Shown here in pieces: positions 1 to 64,000 of a DNA stretch of 64,000 nt (the first letter of the stretch is position 1; each line of letters opens with the position of its first letter). The notes below the pieces were generated by a model. It saw only the letters and a program-made list of their open reading frames with translations. It made no database searches and had not been told where the DNA came from. This DNA comes from Ochrobactrum sp. RH2CCR150. Its GTDB lineage: Bacteria; Pseudomonadota; Alphaproteobacteria; Rhizobiales; Rhizobiaceae. Position numbers and translations under genes: made by a program. The stretch covers positions 1-64,000 of the forward strand of contig JACGXE010000010.1 in NCBI GenBank assembly GCA_014138095.1, in the 5' to 3' direction.

Positions 1-177
1 AATATGCGAGTAGGTGCGTTCCATGACGGGTTCCTTGCGTGGGATAACTCATTGTTATCGTTTGCAAGTCGCACTTCAAGCTAGAACTCACCCCGACTAC
101 ACTATTGGATCGCGTAATCTATCTTATGGAACTTTGAAAACTAGTAGAACCAAGGGAAGATCGTTCATTCTACGCGA

Positions 178-1353
178 TCAAGCCTCGCCCATTGCAACAA
201 CTTCTGTGCGATTGCGTCCACTGTTCTTGGCTGTGTAAAGCGCCTTATCCGCGCGGATCATGACGTCCTCGAACTTAGCAGGTGCGCTCCGGGTCACAAG
301 ACCGATCGAAACCGTCACTGATATCGACGTATTCTCTATCGCAAACATGCTCTCAGCCACGGCGTTTCGAATATGCTCCGCTGCCAATTCAGCATTGAGA
401 CTGCCTTTCTCACCAAAGATGATGACGAATTCCTCGCCGCCCGTCCGAGCGATAAAGTCGTCCGCTTCCAGCACTGCTTTCAACCTCTGCGCAAGAGTTT
501 GAAGAACAAGATCCCCCGCGAAATGACCATAGGTATCATTGATCGATTTGAACCAATCAATATCCAGAACTGCAACAGCTCGATGCTTGGAAGTTTCGTC
601 GCCGGATTCGATAATCGACGTGCCATAAGCGATCAGTGAGCGCCGGTTGGGCAGATCCGTCAGATAGTCACGAGATGCAGCATTCTGCCAACGGCGCTTC
701 ACCTGATCGGAGCACATGAGCAGGAATGTCGTTGTCCCAATGACAGGCAGTACCGATAAGAAGACTGGCGTGACACTATTCATCCAGTGAGTGTTATCCG
801 CTATCGTAAAGTTCGCCTGTGTATCAAGAGAGACATACAAAACGGCACGGAGAATAGTGGTGAATGCTGCCATCATATAGATGACCGCCATCGCAAAACG
901 GCTACGGGATTGATACTCCGCGGAATGTTCTTTGCTGATCAGTATCGACGTGGAGGCCAGCATGATGCAGGCCCAGAGAACCGATACTATGACCACACGT
1001 GCTTTGATGTCTGGAACAAAGACTATGTAGTAAAGAAATGCGAGCATACCGAAAAGCGGCACCAACAGCACATTTGAGTAGAGCTGTAATCCGTGAAAGC
1101 GTCTTATGGCCAGATGGTACATGCTGAGCGCTATAACGAGCACTATATTTGCTACAATAACCGTGAAATTTTTGGGTAAATAAACCTCGGCCGCGAAAAT
1201 TCCACAGCCGAGCGCAACGAGAAGCGTTGCCCATTGCCAGATGCGGGCAGCCGGGCGCAACGCGGCTGGAAAGTCGGAAAGAATGGCGCTCAAAACACCA
1301 CCGTTCGCAAGAATGATCAGCATGACTGTAATATAGACTGACTTTGCGTCCAT
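178..1353 (-). CDS. Membrane-anchored diguanylate cyclase (GGDEF protein)
   Basis: 391 residues. The N-terminal half (about 1-210) is a run of hydrophobic segments, probably six or seven membrane spans. The C-terminal 170 residues form a GGDEF domain with the metal-binding stretch VLDIDWFKSINDTYGH and the active-site loop RTGGEEF. Such domains join two GTP into cyclic di-GMP, so the protein probably makes this second messenger at the inner membrane in response to an unknown signal. The residues where the RxxD inhibitory site normally sits read EADD, so product inhibition through this site is probably lost. There is no EAL domain. It stands alone, with an AT-rich gap upstream. Enzyme class is clear; the signal sensed is unknown. 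Confidence 0.9.
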   Translation of the reverse strand: MDAKSVYITVMLIILANGGVLSAILSDFPAALRPAARIWQWATLLVALGCGIFAAEVYLPKNFTVIVANIVLVIALSMYHLAIRRFHGLQLYSNVLLVPLFGMLAFLYYIVFVPDIKARVVIVSVLWACIMLASTSILISKEHSAEYQSRSRFAMAVIYMMAAFTTILRAVLYVSLDTQANFTIADNTHWMNSVTPVFLSVLPVIGTTTFLLMCSDQVKRRWQNAASRDYLTDLPNRRSLIAYGTSIIESGDETSKHRAVAVLDIDWFKSINDTYGHFAGDLVLQTLAQRLKAVLEADDFIARTGGEEFVIIFGEKGSLNAELAAEHIRNAVAESMFAIENTSISVTVSIGLVTRSAPAKFEDVMIRADKALYTAKNSGRNRTEVVAMGEA

Positions 1354-1502
1354 GCTCCGCCCCTCTTCGATACTGAAGAAGTCGAAATGCCCCCCAGGTC
1401 GCCAGAATTTTTATGTAAATAAGTTTATAATTTCAAATCAAGTGTCAAATGGCAAGTATTTTTCCGACGATAATAACAACTATAATCAATAGTAATATCG
1501 TA

Positions 1503-1538
1503 TGCTGAACAGTCAAGCTTTAGCTGTTCAGCATTTTT
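1503..1538 (+). terminator. Hairpin with T-run at the left edge of repeat copy 1
   Basis: TGCTGAACAG and CTGTTCAGCA form a perfect 10-bp stem, followed by five T on the plus strand. No plus-strand gene lies upstream in the window, and the hairpin contains the stop of the minus-strand gene that ends at 1520, so its role is uncertain. It sits at the point where similarity to the second repeat copy begins. Confidence 0.45.
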
Positions 1539-2062
1539 CGCATGCGTTTATTTTCTATGCTGAGCTTCTCGGCTAGCTGCCGCTTTAGCGCGACATTCTC
1601 CGCTTCTAGCGCAGCCAGTTCATCCAGAATGTCAGCTGTGGCCTTGGGCGCTGGCTTGACCTTCACCGGCTTGTCAGCAAGTGACTTTAAACGACGGGGG
1701 ACGTTAAGCTTTTTCCTTGTGCGGACAGGAGAAGTCGCCGCTTTGGCAGCGACGGGATTTTGGGTCTCCTGCGGAGCAACTTCTGCTTCAGCGGCGATGA
1801 TTTCCGGCGCGTCTGCAACAACGATCTTCGGCTCAACAACGGCTTCCACCTGAAGCGATGGCTCGTGGGTTGTCGTTACAGGCTCACTGCTGGTTGCGGA
1901 AATCGCGGGCTGTGTTGGTTCGACAGGTGCCGGTGCCTTGGTGTCCTCTTCCACTGCACGTGCAATCGATTTCAGATCGAGATTGCCCCAAAGCGAATTG
2001 CCGCCCTTACGTGCACGTCGGTTCTTATATTCAACGACAACATTGCGGATTGGATTCTTCAT
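1520..2062 (-). CDS. Coiled-coil protein divergent from SyrB (copy 1)
   Basis: 180 residues, function not known. A basic conserved N-terminus (about 1-40, starting MKNPIRNVVVEYKNRRARKG) is followed by a Pro/Ala/Glu-rich low-complexity middle (about 40-145). The C-terminal helix (LAALEAENVALKRQLAEKL) has leucine-zipper heptads and closely resembles the C-terminus of the divergent SyrB-like protein, suggesting the two could pair. The other copy (52464-53027) is 187 residues; here the last residues differ (ending MLNS) because the repeat stops inside the gene. Related rhizobial proteins are, from memory, usually hypothetical or regulator-like. It shares a 246-bp divergent promoter region with the gene at 2309. 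Confidence 0.75.
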   Translation of the reverse strand: MKNPIRNVVVEYKNRRARKGGNSLWGNLDLKSIARAVEEDTKAPAPVEPTQPAISATSSEPVTTTHEPSLQVEAVVEPKIVVADAPEIIAAEAEVAPQETQNPVAAKAATSPVRTRKKLNVPRRLKSLADKPVKVKPAPKATADILDELAALEAENVALKRQLAEKLSIENKRMRKMLNS

Positions 2063-2308
2063 CCGAAAATAGCTTTCTCAATCAATTTCCATGGAGGTGC
2101 CCCGACAGGTACTACGCTCTACCTATAGATTCCATCCTCGGTTTTCAACAAACAATCGAGACATATAATAGATCAGCTCACCATGCTCATTTGAGGGCAT
2201 CTCTTCACAAAGTGTCAAAGTAATGGCACTTATAGTTGCATTAAGCATTGTCCCATATATTCGGCGACCGGAAAGCTTACCCGAGTATCAATCCAGGAGA
2301 ACCTGAAC

Positions 2309-2833
2309 ATGGCTGATGAAACCATTGTAGAAGCAAACCAGACCGCTGCAGCTGAGCCAGCAAGCGCCAAGCCGAAAACCCGCGCACCGCGCAAGAAGGC
2401 TGAGCCCAAAGCTGCTGCCGCAAAGCCAGCTGCAAAGACAGCCAAGGCCCCTAAAGCTGCAAAGGCTGCTCCCAAGGCCGTCAAGGCGAGCGCAGCAGCT
2501 GTTGCTGCTCCGGCTGGTCGTCAGGTAAAGCGATATACGCCTGCAGAACGTGCTTCCATTCTTGCATCTGTCGAGAAGGCCACCAAGGGCGGCAAGACCA
2601 CATTGAAGGCTGCACTGCAGCAGGCTGAAGTCAGCGAACAGACCTATTACAACTGGAAGAACGCTGCTGGAAAGACCGCAGCACCGGCAGCTGCCGCAAA
2701 GGCATCTTCGACGAGCGACGATCTGAAGGCGCTTGTGGCACTGGAAGCCGAAAACATCAAGCTGCGCAAGGAACTGGCTGCGAAGCTTCGTTCGGAAAAT
2801 ACTGAACTGCGCAAGCGTCTCGGCAAGGCATAA
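2309..2833 (+). CDS. syrB: SyrB-like transcriptional regulator (copy 1)
   Basis: 174 residues. An Ala/Lys/Pro-rich, histone-H1-like N-terminal half (about 1-75) is followed by a helix-turn-helix region (YTPAERASILASVEKATKGG through SEQTYYNWKN) that resembles the OrfA DNA-binding part of IS3-type transposases. A leucine-zipper-like tail follows (LEAENIKLRKELAAKL). SyrB of Sinorhizobium is described as a regulator of symbiotic genes; here the target is unknown. A good ribosome binding site (AGGAGAACCTGAAC) precedes the ATG, and a strong terminator follows at 2870. The copy at 53274 differs at only four residues, all in the H1-like part. The family name is fairly sure, the function inferred. Confidence 0.8.
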   Translation: MADETIVEANQTAAAEPASAKPKTRAPRKKAEPKAAAAKPAAKTAKAPKAAKAAPKAVKASAAAVAAPAGRQVKRYTPAERASILASVEKATKGGKTTLKAALQQAEVSEQTYYNWKNAAGKTAAPAAAAKASSTSDDLKALVALEAENIKLRKELAAKLRSENTELRKRLGKA

Positions 2834-2869
2834 CAAGCAGCATTCAAAACGCTGAACCAAAAGACGCCA

Positions 2870-2904
2870 AACAGGTGCCCAGCTAAAAGCCGGGCACCTG
2901 TTTT
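2870..2904 (+). terminator. Rho-independent terminator of syrB copy 1
   Basis: ACAGGTGCCC pairs with GGGCACCTGT, with GCT/AGC extending the stem inside, followed by four T. The same structure ends the second copy at 53835-53869, and each copy has a different mismatch at one inner stem position. Confidence 0.85.
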
Positions 2905-3047
2905 GCATTTGCGGCCCCAGCGTCGTCGATAGAGCCAATGAAATGGATTGGATATGGCGATGTATTTGATGCGGGCATTGTCATTACATAATCGACGCTT
3001 AGACCGCGTTACTCATATCGAGGTTTAACGTAACACCGGAAGCCTTA

Positions 3048-4826
3048 TCAGCCTTCTCTGTAGAGCTGGGGAAACAGACACTCAACGAATTTAGCTGCTG
3101 TCGGCCTTGGCTCATGATTGGCAAGGCCGGGTCGTTCATTGGCCTCAACAAAGATGTACTCTGGTTTGTCCGGCTGTTTGATCATGAAATCTATACCGAC
3201 CACTGGGATATTGATTGCGCGCGCGGCGCGACAGGCGGCGTCAACAAGTTTGGGGTCAACGATCGACGTCACGTCATGGATAGTTCCACCCGTATGCAAA
3301 TTAGCCGCTTTACGCACGGTTATCTCATGGCCATCTTCTAGTACGCTATCGAGGGACAATTTTTGTTCCTGAAGGCATCGTTTCGCTTCCGCATCAATAG
3401 GGATGCGACTTTCCCCACCAGTCGCAGCGGAGCGCCTTCGCGATTGGATTTCGATGAGCTTTCGCACCGTTGCTTTTCCATCACCCATCACACGCGGAGG
3501 GCGCCGCACTGCCGCGGCGACAAGCTCATAGTTGATGATGACCAGGCGCAAATCCTCACCCTCAAAACATGCCTCCAGTAACACACGATCACAAACAGTG
3601 CGGGCTTGTTTGATCGCTGTCTGAAGGTGTTTCATGTCGGATATTCCAACGGAAATTCCGCGCCCCTGCTCTCCTCGCGCCGGTTTGACGACAAGTTTCC
3701 CATGCTGGCGTAAGAATGCCTCAAGCACTTCAGTACTTTCGTCTGCGGAAATCTGCGCGGGAACAACCAGTCCCGCTTTTTCGACGACGCGTCTGGTTAC
3801 GGCTTTGTCGTCGCAGATCGACATCGCAACGCCGGATGTCATCTCGGACAAGCTTTCGCGACAATGAACTGAACGCCCTCCATAAGAGAGACGAAAGAAC
3901 CCACCCTCTGCATCCGTTACATCGACCTGCACGCCCCGGCGCATTGCCTCGTCCACGATAATCCGTGCATAGGGATTAAGTGCTTCAACAGCTTCGAGAC
4001 GGGATGCGAAAAACTTTTCATTAATTGCGTTTTTGCATTTAACCGCAAAGAGCGGAACGCGATTGAAACCGAGTTTCTCATAGAGACGAATTGCGTTTTC
4101 ATTATTGTGCAGCACTGACAAATCAACATGACGCAGGCCGCGAGCCTGAAAATGTTCGGCAAGCATGCGCACCAGCTTTTCGCCGATGCCGGGCTGGCGT
4201 GCCTGAGGGTGAACCGCAAGGCACCAAAGCGACGCTCCCCGATCTGGATCATCGAACAGGCGCTGATGGTCAATACCGGTCACTGTGCCAACAATCTCGC
4301 CAGTGACATCGTCCTGAGCGACAAAATAGGTGACTGCACGATTGACGCGCTCTGCAGAAAAGAAGTCTTCACGAAGCTGAACCATGCCGCACGCGGCATA
4401 AACACCATTGATGCCGTCCGCATCAATTTCTGAAATAGCGCGGCGAATGGTGATGCCGCGTGTGCGGCGTCCACCGGCCCGGTAAGTTGAGAGTTCCAGA
4501 CGATATGTATGCGACGGATCAAGGAATATTTCGTGAGGTGCAAGCGACAGCAGTACGTGTGGGTCGCTGACATAGAATAAAATATCTCTGCTCGCTGGCG
4601 CCTCCGCTCGCATTGCGTCGACAATGGACTGATTGCTGTCGAATGTCTGGGCAAACAACAGTCGCCCCCAACCGCAATCGAGGGTGACATTGTGTTGTCT
4701 ATTATCGGCTTCCACCTTGTTGCCGCCATGCGAATGTTCCTGGTAAAATCCAGCATTTTCAGGCGTGCGCAAGCGTGTCAGACGATGTGAAAGAGCCTTG
4801 CCGCCCCTGGCTTTCTGCCGGGTCAT
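3048..4826 (-). CDS. ngg: N-acetylglutaminylglutamine synthetase (GNAT plus ATP-grasp)
   Basis: 592 residues from the ATG at 4826, which has AGGA six bases upstream; an in-frame ATG at 4850 touches the asnO stop and is the alternative. A GNAT acetyltransferase domain lies about residues 115-280 (LWCLAVHPQARQPGIGEKL, then NENAIRLYEKLGF). A C-terminal ATP-grasp ligase follows (about 300-590, with GKLVVKPARGEQGRGISVG and IFVEANERPGLANHE). This fused architecture is typical of the enzyme that acetylates glutamine and joins it to a second glutamine, making the precursor of the osmolyte NAGGN in Sinorhizobium and Pseudomonas. It follows asnO directly in one transcription unit. Function is inferred from architecture and gene pairing. 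Confidence 0.9.
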   Translation of the reverse strand: MTRQKARGGKALSHRLTRLRTPENAGFYQEHSHGGNKVEADNRQHNVTLDCGWGRLLFAQTFDSNQSIVDAMRAEAPASRDILFYVSDPHVLLSLAPHEIFLDPSHTYRLELSTYRAGGRRTRGITIRRAISEIDADGINGVYAACGMVQLREDFFSAERVNRAVTYFVAQDDVTGEIVGTVTGIDHQRLFDDPDRGASLWCLAVHPQARQPGIGEKLVRMLAEHFQARGLRHVDLSVLHNNENAIRLYEKLGFNRVPLFAVKCKNAINEKFFASRLEAVEALNPYARIIVDEAMRRGVQVDVTDAEGGFFRLSYGGRSVHCRESLSEMTSGVAMSICDDKAVTRRVVEKAGLVVPAQISADESTEVLEAFLRQHGKLVVKPARGEQGRGISVGISDMKHLQTAIKQARTVCDRVLLEACFEGEDLRLVIINYELVAAAVRRPPRVMGDGKATVRKLIEIQSRRRSAATGGESRIPIDAEAKRCLQEQKLSLDSVLEDGHEITVRKAANLHTGGTIHDVTSIVDPKLVDAACRAARAINIPVVGIDFMIKQPDKPEYIFVEANERPGLANHEPRPTAAKFVECLFPQLYREG

Positions 4827-4850
4827 ATGTTCCTCACCATGATTTCGCAT

Positions 4851-6626
4851 TTATGCCTCCTGTGTCTGGAGCCACATTTCCAGCAGTCCGGCCTGCCACA
4901 GTTCCGAGCCACGCAGCGGTGTGATGTGGTCTGATGGTTTGGCAAACAGACGCTCAAGATAGTCACGCTGGAAAAGCCCACGCTCACGTGCTTTCTGAGA
5001 TGAAAGCGCATCCCGTAGCATGTCGAGATAAGGGCCAGCGATGTATTTTAGCTGCGGTACCGGGAAATAACCCTTCTTGCGGTCGATGACTTCGCTTGGA
5101 ATGACTTTTCGCGCTACGTCCTTGAGGATGCCTTTACCGCCATCGCGCAGCTTTTCCTCCGGCGGAATACGCGCTGCCAGTTCAACCAGTTCGTGGTCGA
5201 GGAAAGGAACGCGCGCTTCCAGCCCCCATGCCATCGTCATATTATCGACGCGCTTGACCGGGTCGTCCACGAGCATGACATTGGTATCAAGCCTGAGTGC
5301 ACGATCAACGGGCGTATCGGCACCGTCTTCTAGCAACTTCTCTTCGAGAAGTTCCTGACTGTAATCTCGCTCGGGCATCCATTCCGGAGACAGTTGCGTT
5401 GCAAGCACGGCATGCGTGCGGTCGCGAAAGCCCTTGGCATAGTCGCTAACAACATCGTTGGAATCCACAAGCGGCGGATACCAGTGGTAGCCACCAAACA
5501 CCTCGTCAGCACCCTGACCGGACTGGACCACCTTGATATGTTTCGACACCTCTTTAGACAGAAGGTAAAAGCCGACATTGTCATAAGAGACCATCGGTTC
5601 CGACATGGCGGCAATGGTTCCGGGCAAAGCGTCCATAAGATCCGCCGACGGAACGAAGATTTTATGATGATCTGTTCCGAAGTGCTTGGCTATCAGGTCC
5701 GAATAGACGAATTCGTCGCCTTTCTCACCATTGGCTTCTTCGAAACCGACAGAAAAGCTCATAAGACCAGTCTGGCCTGCTTCCGCTAGCAAGCCTACGA
5801 TGAGGCTGGAATCCACACCGCCGGAAAGAAGAACGCCGACCGGAACGTCTGAAATCATGCGCCTTTTGACTGCCAAGCGGAGCATGTCCAGCAGCTGTTC
5901 CTGCCACTCCTCGCTGCTGAGCGCGTTGTCCCCCGGAAGTCGGCGATACGGCGCCTGCCAATAGATGCGATCCTTGAAACTGCCATTGGCCTCATAAATA
6001 CGCATCGTTGCGGGCGGAAGCTTGCGTACGCCTTCATAGATCGTTCGCGGCGGCGGAACGACAGCGTGAAAGCTCATGTAATTATGGAGGGCAGCACGGT
6101 CAATTGATGTATCAACACCACCCGCCTTCACCAGTGCAGGCAAAGAAGATGCAAAGCGCAATGCGCCATTGACCTCGGCGAGATAGAGCGGCTTTATCCC
6201 GAAACGATCTCGCGCAAGAATGATCCGCCCAGTATCGCGTTCGTGAATTGCGAAAGCAAACATTCCTAGAAACCGCGAGATGCAATTTTCTCCCCACGCA
6301 TGCCAAGCTTTCAGGATCACCTCGGTGTCTCCATCGGAGAAGAAGTGGTAACCCTTCGCTTCAAGCTCCGCGCGTAACTCGCGAAAATTGTAGATACATC
6401 CATTGAATACCAATGTCAGACCGAGATCTGCATCGATCATTGGCTGTTGAGATTTTTCGGAAAGATCGAGAATTCTCAGTCTTCTGTGACCGAAGCCGAT
6501 ATTGCCCCGGATGACGATACCAGATGCGTCTGGCCCTCTGGGGCTCAAGACATCTGCCATTTTCGAGACTGCCGAAACCGATGGCGTACCGCCATCGAAC
6601 CTGACTTCTCCGCAAATTCCACACAT
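4851..6626 (-). CDS. asnO: NAGGN amidotransferase, asparagine-synthase-like
   Basis: 591 residues when started at the ATG giving MCGICGEVRF. An upstream in-frame ATG would add 41 residues but would bury the catalytic Cys2, which must be N-terminal in class II glutamine amidotransferases. The glutaminase domain (about 1-220; GPDASG, FNGCIYNF) precedes the asparagine-synthase ATP pyrophosphatase domain (LLSGGVDSSLIVGLLAEAG; GQGADEVFGGYHWY). In the NAGGN pathway this enzyme amidates the dipeptide made by Ngg. A 212-bp gap upstream separates it from the GntR gene and probably holds the osmotically controlled promoter. ngg follows immediately. The pairing makes the assignment strong. Confidence 0.9.
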   Translation of the reverse strand: MCGICGEVRFDGGTPSVSAVSKMADVLSPRGPDASGIVIRGNIGFGHRRLRILDLSEKSQQPMIDADLGLTLVFNGCIYNFRELRAELEAKGYHFFSDGDTEVILKAWHAWGENCISRFLGMFAFAIHERDTGRIILARDRFGIKPLYLAEVNGALRFASSLPALVKAGGVDTSIDRAALHNYMSFHAVVPPPRTIYEGVRKLPPATMRIYEANGSFKDRIYWQAPYRRLPGDNALSSEEWQEQLLDMLRLAVKRRMISDVPVGVLLSGGVDSSLIVGLLAEAGQTGLMSFSVGFEEANGEKGDEFVYSDLIAKHFGTDHHKIFVPSADLMDALPGTIAAMSEPMVSYDNVGFYLLSKEVSKHIKVVQSGQGADEVFGGYHWYPPLVDSNDVVSDYAKGFRDRTHAVLATQLSPEWMPERDYSQELLEEKLLEDGADTPVDRALRLDTNVMLVDDPVKRVDNMTMAWGLEARVPFLDHELVELAARIPPEEKLRDGGKGILKDVARKVIPSEVIDRKKGYFPVPQLKYIAGPYLDMLRDALSSQKARERGLFQRDYLERLFAKPSDHITPLRGSELWQAGLLEMWLQTQEA

Positions 6627-6838
6627 AAAAAGGGTCGAAACCTCCATTGTCATAATGGGAGCGTGTCCTGTGACGGTTGATCCGCCATACCCGCTCCGTC
6701 TCTTTGCATTGCTGAAAACTGTTTCACACTTTTCCAGCAACGCTATCACGAATGGGGCCGTCGCTTATGTTCTGGCGGCGGCCCTCATAGTTGCAAATGC
6801 AAGAGCGCCGGGATGGTTCCCATTTTTATCGACTTTTC

Positions 6839-7624
6839 CTACCCCGCAATAGCGACAGTCCCGGCTTTAGAAAGCATATAGTCTTCCGCTGCCGCCATGT
6901 GTTCATAAGTGATGCGCCGGGCATCCTCAGCCCTGTTTTCCGTAAGAGCGGCAAGCAGGCGATGCTGGAAAACAAGACCAGCTTCGCGGGAAGCAGGCGT
7001 TGGATCTGCATAGATTGCGCGCGCAACAGGCAGGCTGCGCAAAAGGTGGTGCGTCAGCCCACAAACGAAACCTAGCAGCCTGTCAGGACATTGTTGCGCC
7101 AGCAGCGAATGGAAATCCAGCTCCGCCACGCGTTGCTGATATTGATCTTCCAGATCAAGCGGAGGGCGGTCATAGATACGCATCGTGTTTTCAAGCTTGA
7201 TGACATCGCCTTGTGTGAGTTTGCCTGAAAGCAATGCAGCAATTTCCGGTTCCAGCAATTTCCGTATCGCGTAGATTTCGCTCAAGCCTGGCTGGTCAAA
7301 GAAGAAAAAACTGCCCAGCATTTCCATGGCATGTCGCGCCGATGGCTCAGCCACAAATGCGCCGCCACCCGGTCCGCTTCGTGTGTAGATAAGCCCTTGC
7401 GTTTCAAGCGCTTTCATCGCCTCACGAACAGTCCCCTTGGCGGCCTTGAACCGATCGATCAATTCCTTTTCCTGAGGTAACCGATCTCCGGGTTCCAGTG
7501 TTTTCACTCGTATGAAATCTTTGATGCGGTCGGCAATTTCCTCCGGTCTGCGCTTGGCTTTTGTTGCACCCGGGCGCGCTCGTGCGCCTGTTACGCCGCC
7601 ATTTTGAAGGCCCGTTTTGACCAT
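6839..7624 (-). CDS. GntR/FadR-family regulator (FCD type)
   Basis: 261 residues from the ATG at 7624 (MVKTGLQNGG), seven bases after the stop of the ABC ATPase and preceded by AGGAAAGAG. A longer reading from 7729 would overlap the transporter gene and is unlikely. A basic N-terminal extension precedes a winged helix-turn-helix (about 25-95; LPQEKELIDRFKAAKGTVREA) and an all-helical FCD effector domain (about 115-250). It is the last gene of the peptide-transport operon and lies just upstream of asnO-ngg, so it may control either unit or both. The effector could be a peptide, NAGGN or a breakdown product; none of this is shown by the sequence. Confidence 0.85.
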   Translation of the reverse strand: MVKTGLQNGGVTGARARPGATKAKRRPEEIADRIKDFIRVKTLEPGDRLPQEKELIDRFKAAKGTVREAMKALETQGLIYTRSGPGGGAFVAEPSARHAMEMLGSFFFFDQPGLSEIYAIRKLLEPEIAALLSGKLTQGDVIKLENTMRIYDRPPLDLEDQYQQRVAELDFHSLLAQQCPDRLLGFVCGLTHHLLRSLPVARAIYADPTPASREAGLVFQHRLLAALTENRAEDARRITYEHMAAAEDYMLSKAGTVAIAG

Positions 7625-7631
7625 GCCGCTT

Positions 7632-8429
7632 CTACTCTTTCCTGATGCGTGGTGCGCTTTCCAGCAATTGTCGCGTATAGGCGTGTTTCGGATGACCGAA
7701 AAGCTCTCTCGCTTCAGCTTCCTCGACAATTTCCCCGAAATACATCACTGCTACACGATCTGAAATCGCTTCCACGACCGCCAGATCGTGACTTATGAAA
7801 AGATAGGATAGATTAAATTCGCGCTTGAGCTCTTCCAGAAGCAATAGAACCTGAGCTTGTACCGAAACATCAAGAGCGCTCACGGGCTCATCCAGTACAA
7901 TGATCTCGGCTTCCGCTGCGAGCGTTCGCGCAATCGCAATGCGCTGCGCCTGCCCGCCCGAGAACTCATGCGGATAGCGATCCAGCGTGTCTCTGGGCAT
8001 TTGTACCGCATCGAGCAACTGCGCCATTTTCTGTGCACGCTGCGCAGCATCAAGTTTGCCTAGAAGATTAAGTGGAACGTCCAGAATTTGCTTGATCGTC
8101 TTGCGCGGGTTCAGTGAAGCGACAGGGTCCTGAAAAACATATTGAATGACCTTGCCAAATGCGCGAGCACCCGATTTGCGCAGATCGGTTGCATCGCGGT
8201 CCGCGATTGTCATGGTCCCGCTTGTCGGTTCGGCCAGTCCCACAAACATCCGTGCAAGCGTGCTTTTACCCGATCCGCTTTCCCCGACCACGGCAAGTGT
8301 CTCCCCCCGCCGCAGATCAAGCGACACATTTTTGACCGCATCGACCTGATGGCGTTTTCGACCGAAAAGAGTTCGCCCACCACCAAATGTCTTGGTAAGC
8401 TCATGTGCACTGATCGCAATTTCACTCAT
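7632..8429 (-). CDS. Peptide ABC transporter ATPase (DppF/OppF type)
   Basis: 265 residues. It has Walker A ([10 protein letters not shown]), the signature FSGGQAQRIAIARTLA, Walker B (IIVLDEP) and the switch histidine (LFISHDLAVV). The C-terminal HPKHAYTRQLLESAP is the oligopeptide-binding ATPase tail typical of Opp/Dpp proteins. It overlaps the upstream permease-ATPase fusion gene by four bases (ATGA), so translation is coupled. With the ATPase half of that fusion it would form the usual heterodimeric nucleotide-binding pair. The substrate is probably a di- or oligopeptide; the NAGGN context makes that dipeptide or related compounds attractive candidates, which is inference. Confidence 0.92.
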   Translation of the reverse strand: MSEIAISAHELTKTFGGGRTLFGRKRHQVDAVKNVSLDLRRGETLAVVGESGSGKSTLARMFVGLAEPTSGTMTIADRDATDLRKSGARAFGKVIQYVFQDPVASLNPRKTIKQILDVPLNLLGKLDAAQRAQKMAQLLDAVQMPRDTLDRYPHEFSGGQAQRIAIARTLAAEAEIIVLDEPVSALDVSVQAQVLLLLEELKREFNLSYLFISHDLAVVEAISDRVAVMYFGEIVEEAEARELFGHPKHAYTRQLLESAPRIRKE

Positions 8430-10225
8430 GCTTTCATGCCTTTATTCTCGCGTCCGAAGACTTTCGCTACCTTGTCGAGAAAACTTGCGCCTTGTCCGAG
8501 TTCGGGCACACAAGCAATCAGTCGACGCGTATAGTCATGCTGCGGATTGGATAAGACCTCCTTTGCAGTACCGGTCTCGACGATCTCGCCATCTTTCATC
8601 ACCGCAACGCGGTCACAGATTTCCGAAACCACCCCAAAGTCATGGGTGATGAACAACAGCGCGATACCGCGCTCACGCTGCAATTCACGCAGCAGATCGA
8701 GAATTCGCGCCTGCACGGTCACGTCCAGCGCGGTGGTCGGTTCGTCGGCGATGATGACATCGGGGTCATTGGCGAGAGCCATCGCGATGCCAACACGCTG
8801 GCGCTGTCCTCCGGAAAGCTGATGCGGATAGTGACTGGCACGGTCTCGGGCGTCCGGAATGCCAACCTTCTCCAGCAGGACTATTGCCTGTTCACGTCGC
8901 TCGGTTGCTGTCATACGACGATGCGCTCCAATGGCTTCTTCAACCTGCCAGCCGATGGAATACATTGGATGCAATGTCGTCAGCGGATCCTGAAACACAT
9001 AGGCCACTTTGCTTCCACGAAGGGTCGTGAGTTCTGTTTCCGGCAGGGAAAGAACATCCCTGCCCTCCAGACATATCGAACCGTTACGAATAAGCCCCGG
9101 CGGCGATGCCACGAGCCCCATGATTGAAAGCGCGGTAACGCTCTTTCCTGAACCGCTTTCTCCAATGAGGCCGAGACACTCTCCCCGATGCAACTGGAGA
9201 GAAACATTCTTCACGGCAGGGGTGAAACGCCCGCTGCTGACAAAACCAGTTTCCAGCGCCTCGACCGACAATATCGCATCGCCGGGCGCAACGGATTTCG
9301 TGGCGCGATCACGGGCTATTTCCGTTCTGGCGCCGGGGCGTGCAAGTGCACCGGACCGCAGGCGTGGATCGAGTATGTCGCGCACACCGTCGCCCAGCAC
9401 ATTCAAGCTGATCACGAGCAGGAAAATCATCAGACCGGGTATGATCGACACATGCGGCGCATTGAAAAGCTGTGCCCTGCCCTCACCCAGCATCGACCCC
9501 AGATCAGCCTGCGGGGGTTGTGCTCCCAGACCAAGAAAACTGAGACCGGCTGTTTCAAGGATCATCCAACCGGCAGTTGTCGACATGGTAATGACGATCA
9601 CCGGCATGACATTCGGAAGAACCTCGCTCGCCAGGATCGAAGTAGGACTTTTGCCGGAAAGCCGCGCCGCATCGATGAATTCGCGATGGGCGAGACCGAG
9701 CGTAACACCACGGACATTGCGCGCAAAAAACGGGATGTTCACGACGGCTATAGCGAAAAGCGCATTCATCAAACCCGGCCCGAGAACTGCAACAATGGCT
9801 AAGGCAAGCAGTATGTAAGGGAACGCCATCAACATATCGATGCCGCGCATCATCAGATTATCGGTGCGGCCACCAACAAAGCCAGCGACAAGGCCGATGG
9901 AAGAACCGATAACAGCCGCTATCAAAGTTGCAGCAAAGCCCACCGCCACCGATACACGTGTCCCCCAGATGACCCGGCTTAGAATATCTCGCCCAAGTTG
10001 ATCCGTTCCGAGCAAATGGCCGGACGCGAACAATGGCTGTAGACGTGTCGCGGGCGCTGTTGCATCCGGATCAGGTAAAGGCAGCAACGGTGCCGCCAGA
10101 ACCACAAGACAGATAGCAGTCAGCAGGAAAAAGCCGAAAGCGGCCAGCCGATTGCTCATGAGCAATCCCCATGAGGTTAGACGTGTCTGCGCCGGTACAG
10201 CCGCAGTTTGTGTCAGAAAGCTCAT
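8426..10225 (-). CDS. Fused peptide ABC permease (DppC) and ATPase (DppD)
   Basis: 599 residues. About 1-300 is a DppC-type permease with an N-terminal membrane segment, [18 protein letters not shown] and the EAA-loop region ([12 protein letters not shown]). About 320-590 is a DppD-type ATPase with Walker A ([12 protein letters not shown]), signature [16 protein letters not shown], Walker B ([12 protein letters not shown]) and the C-terminal [16 protein letters not shown]. These are normally separate proteins; here a linker of about 20-30 residues joins them in one frame without a stop. It overlaps both neighbours by four bases. Comparable C-D fusions exist in some proteobacterial peptide transporters, so it is unusual but not unique. 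Confidence 0.92.
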
Positions 10226-11169
10226 GTGCGAATCCTCGGGTCAAGCACGGTCTGGAGAATATCGGCAACCAGATTGAAAATGACGTAGCTTGCAGCCACC
10301 ACAAGCACACCGCCCTGGACTAGCAGGATATCGCGCGTGGATATGGCCTTCACTAACATCGCGCCGATACCGGGCCATTGGAACACGGTTTCGATATAGA
10401 CCGCTCCACCCAGCACAAAACCTGCCTGTATACCGATAACGGGAATGACACTGACAAGTGCCGCGCGAAACGCGTGGCGATAGATCACCCGCCGTTCATT
10501 GAGCCCCTTGGCGCGGGCCGTGCGGATATAGTCCTGTCGCAGGACTTCCAGCATCGCGCTGCGTGTCAATCGGGCGATAACACCAGCCGCTACAACGGCA
10601 AGCGTTGCCGCTGGTAAAATCAGATGCCAGAGCAGGTCTTTCAGATCCCCGCCGCCATAGACAGCATACATTCCCGAGGCCGGCAGCACTCGCCAATGAA
10701 CTGCAAAAAGATAAATCAGCAATAGGCCTAGCCAGAATGACGGGATGGAAATTCCGGCCAGAACCGCAAAGGTTATCGCGCGATCAGCCCAACCGAATTG
10801 CCGTACCGCCGAGACGATGCCCGCGAGCAAGCCGACGATGGAACACAGGACGAGCGCCACACCAGCCAAGATCAGCGTAGCATGGAATCGCTCCAGCACT
10901 TCATCAAGCACTGGTCTGTTGAGCACAAAGGAACGGCCAAAGTCGCCGTGCAACAGATTGCTGATCCAAATGAAATATTGCTGCACAAGCGGCTTATCCA
11001 GACCAAGATCGCGGTTTACGCGCTCAACGTTTTCCGGTGTCGCATACGAGCCTAGCAATGCAGTTGCCGTATCGCCGGGGATCATGGCCATCACAAGGAA
11101 AACGATGATCGAAAGTCCCAGCAGGACGGGGATGACCGCGGCAAGGCGTTTTAGAATATAGGCTGGCAT
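10222..11169 (-). CDS. Peptide ABC transporter permease (DppB type)
   Basis: 315 residues with about six membrane spans. Family features are the N-terminal MPAYILKRLAAVIPVLLGL, GLDKPLVQQYFIWISNLLHG, the EAA-type loop around QDYIRTARAKGLNERRVIYR, and VYIETVFQWPGIG near the end. It forms the transmembrane channel with the permease half of the downstream fusion. It lies 63 bases after the binding-protein gene, a gap with a weak long-range inverted repeat (TCAAGCCC with GGGCTTGA). It overlaps the next gene by four bases. Confidence 0.93.
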   Translation of the reverse strand: MPAYILKRLAAVIPVLLGLSIIVFLVMAMIPGDTATALLGSYATPENVERVNRDLGLDKPLVQQYFIWISNLLHGDFGRSFVLNRPVLDEVLERFHATLILAGVALVLCSIVGLLAGIVSAVRQFGWADRAITFAVLAGISIPSFWLGLLLIYLFAVHWRVLPASGMYAVYGGGDLKDLLWHLILPAATLAVVAAGVIARLTRSAMLEVLRQDYIRTARAKGLNERRVIYRHAFRAALVSVIPVIGIQAGFVLGGAVYIETVFQWPGIGAMLVKAISTRDILLVQGGVLVVAASYVIFNLVADILQTVLDPRIRT

Positions 11170-11232
11170 TTCAAGCCCTCCTTCACGTCCGGGAATAATG
11201 CTGCCGTAGACTCTGGCAAGCGGGCTTGAGAC

Positions 11233-12795
11233 TTAACCCTTTGTCACGTCTTTCAGATGCAGCAGGAAAGACGGTTGCAGCTTGAAGCCTTTGACAGCTG
11301 CTGTCGTGACCGCATTCTGCTTCCAATTGGCCACAAAAAGCCACGGCGCATCGTCATGCACAATTGCCTGCACCTCGCCGTAGAGTTTGCCCCGTTCGGC
11401 CTGATCGGTCGAGGTGCGCGCCTTTTCGAGAAGCGTGTCCAGTTGCGGGTTGGAGTAATAGCCGGAATTAAACCCACCCTTGTCAGGCAAGGCGTCCGTC
11501 CGCAAAGTCAGATATGGTACTGTATCAGGGTCATTGGTCATCCACGCCATTTCCGCCATATCGGCTTTGCCATCGAGACCGGTGTTTACGCGACCCAGAA
11601 AGGTGTTCCATTCGTAGGTCTCGATTTTCACCTTAAACCCAACAGCCTGCAGATCAGCCTGGATAGCTGCTCCCATGGTGATGGGGTCAAGCATGCCGGA
11701 ACCGCCCTCAGTCACATAAAATGTAATCTCTGGATTGGTGACCCCGGCCTCGGCCAGCAATGCTTTTGCCTTTTCTGGATCATAGGGATAAGGCTCTGTT
11801 TTGTCCTCCACCCAGTTGAAAGCAGGTGGAATGGGGCCGGCTGCCACAGTTGCCGAGCCTTGCAGAACATTATCGACGAGCGCTGGCTTATTGACTGCGT
11901 AGTTTGCGGCCTGACGCACCTTCTTATCAGAAAAAGGACCGGTTTTTGCATTCAGAATCGTGAACCAGACGTGAGGTCCAGCCTGCTCGGCAACGGCGAA
12001 GTTCTCGTCCTGCTTGAAGGTGGCGAGATTGTCTGGCGGCACTTCCACCATCACATCAAGACCACCAGCCATCATCTCAGCGACGCGGGTATTGGAATCA
12101 GTGATCGGGCGAAATACGATGGCTTCCAAGGCGGGTGCACCATCCCAATAGTCGGGGTTTCGTTCCACGACAACGCGTTGACCAGATTGCCATTCTGCAA
12201 ATTTGAACGGACCCGTTCCCGATGGATGGCGCCCAAATTCCTTACCGTATTTCTTCACGGCTTCAGGCGATACGATCAGACCGGTTGGGTAAGCCAGATT
12301 GGACAGGAACGGTGCAAATGGCTCCTTCAGTTTGAACTCGACTGTTGCCGGATCAATCGCATTGACCGCTTCAATCGATGAGAAATTGAAGGAAAGCGGA
12401 AAAGGCCCCGTGTTGTAGAAAGGGTGATCCTCCTTCAGCATGCGGTCGAAGTTGAATTTCACCGCTTCGGCGTTGAAATCCGACCCATCGTGAAATTTGA
12501 CACCCTGACGCAGCTTGAAGCGATAGGTTTTACCGTCATCCGAAATTGTCCAGCTTTCAGCGAGTGCCGGTTCAACCTCAAGCGTCCCATCCTTATAGCG
12601 CACGAGGCCGTCATACATATTGACCAGAATACGGAAATCATTGGTTGCGGTCACCGTATGCGGATCGAGAGATTGCGGCTCAGCAATCTGTCCGACGATC
12701 AATACATTGGGCGGCGTTTGAGCCAGCGACGGCATTGCAGGTCCCGCAATTGCGAGCGCTATCGCTGTCAGCGCAGCACGAAATAATCTTCTCAT
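11233..12795 (-). CDS. Periplasmic peptide-binding protein (SBP family 5)
   Basis: 520 residues with a Sec signal peptide (about 1-25, cleavage near SLAQ-TP). The mature protein shows the DppA/OppA fold signatures: EPQSLDPHTVTATNDFRILV, YDGLVRYKDG, LAESWTISDDGKTYRFKLRQ and VKFHDGSDFNAEAVKFNFDR. It captures peptides or related solutes for the downstream permease and ATPases, and is the first gene of a five-gene unit ending in the GntR regulator. A perfect inverted repeat (AATTAG/CTAATT) lies upstream at 12820. Actual ligand unknown; dipeptides linked to NAGGN metabolism are a reasonable guess only because of the flanking genes. Confidence 0.92.
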   Translation of the reverse strand: MRRLFRAALTAIALAIAGPAMPSLAQTPPNVLIVGQIAEPQSLDPHTVTATNDFRILVNMYDGLVRYKDGTLEVEPALAESWTISDDGKTYRFKLRQGVKFHDGSDFNAEAVKFNFDRMLKEDHPFYNTGPFPLSFNFSSIEAVNAIDPATVEFKLKEPFAPFLSNLAYPTGLIVSPEAVKKYGKEFGRHPSGTGPFKFAEWQSGQRVVVERNPDYWDGAPALEAIVFRPITDSNTRVAEMMAGGLDVMVEVPPDNLATFKQDENFAVAEQAGPHVWFTILNAKTGPFSDKKVRQAANYAVNKPALVDNVLQGSATVAAGPIPPAFNWVEDKTEPYPYDPEKAKALLAEAGVTNPEITFYVTEGGSGMLDPITMGAAIQADLQAVGFKVKIETYEWNTFLGRVNTGLDGKADMAEMAWMTNDPDTVPYLTLRTDALPDKGGFNSGYYSNPQLDTLLEKARTSTDQAERGKLYGEVQAIVHDDAPWLFVANWKQNAVTTAAVKGFKLQPSFLLHLKDVTKG

Positions 12796-12819
12796 AGAGC
12801 GATCCCCTTTCGTTATGCC

Positions 12820-12837
12820 AATTAGCTGACTCTAATT
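12820..12837. promoter_or_regulatory. Inverted repeat upstream of the peptide transporter operon
   Basis: AATTAG-CTGACT-CTAATT is a perfect 6-bp inverted repeat 25 bases upstream of the binding-protein start. It could be an operator for the operon's GntR regulator. No second copy was seen upstream of asnO, so the assignment is weak. Confidence 0.3.
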
Positions 12838-12893
12838 TATAAGCATAAAATCGTAGGGATCAATGAATTATCATAATAAATTTCAAGCCGACG

Positions 12894-12916
12894 AAAAAGG
12901 CGGGCCCTGGCCCGCC
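12894..12916 (-). terminator. Terminator of the M42 peptidase gene
   Basis: GGCGGGCC and GGCCCGCC form a perfect GC-rich stem with a 2-base loop. Five A on the plus strand give a T-run after the hairpin when read on the minus strand, 23 bases past the peptidase stop. Confidence 0.8.
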
Positions 12917-12938
12917 CGCAAGTTCCGGTCAATTTTTG

Positions 12939-14099
12939 CTATTCGGCAGGCGTGTCTTCCGGCTTCAAGTCCTGTTCGGCTTTGGTGGACTTTTGATGCG
13001 TAAAGCCCTTCAATCCCTTGGCAGTTTCTTCGGCATCGCGTTTAATTTCCACGTCGCTCATTGCGTAATGAACGGTCAGTTTTGCAATCGATGTCAAAGC
13101 ACTCAGATGAATGCGCTCATATCCGTGCGACGCATCGACCCCGAACGTCAATAGCGCTGTGCGCACGTCATGCCCGGCTTCAACAGCTGAAGCCGCATCT
13201 GAGCGATAATAGCGAAACACATCTTTCTGCACCTGAATATCGTGTTCGCCACAAAGCTCATAGAGCTTCTTGGTCAGGTGATAATCGAACGGTCCGGTCT
13301 GATCAGCCATAGCAAGTGTTACGCCGAATTCAGATGAGTTTTGTCCTGGCGCAGTGGTTCCATTATCGATGGCAACAAGAGAGGCAATATCGGGAACCAC
13401 CACAGCCGATGCGCCGACCCCCACTTCTTCGCCAATCGTGAAAAGCCAATAGGTGTCAACTGGCGTTTCGATTTCACCTCGCTGCATGGCTTCAAGAGAG
13501 GCCAGCATGATGGCAACGCCTGCCTTGTCATCCAGATGGCGAGAAACAATGAAGCCGTTATCGATAAACTCCGGTGCGGGGTCGACAGCAACAATGTCGC
13601 CGACATCAATGCCAAGCTGGACAAGGTCTTCCTTGTTTCGTGCCAGGGCATCGACCCGCAATTCGACATAGGGCCAGCCCACTGGCTGACTATCCACTTC
13701 TTCGTTGAAAGTGTGCCCGGAGGCCTTCAATGGCAGGATTGACCCGCGATAGGTTCCTTTACCGGAAAAGATGGATACACGCGCGCCTTCCGCGAAACGG
13801 GCAGACCAGTTGCCGATGGAGACAAGCTCGAGCCGGCCATTATCTTTCAGATACTTAACCTGAGCGCCTAATGTGTCAACATGGGAGACAATGCCTCGCG
13901 CCGGGCGTCTGGATGCACCCGATCGACGCGCCTGAATAGCGCCGCGTCTGGTCAACATGACTTCCAGACCGAGCATTTCCAATTCACGCGCAACATAGTG
14001 AACAGCTTCATCCGTAAAGCCGGTTGGGCTTGGTATCGAAAGAAGCGCTTTGAGCCGAGCGACGAGATAGTCCTGATCGATAGAGATGGAGTTCTGCAT
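12939..14099 (-). CDS. M42-family peptidase of the NAGGN osmolyte system
   Basis: 386 residues. Co-catalytic metal ligands of M42 aminopeptidases are visible: GIVSHVDTLGAQV (His, Asp), SRHLDDKAGVAIM (Asp), IGEEVGVGAS (Glu-Glu) and a late His in GVDASHGYERIH. This subfamily is known to co-occur with the NAGGN amidotransferase and the GNAT/ATP-grasp synthetase, which are 6-11 kb away here. It probably cleaves NAGGN or related glutaminyl peptides when osmotic stress ends, or processes imported peptides. An acidic/Lys-rich tail (about 360-386) is poorly conserved. It has its own terminator, so it is transcribed separately from the transporter genes. The specific substrate is inferred. Confidence 0.85.
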   Translation of the reverse strand: MQNSISIDQDYLVARLKALLSIPSPTGFTDEAVHYVARELEMLGLEVMLTRRGAIQARRSGASRRPARGIVSHVDTLGAQVKYLKDNGRLELVSIGNWSARFAEGARVSIFSGKGTYRGSILPLKASGHTFNEEVDSQPVGWPYVELRVDALARNKEDLVQLGIDVGDIVAVDPAPEFIDNGFIVSRHLDDKAGVAIMLASLEAMQRGEIETPVDTYWLFTIGEEVGVGASAVVVPDIASLVAIDNGTTAPGQNSSEFGVTLAMADQTGPFDYHLTKKLYELCGEHDIQVQKDVFRYYRSDAASAVEAGHDVRTALLTFGVDASHGYERIHLSALTSIAKLTVHYAMSDVEIKRDAEETAKGLKGFTHQKSTKAEQDLKPEDTPAE

Positions 14100-14182
14100 G
14101 ACTCGAATGTCGCAGAATGCAGAAATATCGTCAACAATGCGGAGCCAACCTATCGTGAAGTTGACCCCGCGCAGTCCTGTTG

Positions 14183-15562
14183 TCAGCGATTTGCGAAAAC
14201 GCTTTCAATTGCTGTTTTCGTTGCTGAAACGACCTGATCCGCTTCGTCCTGCGTCAGACAGAGCGGTGGCGCAAAGCCCAGAATGTCACCTTCCGGCATT
14301 GCACGCCCGATGACGCCGTTGGCAAGGAGGGCTGCCGAAATCTGTGCCCCAATCTTGAGCGACGGGTCAAAAAACCTGCGATCATCGCGATCTTCCACAA
14401 ACTCGACTGCAGCCATCAGCCCCTCACCGCGCACATCTCCGACATGCTTGTGATCGCCGATAGCATCCTGAAGCGCCTTGCGGAAATAAGCACCGGTCGA
14501 ACCGGCATTCTCCACGAGTTTCAGGTCATCAATGAGCTGGAGATTTGCTACACCGGCAGCCGCGCAGATCGGATGCGCCGAATAGGTCCAACCATGCCCG
14601 ATCGGTCCCATCTTGTCCGATCCCTTGACCAGCACGTCCCACATGCGATCCGAGACTATCGATCCAGAAAGTGGCGCATAGGCCGACGTCAATCCTTTGG
14701 CGATAGTAATCAGGTCAGGCTTCATTCCATAATGTTCGGAACCAAACATGCTGCCCAGACGACCGAAACCAGTCACCACTTCGTCTGCGACCAGCAGAAT
14801 GTCGTATTTGTCGAGAACAGCCTGTATCTTCTGCCAATAGCCAGCCGGAGGCGGTACGATCCCGCCGGTACCCAATACAGGCTCGCCGATGAAAGCAGCA
14901 ATCGTGTCAGGTCCCTCGGCGAGGATCATTTCTTCAAGCTGATCAGCACAATATTGCGAGAATTGCTCCTCACTTATCGAGCGGTCCTCGCGGCGGAAAT
15001 AATAAGGTGCCTGCGTATGCAAAATAGGTGCACGCGGCAAATCGAATGCATTATGGAAGGTCGCAAGACCGGTCAGACTGCCAGTCATGACGCCGGAGCC
15101 GTGATATCCGCGCCAGCGCGAGATGATTTTTTTCTTTTCGGGGCGCCCAAGAATATTGTTGTAGTACCATATCAGTTTGATGTTGGTTTCGTTGGCGTCA
15201 GAGCCGGATAAGCCGAAATAGACGCGGCTCATATGCGCTGGTGCCCGGTCGATAATCATCTTGGCAAGCGTGATCGATACTTCTGTGCCATGGCCCACAT
15301 AAGCATGATAATAGGCAAGCTTATGAGCCTGCTCAGCGATCGCATCAGCGATCTCCTTGCGGCCGTAACCCACATTCACACAATAGAGGCCGGCAAAAGC
15401 ATCAAGGCTCTGACGTCCATTCACATCGGTGATGAACACGCCGTTGCCTTCGTCCAATACTCGGGTTGGCGTCTCTCCGCGCGCATGCATGCCCATATGT
15501 GTTGATGGGTGGAAAAAATGATCGCGGTCCCAGGCGGTCAGTTCGTTGCTGTTGTTTAACAC
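14183..15562 (-). CDS. doeD: Class III aminotransferase, diaminobutyrate transaminase (DoeD)
   Basis: 459 residues from a GTG at 15562 that has AAAGGAAA seven bases upstream; a longer ATG reading (15613) would overlap doeC. PLP-enzyme features: FAGLYCVNVGYG, YFGLSGSDANETN, ILLVADEVVTGFGR and the Schiff-base lysine in TIAKGLTSAYAPLSG. Many class III transaminases use beta-alanine, taurine or GABA. Pairing with a semialdehyde dehydrogenase and an Lrp regulator beside ectoine genes matches DoeD, which transfers the 4-amino group of L-2,4-diaminobutyrate to give aspartate semialdehyde. The family is certain; the substrate rests on context. Confidence 0.8.
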   Translation of the reverse strand: MLNNSNELTAWDRDHFFHPSTHMGMHARGETPTRVLDEGNGVFITDVNGRQSLDAFAGLYCVNVGYGRKEIADAIAEQAHKLAYYHAYVGHGTEVSITLAKMIIDRAPAHMSRVYFGLSGSDANETNIKLIWYYNNILGRPEKKKIISRWRGYHGSGVMTGSLTGLATFHNAFDLPRAPILHTQAPYYFRREDRSISEEQFSQYCADQLEEMILAEGPDTIAAFIGEPVLGTGGIVPPPAGYWQKIQAVLDKYDILLVADEVVTGFGRLGSMFGSEHYGMKPDLITIAKGLTSAYAPLSGSIVSDRMWDVLVKGSDKMGPIGHGWTYSAHPICAAAGVANLQLIDDLKLVENAGSTGAYFRKALQDAIGDHKHVGDVRGEGLMAAVEFVEDRDDRRFFDPSLKIGAQISAALLANGVIGRAMPEGDILGFAPPLCLTQDEADQVVSATKTAIESVFANR

Positions 15563-15591
15563 TGTCAGTTTCCTTTCATTTCGCGACACAT

Positions 15592-17088
15592 TCATGCGGC
15601 GGTATCGATGCAAATATACTTGAGTTCGGTGAACGCCTGGATGCCGTGATGCGAGCCTTCTCGCCCTAGTCCGGATTGTTTCCAGCCGCCAAAGGGGATG
15701 GGTGCTCCGGTGATCTTGGCGCGATTGATGGCAACCATGCCGTATTCGAGCGCACGCCCCATTCTCAGTTGCCGGGCACCGTTTGCCGTTACGACATAAG
15801 CGACGAGGCCATATTCTGTGGCGTTAGCCCGCGCGATGACCTCATCTTCATGATCAAAGGCGGTAATTGCAGCAACCGGACCGAAGGTTTCTTCATGCAT
15901 GATCGCCGCGTCATTCGGCACATCGACCAGCAAGGTCGGCTCATAAAACAACGTGTTTTCGCCGATACGATTTCCGCCAACGAGCACACTTGCCCCACGC
16001 CCACGCGCATCCTCGACGTGCTCTTCGACCTTGGCGATGGCCCGTTCATGCATCAGCGGCCCGATATCCACCCCAGCCTCGAAACCATGACCAACCTTGA
16101 GCGATGCGATGCGCGTCGCAAAGGCTTCGGTGAAGGACGCGAGAATGCCGCGCTGGACAAAAATGCGATTGGCAGCAAGGCAGTCTTGACCCGAAGTGGC
16201 GAATTTCGCAGCCATCGCCACGTCTACTGCTCGCTCCAGATCCGCGTCGTCGAATATGATCAATGGCGCATGCCCGCCAAGTTCCATGACAAGGCGTTTT
16301 ACGCTTGCAGCACATTTTGAAGCGATCAACTTGCCGATCTGGGTGGAACCGGTAAAGCTCAACGCGCGTATTCTGGTGTCATTGCAAAGCGTATCGACGA
16401 CTGGCGCCGCCTTGCCCGTGACTACGTTGAAAATACCAGCGGGAAAGCCTGCTCTTTCGCCAAGTTCAGCCAGCGCCAGTGCGGAAAGCGGTGTCTCGGA
16501 GGACGGATGGACGACGACCGGACAACCTGCGGCAAGAGCCGCTGCTGCCTTTCTGGTAATCATGGCATTCGGGAAATTCCACGGCGTTACCAGACCCACA
16601 ACACCAAGAGCCTCACGACGCACGAGCATTTCGGCATCGGGCAGATGGCTGGCTATTGTTTCTCCGTTCAGGCGTTTTGCTTCTTCGGCGAACCACTCAA
16701 TAAAGGCTGCGCCATAGTCGATCTCGCCGAGGGATTCAGAGAGCGGTTTGCCCTGCTCCAGCGTCATGAGCACTGCGAGGTCGTCCCTGTTCTGAACAAT
16801 CAGTTCATACCATCGCCGTAAAATACCCGCGCGCTCCTGCGGCAGCAACCGTGACCAAACAGGAAATGCACTCTCTGCAGCATCAACTGCCGCAAGAGTG
16901 TGGGTCGCGTTCAGACTTGCGACACGTGCGAGGCGCTGGCCAGTCGCGGGGTCGACAACCGGAAATGTCTCGGCCTTCTCGCCGGACATCCAACGCCCAT
17001 TGATATAGGCAAGCTCTCGAAAAAGATGTTTGTCCCGGAGCCTTTTAAGCCCGTCATGTTGTATAGGATGATCCAGAACGGCATTCAT
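15592..17088 (-). CDS. doeC: Aldehyde dehydrogenase, aspartate-semialdehyde oxidising (DoeC)
   Basis: 498 residues of the succinate-semialdehyde dehydrogenase group. Visible are GLVTPWNFPNAMI, the cofactor region FTGSTQIGKLI, the general-base glutamate in VMELGGHAPLI and the catalytic cysteine in TSGQDCLAANR. The start has GGGAG seven bases upstream. In ectoine degradation DoeC oxidises aspartate semialdehyde to aspartate, the last step; plain succinate-semialdehyde dehydrogenase (GabD) is the alternative reading. It is followed 29 bases later by doeD. Two copies of GATTTGGACCAA lie upstream at 17134-17176. Confidence 0.8.
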   Translation of the reverse strand: MNAVLDHPIQHDGLKRLRDKHLFRELAYINGRWMSGEKAETFPVVDPATGQRLARVASLNATHTLAAVDAAESAFPVWSRLLPQERAGILRRWYELIVQNRDDLAVLMTLEQGKPLSESLGEIDYGAAFIEWFAEEAKRLNGETIASHLPDAEMLVRREALGVVGLVTPWNFPNAMITRKAAAALAAGCPVVVHPSSETPLSALALAELGERAGFPAGIFNVVTGKAAPVVDTLCNDTRIRALSFTGSTQIGKLIASKCAASVKRLVMELGGHAPLIIFDDADLERAVDVAMAAKFATSGQDCLAANRIFVQRGILASFTEAFATRIASLKVGHGFEAGVDIGPLMHERAIAKVEEHVEDARGRGASVLVGGNRIGENTLFYEPTLLVDVPNDAAIMHEETFGPVAAITAFDHEDEVIARANATEYGLVAYVVTANGARQLRMGRALEYGMVAINRAKITGAPIPFGGWKQSGLGREGSHHGIQAFTELKYICIDTAA

Positions 17089-17133
17089 CGTGCTTCTCCC
17101 AATTCAGGAAAAGCATCTCATGAGAGCACTGTG

Positions 17134-17176
17134 GATTTGGACCAAAGCAGATTGCAGTACAGGTGATTTGGACCAA
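17134..17176 (-). promoter_or_regulatory. Tandem GATTTGGACCAA sites upstream of doeC
   Basis: GATTTGGACCAA occurs at 17134-17145 and again at 17165-17176, a 31-bp period (about three helical turns). The core TTTGG-A-CCAAA is a palindrome, complete in the first copy. They lie between doeX and doeC, 46-88 bases upstream of the doeC start. Helically phased sites are typical of Lrp/AsnC regulators, so DoeX is the natural candidate protein. Confidence 0.5.
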
Positions 17177-17204
17177 TATAGCCCCTGTTCGTAGTCCGCT
17201 TGGT

Positions 17205-17702
17205 CTATGCAGGATTATCCGTCAGGAGTGAAAGTGGCGCAGCGCCTTTCGCGTCTTTGACCAACTTGGTCACAATATACGTGAAATAGCGCTCGATACC
17301 GATACTCTGGTCCAAAAGCCGGTCGATCAACCGCTGGTAGCCATCAATATCGCGCGCTGCGACCATCAGGAAATAGTCCACGCCGCCGCCAACAGACCAA
17401 CAAGAAATGATTTCCGGTAACGCCGAAACAGCCCGCTCAAATCGATCAAAGTCGCTCTGCCGATGATTACCCAGTGTAATCTGCACGATAACATGCACGA
17501 TGGGCGCGACTTTTCGATAGGCGATGTGCGCATGATAACCGGTCACTATGCCCGCGTCTTCCAGCTTGCGAAGGCGTAACCAGCACGGTGTCGGGGATAA
17601 CCCAACCTTTTCCGCCAATGCGAGTTTCGTGATTTTTGCATTCTCCTGCACTGCATCGAGAATGCGTAGATCAACAGCATCAAGCTTCAAGGCGGACTTC
17701 AT
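17205..17702 (-). CDS. doeX: Lrp/AsnC-family regulator (DoeX)
   Basis: 165 residues from the ATG at 17702; a GTG at 17720 would add six. The N-terminal helix-turn-helix (LDAVDLRILDAVQENAKITK, VGLSPTPCWLRLRKLEDAGI) is followed by the Lrp ligand-binding RAM domain (about 70-150; GGVDYFLMVAARD). DoeX-type Lrp proteins accompany doeC/doeD in ectoine degraders such as Halomonas and respond to pathway intermediates. It lies upstream of doeC on the same strand and divergent from the eutB operon, well placed to control both. The regulatory role is inferred from position. Confidence 0.82.
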   Translation of the reverse strand: MKSALKLDAVDLRILDAVQENAKITKLALAEKVGLSPTPCWLRLRKLEDAGIVTGYHAHIAYRKVAPIVHVIVQITLGNHRQSDFDRFERAVSALPEIISCWSVGGGVDYFLMVAARDIDGYQRLIDRLLDQSIGIERYFTYIVTKLVKDAKGAAPLSLLTDNPA

Positions 17703-17810
17703 TTGGTTGATCCGGTTCACATGAGGTTATCTAATTCGGGCGCCGTTCCCTGGCATGAGCAAGAAGGGCTGGCAAGGCTCGCCGCCAAAACAGTGCGGAA
17801 ATCTAATTGT

Positions 17811-17830
17811 AATGATCCAATATAATCATT
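17811..17830. promoter_or_regulatory. Inverted repeat in the doeX-eutB divergent region
   Basis: AATGAT-CCAATATA-ATCATT is a perfect 6-bp inverted repeat with an 8-bp centre, within the 302-bp gap between doeX and eutB. TTGACA follows at 17829-17834. The gap holds no other gene. The centre CCAATATA also occurs within the second doeC upstream site (GGACCAATATA). Confidence 0.35.
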
Positions 17831-18004
17831 GACATGATCTTCCCTGTCTTTCACACATATTGCAACGAAAATAATCAAGACATGGGGAACGAGCTTGCGG
17901 CCAGACGGTTTCGCATATGGTGCATTATTGCGCCTTGCGTTTGAGCATCCTTCAAATTGGCTGCAGCGTTTCCGTCACTCAACCAGCTCCGAGAGGCAAT
18001 AGGC

Positions 18005-18988
18005 GTGTCCGAAACGGTGAGCATCAGAGAAATAGAACAAGCCCGCGACAGGTTAAAAGGCCATGTCAAGCGAACCCCGCTTGGCCGCTCAAATGCCCTC
18101 AGTAAAATATCGGGAACACCTGTCTTTCTCAAACTTGAAAATCGCCAAACCACAGGCAGCTTCAAATTGAGAGGCGCTACAAATGCTGTTCTAAGCCTGC
18201 CAGCTTCGAAGCGGATGTTCGGGGTTGTCGCTGCTTCAACGGGAAATCACGGTCGCGCATTGGCCCATGCAGCTTCCCTGCAGGGTCTTAAAGCCACCAT
18301 CTGCCTGTCTTCACTCGTTCCACCAAACAAGGTCGAAGCCATACATCGACTGGGTGCGGATATTCGCATTGTTGGAAAATCTCAAGATGATGCAATGGAG
18401 GAAGTCGCTCGTCTCTCCCGTGACCAGAGAATGAATGTGGTCCCACCGTTCGATGATCCCCATGTGATAGCAGGTCAGGGAACGGTCGGGCTTGAACTTC
18501 TGGAAAGTTCGCCCGAGATTGAGACCGTTTTGATCCCGCTTTCTGGTGGCGGACTTGCATCAGGTATAGCTGCTGCAGTTAAGGCTCTTAAGCCGAAAGC
18601 CAGACTAATTGGCATCTCCATGCAGCGCGGTGCTGCAATGCAGGCAAGTCTTGCTAAAGGCCATCCCGTCAATGTGGAAGAAGTGGATACGCTTGCAGAC
18701 TCACTTGGAGGCGGCATTGGACTAGATAATCGCTGGACCTTCGCTATGTGCCGCGATCTGCTGGACGACGTGATTTTGCTTGAGGAAGAGGAGATTGCCG
18801 CAGGCGTAAGGCACATGGCTATCCATGAGAGCGAGATCATTGAGGGCGCTGCAGCAGTTGGAGTAGGGGCACTGCTCAGTGGGAAGCTTGAGATTTCCAC
18901 ACCCACAGCGATCATTGTTTCGGGCGGTAATATAGACCCCAAACAGCATCGCATCATCATGAGTGCCAGTGTAGAGGGGGCGAACTGA
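18005..18988 (+). CDS. eutB: Threonine-dehydratase-like PLP enzyme of hydroxyectoine use (EutB)
   Basis: 327 residues from a GTG at 18005 with GAGAGG eight bases upstream; an in-frame TTG at 17957 would add 16 residues. Fold type II PLP-enzyme features: the Schiff-base lysine in TTGSFKLRGATNAV, the substrate loop AASTGNHGRALAHAA and the phosphate-binding glycine loop PLSGGGLASGIAAA. In the ehu/eut clusters of Sinorhizobium this protein takes part in converting hydroxyectoine toward the ectoine route. It is first gene of an eight-gene plus-strand unit and overlaps eutC by one base (TGATG). The family is clear; the exact reaction remains less certain. Confidence 0.82.
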   Translation: MSETVSIREIEQARDRLKGHVKRTPLGRSNALSKISGTPVFLKLENRQTTGSFKLRGATNAVLSLPASKRMFGVVAASTGNHGRALAHAASLQGLKATICLSSLVPPNKVEAIHRLGADIRIVGKSQDDAMEEVARLSRDQRMNVVPPFDDPHVIAGQGTVGLELLESSPEIETVLIPLSGGGLASGIAAAVKALKPKARLIGISMQRGAAMQASLAKGHPVNVEEVDTLADSLGGGIGLDNRWTFAMCRDLLDDVILLEEEEIAAGVRHMAIHESEIIEGAAAVGVGALLSGKLEISTPTAIIVSGGNIDPKQHRIIMSASVEGAN

Positions 18989-20004
18989 TGGCCGAGATGC
19001 GGATATTGAGCGAGGGAGATCTCCGTCAGTTCATAGCGCTTGATCTGGAGAGCATTGCGTGTGTTGAGGATGCGTTTCGCGCGCTTGCAAGCGGTAAAGT
19101 CAGCATGCCGCCTATCCTCCGGCTCGACATTCCTGCCGAGCGCGGGGAAGTCGACGTTAAAACCGCCTATATTCCCGGCCTCGATAGTTTCGCGATCAAA
19201 ATCAGTCCCGGATTTTTCAACAATCCATCCATTGGCTTGCCCTCCACCAACGGCTTGATGATCCAGTTTTCGGCAAAAACCGGGCTTATTGAAGCCCTGC
19301 TACTCGACAATGGTTATCTGACCGATGTTCGCACGGCCGCTGCTGGTGCGGTCGCTGCAAGACATTTAGCACGTGAAGATGCAAGCAAGGCCGCGATCTT
19401 CGGCGCAGGCACACAGGCCCAGTTGCAGCTAGAGGCCCTGATGTTGGTGCGCCCAATCCGGGAAGCACGCATCTGGGCACGTGATTTCACCAGAGCCAAA
19501 AGCGCTGCAGCGATCCTCGAACAGAAACTCGACATCCCCGTCGTTCCTGTAGAGGATGCGCGGAAAGCCTGTGCCAACGTTGATATCATCGTCACGACAA
19601 CTCCGTCTGAAAAGCCTCTTCTTGACGCGGACTGGTTGGAGCCGGGGCAGCATCTCACCGCAATGGGTTCGGATGCCGAACACAAGAACGAAATAGATCC
19701 CGCGATTTTCCGTCGTCCAGTCCTCTACGTCGCGGACAGCCTGAGCCAAACGCGCAGGCTGGGTGAGTTACATCACGCAATTGAAGCCGGGATTGTCAAA
19801 GCCGACGCCTCTTTCCCGGAACTCGGACGGATCATTTTGGAAGAAGGCATTTTTCATCGCAATGCCGAAGACATCACTTTCTGCGACCTGACAGGCACGG
19901 GCGTTCAGGATACCGCCATTGCGCGTCTTGCTACCGAACGCGCAATTACCCGCAACGCCGGTACTAAAATCGACTCGAACAAATCTGCTGGAGGCCATCA
20001 ATGA
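18988..20004 (+). CDS. eutC: Ornithine-cyclodeaminase/mu-crystallin family protein (EutC)
   Basis: 338 residues. The NAD(P)-binding Rossmann motif is AAIFGAGTQAQLQLEAL, with family stretches PSTNGLMIQFSAKTG, LLDNGYLTDVRTAAAGAVAA and CDLTGTGVQDTAIARL. In ectoine-degrading bacteria EutC works with EutB on hydroxyectoine-derived intermediates. It is co-translated with both neighbours: one-base overlap with eutB and four-base overlap with doeA. The generic ornithine cyclodeaminase name would mislead here, since gene order places it in ectoine use. Confidence 0.83.
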   Translation: MAEMRILSEGDLRQFIALDLESIACVEDAFRALASGKVSMPPILRLDIPAERGEVDVKTAYIPGLDSFAIKISPGFFNNPSIGLPSTNGLMIQFSAKTGLIEALLLDNGYLTDVRTAAAGAVAARHLAREDASKAAIFGAGTQAQLQLEALMLVRPIREARIWARDFTRAKSAAAILEQKLDIPVVPVEDARKACANVDIIVTTTPSEKPLLDADWLEPGQHLTAMGSDAEHKNEIDPAIFRRPVLYVADSLSQTRRLGELHHAIEAGIVKADASFPELGRIILEEGIFHRNAEDITFCDLTGTGVQDTAIARLATERAITRNAGTKIDSNKSAGGHQ

Positions 20005-21179
20005 GCGTTGAACTCAATTTCACCCGCGCCGAGTATGACGCCAGAATTGCCAAGACCAGACGCGCCATGGATAAGGCCGGCTTCGATATTATCATCGTAA
20101 CTGACCCATCCAACATGCACTGGCTGACCGGTTACGACGGTTGGTCCTTTTACGTCCATCAATGCGTCGTCCTTGCGATGGATGGAGAACCAATATGGTA
20201 TGGGCGTGGTCAGGACGGTAACGGCGCAAAGCGCACGGCCTGGATCAGTCATGACAGCATCATTGGCTATCCCGATCATTATGTGCAGTCGCTGGAACGG
20301 CATCCGATGGATTTACTGGCGTCCATCCTCAACGACAAAGGCTGGGGCAACAAGACCATCGCGGTGGAGTTCGACAATTACTGGTATACGGCAGCCGCCC
20401 ATCATGCATTGCAGAAAGGCCTACCGAATGCGTGTTTCAAAGATGCGCAGGGCCTGGTGAATTGGCAACGCGCGGTCAAAAGCTCTACCGAGATCGACTA
20501 TATGCGTAAAGCGGGCCGCATTGTCGAGGCTATGCACAAGCGTATCGTCGATACAATAGAACCCGGCATGCGCAAATGCGATCTTGTGGCGGAAATCTAC
20601 GACGCAGGAACGCGCGGTGTGGCTGAATTCGGCGGTGATTACCCTGCCATCGTGCCGCTCTTGCCGTCAGGTGCGGACGCATCGGCCCCCCATTTGACAT
20701 GGAACGATCAGCCGATGAAATCCGGCGAAGGCACGTTCTTTGAAATCGCAGGTTGCTACAAGCGTTATCATTGTCCGCTTTCTCGCACGGTCTTTCTCGG
20801 TAAGCCTACGCAAGCATTTCTTGATGCCGAAAAGGCCACATTGGAGGGGATGGAGGCAGGTCTCGCCGCCGCACGTCCTGGCAATACATGCGAAGATATT
20901 GCCGCAGGGTTTTTCGATGTTTTGAAGAAATATGGCATCGTGAAAGACAATCGCACTGGCTATTCGATCGGACTTTCCTACCCGCCGGACTGGGGCGAGC
21001 GCACGATGAGCCTTAGATCCGGTGACCGCACTGAATTGCAGCCGGGCATGACTTTTCACTTTATGACGGGGCTTTGGCTCGAAACCATGGGACTGGAAAT
21101 TACTGAAAGCATTGTCATCACGGAAAACGGTGTCGAATGCCTTTCAAACGTACCGCGCAAGCTGGTGGTCAAGGACTAG
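20001..21179 (+). CDS. doeA: Ectoine hydrolase, M24 peptidase-like (DoeA/EutD)
   Basis: 392 residues with the pita-bread M24 fold: an N-terminal creatinase-like domain (about 1-160) and a C-terminal catalytic domain (about 165-385; GGDYPAIVPLLPSG, FFEIAGCYKRYHCPLSRTVF, GYSIGLSYPPDWGE). DoeA opens the ectoine ring to N-acetyl-2,4-diaminobutyrate, which DoeB then deacetylates. Creatinase or Xaa-Pro peptidase would be the alternatives from the fold alone, but the neighbouring doeB, eutC and ehu genes settle it. Overlaps eutC by four bases. Confidence 0.9.
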   Translation: MSVELNFTRAEYDARIAKTRRAMDKAGFDIIIVTDPSNMHWLTGYDGWSFYVHQCVVLAMDGEPIWYGRGQDGNGAKRTAWISHDSIIGYPDHYVQSLERHPMDLLASILNDKGWGNKTIAVEFDNYWYTAAAHHALQKGLPNACFKDAQGLVNWQRAVKSSTEIDYMRKAGRIVEAMHKRIVDTIEPGMRKCDLVAEIYDAGTRGVAEFGGDYPAIVPLLPSGADASAPHLTWNDQPMKSGEGTFFEIAGCYKRYHCPLSRTVFLGKPTQAFLDAEKATLEGMEAGLAAARPGNTCEDIAAGFFDVLKKYGIVKDNRTGYSIGLSYPPDWGERTMSLRSGDRTELQPGMTFHFMTGLWLETMGLEITESIVITENGVECLSNVPRKLVVKD

Positions 21180-21186
21180 GTCTGTT

Positions 21187-22215
21187 ATGATGCATACTAC
21201 ACCACCTTTACGCCCCTCTCCGATCACGCCAACTGTCGATCTCAATCTGGATGGGGTCCAGCATGGTCATTTGCGACTACCGTGGTCGCGGAACGATTCT
21301 GCATGGGGTTCGTTGATGATCCCCATCTGTGTGATCCGCAACGGTGACGGTCCGACGGCCTTGCTGACCGGAGCCAATCATGGCGATGAATATGAGGGGC
21401 CCGTCGCGCTTTACGATCTTGCAGCGAACCTGAAGCCGGATCAGATCAAAGGTCGCGTCATCATCGTGCCTGCGATGAATTTTCCGGCCTTTCAAGCTGG
21501 TACACGCACCTCCCCAATTGATAAAGGCAATCTCAATCGCAGTTTTCCGGGCCGTCCGGATGGCACGGTAACGGAGAAAATCGCCGACTATTTCACCCGC
21601 TATCTGTTGCCTGATGCCGATGTGGTATTGGACTTTCATTCTGGTGGGCGCACGCTCGATTTCTTGCCCTATGCGGCTGCACACGCTCTGCCTGACAAGA
21701 AGCAGGAAAGCCGCTGCTTTGCGGCGGTCAAGGCCTTCTCTGCGCCCTATTCCATGCGCATGATCGAGATCGATGCAGTGGGCATGTATGACACTACTGC
21801 GGAGGATGCAGGGAAACTGTTCGTGACAACCGAACTTGCAGGTGGTGGAACCATATCCGCCCGCTCGGCTGCCATTGCCAAACGCGGCGTGCGCAACCTT
21901 TTGCGCCATTCCGGCATTCTGGAAGGTGAGATTGAACACTCGCCGACTGTGTGGCTCGATATGCCGTCACAAGACTGTTTCGGGTTTGCAGACACAGACG
22001 GCCTTCTGGAGCCTCTTGTCGATCTTGGTTCCGAAGTTCGGAAGGGCGATGTCATCGCCCGTGTGCATAACATTGCGCGAACCGGTGGTGCGCCACAGGA
22101 ATACCGCGCGAGGCTCGACGGCGTTCTGGCCGCCCGCCACTTCCCAGGGCTTGTCAAAATGGGTGACTGCCTCTCGGTCATCGCTACGATCTGCGAGGAG
22201 CCCGTCACGCGTTAA
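21187..22215 (+). CDS. doeB: N-alpha-acetyl-diaminobutyrate deacetylase (DoeB/EutE)
   Basis: 342 residues from the ATG at 21187, seven bases after doeA; the longer GTG reading overlaps doeA and is rejected. It belongs to the succinylglutamate desuccinylase/aspartoacylase zinc hydrolases: zinc ligands in LLTGANHGDEYEGP (His and Glu) and VVLDFHSGGRTLD (His). It releases acetate from N-acetyl-L-2,4-diaminobutyrate, giving diaminobutyrate for DoeD. It is the last catabolic gene before the ehu transporter genes on the same strand. Very likely correct given the neighbours. Confidence 0.9.
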   Translation: MMHTTPPLRPSPITPTVDLNLDGVQHGHLRLPWSRNDSAWGSLMIPICVIRNGDGPTALLTGANHGDEYEGPVALYDLAANLKPDQIKGRVIIVPAMNFPAFQAGTRTSPIDKGNLNRSFPGRPDGTVTEKIADYFTRYLLPDADVVLDFHSGGRTLDFLPYAAAHALPDKKQESRCFAAVKAFSAPYSMRMIEIDAVGMYDTTAEDAGKLFVTTELAGGGTISARSAAIAKRGVRNLLRHSGILEGEIEHSPTVWLDMPSQDCFGFADTDGLLEPLVDLGSEVRKGDVIARVHNIARTGGAPQEYRARLDGVLAARHFPGLVKMGDCLSVIATICEEPVTR

Positions 22216-22290
22216 CACGTGCCAATAGAGACATTGAAGCAATAAGCCGGTGCAAAACAAAACCGGTAATTTTAAAGAGGAGTGAACACG

Positions 22291-23154
22291 ATGCGCATGA
22301 AACTTTATACGATTTCCGCTCTGCTTTCTGCGGTGGCTACAATTGGCCTTACCTTGCCATCTCAAGCTGTCACAATCGACGACCTGAAAAGCGCTGGCTT
22401 TGTTCGCGGTGCAACCGCCAACGAGATGCCTTATGGCTATATGGACGAGAGCGGCGCGGCCAAGGGTATCGGTCCCGATGTCGCAGCCGCAATCTTTAAA
22501 AAGCTTGGTATTGAAGAAGTCGACTGGACTGTCACGCCCTTCGGCTCTCTTATCCCCGGGCTGAAAGCCAAGCGTTTTGAGTTTGTGGCCGCTGAACAGA
22601 ATGTCTTGCCGGAACGCTGCAAGCAAGTGCAGTTCACCGTCGCCAATTCCAGCTATGGTGAAGGACTTCTGGTGCCCAAGGGTAATCCCAAAAAGATTCA
22701 CTCCTACGACGATATCAAGAAGGACCCTTCCCTGAAGGTCGCGATTGTTTCGGGCGCTGATCAGATCGATTTTCTGCATGGAATGGGGATCGACGAATCC
22801 CAGATTGTTATGATCCAGGGCAATGCCGATGCGCCATCGACGGTGCAAACGGGTAGAGCTGATGCATATGCTGCAACTGAACTGACAGTTGCAAAGCTCG
22901 TTGAAAACTCACCGCAGCTGGAACAGGCTCATCCTTTCACCGATCCCGTCGTTGACGGAAAATCGGCTCGAAGCTTTGGCGCCTTCAGTTTCCGTCCTGA
23001 AGACAAGGACTTCTTCGCGGCCTTTAACAAAGAGCTGATCGAGTTCAAGAAGACCGACGACTATAAGAAAATCCTGACAACATATGGACTTAGCGATGAG
23101 AGCGTAGAAGCTGCTCGTACGGCAGACACAGCGGCACTCTGTAACGCGAAATAA
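22291..23154 (+). CDS. ehuB: Ectoine/hydroxyectoine-binding periplasmic protein (EhuB)
   Basis: 287 residues from the ATG at 22291; AAAGAGGAG lies upstream and would overlap an in-frame GTG at 22282. A Sec signal peptide (about 1-24, ending near SQA) precedes a family 3 solute-binding fold (GFVRGATANEMPYGYMDESG, GIGPDVAAAIFKKLG, EFVAAEQNVLPERC). EhuB binds ectoines with an aromatic cage and feeds EhuCD/EhuA. A 75-bp gap after doeB contains a small CCGGT/ACCGG inverted repeat followed by TAATTTT, perhaps a partial attenuator. Assigned by order and family. Confidence 0.88.
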   Translation: MRMKLYTISALLSAVATIGLTLPSQAVTIDDLKSAGFVRGATANEMPYGYMDESGAAKGIGPDVAAAIFKKLGIEEVDWTVTPFGSLIPGLKAKRFEFVAAEQNVLPERCKQVQFTVANSSYGEGLLVPKGNPKKIHSYDDIKKDPSLKVAIVSGADQIDFLHGMGIDESQIVMIQGNADAPSTVQTGRADAYAATELTVAKLVENSPQLEQAHPFTDPVVDGKSARSFGAFSFRPEDKDFFAAFNKELIEFKKTDDYKKILTTYGLSDESVEAARTADTAALCNAK

Positions 23155-23164
23155 GCTTACCAGC

Positions 23165-23204
23165 ACCCGCCGGTCTCAACAGGGGTCGGCGGGTTCAGTC
23201 TTTT
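23165..23204 (+). terminator. Hairpin between ehuB and ehuC
   Basis: ACCCGCCG and CGGCGGGT form a perfect 8-bp stem with a 14-base loop, followed six bases later by TTTT. Hairpins after a binding-protein gene commonly protect its mRNA or reduce readthrough, giving more binding protein than permease. Confidence 0.6.
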
Positions 23205-23225
23205 CTCTGCCCGGGAGACAACCCT

Positions 23226-23885
23226 ATGCATTGGACGGAATATCTACCCGCCCTTTTCAAAGGTGCCCAAGTCACCATCATTCTGGCTCTCAGTTCGATG
23301 GTGATTGGCACGATACTCGCATTTGCCGCTGGCATAGCCCGCTTTGCAGGTGGACCACTCCTGTCCGCTATTGCGGTGATCTATATCGAAGTCTTCCGTG
23401 GTACATCGCTTCTCGTGCAGCTATTCTGGCTCTACTATGCCCTGCCGCTGATCGGCATCTCCTTTGATCCGATCACAACCGGCATTATGGGGCTGGGCCT
23501 GAATATTGGTGCCTATGGTGCAGAAGTGGTGCGCGGTGCGCTACAGGCTGTGCCGGAAGCCCAACATGAGGCCGCACGGGCGCTCAATTTTGGCAAGCGG
23601 CACACACTGTTTCATATTGTCTTGCCACAGGCAGTTGTCGAAATGATGCCAGCCTTTGGTAATCTGGCGATCCATAATCTCAAGGATACCGCCCTTGCGT
23701 CCCTCATTGCAATCAGTGACTTGACGTTTCAGGCGCAGAGGTTACGCAACCTGACGCTGGATAGCGTGACCATCTATTCCCTCACACTGCTCGGTTACTT
23801 CGCCGTGGCTCTCGTGCTTGCAACCGCAATAAGATGGCTGGAGCGACGCCTTAGACGCCAGACGATGGCAGGAGGTCTCGCATGA
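23226..23885 (+). CDS. ehuC: Ectoine ABC transporter permease EhuC
   Basis: 219 residues of the polar-amino-acid (HisM/GlnP) permease family, with about five membrane spans. Family stretches are EVFRGTSLLVQLFWLYYALP, the EAA loop PEAQHEAARALNFGKRHTLF and NLKDTALASLIAISDLTFQA. It pairs with EhuD to form the inner-membrane channel and overlaps ehuD by four bases. Confidence 0.9.
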   Translation: MHWTEYLPALFKGAQVTIILALSSMVIGTILAFAAGIARFAGGPLLSAIAVIYIEVFRGTSLLVQLFWLYYALPLIGISFDPITTGIMGLGLNIGAYGAEVVRGALQAVPEAQHEAARALNFGKRHTLFHIVLPQAVVEMMPAFGNLAIHNLKDTALASLIAISDLTFQAQRLRNLTLDSVTIYSLTLLGYFAVALVLATAIRWLERRLRRQTMAGGLA

Positions 23886-24574
23886 TATATGGTTATGCCT
23901 GGGATACTTCGTCTACCCTATCCTTCGCCATCTCGATCCTGCCAATCCTGGCTATAGGCCTGACAGTGACGTTGAAGGCTGCAGCAACGGGCTTTGCAAT
24001 CGCCCTGGTCCTCGGACTGGTCTTCGCGCTTCTCCGACGCAGCAGTCTCAAAATCGTATCCTGGCCAACCGTCGTTGTCGTGGAGTTTCTACGTGACACG
24101 CCGCTATTGGTCCAACTTTTCTTCCTCTATTATGTTTTGCCTGTCTATGGCATCGTTCTGCCCGCGTTCCTAACCGGCGCTCTGGCGCTTGGCTTGCAAT
24201 ATTCGGCCTATACATCGGAAGTCTATCGCGGCGGCATAGAAGCTATACCCCGAGGGCAATGGGAAGCTGCGCGCGCACTCAATCTGACGCCTTGGCGGAC
24301 TTATCGTGATATCGTCATTCCTCAAGCGGTGCCACGTATCGTACCAGCCATGGGCAATTATCTCGTATCGATGCTCAAGGAGACGCCGGTTCTATCGGTC
24401 GTCAGCATTGTCGACATGCTCAATCTCGCCAATCTGATCGGTGACCGCACGTTCGAATATCTCGTGCCACTGTCAATGGTTGGTCTGATCTTCCTCATCC
24501 TGACGCTCATCTGCTCGGCAGCTATCCGCCTGCTTGAACGCAAACTTCCAAAGAACGGGATCGCTCTCAAATGA
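23882..24574 (+). CDS. ehuD: Ectoine ABC transporter permease EhuD
   Basis: 230 residues, paralogous to EhuC, with about five membrane spans and the motifs [40 protein letters not shown] and [20 protein letters not shown]. It completes the permease heterodimer for ectoine and hydroxyectoine uptake. Four-base overlaps on both sides couple it to ehuC and ehuA. Confidence 0.9.
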
Positions 24575-25335
24575 CCCAGGAAATCATCCGCTTTCAAAAC
24601 GTCGTCAAACGCTTTGGAGCGCTGACCGTATTGGATCAGTTCAATTTCTCGGTCAGCACCGGCGAAAAAGTCACGCTCATTGGTCCATCCGGCTCGGGTA
24701 AATCCACCGTGCTTCGCATACTCATGACGCTGGAGCCATTTCAGGAGGGCACACTGGAATTGGGTGGCACCTCCTATCATGAAACCGGAGGCAAGGAGCC
24801 GTTCCATGCCAGCGAAGCGCATCTGCGCAAAATCAGGTCGCATGTCGGCATGGTGTTTCAAAGCTTCAATCTGTTTCCCCACATGTCCGTTTTGCGCAAC
24901 ATCATCGAAGCGCCTGTTCACGTGCTTGGTCTCAAACGCGCTGAAGCTGAAGCACGAGCACTGGATCTGCTTTCGCTCGTCGGTCTGTCGGACAAGAAGG
25001 ATCACTATCCGTCACAACTATCAGGCGGGCAGCAACAGCGCGTCGCCATAGCGCGATCACTGGCGATGCGTCCTCGCGTTTTGCTTTTCGATGAGCCGAC
25101 ATCGGCGCTTGATCCACAGCTTGTCGGTGAGGTGTTATCAGTTATACGCAGCCTCGCCCAAGAGCATGATCTGACGATGCTGATGGTAACACATGAGATG
25201 CGCTTTGCGCGCGAAGTCTCTGACCGTGTTTGCTTTTTCGACAAAGGTCGTATCTGTGAACAGGGCACGCCGGAACAGATATTTCATGCACCGAAAGAAC
25301 AGCGCACCAAAGAGTTTCTCCAGTCTGTTTTGTGA
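24571..25335 (+). CDS. ehuA: Ectoine ABC transporter ATPase EhuA
   Basis: 254 residues. It has Walker A ([12 protein letters not shown]), signature [20 protein letters not shown], Walker B ([12 protein letters not shown]) and the switch histidine (VTHEMRFA), all typical of polar amino acid ATPases. It energises EhuCD. It is the last gene of the eight-gene plus-strand unit and converges with enuR with only two bases between the stops and no terminator seen, so the transcripts probably overlap. Confidence 0.92.
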
Positions 25336-25337
25336 GA

Positions 25338-26738
25338 TCAGGCTATCGCGCCGACATCGTAAACAGGTGGAAGCTGGGCGGAGGTTTCCCGTATCGTTTC
25401 GAGCGCCTTGCGCAAGGCCGTCCGAGATAACCGCCCACCAAGGCAAATCCGGATGCCTCCATGGCCGCGATCAGCACCAGCAATGAATGGATCGGAGGGC
25501 GTTACCGCCACGCCCTTGTTTGCCAGCGCCCTCACCAGCCCGTCTTCCGACCAATGACGCGGAATCTTGAGCCAGGCGCACAGGGACAATGGGTTACTCC
25601 CTGCTATCAGAGATCCCAGAATATCGCTTACTTGCGCCTGTCTCGTTCGCAATTCGCCACGTTGAATTTCGAGCAATTCGTTGACCGTGCCATCCTCGAT
25701 CCAGCGGCTGGCCATTTCGCCCAGAAGATTGACCCCGCTCCAGCTCGTCACACGCAGGATCGAAGCCACACGAATGGAATATTGCGACGGCACGACGAGA
25801 TAGCCTGTGCGAAGTCCCGTCATAACGGTCTTTGTAAAACTGGTTACAAAAAAACCGAGATCGGGAAGTAATTCCGGCATTGAAGGCAACCGTTCTTCCA
25901 GAATGGGTTTGTAAACTTCGTCTTCAATCACACAGACTTCATATCTGGCCGCTATTTCCGCGATCGCTATGCGGCGTTGCGCGGACATGAGATGACTTGT
26001 GGGATTGCCCAATGTGGGGATCAGAACAAGCGCACGCACATCACCGGCTTTGCATGCCAGTTCAAAGGCGTCTGGTATGACGCCCTGCTCATCAATTGGC
26101 AGTCCGCGCAACGTAAAGCCCAGCACGTTGGCGAGCCCGATAATTCCATGATCGGTCAAGCGCTCGGTCAGTACAACTTCGCCCGGTTGAACAATCGTCG
26201 CAACGGCAAGAAACAAGCCGTGCGCCGCTCCATTCGTAATGACAATGCGGCCCGGATCAACGTCAACGGAAAGCCCCTGCAGCCACTCCTGAGCAACCGC
26301 ACGATGACGATCCAAGCCTGCAATCGGGCGACATGGCCGCATGAAACTGGCGTTTTCTGATTGACTCAACTCTTCAAACAGGCGCTTCGATGCTCTCTCA
26401 TGCGCTTCCGTATAGACGGCTCGAATAATTGACATGTCCGCGGTTCCACTCGGATCACGGTCGAGCATGAAGCGGTCCGCACGTTCAGTTACGCGCTTGC
26501 AGACATATGTTCCGCGCCCGACTTCGCCGCGCAGATAACCGCGTCGTTCTGCCTCCTTATAGCTGATGCTGACGGTCTGCACCGAAAGACCAAGACTGTG
26601 GGCCAGTTCGCGATGGGTGGGCATTTGGGTTGCTGGCAGCAGAACACCGTTCTCGATGTCATCGACGATTTTTTCTGTCAGAAGTCGGTGCTTGGTTGCG
26701 CCTTTGCGCAGTTCCAATACGGGTTTCCACATGCGCAC
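25338..26738 (-). CDS. enuR: MocR-type regulator of ectoine use (EnuR/EhuR)
   Basis: 466 residues from GTG 26738, or 464 from the ATG at 26732; GGAG upstream suits either. An N-terminal GntR winged helix (about 1-80; MPTHRELAHSLGLSVQTVSI) is joined to an aminotransferase fold I domain (about 110-455) with the PLP-binding lysine in TSFTKTVMTGLRTGYL and the upstream motif VIEDEVYKP. EnuR-type proteins are described as repressors that bind PLP plus a pathway intermediate (N-acetyl-diaminobutyrate or diaminobutyrate). Position beside ehuA supports this. Two TCATGACA copies lie in its upstream region. Confidence 0.87.
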   Translation of the reverse strand: MRMWKPVLELRKGATKHRLLTEKIVDDIENGVLLPATQMPTHRELAHSLGLSVQTVSISYKEAERRGYLRGEVGRGTYVCKRVTERADRFMLDRDPSGTADMSIIRAVYTEAHERASKRLFEELSQSENASFMRPCRPIAGLDRHRAVAQEWLQGLSVDVDPGRIVITNGAAHGLFLAVATIVQPGEVVLTERLTDHGIIGLANVLGFTLRGLPIDEQGVIPDAFELACKAGDVRALVLIPTLGNPTSHLMSAQRRIAIAEIAARYEVCVIEDEVYKPILEERLPSMPELLPDLGFFVTSFTKTVMTGLRTGYLVVPSQYSIRVASILRVTSWSGVNLLGEMASRWIEDGTVNELLEIQRGELRTRQAQVSDILGSLIAGSNPLSLCAWLKIPRHWSEDGLVRALANKGVAVTPSDPFIAGADRGHGGIRICLGGRLSRTALRKALETIRETSAQLPPVYDVGAIA

Positions 26739-26748
26739 ACGGGCTCCA

Positions 26749-26797
26749 TCATGACAAAAGACTGATTGAACTGTTATAACGATTTTTTGTCATGACA
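26749..26797. promoter_or_regulatory. Repeated TCATGACA upstream of enuR
   Basis: TCATGACA occurs at 26749-26756 and 26790-26797, 41 bp apart (about four helical turns); the second lies in the perfect palindrome TGTCATGACA. MocR proteins such as GabR and PdxR bind direct repeats, so these could be EnuR sites for autoregulation. A related 7-of-8 match (TGACATGA) lies at 17830 upstream of eutB. Confidence 0.4.
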
Positions 26798-27001
26798 CAC
26801 ACATTAAATCCGGTTCGACGGAACTTCACCCACACATTGTGAAACCAGGGCCTTTTCAATTGCGTGATCCCACAAGTGCCGTTTCCAGAACAAGGTTTAA
26901 CCCCGGAATAGCCCAGAAAATAACTCGGTACGGTCACATTGGGCCTGTGCACTGGCCCGGTCGCCCCAAATCGCATTAAGCGAAATCACTGGAAAGGAAA
27001 G

Positions 27002-27370
27002 ATGATGCCAAGAATTGCATCGTTTGCATTCGCAACTCTCGTCGCCCTGACCCCAGCCGCAATGGCTCAGCAACAGGCGCCACAGCCTCCGGCTAATTCG
27101 GCGCCAGCGACCCCGCAACCAACGGCACCAACCATTCAGACGGTATCGGTGGTTGATATCAAGGAACTCCCGGCTGAAAGCCAGAAGGAAGTTCAAGCCG
27201 TTGTCGAAAAACGAAGCGCCGACGACCTCACCAAACTACGTACATCTGTGAAAACATTCCCGCAGGCACGTGAAGCTCTTCAACAGAAGGGTATGAACGA
27301 ACAGGATGTCATTGCTGCCAGCCTGTCGGAAAACGGGGCTTTAACACTCATCACGAAAAAGGCGGGCTAA
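27002..27370 (+). CDS. Small exported protein of unknown function
   Basis: 122 residues from ATG 27002, or 121 from the adjacent ATG at 27005; GGAAAGGAAAG lies immediately upstream and favours the second. A Sec signal peptide (about 1-23, ending AAMAQ) is followed by a Gln/Pro/Ala-rich linker (about 24-50) and a compact domain (about 52-122; VSVVDIKELPAESQKEVQAV). There are no cysteines or membrane spans after the signal. I do not recognise the family; it resembles small hypothetical periplasmic proteins of Brucella relatives. It is a single-gene unit ended by the terminator at 27416, between enuR and the capsule operon, with no evident link to either. Confidence 0.75.
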   Translation: MMPRIASFAFATLVALTPAAMAQQQAPQPPANSAPATPQPTAPTIQTVSVVDIKELPAESQKEVQAVVEKRSADDLTKLRTSVKTFPQAREALQQKGMNEQDVIAASLSENGALTLITKKAG

Positions 27371-27415
27371 GCTACAGCGACTCACAGTAGTCTGTTGCTC
27401 GTTGGAAACAGAAGG

Positions 27416-27438
27416 TCGGGCCGGAAAGGTCCGATTTT
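27416..27438 (+). terminator. Terminator of the small exported protein gene
   Basis: TCGGGCC and GGTCCGA form a 7-bp stem (one G-U pair) around GGAAA, followed by TTTT. Confidence 0.7.
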
Positions 27439-27443
27439 CCGGA

Positions 27444-28091
27444 TTACGCATCTGCAAATCTGGTTCGAAGCGTTAAGATATCGTCGTAGTAATCAATTTG
27501 ACCATCACGGATCATAATTCCGCAATCGCAATATTGCATGATCTGCGATATCGAATGCGAAACCATAATGACCCGAGCATGCGAGATTTTCGCATCTATT
27601 GCAGCCTTGGATTTAGCCTTGAACCGCTCATCGCCCACAGCAATAATTTCATCGATTAGATAACAGTCGAAATCAATCGCCAGACTCATGCCGATGGCCA
27701 GACGCGCTTTCATCCCGCTGGAATAGGTTTTGACCGGGAGATGGAGTGCAGTACCTAGCTCAGAAAAATCACTGACATAGTCGATCATCTGCTCCGTGTC
27801 CTGCCTATATATCCGCGCAACAAAACGGATGTTCTCCAGACCCGTCATTCCACCATTGAAACCGCTTGAAAAGCCCAGCGGCCACGACACGCGGCCGCGC
27901 CGCACGATCCGGCCTCTGTCGGGCAGCTCTGTACCGGCGATCAAGCGGATCAGCGTGGATTTGCCTGCCCCGTTGGGGCCAAGAATGGCGACGTTCCTGT
28001 CATTCGGAAAGGAAAAACTGAGACCGTCGAAAATGACTTTCCTTATCCCGTTGACCTTATACGATTTGGATACACCAATCAGATCGATCAA
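27444..28091 (-). CDS. kpsT: Capsule export ABC ATPase (KpsT)
   Basis: 215 residues, the usual KpsT/BexA/CtrD length. It has Walker A (GPNGAGKSTLIR), signature TYSSGMKARLAIGMSLAI, Walker B (CYLIDEIIAVGDERF) and the switch His in MVSHSISQIMQ; the acidic DEIIAVGD is typical of polysaccharide exporters. With KpsM it pushes lipid-linked capsule across the inner membrane. It is the last gene of the minus-strand capsule operon and overlaps kpsM by four bases. Confidence 0.92.
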   Translation of the reverse strand: MIDLIGVSKSYKVNGIRKVIFDGLSFSFPNDRNVAILGPNGAGKSTLIRLIAGTELPDRGRIVRRGRVSWPLGFSSGFNGGMTGLENIRFVARIYRQDTEQMIDYVSDFSELGTALHLPVKTYSSGMKARLAIGMSLAIDFDCYLIDEIIAVGDERFKAKSKAAIDAKISHARVIMVSHSISQIMQYCDCGIMIRDGQIDYYDDILTLRTRFADA

Positions 28092-28858
28092 GCGGTCCTC
28101 CTTTTCCTGAAAAGGCGCTCTCCGGAAAAGCCAACCAACAGTAGAACGAGTATTGATCTCATCAGATAGGCACGATCAAGGATTGTACTATCATAATCTG
28201 GATAGAAGCCATCGCGCATCCACTCCACCACATGCAGAATCGGATTCCAGGATAGGTATGTCATCAGGTCGGGCGGCAGCAGGCTCGGTACATAAAAAAT
28301 TCCGGATAGGAAAAAGAGCGGGCTGGTCAGTATTTTCTCAAGATGTCGCCAGGAATCCCAAATGGACAGAATGACCGCGTTTAAAACGCCAAAGGCTGTT
28401 CCCAATAGAGCTGTGACTGCAAAAGCTTCAATGGTCCTACCAAGATGAGCAGGCATTCCACTTGTGTCCCAAAAGATGATACCGCAAAACACCAACAGAA
28501 ACACAACGGCATAAGTTGCGCTAATCAGCAAAGCGCGCGCGACCAGAACATCCAGCTCCTTTATCGGTGGATAGGTCAAGAGGGCTTTGTTCGCTTCGAA
28601 TGCCGCCATCAATGACGACGACAGCTTGCTGAAGAACTGCAAGGTGAGGACGCCCGTTGCAAAAAAGAGCGCGAAACTCGATCCATAAGGAGGATTTCTT
28701 CCGGCCAAGGTGAACACAGCTACTAGCACCGCAATGCTGGTGGCTGGAACAATCACGGCCCAAAGATAACCGATGTGCGAGGCACCAAAAGCAGCGCGTG
28801 TTTCGCGCAAAACAAGTGCCTCCAACACGTGTATCTGTAATCCTAGCAAAGCCATCAT
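28088..28858 (-). CDS. kpsM: Capsule export ABC permease (KpsM)
   Basis: 256 residues from the ATG at 28858, which overlaps the kpsE stop as ATGA; a longer reading from 28906 adds 16 residues and is less likely. It is an ABC-2 type permease with about six membrane spans; the ETRAAFGASHIGYLWAVIVP start and ILTSPLFFLSGIFYVPSLLP are characteristic. It forms the inner-membrane channel for the capsule with KpsT. Confidence 0.9.
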   Translation of the reverse strand: MMALLGLQIHVLEALVLRETRAAFGASHIGYLWAVIVPATSIAVLVAVFTLAGRNPPYGSSFALFFATGVLTLQFFSKLSSSLMAAFEANKALLTYPPIKELDVLVARALLISATYAVVFLLVFCGIIFWDTSGMPAHLGRTIEAFAVTALLGTAFGVLNAVILSIWDSWRHLEKILTSPLFFLSGIFYVPSLLPPDLMTYLSWNPILHVVEWMRDGFYPDYDSTILDRAYLMRSILVLLLVGFSGERLFRKRRTA

Positions 28859-30060
28859 GACAAATGATCCCTCACTGAATAGATCATAAGGACGGCAAGC
28901 CCCCAAAGAGCGATGAGGATTGCACCAAACTCCAGAATGTTGAGAATGCGTTTGGGATAAAGCGGATATTCCGGCAGTGACGGCGATTCATAAATTGCCA
29001 GGTAGCGTTGCTGTCGTCCAGCTTCAACCCGCGCTTTTTCAAGAGAAGACAGTGCTGATGCGTAAGCCTGTTGCGAAAAGTTGCGCTCGACATCCAGGGT
29101 CTCATAGGTGGAAAGCAATTCGGATAAGGCAGTGTTCGGTAAGTTCTTTCTGCTCTCTCCTTTCGTCGCCTCCAGCTTTGTGGCGGCGATTTCCTGTTCC
29201 AGCGCATCCACCTGACGCCTTAGTATTTTCAGTGACGGAGAATCTTCGTCGACAGTACCGATAAGCGCGGATATTCTGGCTCGCAGTTCGGCGAGTTGTT
29301 TCTCAAGTCCGCCGACAATTTCAATTTGAACTTGCGCACTTTTGGTCGGATCAATTGACTTCTCGTCGTCACGGAAAAACCGCAGTTTCTCCAAAGCGTT
29401 CCGAAGTCTATCCTCTGCGTGCGCAACCTCTCCTTTCGCAAACGAAACAGCATCGGTTCTTGCCCGCTCCGATAATTCATTCACCAGCTCTGTACAGTAG
29501 TGTAGAACGAGATCGGCAATCCTTTCCGCGTCGCGCGGCGAAAATGCATTGACCCTAAAGGTGATCACACCCGAGATGTTATCGTAGGATGTCTGGATCA
29601 TTCCACTCCAATAATCAACAACATGTTCAATGTCGCTTCCGGTGGACAAATGGGAGATGATATCAGGACCTTCCGAGGCATAGGCACGGCGCAGCGGGAA
29701 GTCTTCTTCAAGCTTTTCGACCATCCCTCGGCTTTTCATGTACTTCAGCAAAATATAGGAATCCGAAGTTGTGCTACCAGCATTCGCAATGCCGGTGAAA
29801 GCTCCGAAGAAGTCGCCACCGCTCCCCGCATCCATGCTCCGCACGGCAAATCCAGCGCTTGCGACATAACGATCAGAAGCGATGCACATGAAGTACACAG
29901 CGCCAAGGATGGTGGGTACGATGACGACAAACGCGAACGAAAACGCTAGCACGTGTCGCCTTCGTTTCTGGGGCCGTGTTTGCCTTATTCTTGGGGCTCC
30001 GTCATCTTTGGTAGGCTGCGGCACCTTGAGGGAGACAACTGTTTTACTGGCGTCGTTCAA
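28855..30060 (-). CDS. kpsE: Capsule export periplasmic adaptor (KpsE/CtrB/BexC type)
   Basis: 401 residues. A basic cytoplasmic tail is followed by a membrane span at about 35-58, a long periplasmic region with coiled coils (about 205-345) and a second span near the C-terminus (about 372-392) preceded by the Pro-rich PSLPEYPLYPKR. This two-span polysaccharide co-polymerase layout links the KpsMT exporter to the outer-membrane channel. The start overlaps the end of kpsC by 17 bases. Length and order match ABC-dependent capsule loci. Confidence 0.87.
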   Translation of the reverse strand: MNDASKTVVSLKVPQPTKDDGAPRIRQTRPQKRRRHVLAFSFAFVVIVPTILGAVYFMCIASDRYVASAGFAVRSMDAGSGGDFFGAFTGIANAGSTTSDSYILLKYMKSRGMVEKLEEDFPLRRAYASEGPDIISHLSTGSDIEHVVDYWSGMIQTSYDNISGVITFRVNAFSPRDAERIADLVLHYCTELVNELSERARTDAVSFAKGEVAHAEDRLRNALEKLRFFRDDEKSIDPTKSAQVQIEIVGGLEKQLAELRARISALIGTVDEDSPSLKILRRQVDALEQEIAATKLEATKGESRKNLPNTALSELLSTYETLDVERNFSQQAYASALSSLEKARVEAGRQQRYLAIYESPSLPEYPLYPKRILNILEFGAILIALWGLAVLMIYSVRDHLS

Positions 30061-32107
30061 TCTGCGGTTCCACCGTGTGACGTCTCGGTGGCAAACCCGT
30101 TACCGAGCTGAGAGATATGTATCTGGCTTTTGTTGCTCTTGCTGTTTGCACTGCAAGCTTATAGGCGCGACGCCAAAGCGGGATATGCAATCGCGGCTGA
30201 TCGCGCCAGGCAATCAGTTCCTGCACGACGCGCTCCGGCGTCGTATAGTGTCCCGTCACGCGGCTTACATAAACTGGATAAAGGATCAGGGTTCCGGCGA
30301 CGAGTTCATCAAGGCTTAGCTGCCTTTTCCTAACAAAAGGGATGACGTCTTTCGTAAGCCCCCAACCGGAGTAGAAGGGCAACCCATAGCAAGTAACAGG
30401 AATTTCTCTGAGCAGCGCTTCAAACCCGGTGAGCGACGTCATCGTGTGAACTTCATCAACGGTGTCGAGTATTTGTGGTAATCTGGAATCCCATATGATT
30501 TCGTCACAATAAGATTTCAATTGCTCCGCCGTCGCTCCGCCATGACGCAAACCAGCGGTCACATCTGGATGAGGTTTGAACACAATATAAGCATCAGGCC
30601 TAGATCGGCGCACTGCTTTCAGCAGTTCGATAATTGTCGATGTGCCCGGTGCGCCCCAATGCAGCGATGCATCGTCTTCAACTTGGCCAGGCACTAGAAT
30701 GACAGGGTCGGCACCCACAGGCCGACACCATGCTGTTTGCGCGACATTATACTTGGAAAGACCCGCCGCAACGATAGTCTTGCGTAGTTCGGCCGCTCTT
30801 CTGAGAAGAGTTTTATCTTCCTGTAGGCCCTCAAGGATGTGGGAAAGACCGGAGTGCAGCGTAGCATCATAATAGATGCCGGCATCATCAACTATCCACG
30901 AGAGCGGCGGCGTCAGCTCTGCCCCCAACCCCACAGACCGTAGAAAGCCGTCTTCGATACGACGAATTGACAACGGCGTTTGAATGTCTTGGATATCTTG
31001 TTTCCCCCAGGCAAAAACATGTGATTGGGGCGGAACAGACTTGCCTGTCTTGTGAAAATGCACTTCTGAACCCGCCGCGAAGCGGCGAAGGATCGGCTGT
31101 TTCCATTTGCTGAACCTAACGGCATGAAGCTCCTTAGGCAGCCGTTCCCTCATGGTGCGCTGAAACGCGAGATACTCCGCAACACGTTCTACCTCGCAGC
31201 TTTGACCAGTCTCGGGATCGACATAATTGCAGTATTCTATCAGAGCCGCATGGACAAGCTGCTCTATACTCGCATTTTGTCGCCTGAGTGGTCTAGACAG
31301 CTCGTCTTGCGTCAGCCCCCAACCTGCGTAGAACGGCATACCGAAACAGCAGACTTCCTTATCCCAGATAAGTGCTTCAAAGCCAATCTGGGAAGTGACC
31401 GTATACACACGTTGACAGTTCTCGATCAACTTAACTGGATGACAGTTTTCACTGATCAGCTGGATGCGTGGATCATTCAATACATTTGGCGCAGTAAAAT
31501 AGCCTCTACGTCCACGGAAAAGAACATCAGGATGCGTTTTGACCAGAACAAAGCAATCAGGGTTTTCTATTAAGGCGTTATAGAGCATCTGATGGAAAGT
31601 GCGATCGTCAGCAAATCCATAGCTGACGGACCGATCACGAAAAGACTGATCGACCACAAGGACATAACGGTCAGGAAGATTGCCATCATATTCACGAGCG
31701 CAGTTATATTTGGAAATGCGGCCGCGCCGCCAAAGTCCGATCAATTCCTTTGCGCGATGCAGTTCAGTGGCCGACAGCGGTCTGGAAATCAATCGCTCAA
31801 GACGGCTCGGTTGTGTTGCGTCATAATAAATGCCTATATCGTCCTGAAGGAGCGACAGAGGTGGGTCGTTGCGTTCGACCGAGCGCAAGAAGCCGTCTTC
31901 CAGTGTCAGAAAGGGCAAAGCTCGATTGATGGCCAATCGCTTTGCCAAACGGGCATGTATTCCACGTCCCCACCCTGCCATTATATCGATATCACGCAAT
32001 CCACTGAGCGGGACATAGTGTGGCTCGGCTCCTAAAAACGCACGCAGATTGGGCAATCGCGTAGCCTGAGCGGAAAGGAACCCCATTTTTCTATGTGAGG
32101 CGCCCAT
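30044..32107 (-). CDS. kpsC: Capsule lipid-linker Kdo transferase (KpsC/LipA)
   Basis: 687 residues, normal for KpsC. Two homologous halves are visible: GFLRSV occurs at about residue 70 and again near 388, and the paired elements KTHPDV/KPHPDV, TSQIGFEALIW/TSLTGFEALL and CFGMPFYAGWGLT/CYGLPFYSGWGLT repeat in the same order. KpsC proteins add beta-linked Kdo residues to phosphatidylglycerol, building the linker on which the capsule is anchored, with KpsS adding the first. Presence of both kpsC and kpsS indicates a lipid-linked, ABC-exported capsule. It starts one base past the stop of the upstream glycosyltransferase gene. Confidence 0.92.
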   Translation of the reverse strand: MGASHRKMGFLSAQATRLPNLRAFLGAEPHYVPLSGLRDIDIMAGWGRGIHARLAKRLAINRALPFLTLEDGFLRSVERNDPPLSLLQDDIGIYYDATQPSRLERLISRPLSATELHRAKELIGLWRRGRISKYNCAREYDGNLPDRYVLVVDQSFRDRSVSYGFADDRTFHQMLYNALIENPDCFVLVKTHPDVLFRGRRGYFTAPNVLNDPRIQLISENCHPVKLIENCQRVYTVTSQIGFEALIWDKEVCCFGMPFYAGWGLTQDELSRPLRRQNASIEQLVHAALIEYCNYVDPETGQSCEVERVAEYLAFQRTMRERLPKELHAVRFSKWKQPILRRFAAGSEVHFHKTGKSVPPQSHVFAWGKQDIQDIQTPLSIRRIEDGFLRSVGLGAELTPPLSWIVDDAGIYYDATLHSGLSHILEGLQEDKTLLRRAAELRKTIVAAGLSKYNVAQTAWCRPVGADPVILVPGQVEDDASLHWGAPGTSTIIELLKAVRRSRPDAYIVFKPHPDVTAGLRHGGATAEQLKSYCDEIIWDSRLPQILDTVDEVHTMTSLTGFEALLREIPVTCYGLPFYSGWGLTKDVIPFVRKRQLSLDELVAGTLILYPVYVSRVTGHYTTPERVVQELIAWRDQPRLHIPLWRRAYKLAVQTARATKARYISLSSVTGLPPRRHTVEPQIERRQ

Positions 32108-32108
32108 T

Positions 32109-33113
32109 TCAGGTTACTCTATCCATGATCTGTCCGAGCCGGTGTCGCCATGTGTGGTGTCGAAGCACGTGATCCGTGCCCGCACGCTTGCGTTCGCGAT
32201 CTCGGTGAGACCAGCCGTCCTTGGAAAGCCTGTCGAACAACAGCCTAGCATCTTCTTCGCAATCGATTGTCTCGCAGTAATCCCGAAAGTGCCGAGTGAC
32301 CGCCGGTGTTGTATTGGTAACGGCGAAGCCGCCACTTGCGATGATTTCCACCAGCCGCCGGGAGAAGGCAGTACGCGAATTATCGACCGTATTGACATTC
32401 AGGCTGGCAATATGACGGCGATAAACATCGGCTGTGCGCGTGTGTGCTATCGCCTTTTTGACGTTGATCCAATGCCGACTTGGAAAGCGGTATTGTTCCG
32501 ACCGGCGTCTGGAATTGCGGTTATAAACAGTCAAGCCAATGTCGTTAGCGGCCTCAAATGCCATATCCTGCCACTGGCGGCGGTGAATATGAAGATGTCG
32601 GCTGTAACTTCCGAGGAAAGCTAGCCGTCGATCTGGTTCGGTCAGCGCTGGATAGTGTATTGCCGGTTGAGCCGCGAACATTAGTACGTCGAGTGAAGGT
32701 GTATCTTTAAGCGCTGCATGGTAGAGCGGTATCATGTTTTCATCGACTGTAAAAATATGCTCAAACAAGCTTGCCGAAGCGATGAAGCGGTCAAAATGGA
32801 CACCGTCCTCGCGGTTCCAGAATACTGTCGGGATGCTTTCATCCCGCGCGCGACCCACAAGGCAATCCAGAACTGCGTTGTTGCGCTCCGGATGATCAGG
32901 ATAAGACGCAATGCCGTATCGCCAGCCGCCCCAGAATCCTTCCCATGCCGACTCGACCAACAGAATATCTGGCTTCCAGTGATCGAACACATAAAGACTA
33001 TTCCAGTACGTGACGTTCATCACGCGGCATTCATGCGACAAGCATATTCGTGTCGGTTCATCTGCGATCAAGGCAATCTTGAGACGAGAAAAGATGGAAC
33101 GTGGCGAACTCAA
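32109..33113 (-). CDS. CgeB-like glycosyltransferase
   Basis: 334 residues resembling the CgeB family of glycosyltransferases. Motifs are ILLVESAWEGFWGGW, SIPTVFWNREDGVHF, FEHIFTVDENMIPLY and, in the C-terminal nucleotide-sugar region, SRRLVEIIASGGFAVTN. Residues about 615-960 of the neighbouring 1709-residue protein carry the same elements (VESAW, IPTVFWNKED), so the two are paralogous domains. It probably adds one sugar of the capsule repeat; donor and acceptor are unknown. Overlaps the upstream gene by four bases. Confidence 0.75.
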   Translation of the reverse strand: MSSPRSIFSRLKIALIADEPTRICLSHECRVMNVTYWNSLYVFDHWKPDILLVESAWEGFWGGWRYGIASYPDHPERNNAVLDCLVGRARDESIPTVFWNREDGVHFDRFIASASLFEHIFTVDENMIPLYHAALKDTPSLDVLMFAAQPAIHYPALTEPDRRLAFLGSYSRHLHIHRRQWQDMAFEAANDIGLTVYNRNSRRRSEQYRFPSRHWINVKKAIAHTRTADVYRRHIASLNVNTVDNSRTAFSRRLVEIIASGGFAVTNTTPAVTRHFRDYCETIDCEEDARLLFDRLSKDGWSHRDRERKRAGTDHVLRHHTWRHRLGQIMDRVT

Positions 33114-36100
33114 GACGAAGCCTCCACGTGGAAGCCGCAGATCAGCGCCAACTCCTGGCGGATAATCTCGTTGGCGCTGCTTTGACTGCGCACCCGCTTC
33201 GCGGCGGCCCTGGACATATCGAGAAATTTCTGCGGATGTTTGTAGAGATCGGCTATGGCAGCCGCCAAGCCTGTGGCATCCTCTGGCTTAGTCAGATAGC
33301 CGCAGCTTTCATCCAGAAATTCGGGTATAGCCGATATTCCAGTGGTGACGGGCACAAGGCCAGAGGACATCGCCTCATCACGGGAAACACCTTGAGAATC
33401 CCATCGCGTCGGCGTTAGAAAGACCCCATAATTTTCCTGAAGAGCGACGATTTCAGAATGGGAGACAAAACGCTTTTCCAGAAATACATTTTTGAACCCC
33501 TGCAATGGTAGTGTTTCTTCATCGAAGAGCTGCCCATCGCCGATCAGGCGAAACTCCAAGGCCGGCAAAAATGGCTCGTCTTTCAGAGCCAGTATCGCGG
33601 CTACAGACAAATCATTGGCGTATTTCTTGGATGCGTAGGTTCGGATCGACAGGATGCGCTGACGAAGACCGACGTCTTTCTTCTGATAGGCAAAAAGATC
33701 GGTATCGATGGGGTTATGGATGATGGAGTAACGCCACTCAGCGAGCCGGAATCCCAGATCCTCCATCACCTCTTCAGAGAAATTCTTCGATACGAAGATG
33801 ATGTGAAGATTGTCATGCTGTTTGGCTAAAAGCTTCTGCCAGAACTCAAGCCTTTGCTGGCTTTTCGCCTTCTCGGCCTGTCGTTCCAAATCGTTGCGAA
33901 AATTGAATTCGCGCCGATGCCAAGGCTGAATCTCCGCACCATGGATCCAGACATTGACTCTCACTTTGTCGATGTGGCGCTCCAATACTTGCCACATGAC
34001 GGGATCAAGGAAATGCACGGCAATACTCTCGAACCGACTGTCGCCGATCAGCTTGTCCAGCGCCTCGGTGCCACCTGTCGTTACGTCGACGTCTTCGAAT
34101 TCATGGTAGCTGAGCGTGGCATTCGCCTGAAAGCGGAAGACATCCACCGGCACGTTGCGCTTGATGTAATGCTTCACCCGGCTGTGTACGAAGCCGTTTC
34201 GATACAAGTCGTCATAGCGCGGATAATGATTGGTCAGAACGAGATGGCGAGCTTTTCCCAGGAGCGCTCCTGGCACTGTAGCCTTGTGGCCTTTGAATAG
34301 TCTTTTGACCTCGGCAGTGCCCGGACCGTACAACCGTAAACCGATACGAACCAGAGACGTGTTGTCCGGTAAGGTGCAAGTGGCATTCTGGTTCGCGTGG
34401 AATATTTCGTGGCTGAGCTTCTGCCTTTTCGCGTCGAGGTAAACCAGAACGCATTGAACATTCAATCCGGGCGTCGTTTCCAGATGTAGTTTCGCTGTGT
34501 CCGAGAAGCCGAGTGCTGCTGGCTCTAGTTCCCTGGAGGCATACACATACTCGTGCTTGCCGTCGGGCAAGATTGAAGACATCCGCCAGCGTTGGTCCTG
34601 AACCGCAAGCGTGAGATACTCGCTGCGCGTCGTTTTAAAGTGACTGGCAAGGTCTGGCGCAGAAATCGCCGAGTCTGCCCCCGTTGGCATGGAGTCAGCC
34701 GCTATCGCCTCGGCTCTGGCAATAATCGAGGACATGCTGAGACCCGCATCGAAATGCGCATCATCAACTTGTTCCAGAGCCGCTGCGGTAGCGGCCGTTC
34801 CGTTCTCGCAATAGTTAAACTCGTCGATAAACAGCGCTCGGTCGACAGTAACAACCTTTCGATGAAGGTCTGCAATCCAGTCATTAACGGCATCATCTTC
34901 GATCACCGACGCCGCAATGATCGCAGATTTTGCCATCACTGTTTTGCCGGGACGATAGCGGTGGCCGGTATCGCTCAATTCGATACCATCGGCTGACTCT
35001 GACACATAATAGTGATCATGTTTGCCGATGGCCTCCCCATTGAAGTAACGCGTAGCCAAAGCAAGATCGGTGAGGTAGTGGCGGCCATAGTAATCTGTTT
35101 CGACCATGCCAGCGACATAACGGGCGCTACCGGTCAGCGATGAGAAGCGCGCTTCATGCAGATGTGCGCCGTCGATAGCGTGTACCAAAATATTGTCTTG
35201 CGGTTCAACTACAAAGCCGTTTGTCACGACCAAAAGACGCTTTTTCTGGTAGGTTTGGCGATGGAAGTTCGTGAGTATCCGATCAAATATAGCGAGGTCA
35301 TCGGCATAGGAGACCACCAGAATATCCGGCAGCAATTGGGCCGGCTGGGTTCGCAGCACCTTCGAAGCTACGTAAGCAAGGCGGTCTTGCATTGTATGTT
35401 CGCTCATGACCTTGCGCAGACCAGCCAGCCGGAACTTCCGTGCCGACGTGTCATCGGAAATTCCGTCGAGACTTCGGAGGATTTCATCGCCATTATCGCT
35501 ACAGATAACCAGGTCACCGAAGAGTTTGCGCACCCCACGCGAAAAATTACTGATGGTGATCGTGTTGCTGCCAAGCAGTTCGTAAACCCGGCGCGCAAAC
35601 ATACTTTGGGATTGCTTGATTGAGTTCATGTTGATGGCGTGCGTGTAAGCCTTATAGGCCTTTTCAATCTGCTCATAAGAAAGGTTCCCCACGATGAAAG
35701 GCTGAAACTCCGGCGGGAACTGATACCGTGGATCGTCCTGTCCATAATTGCGATCATAGATCGCAACCTTGTGGTTTTCTGCAAGCGCCGAGATGATACT
35801 CGCAAGATCGCCATTGCGTTCCGGATATCGCGCATAATAAGCCCCGGCAAATGAGAACGCTTGCTCACGCGCATAAGTTTCAATCGGATTGAAGCGACTG
35901 GTCGGGCAGGCAAAAGGCAAAAGCCAGACATTGTCGTGTCCCAGTGCTGCTTTATATCGACCGATACAGTCGATATCAGTCGTGAAAACATGATCGAACA
36001 GAACGGCTGTGTTCAGGAATGTCTCGTAATGGACGGGATCTTCCTTATTCCAAAACACCGTCGGTATTCTTCGGTGCTTGCACCACTCGACCAGCTCGAC

Positions 36101-38239
36101 CAGATGGTTGCTGCGATGTCCAATCTGATTGCCCCAAAGCTCATCTTTCCCGCGCCAAGCGGATTCAACAAACAGCAATTCCGGAGCAAAAGCCTCAAGC
36201 TGATCCCGCCAGTCATCTGGAGTAAGCTGCATGAGAACGGCTTCGCTCTCATAGGAAGCATAGGTGAAGTCATCCATAATGCAGGCTATCTTGAGCGCCT
36301 TGAGTTGCTGTGCGCTGTAACCCGCCTTTTCAAAGGTGATTGAAGGCAATTTCAGTTTCGCAGGGACCAAGCGTGCAGGTTTGAAATCGCCTTTGGTCCG
36401 TAGCTTGGCATCTTTCGATATATCTCGAAGACGCTGCGGCAAGAGCGCTAGACCTTGCCAGGATTTGCTTGCCTGAATGAGCGCATAACCAAGCTGGAAC
36501 GAGATCATATTGCGGGTTCGCAAAACTTTCGTTTCAGCCAGAACGCGCCCTCTTTCGGCGGCTTCGACCTTGGTTTGCAGCAGCATGATTTGGGCACTGG
36601 AGCGTTGAACCTGCCGTTGCAATTCTTCGTTGCGGATGCCGGTACTGCGGCCGTCCAATTCCGCTGCTTCAAGCCTGCCGAATGTCGCCTGGTGCAGCTC
36701 CTTTTCAGCTTGCAGTTCTTTTTGGGTCTGATCGTGGGCGAGTTTTCGCTGCACGGCATCCGTACGCAATCGCGCTAGAGTGTGCTCGGCTTCTTGCAGA
36801 CTGGAGGTCAACAATCCGATCTTCTCATCCTTGTTGGTAAGTTCAAACTGCAACTCACCGATTTGACTTTCCAACACCCGACGCTGGAACCGCTCGCTTT
36901 CCTGTAGTTTTGCGAACAGCTCTAGTTCGGTCTTACCGCGACTGACTTCAGCGAGCGCATCCTGCAATTCACCGGAAAGACGCACGATCTCCTGATCCTG
37001 ATCGTCTCGTTCGGCACGAAGCTGCTTTAATCGTCCTGCTGCGATAGTCGTCTCGTTCGTCTGCGTGGCAAGCCGTTCACCAGCTTCTTTGAGCAGTATG
37101 TCAACGGCATCAAGACGGGCTTCCGCCAGAATGATTTTCTTCTCAGCAACAAGCCGCTCATGTCGTTCACTCTCAAGTGTTTCAGCGAGCTGTTCCGACT
37201 CGTGCTTGAACCGTTCGGTCAGAGTTTCGAGGGCGGTGTGCTCTGCTGACAGACGGGCGAAGTCCTGAGCAGACGCGGCCTTTTCCAGCTTTGCCCTCTG
37301 CAAGCTGCCTTCCAGCAGATCAACACTGTCAGCGATCTCGGCACCCTTGCCTCGGTAAACATCAATTTCGGCATTAAGCGCAACAACCCGCTCTTCCGCG
37401 AGCAACTGGATTATTTCTGCCTGCGATAAGGTGTCTATCAGTGTGGCGTTCTGCTCGTCGATGGATTGAAGCCGAGCCTTCAGCTTATCAACCTTGTCCG
37501 TCAATGCGCCTGATTTGGAAATCAAATCGCGTTCAACGCTTTGAAAGGCCCGCTCCACTTCCAGTAGCAACGCCTCGGACGGTACGCCATCGAGCTCGCG
37601 GGACTCGCCGCGCCTCCGACCGACAAAGCCAATCCATTTGCCGAAGAATTTTACCTCCTCGATGTCAAAATGCTTAGACAGCAATCGCCAGGGTCCAAGC
37701 AGATAGAATGTGTGTTTGTGGTCTGGCCAGTCGTTGACACCAAAGGGCACGGTAACGATAACCGTTCCATTTTCATTGAGCAGTCGGGCGGCAGCGCTGA
37801 CGAATTCATCCGGCTTCGTCAAATGCTCCAGCACTTCGCTCATGATGACAGTGTCGAATGTTTCGGCTCCGAAATCTGTGCCTATGAAATCGCCATGAAT
37901 GAACCTGACGCTTTGTCGTACATGGGCGGGTTCACGCGCGATGAATTGACGTGCCTCATCAATTGATCGCTTGGAAATGTCGAGCGCAATGACGGAGCGT
38001 CGTTCTCGCCCAAGCAGGATCGACGTTATGCCCTGACTGCAACCAACATCGAGGATGCGTATCCCCTTGGTGCGTTCGCATATCCAATGAATGCGCTCAC
38101 GTGTGGACTGGGCAAACTCTTGTCCAAGCTGGCCAAGATAGGCTTCCATGATGCGGTCATGTAGGTCCGGCAACAGTGCGGCTTCCGCAAGTCCGGCATT
38201 GTTCGTCTGTTCAGATATGTCTGGCGATTGAAGGGTCAT
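33110..38239 (-). CDS. Giant multidomain capsule glycosyltransferase/methyltransferase
   Basis: 1709 residues without interruption. Order by eye: SAM methyltransferase about 30-205 (RILDVGCSQGITSILLG, VIMSEVLEHL); long coiled coil about 220-575; CgeB-like glycosyltransferase about 645-960 (LLFVESAWRG, IPTVFWNKED); a region about 970-1150 that begins like a family 2 glycosyltransferase (DILVVSYADDLAIFDRILTN) but lacks a clear DxD; a beta-rich segment about 1205-1315; a GT4-type glycosyltransferase about 1330-1700 (IIHNPIDTDLF, RLIGDG, RDEAMSSGLVPVTTGISAIP). It lies between wecC and the CgeB-like gene. It probably polymerises the repeat unit and may methylate or terminate it, the coiled coil perhaps acting as a length ruler as in WbdD-type proteins. 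That role is inference. Confidence 0.8.
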   Translation of the reverse strand: MTLQSPDISEQTNNAGLAEAALLPDLHDRIMEAYLGQLGQEFAQSTRERIHWICERTKGIRILDVGCSQGITSILLGRERRSVIALDISKRSIDEARQFIAREPAHVRQSVRFIHGDFIGTDFGAETFDTVIMSEVLEHLTKPDEFVSAAARLLNENGTVIVTVPFGVNDWPDHKHTFYLLGPWRLLSKHFDIEEVKFFGKWIGFVGRRRGESRELDGVPSEALLLEVERAFQSVERDLISKSGALTDKVDKLKARLQSIDEQNATLIDTLSQAEIIQLLAEERVVALNAEIDVYRGKGAEIADSVDLLEGSLQRAKLEKAASAQDFARLSAEHTALETLTERFKHESEQLAETLESERHERLVAEKKIILAEARLDAVDILLKEAGERLATQTNETTIAAGRLKQLRAERDDQDQEIVRLSGELQDALAEVSRGKTELELFAKLQESERFQRRVLESQIGELQFELTNKDEKIGLLTSSLQEAEHTLARLRTDAVQRKLAHDQTQKELQAEKELHQATFGRLEAAELDGRSTGIRNEELQRQVQRSSAQIMLLQTKVEAAERGRVLAETKVLRTRNMISFQLGYALIQASKSWQGLALLPQRLRDISKDAKLRTKGDFKPARLVPAKLKLPSITFEKAGYSAQQLKALKIACIMDDFTYASYESEAVLMQLTPDDWRDQLEAFAPELLFVESAWRGKDELWGNQIGHRSNHLVELVEWCKHRRIPTVFWNKEDPVHYETFLNTAVLFDHVFTTDIDCIGRYKAALGHDNVWLLPFACPTSRFNPIETYAREQAFSFAGAYYARYPERNGDLASIISALAENHKVAIYDRNYGQDDPRYQFPPEFQPFIVGNLSYEQIEKAYKAYTHAINMNSIKQSQSMFARRVYELLGSNTITISNFSRGVRKLFGDLVICSDNGDEILRSLDGISDDTSARKFRLAGLRKVMSEHTMQDRLAYVASKVLRTQPAQLLPDILVVSYADDLAIFDRILTNFHRQTYQKKRLLVVTNGFVVEPQDNILVHAIDGAHLHEARFSSLTGSARYVAGMVETDYYGRHYLTDLALATRYFNGEAIGKHDHYYVSESADGIELSDTGHRYRPGKTVMAKSAIIAASVIEDDAVNDWIADLHRKVVTVDRALFIDEFNYCENGTAATAAALEQVDDAHFDAGLSMSSIIARAEAIAADSMPTGADSAISAPDLASHFKTTRSEYLTLAVQDQRWRMSSILPDGKHEYVYASRELEPAALGFSDTAKLHLETTPGLNVQCVLVYLDAKRQKLSHEIFHANQNATCTLPDNTSLVRIGLRLYGPGTAEVKRLFKGHKATVPGALLGKARHLVLTNHYPRYDDLYRNGFVHSRVKHYIKRNVPVDVFRFQANATLSYHEFEDVDVTTGGTEALDKLIGDSRFESIAVHFLDPVMWQVLERHIDKVRVNVWIHGAEIQPWHRREFNFRNDLERQAEKAKSQQRLEFWQKLLAKQHDNLHIIFVSKNFSEEVMEDLGFRLAEWRYSIIHNPIDTDLFAYQKKDVGLRQRILSIRTYASKKYANDLSVAAILALKDEPFLPALEFRLIGDGQLFDEETLPLQGFKNVFLEKRFVSHSEIVALQENYGVFLTPTRWDSQGVSRDEAMSSGLVPVTTGISAIPEFLDESCGYLTKPEDATGLAAAIADLYKHPQKFLDMSRAAAKRVRSQSSANEIIRQELALICGFHVEASS

Positions 38240-38248
38240 GTTTGTGTC

Positions 38249-39568
38249 TCAACCCTCAACCGCATTCTGGCGCGCCTTGCGAGGTTTAGCGGTTCGCTGG
38301 TTCGCGAGCAGCCCCACCACATCAATGATCTGCTGGTCATCACGTAAGGATTGTTCTGCAAGGAATTGGAATGATCGGTGCGCGACCAGAACCAGCAATA
38401 TATCAGCCTCTTCCACTGCGACGGGAATATCCACCAGTCGGGCTTTAGGCAGGCGTGGTGGGAGCTTTTCGATATTCGGTTCAACAACTATCAGCTGCTC
38501 TCCAAATTCTTTATAGAGCGCAATAGCTATTTCCAGCGCGGGGCTTTCGCGCAGGTCATCAATATCTGGTTTGAACGAAAGTCCGCAGACAGCAATCACA
38601 GGCTTTCTTCCATTATGATGCTCAAAGTTTGCAGCCGCTGCCCGAAGTTTTTGCAAAGTCCAATCAGGCTTTGAATTGTTCACATTGCGCGCCGCGCGCA
38701 CGAGATGCGCCAGATCCGGCGCTCCGGCCACGATGAACCAGGGATCGACGGCAATGCAATGACCGCCGACTCCAGCGCCAGGCTGAAGAATATTGACCCG
38801 GGGATGACGGTTCGCCAGACGGATCAATTCCCAGACATCGATACCGCTTCGGTCGCAGATTAGCGAAAGCTCGTTCGCATAAGCGATGTTCACATCACGA
38901 AATGCGTTTTCCGCAAGCTTGCACATTTCCGCTGTGCGCACATCTGTGGCAATGCATTCGCCTGTGACAAACACCTTGTAGAGCGCCCTTGCGGCCGCTG
39001 CGCAGCGTGGTGTTACCCCACCGATAATGCGATCATTGTGTACCAGTTCATCCAGCACCTTGCCGGGTAGTACACGTTCAGGACAATGGGCAATCCGGAT
39101 ATCAGAAGCCTCACCCGCATCCTGCGGGAAGGTTAAGTCAGGACGGGCCTCCGCAAGCCATTCCGCCATTTTTTGGGTCGCACCCACGGGAGAGGTTGAC
39201 TCCAGAACCACGAGGTTTCCAGTTGTGAGTACAGGTGCGATAGCGCGCGCCGCGGCCTCTATATAAGACAAATCGGGTTCGTGGTTCGAGCCGACGAATG
39301 GTGTTGGCACAGCAATCAAAAAGGCGTCAGCGGGACCAACTATAGTGGATGCACGAAGATAACCGCCCAAGACCACTTGCCTGACGCAATCTTCAAGACC
39401 AGGTTCAACGATATGCACCTCACCCCTGTTAGTGGTCGCAACAACGGACACGTTAACATCGACGCCCTGCACGCTGAGGCCATGTTGGGCGAAGACCGTG
39501 GCTGTTGGGAGGCCGATGTAACCAAGGCCGATTACGCATAAGGTTTCGTAGGCAAAAAAATGCTGCAT
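38249..39568 (-). CDS. wecC: UDP-N-acetyl-D-mannosamine dehydrogenase (WecC type)
   Basis: 439 residues from the ATG at 39568; a longer reading overlaps wecB. UDP-sugar dehydrogenase features: Rossmann motif VIGLGYIGLPTATVFAQHG, VLESTSPVGAT, RIAHCPERVLPG, the central-domain KLAENAFRDVNIAYANELS and the catalytic cysteine in GAGVGGHCIAVDPWF. It oxidises UDP-ManNAc to UDP-ManNAcA using NAD. It follows wecB by 13 bases, and together they would supply N-acetylmannosaminuronic acid for the capsule. WecC rather than UDP-glucose dehydrogenase is favoured by the wecB pairing. Confidence 0.88.
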   Translation of the reverse strand: MQHFFAYETLCVIGLGYIGLPTATVFAQHGLSVQGVDVNVSVVATTNRGEVHIVEPGLEDCVRQVVLGGYLRASTIVGPADAFLIAVPTPFVGSNHEPDLSYIEAAARAIAPVLTTGNLVVLESTSPVGATQKMAEWLAEARPDLTFPQDAGEASDIRIAHCPERVLPGKVLDELVHNDRIIGGVTPRCAAAARALYKVFVTGECIATDVRTAEMCKLAENAFRDVNIAYANELSLICDRSGIDVWELIRLANRHPRVNILQPGAGVGGHCIAVDPWFIVAGAPDLAHLVRAARNVNNSKPDWTLQKLRAAAANFEHHNGRKPVIAVCGLSFKPDIDDLRESPALEIAIALYKEFGEQLIVVEPNIEKLPPRLPKARLVDIPVAVEEADILLVLVAHRSFQFLAEQSLRDDQQIIDVVGLLANQRTAKPRKARQNAVEG

Positions 39569-39581
39569 GAACGTGGTCCCG

Positions 39582-40742
39582 TCAGGAATACAGTGCGGAT
39601 GCATGTTTGCGACCAAGACCAGTCGAAAAATTTTGTAGGGCTCTTACGATGGCAATTGAGGCTGTTCCATTGCCATAGGGGTTCTGAGCTGTTGCCATTT
39701 GATTGTAGACGTCGGGATCAAGAAGCAGCTCTCGGACGCCGTCGAATATGCGGATTCGGTCGGCTCCAACCAATCTGGCAGTGCCAGCTGCGACAGCTTC
39801 GGGGCGTTCGGTGGTTTCACGCATCACCAGAACGGGCTTGCCGAATGTCGGCGCTTCTTCCTGCACACCGCCAGAATCTGTGAGTATCAGGTAGGAGCGT
39901 TTCATTAACCAGACGAAAGGCAGGTAGTCCTGAGGTTCGATCAGGTAAATATTTGAAATTCCGCACAGAAGTCGCCCAACAGGTTCGCGGACACTGGGAT
40001 TCAAATGCACTGGATAGACAAAATCAACATCCGGGAAATGGCGGGCGAGATCGCAAACCGCCTCGCAGATGTTTTCAAAACCAGAACCTAAATTCTCACG
40101 GCGATGCCCGGTTATCAGCACGAGCGGCGCCTTCGCGCGCAAAAAGTTGAAGCGCTTACGCATTGTATTGTCAAGCTGGGCGTCCTGAGTGAAAAGCTGC
40201 TCGGTATGAACCAGAGCATCGATCACCGTATTTCCCACCACGGTGATGTTTCGTGCCGGAATGCCTTCCAGCAGCAGATTTGTTCGCGCATTTTCAGTCG
40301 GCGCAAAATGGAGCGCTGCTAGCGCGCCGGTCAGTTTGCGATTGGCTTCTTCCGGCCACGGCGAGTAGAGATTACCAGTACGCAAACCGGCCTCTACATG
40401 CCCGATTGGCGTCCGATGAAAATAGGCCGCAAGGCTGGCACTGAAAGTCGTCGAAGTATCGCCATGAACCAGAACGATATCAGGAGAAAAGTCGTCGAAC
40501 ACCGCGTCCATACCGAGAAGAATAGCGCTCGTGATATCGCCGAGTGTTTGGCCGGGTTTCATGATGTCCAGATCATAATCCGGGGTCAGCTCAAAAAGCT
40601 GTAGCACTTGGTCCAGCATTTGTCTGTGCTGAGCCGTTACGCACAAGCGCGCTTCGAATCCTTCAGTATCGGAGAGACCTCTCACGACAGGCGCCATCTT
40701 GATCGCTTCGGGCCGCGTGCCGAAGACCGTTAGTACTTTCAT
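39582..40742 (-). CDS. wecB: UDP-N-acetylglucosamine 2-epimerase (non-hydrolysing)
   Basis: 386 residues from MKVLTVFGTRPEAIK (ATG at 40742, GGGGGC upstream); five extra residues are possible. Signature regions: VHGDTSTTFSASLAAYFH, GHVEAGLRTGNLYSPWPEE, VLITGHRRENLG, SYLILTDSGGVQEEAPTFGK and VMRETTERPEAV. It converts UDP-GlcNAc to UDP-ManNAc. It sits between the export lipoprotein gene and wecC in the capsule operon. Confidence 0.93.
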   Translation of the reverse strand: MKVLTVFGTRPEAIKMAPVVRGLSDTEGFEARLCVTAQHRQMLDQVLQLFELTPDYDLDIMKPGQTLGDITSAILLGMDAVFDDFSPDIVLVHGDTSTTFSASLAAYFHRTPIGHVEAGLRTGNLYSPWPEEANRKLTGALAALHFAPTENARTNLLLEGIPARNITVVGNTVIDALVHTEQLFTQDAQLDNTMRKRFNFLRAKAPLVLITGHRRENLGSGFENICEAVCDLARHFPDVDFVYPVHLNPSVREPVGRLLCGISNIYLIEPQDYLPFVWLMKRSYLILTDSGGVQEEAPTFGKPVLVMRETTERPEAVAAGTARLVGADRIRIFDGVRELLLDPDVYNQMATAQNPYGNGTASIAIVRALQNFSTGLGRKHASALYS

Positions 40743-40837
40743 ATGCCCCCACATCATTTGTCGGAGCGTTCCCGTGCGAAACCGGATAATGGAAGCGCTG
40801 ATTTATCTCTTAGTCTGGTCGGCCTGCTTGAAACCGT

Positions 40838-41986
40838 TTATTCGCCAAGAACCTCAGCCGTTCGGGCAGCGCCGAGAACCGGAGAAACGATTAGCGTCAG
40901 AAACTTGCTCAACTCGGCAGCGGGATGGTTGGCGACATAGATGACGTCCTTGTCTCGCATCTGAAATGACTGGGAAAGAAAGAAGGATTCAGGCTTGTTG
41001 AAGTTAAGCCTGTATATAACTGGTACACGTCGAGTATCGTCTATTGGCAATCGGTCTGCCCGACTACCGGACATTTGTTGCACAAGTCCGTAAGGTTCGA
41101 ACCTGAAGATAAAGACACCACCAGCATCGGCAGATCGGTCACTCAGACCACCCACTTGTGCCAAGGCTTCAGATAAAACGAGCTTTTCGGCCGGGAAAGC
41201 AACGAGCTGACTATTCTTGACCGCGCCAAAGGCTGAGAAAGTGCGTGGCTGGTGTGTCACGGTTATATTGTCGCCGGAAGCTAGCCAGATGTTATCATCT
41301 GGATAGTTGACAGCATCTTCAAGCCGCACGGTCGCGTTGGCTGCGCCCCTTGTCACCGTCGCAATGCTTTCGAAAATCGCTTTTTTGGTTCCGCCCGCAA
41401 GCGCAACGGCATCCAATAGCTTTAGACCGCGCAACGGTACCGGAAAGGGCCCGGAACTTGCCACGTCCCCCGTGACAATCAGTACTTTACTTCGATTTTC
41501 GGTCACGAGGACTTGAATCTGCGGCTCTACCGCCTTGCCTTTCAGTCCCACTTCAATCGTGCGACGTAACGCTTCGGCGCTCTGCTCCGCAGCGCGCACC
41601 TGCCCGATATAGGGGATGAACACCATACCCCGCTCATCGACAATCAGCTGCAGCGTAGCGCTCTTTTTCTCTGCCGTCGAAAACAAACCGTCAGGAGCTG
41701 CCTCCCAGATATTCACCGCAAGCCCGTCACCTGCACCGATCGTCATCGCTTGCCTGTTGCCAAGTTTACCCTTGAAACTCGCGGGAATGCCGCCGAATGA
41801 GTAATTCCTTAGGACGGACAGTGCAGCGGCATTGAGTGGCACGACGACATAGCTTTTACTTTCGGCTTTTGTGGTTGTTTTGGTACCAACCGCTGCGGTC
41901 AGGGGGCCGCTGCCGGGAACTGCTGTGCAGCCCACAAGACCGGGAATGGTGATAGCTGTTACGAGAAGGTGTGCGAACTTTTTCAT
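40838..41986 (-). CDS. Outer-membrane capsule export lipoprotein (CtrA/BexD/KpsD type)
   Basis: 382 residues. A lipoprotein signal peptide ends in the lipobox LVGC (Cys about 20). An export (PES) domain follows (about 80-165; DGLAVNIWEAAPDG, VDERGMVFIPYIGQV) and then SLBB-like repeats (about 165-300; VTGDVASSGPFPVP, LLDAVALAGGTKK, FSAFGAVKNSQL, LVLSEALAQVGGL). It forms the outer-membrane channel contacting KpsE. The start overlaps the kpsS stop by one base. It belongs to the OPX/Wza superfamily and, given kpsMTECS, works in ABC-dependent export. Confidence 0.9.
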   Translation of the reverse strand: MKKFAHLLVTAITIPGLVGCTAVPGSGPLTAAVGTKTTTKAESKSYVVVPLNAAALSVLRNYSFGGIPASFKGKLGNRQAMTIGAGDGLAVNIWEAAPDGLFSTAEKKSATLQLIVDERGMVFIPYIGQVRAAEQSAEALRRTIEVGLKGKAVEPQIQVLVTENRSKVLIVTGDVASSGPFPVPLRGLKLLDAVALAGGTKKAIFESIATVTRGAANATVRLEDAVNYPDDNIWLASGDNITVTHQPRTFSAFGAVKNSQLVAFPAEKLVLSEALAQVGGLSDRSADAGGVFIFRFEPYGLVQQMSGSRADRLPIDDTRRVPVIYRLNFNKPESFFLSQSFQMRDKDVIYVANHPAAELSKFLTLIVSPVLGAARTAEVLGE

Positions 41987-43296
41987 TAAGCTGCGTCCTT
42001 CAGAACGTCGCGTCGAACAGCCGGAGAACGGATCGCATCAATGACGGCCTTACAACTTGCTTCCATTCCGTTCGCAGTAAAAAAATCTCCGGGTCGCAAG
42101 CAGTGTTTCCTTATCCAAGCGATGTAACGCTTTCGCAGGCGCGCATGAGCAACTGTTCCACTCTTCCAAAATGCATCAAAATCCGGTTTTCCGAACGCAC
42201 AAGTAGCAAGGTCACTATTGGCATAAACCGCGTCTCCAATAACCAGAAGTCGAACTCCGTGATGAATGGCGGAGAAGCCAGATGTGCTGTTGATGGTGAT
42301 CATGCCAGCCGAATGGCGCGTCAGATGGCCAATTGACCCCACATCCACGAGGTCGACGCGATTGCGGATGCCAAGTTTGGTGGCTGTTTCATCTATGAGA
42401 CAACGATCATTGTCGCGTCCGCGTTCAAGCGGATGTATCTTGAAAACCAAACGAAGAGTTTCTGGGGCAGATACCGCAAAGCTATCGAGCACTTCGGTTA
42501 TCAAACGCGTGTTGTTCCAGCCTATGGCAGATTGCTTCAGCTGGGTATCCTGCGCGACCTGTAGCGCCACAACAAAATACTGACCAACATGATGTTCCAG
42601 AAGATGCTCGATGATGGCCCTATTCTTGGACTGTCTCCAAAACCATCGGTGTAGATTTCTGATCCAACATACAGTTTCCCGAAAGCCATCGATATTGCGG
42701 TGCAGAAGTTGTCGCTGTCTGCCTCTCGCAAAAACTGCAATGGCCCCGTAATAGAGGCCCCCATAGGCACACATTGCTGGGAAATTCCGTCGATCAGCCC
42801 TATAGGATTCTTCAGTCTCGATCTGAATGTTGCGTGGTGGTAACTGCCTGGCAATTGGAGACATTGCGTTGTTTGCTCCAAACTCCAGCGTGATCGCGCC
42901 AGGGCGTATATATCCCTCTTCAAGTGAAATCACAGCCAGTCCCAGCTCATCAGCCACCCGGCGTGCAACGACATGAACCGGGCGTTCTGATCCGAAGAGA
43001 ACCATATGCGTGATTGCCTTTTTCTTGATCTGCACACAAAGCCAATCTTGAAGACCATCCATGTTGCCGCGATAGATCAAAGTGCCGTTGGCAAGCCCTG
43101 CGAACAGCCGGTCTCCCGGGTTGAACAGAACCTGAAAGCAGTGAAAGCTCAGCTGTTTCAGTCTTTTCCGAAGTCGATAAAAGAATGGGCCGACAGGTCC
43201 TTGTAGCAGGAGAACCCGTTGCCATGGTTCAGGTTTCAACTCGTCTCTGGGATCAGCCCGCACAATGATTTCCTGCCGTCTCGCGCGATAATTCAT
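41986..43296 (-). CDS. kpsS: Capsule Kdo transferase (KpsS/LipB)
   Basis: 436 residues. KpsS-family signatures: RVLLLQGPVGPFFYRLRKRL, FNPGDRLF, VISLEEGYIRPGAITLE, RLVFKIHPLERG and SAGMITINSTSGFSAIHHGV. KpsS transfers the first Kdo to the phosphatidylglycerol anchor, before KpsC. It is the first gene of the capsule operon, with 278 bp upstream that should contain the promoter; no strong ribosome binding site was seen before the chosen ATG, so the start may lie slightly further in. The upstream gap holds a CGGTCT/AGACCG inverted repeat (43475-43492) of unknown role. Confidence 0.88.
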   Translation of the reverse strand: MNYRARRQEIIVRADPRDELKPEPWQRVLLLQGPVGPFFYRLRKRLKQLSFHCFQVLFNPGDRLFAGLANGTLIYRGNMDGLQDWLCVQIKKKAITHMVLFGSERPVHVVARRVADELGLAVISLEEGYIRPGAITLEFGANNAMSPIARQLPPRNIQIETEESYRADRRNFPAMCAYGGLYYGAIAVFARGRQRQLLHRNIDGFRETVCWIRNLHRWFWRQSKNRAIIEHLLEHHVGQYFVVALQVAQDTQLKQSAIGWNNTRLITEVLDSFAVSAPETLRLVFKIHPLERGRDNDRCLIDETATKLGIRNRVDLVDVGSIGHLTRHSAGMITINSTSGFSAIHHGVRLLVIGDAVYANSDLATCAFGKPDFDAFWKSGTVAHARLRKRYIAWIRKHCLRPGDFFTANGMEASCKAVIDAIRSPAVRRDVLKDAA

Positions 43297-43574
43297 ATGG
43301 GCGAGAAAGCGCTCGAAATACGCGATCGCCTTGCCCCATTCTTTACCTGGATTTACCGTTGGCCCGATACCCGCCTTACATTCGTTGCAAAGCAGAATAG
43401 CAATTCAAACGTGATCGCAGAGCTGACAAAGCGAACAGGAAGCAGCTAAAATAGCGGGCAATCCTGTCGATAGCCGGTCTGTACGGAGACCGCGAGCTTG
43501 ACGTTGGCAGCACCGCAAGCGAGAAGTATATATTTATGGTTGAATGGTGTAGATCGCGCCGTTAAACTGCGCGA

Positions 43575-44843
43575 ATGGCAATTTTTAAAGATATTGATGG
43601 CCTGCTATCGCAGACTGGTCGACTTCTAGCTAGGTTTTGGCCTCAGCTGCTTCTGGTTGGCGCAATTGGATACATAGCACGTGACTTGCTGATGGGCGCG
43701 GCGGTTGCGACCGGTCTCAAGTTTCCGCTGGGCGGCATGGTCATTCTGTCACTGGTTGTTTTGGTCAAGCTCCTTGTCGTCATCACGATGTTTGCAGTTT
43801 TGCGACCCGGTTTGCCTGCGCTAACCGCCTTGCGTGAAAATTCGGCTCCAAGGGCGAGTCCCCGAAAAGACGATAAGCGTAGCGACCGCATGCTTATGGT
43901 GGCAGCCGCAGCCATTCTGCCATTTTTTGCTTATTATGCCGCTTGGGGATTTCTGGGTGACACAATTCGCGAGTATTCGCGACTGGCCTTTGATCGCGCA
44001 GCTTTCGGGGAGAAAATTCAGATTTTCGATCTCGTGCGATCCCGAAGTCTGATTGCGGCGATCGTTCTCTGCTGGTTCATACGGTGGATTGCGAAGAAAA
44101 GCGCGGACAAGACGCAATCGCCATGGCTCCGCTTGTTGATCGTGGCAGCAGATGCAAGCTGGATATTCATTGGTCTTTATGCTCTCGATAAATGGAAAGA
44201 CGATTTTATCGCATGGTTGGGAGCAGCTTCGTTTCTCGAGTATCTTGAAGCTCATGCGACCTGGTTCTCAATTCAGGCCTATGCCGCAGCTCCAGAGTCT
44301 GTCCCTGTTGAGTTTCGCCAACCAAGTTTCATCGAGCAGGCAAAAAACCTGTTCTTTTATGCACTGCTGCCGCTTGTCTGGTTGGTGATGGCATCCATTA
44401 TCTATGGCTATGACCTGTCCGCAAAGCGGGCATCAGTCCCTCCTCTCCCCTCACGCGTGACCACGTTACGGGTTTGGCTAATGGACTTTGCTGCTCATTA
44501 TCTGGGCGGCTATCGTTCGCGGTATCGACCAGTATGGACGTGTCTGCGGCTTGTGTTCGGGGCCGGACTTGGAACGCTGTTGAGTTTCATCGTGTTTTAT
44601 AAAGCAATCAGCTGGGGCGGCGCCTGGATCTGGTATGCCATCACGCATACTATCGGCCCTTATGATATTGGAACATGGCAACGCATCTCCGATATACTGG
44701 TCATCCTGATAGGAAGCCCATCAGAGCTTGACGGTGGTATTGTGCTTGATGCCGTGCGGGTTGCACTTCTGGCAGCCGTGCTTGAATATGCAGTTGCTGG
44801 TGCTACTTCAAAAGCAGGCTCTGATGCGGTTCGCCCCGCATAG
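43575..44843 (+). CDS. Multi-span membrane protein of unknown function
   Basis: 422 residues, not recognised. About seven to nine hydrophobic segments; a charged loop at about 90-105 (RASPRKDDKRSDRM) separates the first pair of spans from the rest. No catalytic motif, Walker motif or transporter signature is evident. The C-terminus overlaps the convergent gene below by 41 bases. It lies opposite three genes (44803-46528) that encode single-span anchored proteins, and the four may act together, which is inferred from position only. Start chosen at the first ATG after the 278-bp gap. Confidence 0.7.
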   Translation: MAIFKDIDGLLSQTGRLLARFWPQLLLVGAIGYIARDLLMGAAVATGLKFPLGGMVILSLVVLVKLLVVITMFAVLRPGLPALTALRENSAPRASPRKDDKRSDRMLMVAAAAILPFFAYYAAWGFLGDTIREYSRLAFDRAAFGEKIQIFDLVRSRSLIAAIVLCWFIRWIAKKSADKTQSPWLRLLIVAADASWIFIGLYALDKWKDDFIAWLGAASFLEYLEAHATWFSIQAYAAAPESVPVEFRQPSFIEQAKNLFFYALLPLVWLVMASIIYGYDLSAKRASVPPLPSRVTTLRVWLMDFAAHYLGGYRSRYRPVWTCLRLVFGAGLGTLLSFIVFYKAISWGGAWIWYAITHTIGPYDIGTWQRISDILVILIGSPSELDGGIVLDAVRVALLAAVLEYAVAGATSKAGSDAVRPA

Positions 44844-45345
44844 CAACCGATACTGCGAAATCCTTTGCGCCAGCGGGGACAAGAAATGTTTCAGCAATCT
44901 CTACGGTTCCTTTCTCAGCGCTTTGAATGAGATTGAGACAGTGCTGTTTTTCAGCTGCATCCGGCTTCGTCTTTTTCAGAATTTGATCTGTCAGGAAAGT
45001 TGGGCTCCAGCTGCGTTTCTGGCTGTCAGTCACGGCAATAATACACGGCATAGCCTGTTTGAATCGCTCAGGATCGTCGATTTCAAGTTCCATTTCTGCG
45101 ACCAGCATAATGGTCTGCGGTAACTCGCCGGGAAATGATGTCAGCGCAACAAGCTTCCAGTTTGCGCCCGCATAGCCCGGCATTTCGCCTCTCTCAGCTA
45201 TTGTCGGCTGGCGCAGTTTTTCCTGCGCCCATTCAATAAAGCCGCCGCGCGAGTGGACCAAAACCGCAAGCGGGATGAATAGCACGAGTAGAACGATACT
45301 GATCCGGAAATATCGTTTTTCGCTCAGAGTTTGTTCGACTGTCAT
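44803..45345 (-). CDS. Membrane-anchored protein of unknown function (cluster gene 3)
   Basis: 180 residues from the ATG at 45345, which overlaps the previous stop as ATGA. One N-terminal membrane span (about 15-35; YFRISIVLLVLFIPLAVLVH) precedes a periplasmic beta-rich domain with two cysteines about 37 residues apart (MPCIIAV, KQHCLNLI) that could form a disulfide. The span-plus-sandwich layout, and phrases like KLVALTSFPGELPQTIMLVA, recall the two upstream genes, but no name can be given. Its end overlaps the convergent 422-residue membrane protein gene. Confidence 0.7.
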   Translation of the reverse strand: MTVEQTLSEKRYFRISIVLLVLFIPLAVLVHSRGGFIEWAQEKLRQPTIAERGEMPGYAGANWKLVALTSFPGELPQTIMLVAEMELEIDDPERFKQAMPCIIAVTDSQKRSWSPTFLTDQILKKTKPDAAEKQHCLNLIQSAEKGTVEIAETFLVPAGAKDFAVSVAMRGEPHQSLLLK

Positions 45346-45935
45346 CGCGCCTCCAACGCCCATGGTTGAATGCGACCGCCGCGCTTGATCAGGATCGCGT
45401 GTTGCGTATGGCTTTCATCGGGAAAACCAACGCGGATCTCTGCCTGTTGCCCGAGCGGCGTTATCAGGCTTTCAGCCACGAGAAGAAAACCGCCCTTGAT
45501 CTCATGTTCCGGCAACTCAAATATGAGAAGGACCGGTCTTGGAATGCCCGGTTCCAGCCTTTCCGAACCGAGCACGCCCCATGCATTGGTGATACGTTGG
45601 CTCAATGCATATTGCGCGCCACTTGGTCCCTGCCACAGAGCCGACATCAGGTTGATGCTCTCTTTGTTCGCTCTTGCCGCGGCTTCCAGAACCAGCCATT
45701 TACCTGACGTCGTATAGTTGCGATCATTTCCGAAACTGGATGTGACCAGTTGATCCGCCATATAGGCCTCCGCGACACCCATGGTGAATTTCGCAGTTGA
45801 GACCGGCTTTCCAGCTTCACCGCGTACTTTGACCATCGAAACAATGTCGCTGTAATAAGGCGTGGAATGCTGCATGGCGTATAAGGTCGCAATCGTAGCA
45901 ACCACTGCGACGAAGGTTAGTAGCGTGCGTCTCAT
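45342..45935 (-). CDS. Membrane-anchored protein of unknown function (cluster gene 2)
   Basis: 197 residues. An N-terminal hydrophobic segment (about 3-20) is a signal anchor or cleavable signal. The exported part looks beta-rich (KPVSTAKFTMGVAEAYMADQ, WLVLEAAARANKE, ILIKRGGRIQPWALE). It has no cysteine and no known catalytic motif. Four-base overlaps with both neighbours show a tightly coupled three-gene operon. Probably an extracytoplasmic binding or assembly protein; not identified. Confidence 0.7.
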   Translation of the reverse strand: MRRTLLTFVAVVATIATLYAMQHSTPYYSDIVSMVKVRGEAGKPVSTAKFTMGVAEAYMADQLVTSSFGNDRNYTTSGKWLVLEAAARANKESINLMSALWQGPSGAQYALSQRITNAWGVLGSERLEPGIPRPVLLIFELPEHEIKGGFLLVAESLITPLGQQAEIRVGFPDESHTQHAILIKRGGRIQPWALEAR

Positions 45936-46528
45936 CCGCTGTCTCCTGGTGCGGATTCGGCTATTTTCAGTTCGACAGCAGCAACCGGGTCGCGGTCCAG
46001 CCAGTTGGATGCGCCAAAGAGATTGTCGCGCTTTTTATAAATCTGGCTTCCAACTAATAACCTTATCTTATCCGGCAACGTGACATTGGCAGGAACTTCC
46101 CAGGCAAGGGTCAGTTTTTCCGGCAATCCCGGATGGATCGCGCCGGCTACAAATTTGTCTCTGGCGAGATAGATCGTCGGATCAACCAGCCCCGCTATCG
46201 GCGGATCAAGTGTGATCAACTTCATTGGAACGAATGCTGATTCCGCCGAGCGGTTATCCGCTTCGAAAGCGATCAGAAGGAACTTTTTGGGTTCAACCGG
46301 CTGAAGGCCTGTTGGAGACGTATTGCTCAACCGCGCATCGAACACTGTGATGTTCCACCGCCCGGTATCTATCTTTCCACCTTCCGTGACGACCTGCAAC
46401 GGCACCGGATTGGCAGCATGATAGATGGCGGTCGCATAGGAAATGGCACTTGCCAAAGCGCTCCCGACGCCAGCAATAATGATCGTGGCAAGGCGCTGCC
46501 GGACCGTTTTTCGCTTTTCGTCCGCCAT
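45932..46528 (-). CDS. Membrane-anchored protein of unknown function (cluster gene 1)
   Basis: 198 residues from MADEKRKT (46528), with GGGGAGGG very close upstream; an ATG at 46543 would add five residues. A short basic cytoplasmic tail and one span (about 17-37; LATIIIAGVGSALASAISYA) precede a periplasmic domain (about 45-195) with the look of a DUF4352-type beta sandwich: KKFLLIAFEADNRSAESAF followed by surface-exposed loops. The family resemblance is an impression only. First gene of the three-gene operon; neighbours are the convergent membrane protein gene and the aldo/keto reductase. Confidence 0.7.
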   Translation of the reverse strand: MADEKRKTVRQRLATIIIAGVGSALASAISYATAIYHAANPVPLQVVTEGGKIDTGRWNITVFDARLSNTSPTGLQPVEPKKFLLIAFEADNRSAESAFVPMKLITLDPPIAGLVDPTIYLARDKFVAGAIHPGLPEKLTLAWEVPANVTLPDKIRLLVGSQIYKKRDNLFGASNWLDRDPVAAVELKIAESAPGDSG

Positions 46529-46672
46529 AACCCTCCCCGTCATTGGCGTTTCAACGATTTTCCCCAGCCCGTTGATATCCCTATAGCATGGTCCTTCCGT
46601 TTCGTCACCTCAAGCGGCACTCCCGTTCAAGGTGACGTTCTGCCTGATCGCTAAGGAGCGAATAGCCGTGTC

Positions 46673-47713
46673 TCATCCCGCAATAAGAGGCGGATTGATT
46701 TGAGCAAAACCTGCCTGACGTTGATAGGGAAAATGTGGATATGGCGCCGTAACTGCACTGGCTGCATCGAGTTTTGCAATTTGCTGGGGAGACAATGACC
46801 AGCCCACGGCCCCAAGATTCTGGCGCAATTGCTCTTCATTACGGGCCCCCACGATCACCGATGCCACTGTCGGTCTTGACAGGAGCCAGTTCAGCGCCAC
46901 TTGCGGCACTGTTTTGCCGGTTTCTCCCGCGACCACCTCTAATGCATCGATAACATTGAAAAGATGTTCCGTTTCCACCGGCGGGCCATAGCTCGCGGTC
47001 TCATGCAGGCGACTACCTTCAGGCAAGGCCTCGCCGCGTTTGATTTTCCCGGTTAATCGGCCCCATCCAAGTGGGCTCCAGACCAACGCGCCCAGTCCCT
47101 GGTCGGCTCCAAGCGGCATCAGATCCCATTCATAATCCCGGCCAATGAGCGAATAATAGACTTGATTGGCAATATAGCGCGGCCAGCCATAACGATCTGC
47201 AACAGCGAGTGCCTTCATGATCTGCCAGCCGGAAAAATTCGACACGCCGACATAGCGAACTTTGCCTGTCCGCACGAGCACATCAAGCGTGGACAAAACT
47301 TCTTCCACTGGCGTATGCGCATCAAAGGCATGCAGTTGCAGAAGATCGATGTAGTCGGTATCGAGCCGCTTCAGCGCCTGTTCTACAGAACGTATCAGGC
47401 GAAATCGCGATGACCCGGCATCATTGGGGCCCTCTCCAATCGGCAGGCTCATTTTGGTTGAGATAATGACGCTATCGCGCCGTCCACTGATTGCTGCGCC
47501 CAGAACTTCTTCCGAAGCGCCGTTCGAATAGACATCGGCTGTATCAAACAGATTGACACCAGCCTCCAGACATATGTCGATGAGGCGGCGCGCCTCTTTC
47601 ACATCGGTGTTTCCCCATGCACCGAACAATGGGCCTGTCCCACCAAACGTTCCCGCGCCAAAGCTCAGGGGCGACACTTTGAGGCCAGAGCGTCCCAGAT
47701 AACGGTATTCCAT
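46673..47713 (-). CDS. Aldo/keto reductase
   Basis: 346 residues from MEYRYLGRSG (ATG 47713). It is an NADPH-dependent TIM-barrel oxidoreductase with the catalytic tetrad visible: Asp and Tyr in NLFDTADVYSNG, Lys in VIISTKMS and His in LLQLHAFD. The cofactor end reads VIVGARNEEQLRQNLGAV. It most resembles the YajO/Tas-like bacterial group; substrate unknown, generally small aldehydes. It is divergent from a LysR gene 125 bases away, which probably controls it. The longer upstream reading to 47815 runs into the regulator's promoter and is rejected. Confidence 0.9.
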   Translation of the reverse strand: MEYRYLGRSGLKVSPLSFGAGTFGGTGPLFGAWGNTDVKEARRLIDICLEAGVNLFDTADVYSNGASEEVLGAAISGRRDSVIISTKMSLPIGEGPNDAGSSRFRLIRSVEQALKRLDTDYIDLLQLHAFDAHTPVEEVLSTLDVLVRTGKVRYVGVSNFSGWQIMKALAVADRYGWPRYIANQVYYSLIGRDYEWDLMPLGADQGLGALVWSPLGWGRLTGKIKRGEALPEGSRLHETASYGPPVETEHLFNVIDALEVVAGETGKTVPQVALNWLLSRPTVASVIVGARNEEQLRQNLGAVGWSLSPQQIAKLDAASAVTAPYPHFPYQRQAGFAQINPPLIAG

Positions 47714-47808
47714 GAGATTTTGCCTTTCAAAACGGTGGGGCAACATGATCCCCGCAACAATTGATGAATGAACATAGACCTCTCTCGTCCTGTGATATAG
47801 AATAGGAC

Positions 47809-47829
47809 AATTCAAATCATTTGTGAATT
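47809..47829. promoter_or_regulatory. Candidate LysR operator
   Basis: AATTCA-AATCATTTG-TGAATT is a perfect 6-bp inverted repeat just upstream of the LysR start and within the divergent gap, in a typical position for autoregulation and control of the aldo/keto reductase. Confidence 0.4.
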
Positions 47830-47838
47830 AGAAGACCA

Positions 47839-48744
47839 ATGGCGAGATCAGAGATCAACCGCTCTGGCGAGATGGAAGTCTTTGTCAGCGTTGTGGAACA
47901 AGGTGGCTTTTCAGCGGCAGCCAGAGCTTGCCGGATGACGCCCTCAGCTGTCAGCAAGCTGGTCGCCCGTTTAGAAACGCGGCTTGGTGCACGCCTGATA
48001 AATCGTTCCACGCGCGCGCTTCAGCTGACGCCCGAGGGATGTGCTTTTTATGAGCGCGCAACCCGGATTCTTGTCGATATTGAAGACGCCGAACGCGTTG
48101 CAGGTGTAGGCGAAAGACCTGTCGGTCGCATCCGCTTCAGCACCAGCCCATCTTACGCAACGCATGTTCTTGCGCCGATACTGCCTGCATTTCTGGAACT
48201 ATATCCGGATGTCACTCTTGATCTGACACTCAGCGACACTGTCGTCGATCTGCTAACTGAGCGGATAGATGTGGCGGTGCGAGCAGGACCGTTGAAGAGT
48301 TCAAGCCTCGTCGCACGCAAGCTTGGAGAGACGTCGATGATTGTGGTTGGTGCACCCGCTTATCTCGACCGCTTCGGCACACCGCAAACGCTCGAAGAAC
48401 TCGCTTCTCATAGTTGCATCGGTCTTGGATATATACGAACAACAGATGGTTGGCCGATGGTCCAAAACGGCGAGCACATCGTCGTTCCAACGGTCGGACG
48501 CGTTCAGGCCAGCGATGGCGAAGCCGTACGACGCCTGACTCTGAGCGGAACGGGACTTGCACGCCTGACTGAATTCACAGTTCGCGACGATATCGCTACG
48601 GGACGGCTTATGCCTGTCCTGGAACATTTAAATCCGCATGACCGTGAGGCGTTCCATGCCGTTTACATCGGTCAAGGCGGTCCATTGCCATCAAGGGTCC
48701 GGGCACTTCTCGACTTCCTTGCTGAAAGAGGCCGCGTGACCTGA
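47839..48744 (+). CDS. LysR-family regulator
   Basis: 301 residues. N-terminal winged helix (about 7-66; FVSVVEQGGFSAAARACRMT, SAVSKLVARLETRLGARLIN), then a linker helix and a type 2 periplasmic-binding effector domain (about 95-295; GRIRFSTSPSYATHVLAPIL, IDVAVRAGPL). This matches the DhcR/PgrR-like subgroup of LysR proteins commonly found beside oxidoreductases. It probably controls the divergent aldo/keto reductase; effector unknown. Confidence 0.9.
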   Translation: MARSEINRSGEMEVFVSVVEQGGFSAAARACRMTPSAVSKLVARLETRLGARLINRSTRALQLTPEGCAFYERATRILVDIEDAERVAGVGERPVGRIRFSTSPSYATHVLAPILPAFLELYPDVTLDLTLSDTVVDLLTERIDVAVRAGPLKSSSLVARKLGETSMIVVGAPAYLDRFGTPQTLEELASHSCIGLGYIRTTDGWPMVQNGEHIVVPTVGRVQASDGEAVRRLTLSGTGLARLTEFTVRDDIATGRLMPVLEHLNPHDREAFHAVYIGQGGPLPSRVRALLDFLAERGRVT

Positions 48745-48750
48745 CACGAG

Positions 48751-48781
48751 TAGCCCCCGACAGCTTTTCCGTCAGGGGCTA
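48751..48781. terminator. Hairpin between convergent LysR and MFS genes
   Basis: TAGCCCC and GGGGCTA form a perfect 7-bp stem, extended by GAC/GTC inside, between two converging genes. There is no long T-run on either side, so termination strength is doubtful. Confidence 0.45.
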
Positions 48782-48801
48782 TCCTCAAGCGCAAAACCGC
48801 A

Positions 48802-50034
48802 TTATTCGGCAGGTTGAGCCACACAATTGACATCGGCATCCGATGTTGTCCGCTCTCCTGACAAAGCACGCTGTCCGAAGCCGACGATCAGAACGGTCGT
48901 TACAGTGGCTACAATTGACACCCAGAAGCCGTTCGCTGCCCCGAAATTATCAACCACCCAACCTGCGATGAAGGCGCCGAGCGCCATCCCGATACCGATG
49001 CCCGTCATAACCCATGTGATTCCCTCAGTTAACATGGCTTCCGGCACCCGACGCTCAATGAGACCAAAGGCGGTGATGAAGGTGGGCGAGATAGCAACGC
49101 CACTGACGAAGACAGCCAAGGCAAGCAAAACAACCGACGAACTGGCAAACAAAAGCGGTAAGGCCGTAATTGCAAGCACACTAACCGCGATCAGAAGTTG
49201 CAACGGCAATTGAATTCTTGGCTTAAGCGCACCGAGAGTAAGACCGACCGCAAAAGACCCGATAGCGTAAACACCAATGACCAGACTTGCCATATTGGGC
49301 TGACCAAGCTCTCTGGTGATTGCCACAGCACTGACTTCCGCAGTCGCAAAGGTTGAGCCGACAAACACAAGGGCAAGTGTAATAATCTGAACCGAACGGA
49401 GCCGGATAGCGGAGCGCTGGGGACCGGTTTGATCAGGAGCACGGACTCTGGGTTCAGTTGTACGCTGTGCCAGAAACGCAACCGTGCCAATTGCCAGAAA
49501 CACTGTACTGATCAGCATTCCTGCTTCTGGGAACAAGGCCACGGCCAAGCCAACAGAGAGCGAAGCACCCGCAATATAGACCAGTTCGTCGGCAGCTGAT
49601 TCAAACGCGAAAGCAGTGTTCAACTCTGGTCGGTTGCGAAATATTTCCGTCCAACGCGCCCGGACCATTGCAGGTATACTCGGCATCGTGCCCGCCAGAA
49701 ACGCCGCAACGAACAAGGTCCAGCTCGCCCATTTCTGATTGGCGGCCAGAATAAGCACTGCAAATGCAATCACCGAAATGGCCGTAACCGGCCCGACAAC
49801 AGCCCGTTGACCGTATTTGTCGACCGCCCGCGATATCTGCGGCGATAAAAACGCGTTGGTCAGGGCGAACGTAGCTGAAACTGCACCTCCCAGCCAATAT
49901 TCGCCATGCGTTAGAGACAACATGGCGACGATTCCAATTGGAGCCATTGCCATTGGAAGCCGCGCGAAGCCTGCTGCCGTTGAAAAGCCCAGTGCGCCCG
50001 GCGCACGGAAAATCTCTCTATATGGATTGGACAT
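48802..50034 (-). CDS. MFS transporter next to a TetR regulator
   Basis: 410 residues from MSNPYREIFRAPG (ATG 50034, AAGGAA upstream). About 12 membrane spans; the 2-3 loop ISRAVDKYGQRAV corresponds to the MFS loop motif. It probably exports drugs or toxic metabolites; sequence alone does not tell the substrate. It is divergent from a TetR gene, with three operator-like palindromes directly upstream of its start, the classic arrangement of a repressor-controlled efflux pump. Confidence 0.87.
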   Translation of the reverse strand: MSNPYREIFRAPGALGFSTAAGFARLPMAMAPIGIVAMLSLTHGEYWLGGAVSATFALTNAFLSPQISRAVDKYGQRAVVGPVTAISVIAFAVLILAANQKWASWTLFVAAFLAGTMPSIPAMVRARWTEIFRNRPELNTAFAFESAADELVYIAGASLSVGLAVALFPEAGMLISTVFLAIGTVAFLAQRTTEPRVRAPDQTGPQRSAIRLRSVQIITLALVFVGSTFATAEVSAVAITRELGQPNMASLVIGVYAIGSFAVGLTLGALKPRIQLPLQLLIAVSVLAITALPLLFASSSVVLLALAVFVSGVAISPTFITAFGLIERRVPEAMLTEGITWVMTGIGIGMALGAFIAGWVVDNFGAANGFWVSIVATVTTVLIVGFGQRALSGERTTSDADVNCVAQPAE

Positions 50035-50068
50035 AGACGTGTTCCTTGATGGTAAGGATTTACCACTT

Positions 50069-50137
50069 ACATACGTAGCGTATGTCAAATAATTAGTTGA
50101 TACGCGACGTATGTCAACTAATATACGTAACGTATGT
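50069..50137. promoter_or_regulatory. Three TetR-type palindromes
   Basis: ACATACG-TAG-CGTATGT at 50069-50085 is a perfect palindrome; ATATACG-TAA-CGTATGT at 50121-50137 has one mismatch; between them TACG-CGA-CGTATGTCAA at about 50101-50115 is an imperfect third copy. They fill the 120-bp gap between the divergent MFS and TetR genes, so TetR should repress both. Confidence 0.75.
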
Positions 50138-50154
50138 AGAAATTGGAGAACGAT

Positions 50155-50757
50155 ATGCGCAAACCCCGTAGCGAGATGATCGCCGAAACCCGGGCAAAAC
50201 TACTCGCGGCAGGGCGCCAGGCATTCGGAACGGTCGGCTATGCGGATGCTTCAATGGATGACTTCACGGGCGCAGCAGGTCTGACGCGAGGTGCGCTTTA
50301 CCATCACTTCGGCGACAAGAAGGGCCTGTTGCAGGCGGTGGTCAATCAGATCGATGCAGAAATGACGGACAGGCTTTGCGCCATTTCTTCCCGGGCTGAC
50401 ACGCCCTGGCAGGGCTTCGTTGACGAGAATGTTGCTTATGTTCAGATGGCTCTCGAGCCAGAAATCCAGCGCATTATGTTTAGAGATGGGCCCGCGGTGC
50501 TTGGAGATCCATCAGGCTGGCCAAATGCCAATGGCTGCATTGCAACGGTGGCGCGCAGCCTCGCCGACCTGCAAAAGGCTGGCATGATTGTTGACATCGA
50601 TCCGGAAGCTGGCGCGCGCCTCATTAATGCAGCCAGCAGCAGCGCTGCACAATGGATTGCCAATGCAGACGATCCCGAAGTTACCTCGGAAAAAGCCGCG
50701 CAGGCTTTTCGTACTTTTCTCGAAGGACTGCTCTTAAAAAAGGACGTCGCTGAATGA
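50155..50757 (+). CDS. TetR-family repressor
   Basis: 200 residues from MRKPRSEMIAE (ATG 50155, GGAGAACGAT upstream). The helix-turn-helix (about 10-57; FGTVGYADASMDDFTGAAGL, TRGALYHHFGDKKGLLQAVV) is of the classic TetR/AcrR type. The C-terminal ligand domain (about 75-195) resembles that of the TetR C-terminal group around PsrA/YxbF-like proteins. It most likely represses the divergent MFS gene and itself through the three palindromes. It ends 16 bases before the convergent ArsR gene. Confidence 0.9.
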   Translation: MRKPRSEMIAETRAKLLAAGRQAFGTVGYADASMDDFTGAAGLTRGALYHHFGDKKGLLQAVVNQIDAEMTDRLCAISSRADTPWQGFVDENVAYVQMALEPEIQRIMFRDGPAVLGDPSGWPNANGCIATVARSLADLQKAGMIVDIDPEAGARLINAASSSAAQWIANADDPEVTSEKAAQAFRTFLEGLLLKKDVAE

Positions 50758-50773
50758 GGCGGCCTTAAGCAGC

Positions 50774-51109
50774 TTAGCCCTTTGCTACGTTGAGAACCGC
50801 ATCGAGAAGGCCCGGGAAACGTTGATCGAGCTCTTCGCGCCGCAGTGACAACAAGCGTCCGCGACCATTCGGCTTGTTCCAGACGACTCCACTTTCACGC
50901 AGCACTTTCATCAGATGCGAACGTGTCGATTTCGGTACATTCGGATCGCTTAAATGACACCGCGCCATCTCCAGCGGACCGTCATCCAATTGCCGCACAA
51001 TTTCTAGACGCGACGGATCGCTCAGCGCAAAAAGCACCTGCGTTAGCGTGATTTCTTCGCAGTTCGGATGAGCCAGATCAACCGGGTGAGATAGAATTTC
51101 ATTCGTCAT
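50774..51109 (-). CDS. ArsR-family regulator
   Basis: 111 residues with one winged helix-turn-helix (about 25-95; LFALSDPSRLEIVRQLDDGP, PKSTRSHLMKVLRESGVVWN). Cysteines occur in HPNCEEI and MARCHL, but the classical metal-binding ELCVCDL motif is absent, so a non-metal or redox signal is as likely as metal. It is divergent from an MFS gene, with two GGTTCGA-type inverted repeats in the gap. It probably represses the MFS gene and itself. Confidence 0.88.
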   Translation of the reverse strand: MTNEILSHPVDLAHPNCEEITLTQVLFALSDPSRLEIVRQLDDGPLEMARCHLSDPNVPKSTRSHLMKVLRESGVVWNKPNGRGRLLSLRREELDQRFPGLLDAVLNVAKG

Positions 51110-51177
51110 GGTTCGAATATAGTTGAACCGTCGCCGGTTTCATAGTAGGAAATGGTTCGAATAATATCGAACCATTT
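51110..51177. promoter_or_regulatory. Two ArsR-type inverted repeats
   Basis: AAATGGTTCGA-ATAATA-TCGAACCATTT at 51150-51177 is a perfect 11-bp inverted repeat. GGTTCGA with TTGAACC at 51110-51129 is a second, weaker one touching the ArsR start. Both lie between the ArsR gene and the divergent MFS gene. Confidence 0.75.
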
Positions 51178-51212
51178 CGCAATTGTATCGTGGCGATTGC
51201 AGCAGGTGCACC

Positions 51213-52439
51213 ATGTCGAATGATCAGATCAAAGCAGCAGGCGGTAGCCGACCCGGTTTCACAATTGCTTTGCTCAGCCAGTTTGTCATGATGGCCAGCG
51301 CAAGCCTGCCCTCTCCCTTTTATCCGGCGTTACAGCAGGAGATTGGCTTTTCCGCAGCAGCATTGACGGGCATTTTTGCCATCTATGCCGGCGCTTTGCT
51401 CGCCACGCTACTGATCGCCGGTGCAAGTTCCGATTATATCGGACGCCGTCCCGTTCTCTCCCTCGGTTTCTTGCTACTCGCGATATCCGCATTTGACTTC
51501 ATGACAGCGGCTAGCCTCACAGGATTGATGATCGCGCGATGTGTTCAAGGCATTGCCTGCGGGTTACTGATCACCGCTTCCTCGGCGACTGTTGTGGACT
51601 TTGAACCCCGCAGATTTCCGGGTATCGCCGCTGTCTGCAACTCGGTCGTTCCGCTTCTTGGGTTGGCAGCTGGCGCGCCGATCGCGGGCATCATCATGGA
51701 CGTTTTTGATCAGCCAAGAACCTATGTTTTTGGCGGCCTCATTGCTATCAGCCTGACACTCGCGGCCATCATATGGATCTTGCCTGAAAGTTCACCGCGT
51801 CACCGCGGCTTTCTCACCTCGTTACAGCCCCGGCTGGGACTACCAACGAATGTGAGAAGCATTTTCTGGAAGTGCGCACCGGCGATTGTTGCCACTTGGG
51901 CCACAGGCGGATTTTACCTCGCGCTTGGCCATCTTATCATGGCGCGCGTATTTGACTTTCATGATTACTTTGCTCAGGCAAGCGTCATCACGCTGCTGTC
52001 CCTTGGCGGAGCAATTGCAAGCTATGTCGCGCGCAAGTTCGCTCCCCGGCACATCATGCTCTATGGCTCGACCAGTCTCGCCATCGGAACTATATTTACG
52101 CTCGTTGGCATTCTTTCATCCAATATCGCAATCTATCTGGCCGCGCTTTTTATTGCTGGAACAGGATTTGGAACCTGCTTTTATGCGAGCTTGCGAAGCA
52201 TAGTTCCTCTAACGCCCGCCAGTGAACGCGGAGAGGTCTTCGCCTCGATCTTCACGATCAGCTATCTTGCCTTTGGCGTGCCAGTCGTTCTCGCAGGGAT
52301 CATGATGCCGTATCTCGGCCTGCAAACAACATTATTGGTCTATGGTCTCATCATCGCCTTTATGGCAACGACGGCTGGCGTCTTGAGGAAAGCTGACCGA
52401 CTTGAGAACGTATCCCAGGCGGCAGCGGCCACCAGATAG
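51213..52439 (+). CDS. MFS transporter next to an ArsR regulator
   Basis: 408 residues from MSNDQIKAAGG (ATG 51213). About 12 spans; the loop motif is GASSDYIGRRPVLSLG and the motif C region is NSVVPLLGLAAGAPIAGII, typical of drug/H+ antiporters. It is likely an efflux carrier under control of the divergent ArsR. It ends 24 bases before the convergent second copy of the coiled-coil gene, next to the edge of the long direct repeat. Confidence 0.87.
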   Translation: MSNDQIKAAGGSRPGFTIALLSQFVMMASASLPSPFYPALQQEIGFSAAALTGIFAIYAGALLATLLIAGASSDYIGRRPVLSLGFLLLAISAFDFMTAASLTGLMIARCVQGIACGLLITASSATVVDFEPRRFPGIAAVCNSVVPLLGLAAGAPIAGIIMDVFDQPRTYVFGGLIAISLTLAAIIWILPESSPRHRGFLTSLQPRLGLPTNVRSIFWKCAPAIVATWATGGFYLALGHLIMARVFDFHDYFAQASVITLLSLGGAIASYVARKFAPRHIMLYGSTSLAIGTIFTLVGILSSNIAIYLAALFIAGTGFGTCFYASLRSIVPLTPASERGEVFASIFTISYLAFGVPVVLAGIMMPYLGLQTTLLVYGLIIAFMATTAGVLRKADRLENVSQAAAATR

Positions 52440-52491
52440 CCGCATAGCGAGACGAGCTTTTTGTTAAAGCTTAATCTGGGTCTCTATGCGG
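52440..52491. other. Inverted repeat at the left edge of repeat copy 2
   Basis: CCGCATAG at 52440-52447 and CTATGCGG at 52484-52491 are perfect inverted repeats, with GAGAC/GTCTC continuing inward. They overlap the 3' end of the coiled-coil gene and end five bases before the similarity to copy 1 begins. It may be a bidirectional terminator with a large loop. Confidence 0.4.
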
Positions 52492-53027
52492 AGAAGCATT
52501 TTCCGCATACGTTTATTCTCTATGCTCAGCTTCTCGGCTAGCTGCCGCTTTAGCGCGACATTCTCTGCTTCTAGCGCAGCCAGTTCATCCAGAATGTCAG
52601 CTGTGGCCTTGGGCGCTGACTTGACCTTCACCGGCTTGTCAGCAAGTGACTTTAAACGACGGGGAGTGTTGAGCTTTTTCCTTGTGCGGACAGGAGAAGT
52701 CGCCGCTTTGGCAGCGACGGGATTTTGGGTTTCCTGCGGAGCGACTTCTGCTTCAGCTAGGATGATTTCCGTTGCGTCTGCAACAACGATCTTCGGCTCA
52801 ACAACGGCTTCCACCTGAAGCGATGGCTCGTGGGTTGTCGTTACAGGCTCACTGCTGGTTGCGGAAATCGCGGGCTGTGTTGGTTCGACAGGTGCCGGTG
52901 CCTTGGTGTCCTCTTCCACTGCACGTGCAATCGATTTCAGATCGAGATTGCCCCAAAGCGAATTGCCGCCCTTACGTGCACGTCGGTTCTTATATTCAAC
53001 GACAACATTGCGGATTGGATTCTTCAT
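52464..53027 (-). CDS. Coiled-coil protein divergent from SyrB (copy 2)
   Basis: 187 residues. It is the same protein as at 1520-2062 except for about five substitutions in the low-complexity and linker regions and a longer C-terminus (ending LLRIETQIKL in place of NS). This copy probably has the original end, because the repeat boundary cuts the other one. Same N-terminal basic block and C-terminal leucine-zipper helix. Divergent from syrB copy 2 over an intergenic region with a single base difference from copy 1. Function unknown. Confidence 0.75.
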   Translation of the reverse strand: MKNPIRNVVVEYKNRRARKGGNSLWGNLDLKSIARAVEEDTKAPAPVEPTQPAISATSSEPVTTTHEPSLQVEAVVEPKIVVADATEIILAEAEVAPQETQNPVAAKAATSPVRTRKKLNTPRRLKSLADKPVKVKSAPKATADILDELAALEAENVALKRQLAEKLSIENKRMRKMLLRIETQIKL

Positions 53028-53273
53028 CCGAAAATAGCTTTCTCAATCAATTTCTATGGAGGTGCCCCGACAGGTACTACGCTCTACCTATAGATTCCAT
53101 CCTCGGTTTTCAACAAACAATCGAGACATATAATAGATCAGCTCACCATGCTCATTTGAGGGCATCTCTTCACAAAGTGTCAAAGTAATGGCACTTATAG
53201 TTGCATTAAGCATTGTCCCATATATTCGGCGACCGGAAAGCTTACCCGAGTATCAATCCAGGAGAACCTGAAC

Positions 53274-53798
53274 ATGGCTGATGAAACCATTGTAGAAGCA
53301 AACCAGACCGCTGCAGCTGAGCCAGCAAGCGCCAAGCCGAAAACCCGCGCACCGCGCAAGAAGGCTGAGCCAAAAGCTGCTGTCGCAAAGCCAGCTGCAA
53401 AAGCAGCCAAGGCTCCTAAAGCTGCAAAGGCTGCGCCCAAGACCGTCAAAGCTGCCGCAGCAGCTGTTGCTGCTCCGGCTGGTCGTCAGGTAAAGCGATA
53501 TACGCCTGCAGAACGTGCTTCCATTCTTGCATCTGTCGAGAAGGCCACCAAGGGCGGCAAGACCACATTGAAGGCTGCACTGCAGCAGGCTGAAGTCAGC
53601 GAACAGACCTATTACAACTGGAAGAACGCTGCTGGAAAGACCGCAGCACCGGCAGCTGCCGCAAAGGCATCTTCGACGAGCGACGATCTGAAGGCGCTTG
53701 TGGCACTGGAAGCCGAAAACATCAAGCTGCGCAAGGAACTGGCTGCGAAGCTTCGTTCGGAAAATACTGAACTGCGCAAGCGTCTCGGCAAGGCATAA
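53274..53798 (+). CDS. syrB: SyrB-like transcriptional regulator (copy 2)
   Basis: 174 residues, the same length as copy 1 and identical from about residue 56 onward. The four differences, Ala/Val, Thr/Ala, Ala/Thr and Ser/Ala, are confined to the Ala/Lys-rich segment. The helix-turn-helix and zipper tail are unchanged, so both copies should bind the same DNA. It is followed by the same terminator. Two near-identical regulators with the same partner suggest dosage redundancy or a recent duplication. Confidence 0.8.
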   Translation: MADETIVEANQTAAAEPASAKPKTRAPRKKAEPKAAVAKPAAKAAKAPKAAKAAPKTVKAAAAAVAAPAGRQVKRYTPAERASILASVEKATKGGKTTLKAALQQAEVSEQTYYNWKNAAGKTAAPAAAAKASSTSDDLKALVALEAENIKLRKELAAKLRSENTELRKRLGKA

Positions 53799-53834
53799 CA
53801 AACAGCAATCAAAACGTTGTACCAAAAGACACCA

Positions 53835-53869
53835 AACAGGTGCCCCGCTAAAAGCCGGGCACCTGTTTT
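53835..53869 (+). terminator. Rho-independent terminator of syrB copy 2
   Basis: Same ACAGGTGCCC/GGGCACCTGT hairpin plus TTTT as at 2870; similarity between the two repeat copies ends here. Confidence 0.85.
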
Positions 53870-53915
53870 CGTTTTGGAGGATTGTCCGTTGTCTTTCCGC
53901 TGCTACGAACTGCGT

Positions 53916-54491
53916 TCAATCAACCTTCTTCAAGTCGTGCCGACATGTGATCATTCTCCGCAGAGTGTCATCTTGCCGGAAGAAATGGTGATGCAACGCT
54001 GCCCCTGCATGCAACGCAACCAGTCCCATAGTGCCATACACAAATATTGCATGTAGCCACGACCAGAATGCTTCATCGGCATCTGAAACCGGTAGCGGCA
54101 TATTCGGCATGACAAAGAGGTCAAAGACATAGCTTGGAATGCCAAGCGGCGAAGTCGACACAATTGCCCAGCCGGTAACTGGTACCGCGATTGTCAATGC
54201 CAGCAGTAGCTTGTGAACAATGCGTGCAAGACGCCATTCCAATGGACTGACCCCGGCACTCGACAAGGGTCGGGTGTTTACAACGAACCAGAACAATCGG
54301 ACCAGAGCGAGTGCAAGGATCAAAAAGCCAACCGATTTATGCCATTGGTAAAGCGAAAACTGGAGCGCCGGTTTATTCGCTGTTTCCTGAGTGAGAAATC
54401 CGAGACCAATCTGCACGACGATCAACAGAGCAATCGACCAGTGCAGGATTTGTGTGAGGCAGCTGTAAGCGGCTCGTGTGTTACGCCACAT
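53916..54491 (-). CDS. Cytochrome b561-type membrane protein
   Basis: 191 residues with four membrane spans. Candidate haem-ligand histidines are ILHWSIALLI (span 1), YQWHKSVGF (span 2) and LHAGAALHHHFF (span 4), with WLHAIFVYG nearby. This CybB-like family oxidises quinol or passes electrons to periplasmic acceptors. It follows the anti-sigma gene by 27 bases and is probably the last gene of the ECF sigma operon. Together with the YceI and COG4315-type proteins it suggests a response to redox or oxidative stress, which is inferred. Confidence 0.9.
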   Translation of the reverse strand: MWRNTRAAYSCLTQILHWSIALLIVVQIGLGFLTQETANKPALQFSLYQWHKSVGFLILALALVRLFWFVVNTRPLSSAGVSPLEWRLARIVHKLLLALTIAVPVTGWAIVSTSPLGIPSYVFDLFVMPNMPLPVSDADEAFWSWLHAIFVYGTMGLVALHAGAALHHHFFRQDDTLRRMITCRHDLKKVD

Positions 54492-54518
54492 GACACCCTC
54501 CCGAAACCAACCTCCACC

Positions 54519-55286
54519 CTATTCGAACTGCTTGTAGGCGCTCATGGCAATTTGCTGAAGACGCGGGCGCGGCAAGTCACCGACAAGCGCGCAATTGAGC
54601 GCATTATCGCTCCAGATGAGCGCCTCCAGATTACCCCGTGTCAGATAACGCAATGATGTTTCCTTGTTATCGTCAGAAGGAACAATAAAAAGCGTCACGC
54701 GTTTGCCGCTCGTGTCCTCATACATCAATTGGGCCGCTGGCCCACCATTGGCTGGCAAAAGACGACCGCCAACCAAAGAGAGCCCTTCTGTCCGCAGGTC
54801 AGGTATGACGAGGGTCCGCTCCAGTCGCTTGGAAAGCCAGGCAGACAGATGTTGCTCCTGCTCTGCTTTCACCTCAACCGGATGCACAATTTCACTTGTA
54901 TAAAGACTATGGGCGGCCATCGCTTCGCTTACGAGCGGCATTGATGATGGTGGCGTGGCCTCGAGAGCATCACGACCAAACCATCCAGCCCCTGCCCCTA
55001 CAGCGACCAACACTACAGCAGCAGCTGCCATGCGCCAGGAACCCTGCCGCGTGGATCGAATTTCGTCTCTGATGGCCCCCGGGTTCAACCGTGCTGGTAC
55101 AGGCTCCTGCGCGACATGCGAATAGAGTGCCTGCAAAGTTTCATTTTGTCGCTGCCAGACACCAATCTCTGAGGCCAGTTGAGGATTGGCTGACAGTTCT
55201 GCCTCGATCACCTGACGACGCTCAACAGGAAGCAGCCCATCCACATAGGCTTGCAATTCAGCGTCACTGATCAACCTGTTTTTCAT
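54519..55286 (-). CDS. Anti-sigma factor, membrane-spanning
   Basis: 255 residues. N-terminal cytoplasmic anti-sigma domain (about 1-70; MKNRLISDAELQAYVDGLLP, RRQVIEAELSANPQLASEIG), one membrane span at about 85-105 (MAAAAVVLVAVGAGAGWFG) and a periplasmic sensor part. The zinc-binding HxxxCxxC motif common in such proteins is absent; the only cysteine is near the C-terminus. It overlaps the sigma gene by four bases. Presumably it holds the sigma factor inactive until a periplasmic signal. Confidence 0.87.
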   Translation of the reverse strand: MKNRLISDAELQAYVDGLLPVERRQVIEAELSANPQLASEIGVWQRQNETLQALYSHVAQEPVPARLNPGAIRDEIRSTRQGSWRMAAAAVVLVAVGAGAGWFGRDALEATPPSSMPLVSEAMAAHSLYTSEIVHPVEVKAEQEQHLSAWLSKRLERTLVIPDLRTEGLSLVGGRLLPANGGPAAQLMYEDTSGKRVTLFIVPSDDNKETSLRYLTRGNLEALIWSDNALNCALVGDLPRPRLQQIAMSAYKQFE

Positions 55287-55789
55287 TTCAAGGCCCTCAA
55301 ATGCGAACCGTTCTCCTCTGTAAGACTGCGCAATGTTGCGCGAGCTCGTCCCAGACGTGACATCAATGTACCAAGTGGAACCTCAAGCACGGAAGCCGCC
55401 TCTGTGTAGCTCATACCTTCAACTGCGACCAGCAGAAGCGCTTCGCGTTGCTCCGAAGGCAATGTTTGTATTGCCCGCGCCGTCTCGGCGAAAGCAAGTC
55501 TGGACGGCGATGCGCTTGGCACCTGTGGTTCAACCATAACGCTCGACAGTGGCGCACTGTCCGGAGCCCGGCGTCTGTGGCGCAACTCATTGCGCCACAG
55601 GTTAACGAGGATGCGGAAAAGCCAGGCACGCAATGGACCAGATGGTTTCCATAAACTGCTTTTGCGAATTGCGCGCTCCAGACAATCCTGCACGAGATCG
55701 TCCGCCCGATCGATGTCATGTGTCAGCGCTCGGGCGTAACGCCTGAGCGCGGGAACACATTCCTCCATTTCTTCCAAAAAGCGCGACAT
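55283..55789 (-). CDS. ECF-type RNA polymerase sigma factor
   Basis: 168 residues with region 2 (about 10-75; DDLVQDCLERAI, PLRAWLFRILVNLWRNELR) and region 4 (about 105-160; LPSEQREALLLVAVEGMSYT, VPLGTLMSRLGRARATLR). No region 1 or 3, as in all extracytoplasmic-function sigma factors. It is co-transcribed with the anti-sigma gene and lies 19 bases after the COG4315-type gene, so it is probably expressed from the promoter at 56248 and autoregulated. Confidence 0.92.
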   Translation of the reverse strand: MSRFLEEMEECVPALRRYARALTHDIDRADDLVQDCLERAIRKSSLWKPSGPLRAWLFRILVNLWRNELRHRRRAPDSAPLSSVMVEPQVPSASPSRLAFAETARAIQTLPSEQREALLLVAVEGMSYTEAASVLEVPLGTLMSRLGRARATLRSLTEENGSHLRALK

Positions 55790-55808
55790 TCTCGAACCGG
55801 TCCTGCAC

Positions 55809-56204
55809 TCAATCCTTGGCTATATGCCAGACACCGCCAACCCCGTCGCCTGACACGTCACCGGGTTTTTTATCGCCTTGCCAGAGATATAGCGGCTGTT
55901 CTTCATGTGCCCACTGTTTCGTGCCATCTTTGCGTGTGACGAGAGTGAACTCAGAATCCATTTTTGCACCCTTGGAAGCCGTCAGAGGCGGCCACTTCTT
56001 CGCGCAGTCATCGTAACAGTTGGATGTTCCCTTGCTGTCCTTGTCGAATACATAGAGGGTCATGCCCTTTGCGTCGGTCAGAACTTCACCCTTCGCCGTT
56101 TTCATCGTCTTGACGGCGCCAGACGCATAATCTTCACTATGTGCGGCCAGTGGCATGCTAACGACGAGGGCGGCTGTCGCCAAAAATGCTGTCACTTTAA
56201 TCAT
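55809..56204 (-). CDS. Exported COG4315-type repeat protein
   Basis: 131 residues with a Sec signal peptide (about 1-23, ending AAHS). Family repeats are visible: LTDAKGMTLYVFDKDSKGTS, then NCYDDCAKKWPPLTAS, then DGTKQWAHEEQPLYLWQGDK. Two cysteines in NCYDDC are conserved in this family, which belongs to secreted proteins of unknown function often found with ECF sigma factors. First gene of the sigma operon, preceded by a candidate ECF promoter. No enzymatic role is known. Confidence 0.85.
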   Translation of the reverse strand: MIKVTAFLATAALVVSMPLAAHSEDYASGAVKTMKTAKGEVLTDAKGMTLYVFDKDSKGTSNCYDDCAKKWPPLTASKGAKMDSEFTLVTRKDGTKQWAHEEQPLYLWQGDKKPGDVSGDGVGGVWHIAKD

Positions 56205-56247
56205 GATAGTCCTCCTCTACGGGTTGGTCTTAGTCTCCGTCTTGAAG

Positions 56248-56272
56248 AACACCGTAGGAATGAATTTAATCC
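56248..56272 (-). promoter_or_regulatory. Candidate ECF promoter upstream of the sigma operon
   Basis: Read on the minus strand: GGATTAAA-N11-GGTGTT, 44 bases upstream of the ATG at 56204. Written as GGATT-N16-TGTT, it has the spacing of alphaproteobacterial ECF promoters (GGAAC-N16-CGTT). The same element lies upstream of the YceI gene. Confidence 0.65.
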
Positions 56273-56285
56273 CGATCATCTAACA

Positions 56286-56849
56286 TTATTTTTCGCCCAG
56301 TAGCTCCATGTCGAAATCGACAACATTGGAATAGATCGGCGTGCCGACATCCATGCCATAGGGCGAACGCAAAACCTCGCCGGTCACATGAAACGTAACA
56401 GTTTTCTCGTCATGACCAACCATGGACGCGAAGAATGTTTCACCATGTGTCTTGCCGCGGGCAGTCAGAACGCCGTCGATCCGGGCATTCAGTGGTCCCG
56501 TCTGGGTGATCTTTGTCGAGCGAAATGCGAGAACCGGATAGTGCTCAATATCAAAGACGGCTGACGATTTGAGAAAGTCGCTGATGCGCCTCTGTCTTGC
56601 GTCGACGCTCGCTGGCTTCAGCGTAAAGGACACGGACGACTTTGCCAGATTTTGAGCGTTGAGATTAAAATCGCCCGCAAATTCAGCAAACGAACCCGCC
56701 AGACCGCCGCCGCCAACCTGACCAACACGAAAGCCGATCATTGATGAGCGCTGGATCGTATAATGTCCGTTGACGGCTTCCAGACTATCGGCCAACGACG
56801 ACGCTGGCGAAACAAAGAGTAGTATTGAAATCGAGAGTGCGCGGATCAT
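56286..56849 (-). CDS. YceI-family periplasmic lipid-binding protein
   Basis: 187 residues from the ATG at 56849, which follows GGGAGGTCGTC. Signal peptide about 1-20 (ending SLADS), then a lipocalin-like YceI domain: NGHYTIQRSSMIGFRV, FAEFAGDFNLNAQNLAKSSV and VTFHVTGEVLRSPYGMDVGT. YceI proteins bind isoprenoid or quinone lipids in the periplasm and often accompany cytochrome b561, which also occurs in this cluster. It has its own candidate ECF promoter at 56883. A role in stress-linked quinone handling is inferred. Confidence 0.9.
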   Translation of the reverse strand: MIRALSISILLFVSPASSLADSLEAVNGHYTIQRSSMIGFRVGQVGGGGLAGSFAEFAGDFNLNAQNLAKSSVSFTLKPASVDARQRRISDFLKSSAVFDIEHYPVLAFRSTKITQTGPLNARIDGVLTARGKTHGETFFASMVGHDEKTVTFHVTGEVLRSPYGMDVGTPIYSNVVDFDMELLGEK

Positions 56850-56882
56850 GACGACCTCCCATGTCTGCTGCATTATAGCATC

Positions 56883-56907
56883 AACACCCGGTCCCGCCTT
56901 TTAATCC
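56883..56907 (-). promoter_or_regulatory. Candidate ECF promoter upstream of the YceI gene
   Basis: On the minus strand, GGATTAAA-N11-GGTGTT again, with the same spacer length as at 56248 but an unrelated spacer sequence, 34 bases upstream of the YceI ATG. The agreement of both boxes and spacing makes chance unlikely. Confidence 0.65.
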
Positions 56908-56996
56908 GCCAGTCGTCATATTCTTTTCGAGCACGTCCTTTTAACGCCGATCGCGACTGGCGCGACCGGCGTTCTTATGGGTATTCGGTGAGCCAA

Positions 56997-57878
56997 TTAT
57001 TTGTGTTCAGGCCAACCGTAGCGGTCGTCCAGCACATCATAGCCGGCGAGTCCAGTTACGGCGCTGAACTCAGCATATGTCACCATGGCATCTGCGCGGC
57101 TAAGCGGAGTGCCTTCCGCCTTCAGCACATCAAGAGTGTCCCGAACGGCTTTAACCGCTGAGAAAAGGGCAGAAAGCGCATAGAAAGCGATGTTGAAGCC
57201 AAGCTCTTCCAAGTCCTTTGCCTTCAGCGCGGTGGTCTCATTGCCGTCAACGATGCTGACGACTTTCGGACCCTGTACGCCCTTAGACACCGCCTCGACG
57301 TCGGCGATCTTCTTGATCCCATCGACAAAAACCAGGTCGGCACCCGCATCCTGATAGAGCTTAGCGCGACGAATGGCTTCATCAATGCCTTCGCTCTGGA
57401 TCGCATCCGTCCGCGCAATCAACAGCATCGGGTGCTGGCCACGTGCTTCCACGGCACAGCGCAGACGGCGAATGTTTTCCTCTGCAGGAATAACCCGTAC
57501 GCCCGAACGTTGCCCGCATCGCTTCGGCAATTGCTGGTCTTCAAGATGAATGGCGGCAACGCCAGCCTGGATATACTCCTCGACCGTGCGCCAGATATTG
57601 GCGGGACCGCCATAACCGGTATCAGCGTCCGCGATGACCGGAATATCGACCGCGCGAACCATGTCGCGCGCGTGTGTCGTCATCTCTGTTTGCGACAGCA
57701 GACCAATATCCGGCAAACCCAACCGCGAGGCCGTCGCTCCGAAACCGGTCATGTAAATGGCCGGAAATTGCGCCATTTCGACCAGTCGTGCCGTCAATGC
57801 ATCGGCTGCGCCGGGCGTTTGAAGCAACCGACCGGACTCAATGCCAGCTCTCAGTTTTTCAGCTGTATTTTTCATCAT
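56997..57878 (-). CDS. Isocitrate lyase/PEP mutase family enzyme
   Basis: 293 residues from ATG 57878 (or 57875), with GGGAGAGC upstream. TIM-barrel signatures: metal-binding IADADTGYGGPANIWR, and the catalytic-loop region HLEDQQLPKRCGQRSG with the cysteine of isocitrate-lyase-type enzymes. The group includes 2-methylisocitrate lyase, oxaloacetate decarboxylase and carboxyvinyl phosphonate enzymes; sequence alone does not decide, though the length fits a 2-methylisocitrate lyase-like C-C lyase. It follows the SDR gene by 11 bases in one operon. Confidence 0.88.
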   Translation of the reverse strand: MMKNTAEKLRAGIESGRLLQTPGAADALTARLVEMAQFPAIYMTGFGATASRLGLPDIGLLSQTEMTTHARDMVRAVDIPVIADADTGYGGPANIWRTVEEYIQAGVAAIHLEDQQLPKRCGQRSGVRVIPAEENIRRLRCAVEARGQHPMLLIARTDAIQSEGIDEAIRRAKLYQDAGADLVFVDGIKKIADVEAVSKGVQGPKVVSIVDGNETTALKAKDLEELGFNIAFYALSALFSAVKAVRDTLDVLKAEGTPLSRADAMVTYAEFSAVTGLAGYDVLDDRYGWPEHK

Positions 57879-57889
57879 GCTCTCCCTGT

Positions 57890-58657
57890 TCAGCGACCGC
57901 CAGAAACATCCACAACGACACCGGTAATATAGGACGCCTCTCCGGAGAGGAGCCAAACAGCTGCATCAGCAACTTCAACCGCAGTGCCAAGCCGCTTCAG
58001 CGGGATCATATTGGCCATTGCTTCGATATTGGCCGGATCAGCAAAAACATCCTGCTGAATTTCCGTGTTGATGACGCCGGGAGCCAGCGCATTAACACGC
58101 GCTTTCGGTGCAAGTTCCTTGGCAAGTGCGACCGTGAAAGATGCGATTGCGCCTTTGGTCGTTGCGTAGACGATGTTGCCGACCATGCCGCCGGTGCGGG
58201 CCGCAATCGAAGACAAATTGACAACGGAGCGGTCATCACGACTGGAAGGAGCGCGGATGAACGCGCTGGAAACATAAAAAGCGCTCTTCAGATTGACGCT
58301 CAGAACACGATCAAGTTCCGGCTCGTTCATATCTTCAACAGTCATGCGCTGTCCGATGATACCGGCATTGTTCAAAAGATGATCAATGCCGCCAAACGAC
58401 TGCACAAGAGCTTCCATGGCCGCTTCAACCGACGACTGTTCGGCAACATTGACCGTTGCGGTCAACACGCGATCGCCATGAACGGCCTGACATTCAGCGA
58501 GTCGCTCGGCATTGATGTCCCACACCGCAACTTTCGCACCAAGCCCCACCAGCTTGTCGGTAACGGCACGTCCGATTCCCGAAGCGCCTCCAGTGACAAG
58601 AACGGTCCGGTCAACGAAATAACCCGAGCTGGCGATTGCCGATTGAGATTGCTGCAC
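57890..58657 (-). CDS. Short-chain dehydrogenase/reductase
   Basis: 255 residues. Cofactor motif VLVTGGASGIGRAV, LLNNAGIIGQ, catalytic serine in VVNLSSIAARTGG and the YxxxK pair in VYATTKGAIASF. The acidic residue in VAVWDINAERL suggests NAD preference. It probably oxidises a hydroxyl group of a sugar acid or other hydroxy acid, given its partners: an MFS carrier, a PEP-mutase-family lyase and a DapA-family aldolase. Divergent from the MFS gene across a 180-bp gap with a palindrome at 58729. Confidence 0.9.
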   Translation of the reverse strand: MQQSQSAIASSGYFVDRTVLVTGGASGIGRAVTDKLVGLGAKVAVWDINAERLAECQAVHGDRVLTATVNVAEQSSVEAAMEALVQSFGGIDHLLNNAGIIGQRMTVEDMNEPELDRVLSVNLKSAFYVSSAFIRAPSSRDDRSVVNLSSIAARTGGMVGNIVYATTKGAIASFTVALAKELAPKARVNALAPGVINTEIQQDVFADPANIEAMANMIPLKRLGTAVEVADAAVWLLSGEASYITGVVVDVSGGR

Positions 58658-58728
58658 TTTAATCCTCCCGCCACAAATGGCGTCCTGTTTCAGTCGGCGG
58701 CAAGAATGACCAGAACAGCCAGATTGTC

Positions 58729-58744
58729 AACTAGGGTTCTAGTT
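58729..58744. promoter_or_regulatory. Palindrome between SDR and MFS genes
   Basis: AACTAG-GGTT-CTAGTT is a perfect 6-bp inverted repeat in the divergent gap between the SDR and MFS genes. It may be an operator for one of the GntR regulators in this island. Confidence 0.4.
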
Positions 58745-58837
58745 AATGTATGCCACTTGTGCGTACTTCCTTTCCGGTCTATAGGTGCCCGACGAAAGGT
58801 GTCGCGGAGGGCGGCATCAAGCTTAGGGAGGAATGTC

Positions 58838-60145
58838 ATGGCGGATGCTATCCGTGCTGACGGCGCTCATTTGAATACAAGTCTACGCGACCGAACGATC
58901 CGCAAACTCAACATGCGCATCGTCCTGTTCTGCTTCATCTGCTTCATCGTGAACTATCTGGATCGCGTGAATATCGGCTTCGCCGCGCTGCACATGAATG
59001 ATGACATCGGCCTGACCCCTTACATGTTCGGTCTTGGTGCGGGAATTTTCTTCATCGGCTATCTGGCTTTTGAAATCCCGAGCAACATGATCCTGCACAA
59101 AGTCGGCCCGCGGATCTGGATCGCCCGTATCATGGTCACCTGGGGCATCGTCTCCTGTGCGATGGCCTTCGTGCAGGGACCTACGTCCTTTTACATCCTT
59201 CGCTTTCTGCTCGGCGTTGCCGAAGCGGGTTTTGCGCCGGGCGTCCTCCTCTATCTGACCTACTGGTTTCCTGCCAAAGAACGTGGCCGCGCGACGGCCC
59301 TCTTCATGGCCGCAACCGTGTTGTCGATTGTCATCGGAGCTCCGATTTCCGGCTGGTTGATCGATGCAGGCGAAGGTCTGTTTGGCTTGCATGGCTGGCA
59401 GGCAATGTTCATTCTTGAAGGACTTCCTGCCATCGTTCTCGGTGTTATCACCTTCTTCTATCTCGTCGATTCACCGCAAAAGGACAGCAAATGGCTGGCG
59501 GCGGACGAGCGTGCCTGGCTCCTTGAACAGCTTGCCGAAGACGGAAAGAACACCCAGCCCGACACGCGTCACAGCCTGCGCGAAATCTTCAGCGATTTCC
59601 GGGTATGGCTTCTCACGCTGGTTTACATGTTCAATGGCATCGCAGTTTATGGCGTGATCATGTGGCTGCCGCAGATCGTGAAGACCTTCGGTCTGACGAC
59701 CCTGCAGTCCGGCTTTGTCTCGGCCATACCGTTCATTTTCGCAGCATTCGGGCTCGTCTTCATTTCGCGCAGTTCCGACCGCACGGGTGAACGCAAGATT
59801 CACACGGCTATCTCCGGCCTGTTCGGCGGCCTCTTCCTGGCAGCAAGCGCACTTGCGCCCAACCCTTATCTGGGCCTGCTGCTTCTCTGCATCTGCGCTT
59901 TTTTCCTCTGGTCATACCTTGGCGTATTCTGGACCTTGCCAACGCAGTTCCTTACCGGAGCGGCAGCCGCTGGCGGTCTGGCTGCAATCAACGGCTTTGC
60001 GCAGATCGGCGGCTTTACTGGCCCCTATATTGTGGGCTGGGTCAAAACGACGACCGATAGTTTTTCGATCTCGCTTCTGGTACTTGCAATATTTCCGATC
60101 ATTAGCTTCTTCCTCTGCATGAGCTTGAAAGCGAAACGCGACTAG
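58838..60145 (+). CDS. MFS carrier of the anion:cation symporter type
   Basis: 435 residues from the ATG at 58838, preceded by GGGAGGAATGTC. About 12 spans. Family features: IVNYLDRVNIGFAALHMNDD, GIFFIGYLAFEIPSNMILHK, FLLGVAEAGFAPGVLLYLTY and TYWFPAKERGRATALFMAAT, all characteristic of the ACS family (tartrate, galactarate, phthalate and similar organic-acid carriers). Probably imports an organic acid, sugar acid or amide for the enzymes in this island. The same frame stays open for 388 codons upstream, antisense to the SDR gene, and is not part of the protein. Confidence 0.9.
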   Translation: MADAIRADGAHLNTSLRDRTIRKLNMRIVLFCFICFIVNYLDRVNIGFAALHMNDDIGLTPYMFGLGAGIFFIGYLAFEIPSNMILHKVGPRIWIARIMVTWGIVSCAMAFVQGPTSFYILRFLLGVAEAGFAPGVLLYLTYWFPAKERGRATALFMAATVLSIVIGAPISGWLIDAGEGLFGLHGWQAMFILEGLPAIVLGVITFFYLVDSPQKDSKWLAADERAWLLEQLAEDGKNTQPDTRHSLREIFSDFRVWLLTLVYMFNGIAVYGVIMWLPQIVKTFGLTTLQSGFVSAIPFIFAAFGLVFISRSSDRTGERKIHTAISGLFGGLFLAASALAPNPYLGLLLLCICAFFLWSYLGVFWTLPTQFLTGAAAAGGLAAINGFAQIGGFTGPYIVGWVKTTTDSFSISLLVLAIFPIISFFLCMSLKAKRD

Positions 60146-60153
60146 ACCACATT

Positions 60154-60190
60154 ACCGGCAGCGATCTTGAACGCGCTGCCGGAAATTCTT
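60154..60190 (+). terminator. Hairpin after the MFS carrier gene
   Basis: CCGGCAGCG and CGCTGCCGG form a perfect 9-bp stem, followed by AAATTCTTT. It lies between the MFS and GntR genes and may be a terminator or attenuator that reduces readthrough into the regulator. Confidence 0.55.
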
Positions 60191-60210
60191 TGAGGAGACC
60201 GTGTACTGGC

Positions 60211-60936
60211 ATGACAAAGCCGAAAACGCCCCCCCGCAAGAGTCTTGTCCCGACGATCGCTGATAAAATTCGTGCGGCCATTGTCGACGCCGAGCTTGAT
60301 TTCGGGGAAAACCTCTCCGAAGACACGCTGGCCTCAGCATTTGAAGTCAGCCGAACGCCTGTTCGCGAAGCGCTCAATCTGTTGCAGATGGAAGGGCTGG
60401 TGATCATCGTCCCGAAATCCGGCACCTATGTCTTCACGCCAACGCTCGAAGACATTGCTGAACTTTGCGACTATCGCGTTGGACTGGAAAAGCAGGCGAT
60501 TGCGCTGACCCCGCAAAAATCACTGCCTCTAGCAGTCAGTGAACTGCAGAAACAATTGAAAGCCATGACCGAGGCCGTTGAAAGCGGCGACATGCAGGCT
60601 TATGGGCGCGCTGATACGGCATTTCACCTCGCCTTCTTCCATCATTGCGGCAACCGCTATCTAAAAAATGCCTATGACCTTATTCTCGGTCGTGTCGCAT
60701 CTCTAAGAACACATCTGGCCATTCGCGCAGAAGGTGAACCGGATCGGTCCTATAAAGATCATACGCATATGATCAGCCTTTTGGCCGAGAACAAGCGCGA
60801 CCAGCTCTCAACGATACTGACAGCGCATATTCTTCGCACCAAGGATAATTATCTCGACGCATTTCAGAAGCTGTCGGCAAACGTCAATGGCGGAAGGGCC
60901 GCGCGGCTTCGCCGTCGTCTGGCTCTGACGGAATAA
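60211..60936 (+). CDS. GntR-family regulator (FCD type), first of two
   Basis: 241 residues from the ATG at 60211; GAGGAG lies 13 bases upstream, and an in-frame TTG at 60190 would add seven residues. A winged helix (about 15-80; LSEDTLASAFEVSRTPVREA) precedes an FCD effector domain (about 90-225) with the metal-ligand-type stretches DTAFHLAFFHHCGNRYL and YKDHTHMISLLAENKRDQLS. Same strand as the MFS gene and probably its regulator. Ends at a strong terminator. Confidence 0.88.
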   Translation: MTKPKTPPRKSLVPTIADKIRAAIVDAELDFGENLSEDTLASAFEVSRTPVREALNLLQMEGLVIIVPKSGTYVFTPTLEDIAELCDYRVGLEKQAIALTPQKSLPLAVSELQKQLKAMTEAVESGDMQAYGRADTAFHLAFFHHCGNRYLKNAYDLILGRVASLRTHLAIRAEGEPDRSYKDHTHMISLLAENKRDQLSTILTAHILRTKDNYLDAFQKLSANVNGGRAARLRRRLALTE

Positions 60937-60972
60937 TCAACAGCACATCGTCTTTTGACGGACTTTTAAAGA

Positions 60973-60996
60973 ATGGCGCTGCGGCGCCATTTTTGT
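60973..60996 (+). terminator. Terminator after the first GntR gene
   Basis: ATGGCGC and GCGCCAT form a perfect 7-bp stem with loop TGCG, followed by a T-run. Confidence 0.8.
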
Positions 60997-61083
60997 TTTC
61001 AGCTTCACAAGCCCTCATCGATTTCGATGCGCAGCGTGAGGCACTTGGGACCCCCCGAACACAATCGCTCACTGCCATTTAAA

Positions 61084-61106
61084 ATCTGATACATCAGATA
61101 TTGACA
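61084..61106 (+). promoter_or_regulatory. Palindrome and -35 box upstream of the second GntR gene
   Basis: ATCTGAT-AC-ATCAGAT (61084-61099) is a perfect 7-bp inverted repeat followed two bases later by TTGACA (61101-61106), a plausible -35 box. A site beside the -35 fits an operator for autoregulation by the gene starting at 61163. Confidence 0.45.
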
Positions 61107-61162
61107 TATCACAAAATAGACGGCTATTTCTTTCAACAGGGAGTTTTAGGGAGATTTGAACT

Positions 61163-61828
61163 TTGGATTCGCAGGCGTTAGCTCTCAAGCCGATTAAGCT
61201 GAGAAATCTCAGAGATCATGTGCATGACAGTTTGCGGGAAGCGATTATTTCCGGTCGCCTGAAATCCGGTGAAAAACTGAATGAGCGTCAGCTCGCAGCC
61301 GATCTTGGCATCAGCACCAGCCCGCTCAAGGAAGCGCTGAGGCAGCTTGAGGGTGAAGGTCTGGTCAGGACGGAATCACGTCGTGGCACATTTGTGTGCT
61401 TCAACGAACGTCAGGCAGAAGAAATGATGCTCGCACGCGCCGCCTTAGAAAGCATCATCGCGCGTCAGGCTGCAAAACACGGGAGCGAGGAAGCCTTTGA
61501 ATTCCTTCGCGCCACCATTGAGGAAATGCGTGCGGCGGTGGAAACCGGCGACGTCAATGAATTGATTGAACTGAACGAAAAATTTCACGACGGGATACAT
61601 GAAGCATCCGGCTGTGAATATCTGCGCCGGTTACAAAACGCCCAACGCATGTATGACCACGCTGCGCGCGTGACCGTGCTGTCGCAAGACGTTGTTCGCC
61701 GCCAGTCTTTCGGCGAGCACGAGGCCATCATGCTGGCGATAACCAAAAGAAATGGGGATTTGGCCGAACGGTTGATGCGTGAGCACATCGTAAAGGCAGG
61801 GGAGACGCATATCGAACTGGTCTTCTGA
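61163..61828 (+). CDS. GntR-family regulator (FCD type), second of two
   Basis: 221 residues from a TTG at 61163; AGGGAG lies about 11 bases upstream and no in-frame ATG occurs before the helix-turn-helix. Winged helix about 15-80 (LNERQLAADLGISTSPLKEA, LVRTESRRGTFV), FCD domain about 90-215 (ELNEKFHDGIHEASGCEYLR). It precedes the DapA-family aldolase by 21 bases on the same strand, so both form one operon that it probably controls, with the binding-protein gene after them. Confidence 0.87.
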   Translation: MDSQALALKPIKLRNLRDHVHDSLREAIISGRLKSGEKLNERQLAADLGISTSPLKEALRQLEGEGLVRTESRRGTFVCFNERQAEEMMLARAALESIIARQAAKHGSEEAFEFLRATIEEMRAAVETGDVNELIELNEKFHDGIHEASGCEYLRRLQNAQRMYDHAARVTVLSQDVVRRQSFGEHEAIMLAITKRNGDLAERLMREHIVKAGETHIELVF

Positions 61829-61849
61829 TCAGCCTATTGGGAGGAAACA

Positions 61850-62761
61850 ATGGATTTAGCAGGCTACCGCCGGGTGCTTCGTGGCATTTCGGGCGTGCAT
61901 GCAACCGCTTATGACGCACAGGGCGAAATCGACCCTGTGCTGACGGCAAAAATCGTCTCGCGCATTGCAGATGCGGGCGTGCATAATATCGTCAGCGGCG
62001 GCAATACTGGAGAGTTCTACAGCCTGACCGAAGACGAAGTCATTCGTTTGCAGTCACTGGCAATTGAGGCTGCCGCTGGAAAAGCCGCAGTTACAGCCGC
62101 CGCAGGACGTTCGGTGCGTGAAGCCATAAAAGTGGCAAAAGCGGCAAGCGCGGCCGGTGCGGACGGTGTGATGATTCATCACCCGCTGGACCCCTTTGCG
62201 GCGCCTCATGCTCAGGTGGATTACTTTATCGCAATTGCTGAAGCGATCGATCTGCCCATCGTCGCCTATATCCGCTCTGATCTGATCCCGCTTGATGAAA
62301 TGGTCAGGCTTGCCACCCATCCAAAAGTTGCCGGGGTAAAGTTCGCATCCCAGAACACGATGCTGTTCTTTGAATGCTGCCGGGCAACAAAAGGGATGGA
62401 TGCGACCTGGATTTGTGGCCTCGCGGAAAGCTGGGCCCTCCCCTTCTATGCGCTCGGCGGACGCGGTTTCACATCCGGGCTGGTCAATGTTGCGCCCAAG
62501 CGTTCGCTCGCGGTGTGGAGTGCACTGGAAGCCGGCGATTACAACCGCGCGCGTTCGCTTGTTGAGAGCATCGCCGAATTCGAAACCATGCGCACAAAAT
62601 ACCGCAATGGCGCCAATGTGACGGTCGTAAAGGAAGCCTTGCAAATCCAGGGGCTAGCCATTGGCAAAGTCCGGCTTCCGGGGCTGCCGCAACTTGAAAA
62701 GCATGACCGCGAAGCGCTTCAGCAGATCGTCGCGGGTTGGGAGACAGATGGCTTAGTCTGA
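61850..62761 (+). CDS. DapA-family aldolase/dehydratase
   Basis: 303 residues, TIM barrel of the dihydrodipicolinate synthase superfamily. The Schiff-base lysine is in VAGVKFASQNTM, the tyrosine in IVAYIRSDLIP, and the N-terminal loop reads GGNTGEFYSLTEDE. Members include DapA, N-acetylneuraminate lyase, 2-keto-3-deoxy sugar acid aldolases and 5-keto-4-deoxyglucarate dehydratase. Given the adjacent importers, GntR regulator and SDR, a catabolic aldolase or dehydratase is more likely than lysine synthesis. A GGAGG ribosome binding site precedes the ATG. Confidence 0.88.
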   Translation: MDLAGYRRVLRGISGVHATAYDAQGEIDPVLTAKIVSRIADAGVHNIVSGGNTGEFYSLTEDEVIRLQSLAIEAAAGKAAVTAAAGRSVREAIKVAKAASAAGADGVMIHHPLDPFAAPHAQVDYFIAIAEAIDLPIVAYIRSDLIPLDEMVRLATHPKVAGVKFASQNTMLFFECCRATKGMDATWICGLAESWALPFYALGGRGFTSGLVNVAPKRSLAVWSALEAGDYNRARSLVESIAEFETMRTKYRNGANVTVVKEALQIQGLAIGKVRLPGLPQLEKHDREALQQIVAGWETDGLV

Positions 62762-62829
62762 CAAATGAAATCAGGGCGTCCTGACAGGGAGAAGACGGGC
62801 GCACCGCAGAACCAAAAATGGAGGAGAAC

Positions 62830-64000
62830 ATGAATAAGGGAATTTCGCGCCGTACATTCATGGCGGGGGCCGGGCTTGCAACGGGCATGGGTATCATGCT
62901 GCCAAAAGGTGCCTGGGCGCAGTCGGCAAAGCTGCCGTCATCACCCGTAGCATTGAACGTTATCGATGCTGCAGGCAATCTCGCCCTGACCCAACCGATA
63001 TTTGATAATTTTGCATCCGAACAAAAGGCGCTCGTTTCACGCTTTACATTCAATAAAGCGCCAGCCCCTGAACTGCCCGGTAAGATCAAGGCTCAGCAGC
63101 GCGCCAACCGCATCGACATCGATCTGGTCATTGTCGGCCCTGATGCGCTATCTGCAGGTCTTGCAGACGATATCTGGACGGATATCATCGCCTTGCCGGA
63201 AAACGGTCTGCCCAAACTGCAGGACCTTTATCTTGAGCCAGCATGGCGCATGCAGGAAATGTCCAAGGGCAAAGGCGTTGTGGTGTCCTATTACCCGTCC
63301 GGTCCCCTTCTTGAATTCCACCCGGACAAGGTCAAGACCGCGCCGAAGAACGCGGAGGAACTTCTGGCCTGGACGAAGGAGAACCCCAATAAGTTCATCT
63401 ATGCCCGTCCTGCCAATTCCGGTCCGGGCCGCACATTCCTGATGGGCCTGCCCTATCTTCTCGGCGACAGCAATCCAAAAGACCCTATCAATGGCTGGGA
63501 GAAGACCTGGGCCTATCTGAAGGAATTGCACAAGAACATCGAATATTATCCGGCAGGTACCGGCGCACTGATGAAGGAACTGGGCGAAGGCACCCGCGAT
63601 ATGACCGTGACCACCACGGGCTGGGACATTAATCCGCGTGCGCTCGGCGTCGTGCCGAAGGAAATGGGCGTCAGCAAGCTTGAAGGTTTCCATTGGGTTT
63701 GCGATGCGCATTATTTTGCAATTCCAAAGGGCGTTTCGGAAGAAAAGATCGCCGTGCTGATGGAGTTCATCAAATTCGCCTTGAAGCCGGATCAGCAGGC
63801 TTATTCTTACGATGCCGGTTATTTCTACCCCGGTCCGGCGGTCAAGGACGTTACGATCGAGATGGCGCCGAAGGAAAGTCAGAACATCATCGCTGAATTC
63901 GGACGTCCCGAATATGCCGAATGGATCGCCAATAATCCGATTGAGCTCCCGCTCGAACCGGAGGCGCTTGTCGCTGCTTTCCGGCGTTGGGATGAAGAGG
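62830..64000 (+). CDS. Tat-exported ABC solute-binding protein, cut by window end
   Basis: The frame is open from ATG 62830 (GAGGAGAAC upstream) to the window edge, about 390 residues. A twin-arginine signal (MNKGISRRTFMAGAGLATGM) ends near WAQS. The mature part is a type 2 binding protein of the spermidine/putrescine-like ABC class (IDLVIVGPDALSAG, YYPSGPLLEFHPD, YARPANSGPGRTFLMGLPY). Permease and ATPase genes should follow outside the window. It lies 68 bases after the aldolase gene in the same direction, with a small TCAGG/CCTGA hairpin between them. Likely a sugar-acid or amine importer of this catabolic island; substrate unknown. Confidence 0.85.
   Translation, partial: MNKGISRRTFMAGAGLATGMGIMLPKGAWAQSAKLPSSPVALNVIDAAGNLALTQPIFDNFASEQKALVSRFTFNKAPAPELPGKIKAQQRANRIDIDLVIVGPDALSAGLADDIWTDIIALPENGLPKLQDLYLEPAWRMQEMSKGKGVVVSYYPSGPLLEFHPDKVKTAPKNAEELLAWTKENPNKFIYARPANSGPGRTFLMGLPYLLGDSNPKDPINGWEKTWAYLKELHKNIEYYPAGTGALMKELGEGTRDMTVTTTGWDINPRALGVVPKEMGVSKLEGFHWVCDAHYFAIPKGVSEEKIAVLMEFIKFALKPDQQAYSYDAGYFYPGPAVKDVTIEMAPKESQNIIAEFGRPEYAEWIANNPIELPLEPEALVAAFRRWDEE

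What the first reader, a model, noticed from the sequence alone, without database searches (positions are those of the whole stretch)
33110..38239. 1709-residue capsule enzyme: methyltransferase, coiled coil and several transferase domains
One frame joins a SAM methyltransferase, about 350 residues of coiled coil, a CgeB-like transferase, an unassigned region, a beta-rich segment and a GT4 transferase. The methyltransferase-plus-coiled-coil pattern recalls WbdD, which caps O-antigen chains and measures length with its coiled coil, but here it is fused to polymerising domains. This could be a single-chain polymerase with its own ruler and terminator.
Basis: inference. Interest (0 to 1): 0.78.

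Follow-up and report, generated by a model that had tools for sequence, protein, structure and literature searches.

The report
Capsule polymerase with built-in chain terminator
A very large bacterial enzyme appears to build a sugar capsule with three sugar-adding modules and to carry, at the far end of a long rod, a methyl-adding module that probably caps the finished chain; the design is known from O-antigen enzymes, but here it sits in a capsule system and belongs to a scattered family whose rod length differs up to twofold between otherwise very similar proteins.

Summary
The 1709-residue frame is one intact gene with full-length relatives (84% and 82% identity) in two other genomes. Order: class I SAM methyltransferase, proline-free coiled coil (about 225-580), basic amphipathic junction, CgeB-like GT-B, a domain unknown to Pfam that looks GT-A-like, beta-sandwich, GT4. 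It sits in a ten-gene operon with WecB, WecC and KpsC/S/D/E/M/T-like genes, so the polymer probably contains ManNAcA and is Kdo-linked.

Of 81 relatives of the polymerase block, 20 carry a fused Methyltransf_11-type domain, 18 an FkbM-type methyltransferase, and 43 none (five of those have a separate methyltransferase-coil gene, one is an interrupted copy). Methyltransferase and coil come and go together on the tree. In seven Pseudomonas loci, very similar methyltransferases and polymerases are joined by stretches of 516 to 1049 residues.

Best reading: a single-chain polymerase with a tethered methyl-only terminator, like WbdD of O8 but fused. Precedents exist (Klebsiella O7 ORF6, WbbB, E. 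coli O101 MT). What differs: no kinase, other glycosyltransferases, a Kdo-linked capsule, and a KpsT without cap-reading module. Ruler function is inferred, not shown. New variant of a known kind.

The parts
33110..38239 (-). 1709-aa methyltransferase - coiled coil - polymerase gene
37595..38152 (-). class I SAM methyltransferase domain (residues about 30-215), motif ILDVGCSQG
   Evidence: Pfam; alignment; AlphaFold; Foldseek (SAM- or SAH-bound methyltransferases among the hits)
36500..37576 (-). coiled coil (residues about 222-580)
   Evidence: the model covers it only to residue 299
36380..36514 (-). basic amphipathic junction (residues about 576-620), candidate membrane-association helix
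   Evidence: SFQLGYxLI..KSW..L..LP pattern shared with many relatives, hydrophobic moment 0.48; membrane role inferred
35354..36301 (-). CgeB-like GT-B glycosyltransferase module (residues 647-962)
   Evidence: Pfam; AlphaFold; invariant K-E-D and R-R; no solved relative found by profile (19 of 78 rows used)
34685..35341 (-). domain without Pfam family (residues about 967-1185), read as GT-A-like; conserved D1049, D1058, K1073, D1139
   Evidence: fold class inferred
34286..34672 (-). beta-sandwich (residues about 1190-1318), possible carbohydrate-binding module
   Evidence: AlphaFold strands; function inferred
33125..34252 (-). GT4 glycosyltransferase module (residues about 1330-1705), D1614/E1622 as a D-x7-E motif
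   Evidence: (both invariant in 78 of 78)
32109..33113 (-). stand-alone CgeB-like GT, paralogue (29%) of the CgeB module; candidate transition transferase onto the Kdo linker
   Evidence: same neighbourhood in 8 of 13 KpsC-bearing loci, 3 of the 8 being the window's own clade; role inferred
30044..32107 (-). KpsC-like Kdo transferase (687 aa)
   Evidence: Pfam Capsule_synth 1.3e-76 in four stretches
41986..43296 (-). KpsS-like Kdo transferase
   Evidence: Pfam Capsule_synth; NF050054 213.8 bits, below cut-off 600
40838..41986 (-). KpsD/Wza-like polysaccharide export protein
39582..40757 (-). WecB, UDP-GlcNAc 2-epimerase
   Evidence: NCBIfam TIGR00236 above cut-off
38249..39616 (-). WecC, UDP-ManNAc dehydrogenase
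   Evidence: NCBIfam NF008286 above cut-off
28855..30060 (-). KpsE-like export protein
   Evidence: TIGR01010 5.5e-79 but below cut-off
28088..28906 (-). KpsM-like ABC permease
   Evidence: ABC2_membrane; NF050053 below cut-off
27444..28091 (-). KpsT-like ABC ATPase, 215 aa, no carbohydrate-binding module found

Best explanation
A single-chain capsule polymerase with a tethered methyl-only chain terminator. Step 1 (inferred from KpsS- and KpsC-like genes): a Kdo linker is built on a lipid. Step 2 (inferred): the stand-alone CgeB-like enzyme adds the first sugar, probably ManNAcA. Step 3 (inferred from folds, conserved residues and wecB-wecC): the CgeB-like, GT-A-like and GT4 modules extend the chain from UDP-ManNAcA and probably UDP-GlcNAc or UDP-Glc. 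Step 4 (inferred from architecture and precedents): the chain end reaches the methyltransferase at the far end of the coil, about 50 nm if fully extended, and one O-methyl group blocks further growth; coil length would set the modal chain length. Step 5 (inferred): KpsMT, which lacks a cap-reading module, exports by the Kdo-lipid end, so the cap would control length rather than license export.
For: Domain order and complete Kps/wec operon. Confident models: polymerase block pLDDT 92.3, pTM 0.89; methyltransferase running into one helix, pLDDT 84.9. SAM motif kept in 21 of 24 aligned methyltransferases, the window among them. GT4 D-x7-E invariant in 78 of 78. The polymerase block occurs with two different methyltransferase families at the same place: 20 Methyltransf_11-type and 18 FkbM-type of 81 ORFs. 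Methyltransferase and coil go together: coil in 37 of 39 rows with a fused methyltransferase and in 9 of 42 without; independent pairs on the tree agree 6.5 to 0 on average, median p 0.016, range 0.008-0.22. In 3 Paenibacillus loci the methyltransferase-coil is a separate gene directly upstream of the polymerase. Coil length varies while both ends are conserved (Pseudomonas). wecB or wecC held in 64 of 79 loci. Precedents: PMC11231755, PMC13168486, PMC3482155.
Against: No enzyme assay; repeat unit unknown. Coil without fused methyltransferase in 9 of 81 rows (of these L048 has a separate methyltransferase-coil gene, L085 runs off its contig, and L095 has a GT4 there by Pfam). Three relatives have decayed methyltransferase motifs yet long coils. 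L074 kept coil and junction but lacks the methyltransferase of its sister L051. KpsT lacks the module that reads the cap in the terminated O-antigens described in PMC11231755. In the window's own genus the linker/coil length is constant (430-433 in three sequences). WbdD is not among the 50 Foldseek rows shown for the methyltransferase nor among the 60 rows shown of the profile search.
Confidence: 0.62

Rival explanations
1. The coil is a scaffold or oligomeriser, not a ruler. The methyltransferase may still cap chains, but chain length is set by export or precursor supply, as in coupled systems without a cap-reading transporter.
For: 9 of 81 rows keep a coil without a fused methyltransferase; decayed methyltransferases on long coils; no cap-reading module on KpsT; in Klebsiella O2a length is set by the transporter:synthesis complex ratio (PMC11231755 passage).
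Against: Methyltransferase and coil are gained or lost together; stretches of 500-1000 residues are longer than simple oligomerisation needs; the WbdD coil and that of O12 (WbbB) are reported rulers (PMC11231755).
Confidence: 0.25
2. The methyltransferase decorates sugars inside the repeat unit rather than the chain end.
For: Foldseek hits include RebM and AtmM, which I recall as sugar O-methyltransferases (AtmM chains are named D-glucose O-methyltransferase). No structure of the polymer is known.
Against: Placement at the far end of a long coil is the layout of known terminators; a decorating enzyme would need no coil.
Confidence: 0.1
3. The polymerase is real but the N-terminal methyltransferase is vestigial or methylates something else in the window's organism.
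For: Decay of the SAM motif in three relatives.
Against: Window motif intact; the domain is 85% and 81% identical to the two genus relatives, as the polymerase is (85% and 83%).
Confidence: 0.05

Closest known systems
Klebsiella pneumoniae O7 ORF6 (PMC11231755: abstract, sections 11 and 13 part 1 of 2 each, passages)
   Same: One chain: N-terminal methyltransferase, coiled coil, C-terminal polymerising glycosyltransferases; termination shown in vitro there.
   Different: It has a kinase and a CBM before the coil and two GT2 modules, and makes an O-antigen. Here no kinase, CgeB/GT-A-like/GT4 modules, and a Kps-type ManNAcA operon.
WbbB of Klebsiella O12 / Raoultella terrigena (seen through PMC11231755; title and abstract start of PMC9587256)
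   Same: Polymerase, terminator and coil in a single polypeptide.
   Different: Terminator is a Kdo transferase (GT99); O-antigen.
WbdD of E. coli O9a and O8 (PMC3482155, passages)
   Same: Methyltransferase at the far end of a coil; the O8 form is a simple methyltransferase.
   Different: Separate polymerase WbdA; O9a has a kinase; the transporter carries a cap-reading CBM.
Methyltransferase-coil protein of E. coli O101/O162 (PMC13168486, passages)
   Same: One methyltransferase domain with a coil at its C-terminus, prerequisite for O-methylation read as terminal capping; ruler proposed.
   Different: Stand-alone protein; O-antigen containing GalNAc.
Putative methyltransferase genes with variable coils in E. 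coli group 3 kps clusters (PMC13171606 and PMC10433991, passages)
   Same: Methyltransferase with length-variable coil in Kps capsule loci.
   Different: Listed as genes of their own; function not studied in the passages seen.
Cps3D capsule polymerase of Actinobacillus pleuropneumoniae (PMC11666461 passages; PDB 8qoy)
   Same: Multi-domain group 2 capsule polymerase primed by transition transferases.
   Different: TPR domain; the words coiled-coil, methyltransferase and terminat- do not occur in that paper's main text.
Human EXT1-EXT2 (PDB 7scj, 7sch, 7zay)
   Same: Polymerase with two glycosyltransferase folds in tandem (GT-B plus GT-A, recalled); Foldseek aligns 551-586 columns.
   Different: TM-score only 0.17-0.19 by query length, rmsd about 15; a likeness of layout at most.

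Membership tests
WbdD (O9a type) | N-terminal class I SAM methyltransferase | tested here: met
WbdD (O9a type) | kinase domain between methyltransferase and coil | tested here: not met
   no kinase among the Pfam hits; helix starts at 222 right after the methyltransferase
WbdD (O9a type) | extended coiled coil | tested here: met
WbdD (any type) | amphipathic membrane helix and polymerase recruitment at the end of the coil | tested here: inconclusive
   conserved basic amphipathic junction; the polymerase is fused here
Terminated ABC-transporter O-antigens | ABC ATPase with C-terminal cap-reading CBM | tested here: not met
   KpsT-like protein is 215 aa with ATPase families only
Klebsiella O7 ORF6 type | methyltransferase-coil-glycosyltransferases in one chain | tested here: met
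Klebsiella O7 ORF6 type | kinase plus CBM before the coil, GT2 polymerase modules | tested here: not met
WbbB | N-terminal Kdo transferase as terminator | tested here: not met
   N-terminus is a methyltransferase
Kps (Kdo-linked) ABC capsule | KpsC, KpsS, KpsD, KpsE, KpsM, KpsT genes | tested here: met
   family-level hits; KpsE, KpsM, KpsS below NCBI cut-offs for the named models
Kps (Kdo-linked) ABC capsule | poly-Kdo linker on the polymer | not testable with these tools
   chemistry needed
Chain-length ruler | chain length scales with coil length | not testable with these tools
   natural length series found, polymer not measured
GT4 | E-x7-E-type motif | tested here: met
   D1614-x7-E1622 variant invariant in 78 of 78; motif recalled

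The most novel reading that the evidence does not exclude
A Kdo-linked capsule in which the two chain ends have split duties: the Kdo-lipid end is read for export and a methyl cap, added by a module tethered on a coil, only sets length. The methyltransferase-coil is an interchangeable cassette on one ManNAcA polymerase, exchanged between two methyltransferase families and gained or lost many times across phyla, and 35- or 39-residue coil repeats make chain length rapidly evolvable.
Probability: 0.35. Interest if true: 0.75.

Novelty: new variant of a known kind. Interest (0 to 1): 0.55.

Why it matters
How Kdo-linked capsules set their chain length seems open: the words ruler and terminator do not occur in the main text of a 2025 review on capsule chain length (PMC12220298, word search and passages), and the Hib capsule is described as having no chain-terminating residue (PMC11231755). 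This family puts an O-antigen-type terminator on capsule polymerases and offers a natural length series: Pseudomonas loci with very similar ends and linker/coil stretches of 516 to 1049 residues. Measuring polymer length in such strains would test the ruler idea without engineering. The central domain, unknown to Pfam but with conserved acidic and lysine residues, is a candidate new glycosyltransferase family.

Tried and rejected
Rejected: frame fusion or chance ORF (full-length relatives); membership in WbdD-O9a (no kinase found); middle domain as a decayed remnant (D1058 78 of 78, K1073 77 of 78, D1049 76 of 78, D1139 75 of 78). Led nowhere: Pfam scan of the middle domain (33 of 78 rows; no family matched more than one member, best E 0.009) and its PDB profile search (best hit 5hea at E 0.03); PDB profile search of the CgeB module (19 of 78 rows; one chance hit at E 0.97); spectral test of the coil (not specific); multiples of 7 or 11 in coil indels (no clear preference); paper search for CgeB in capsules (one unrelated paper). 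VIA-align was never available. A counter tested wecB in the wrong case; one search gives the right counts. Coil calls in relatives rest on a crude home-made predictor and a threshold of 80 residues, so individual loci can be wrong. The search for related loci kept the best 80 of 293 relatives, so counts describe the closest relatives only. Alignment A2 used 77 of the 80 polymerase stretches printed (L073, L076, L090 left out). The tree is a quick one with several long branches.
Full report
What is there. Window 33110-38239 (-) encodes one 1709-residue protein without internal stops. Of 60 related genomes searched, G016 (84%) and G021 (82%) hold it whole and G030 holds it in two pieces on two contigs with a stop inside; G014, G029 and G004 match only the CgeB module at 35-39%, and the other matches are short hits to common methyltransferases and GT4 enzymes. 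Named contigs with the same two proteins are Brucella haematophila (L035) and Ochrobactrum teleogrylli (L036), so the window lies in that clade.

Anatomy. Pfam finds a class I methyltransferase at 63-162, a CgeB-like transferase at 849-956 and a GT4 at 1533-1667. AlphaFold with a 78-row alignment gives the polymerase block (641-1709) at mean pLDDT 92.3, pTM 0.89: a GT-B (about 650-961), an alpha/beta domain (about 973-1178), a beta-sandwich (about 1191-1316) and a second GT-B (about 1332-1701) (the names of the folds are my reading). With a 24-row alignment the N-terminus is a Rossmann methyltransferase that runs into one helix from 222 on (pLDDT 84.9). Foldseek matches it to many methyltransferases, several solved with SAM or SAH. 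For the polymerase block Foldseek against the PDB lists retaining GT-B enzymes such as MshA and glycogen synthase first, and lower down EXT1-EXT2 over 551-586 columns, but with TM-scores of 0.17-0.19 and rmsd about 15, and the capsule enzyme 8qoy with no meaningful superposition (rmsd 22.9); against viral models the first hit is a multiple-glycosyltransferase protein over 563 columns. I read the alpha/beta domain as GT-A-like from its strand order, the conserved acidic residue after its fourth strand, the EXT likeness, and a weak profile hit to the glycosyltransferase 5hea (E 0.03); this is inference. No Pfam family matches more than one of 33 members. D1058 is kept in 78 of 78, K1073 in 77, D1049 in 76, D1139 in 75; the GT4 residues D1614 and E1622 in 78 of 78.

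The coil. Residues 225-580 lie in a 380-residue proline-free run; the heptad score is reached by 2 of 2000 shuffles, against 60, 106, 310 and 553 of 2000 for other segments; a spectral test was not specific. At its end lies a conserved pattern, SFQLGYxLI...KSW..L..LP followed by basic residues; a loose regular expression finds the LG core in 18 of 20 relatives with a fused methyltransferase of the window's type, 5 of 18 with the other type and 9 of 43 with none. It resembles in position the membrane helix of WbdD; that role is inferred.

Setting. On the same strand and almost without gaps lie KpsS-like, KpsD-like, WecB, WecC, this gene, a stand-alone CgeB-like transferase (29% to the CgeB module), KpsC-like, KpsE-, KpsM- and KpsT-like genes. 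Ten genes scanned on either side look unrelated or have no family. No other sugar-nucleotide gene is among the ten operon genes scanned, so the repeat most likely contains ManNAcA and one or two common sugars. The stand-alone CgeB-like gene lies beside KpsC in 8 of the 13 loci where KpsC is held, 3 of the 8 from the window's clade, and in an E. coli and a Citrobacter plasmid a CgeB-like gene (34-35% to the module) lies directly before wecB-wecC. This suggests that CgeB-type enzymes here use UDP-ManNAcA and that the stand-alone copy primes the Kdo linker, as transition transferases do (PMC11666461, passages). Inference.

Relatives. A scan of genome contigs gave 293 relatives of the polymerase block, of which the best 80 (79 loci) were kept, by title from Pseudomonadota, Paenibacillus, Actinomycetota, Nitrospira, Planctomycetota and others, many of them metagenome assemblies. 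The block is widely scattered but not common: among 398 genomes drawn from the phylum, G341 holds nearly all of the 713-residue query, G381 and G448 part of it. The 79 loci hold 81 polymerase ORFs: 20 with a fused Methyltransf_11-type domain, 18 with an FkbM-type domain, 43 with none fused, the interrupted L073 among the 43. The FkbM assignment was checked by Pfam on 5 members, the other type on the window, L043, L089 and the separate L093; the rest rest on home-made profiles. Of the 43, three Paenibacillus loci carry a separate methyltransferase-coil gene of the first type and L048 and L062 one of the second. wecB or wecC is held in 64 of 79 loci, both in 52; several of the 15 without are short contigs. 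KpsC or KpsS is held within about 10 kb in 5 of 20, 3 of 18 and 6 of 41 loci of the three classes.

Module swapping. On a tree of 81 polymerase rows (window added, L073 left out) the two fused types need at least 6 and 11 changes on well-supported branches. Presence of a fused methyltransferase needs 20 changes in all. Coil and methyltransferase go together: coil in 37 of 39 rows with, in 9 of 42 without. Over independent pairs the coil follows the methyltransferase 6.5 times to 0 on average, median p 0.016, range 0.008-0.22. So the pair behaves as one unit, added to or removed from one polymerase; the tree cannot tell gain from loss.

Length series. In seven Pseudomonas loci (L038, L040-L045) the methyltransferases are 92-99% identical, the polymerase blocks 77-93%, and the stretch between is 516 to 1049 residues, with 39- and 35-residue periodicity. 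In the window's own genus it is 430-433 in three sequences.

Mechanism. The best reading is a polymerase that carries its own methyl-only terminator on a rod. Known cases of this layout: Klebsiella O7 ORF6, with activity shown (PMC11231755), WbbB, and the split systems WbdD-WbdA and O101 MT (PMC3482155; PMC13168486). In the terminated O-antigens described in PMC11231755 the transporter carries a module that reads the cap. Here the KpsT-like protein has 215 residues and no such module, and in the group 2 model the transporter is believed to read the glycolipid end (PMC11666461). I therefore infer that the cap sets length rather than licensing export. That would fit the loss of the methyltransferase in L074 beside its sister L051 and its decay in L088, L102 and L103 without loss of the locus.

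What speaks against. The same losses show that the coil has some use without the cap. No polymer is known. The ruler is untested. The rod-length argument rests on sequence alone.

Novelty. The architecture is not new in kind. New here, as far as my searches of an open-licence library show (listings), are the fusion with a ManNAcA polymerase in a Kps-type capsule operon, the exchange of two methyltransferase families on it, and the length series. A survey of chain terminators stands in the reference list of PMC11231755 (a title match); I did not read it and it may already list some of these. E. coli group 3 capsule loci are reported to have methyltransferase genes with variable coils (PMC13171606).

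Noticed in passing
L010 and L073 (one interrupted relative): A close relative (88% over the polymerase block) is interrupted by a stop between coil and polymerase and its N-terminal part lies on another contig; natural fission or a draft artefact. Described only; intact copies exist in other genomes.
   Followed up: partly
L088:7802-13186, L102:7775-13216, L103:7916-13210: Achromobacter and Bordetella relatives keep long coils but have a decayed methyltransferase motif I (DADCGQA in place of DVGCSQG).
   Followed up: partly
L074:8999-13237 against L051:7373-13195: Sister polymerases: one with FkbM-type methyltransferase and long coil, the other with a shorter coil and junction but no methyltransferase.
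   Followed up: partly
L034 (Caballeronia insecticola plasmid p2), 16403-17836: Directly after the polymerase lies a separate gene joining a methyltransferase and a polysaccharide deacetylase domain.
   Followed up: partly
L114 (Citrobacter freundii plasmid), 4856-20989: A plasmid-borne capsule locus with wecB-wecC and CgeB-like proteins lies beside a Tn4401-family transposase and resolvase.
   Followed up: no
L032:10279-15228 (Leisingera plasmid): The annotated start of this gene (10834) leaves out an in-frame N-terminal methyltransferase region.
   Followed up: partly
window 44803-46543 (-): Three adjacent frames of 186, 197 and 203 aa upstream of the capsule operon without Pfam hit at E 1e-5.
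   Followed up: no
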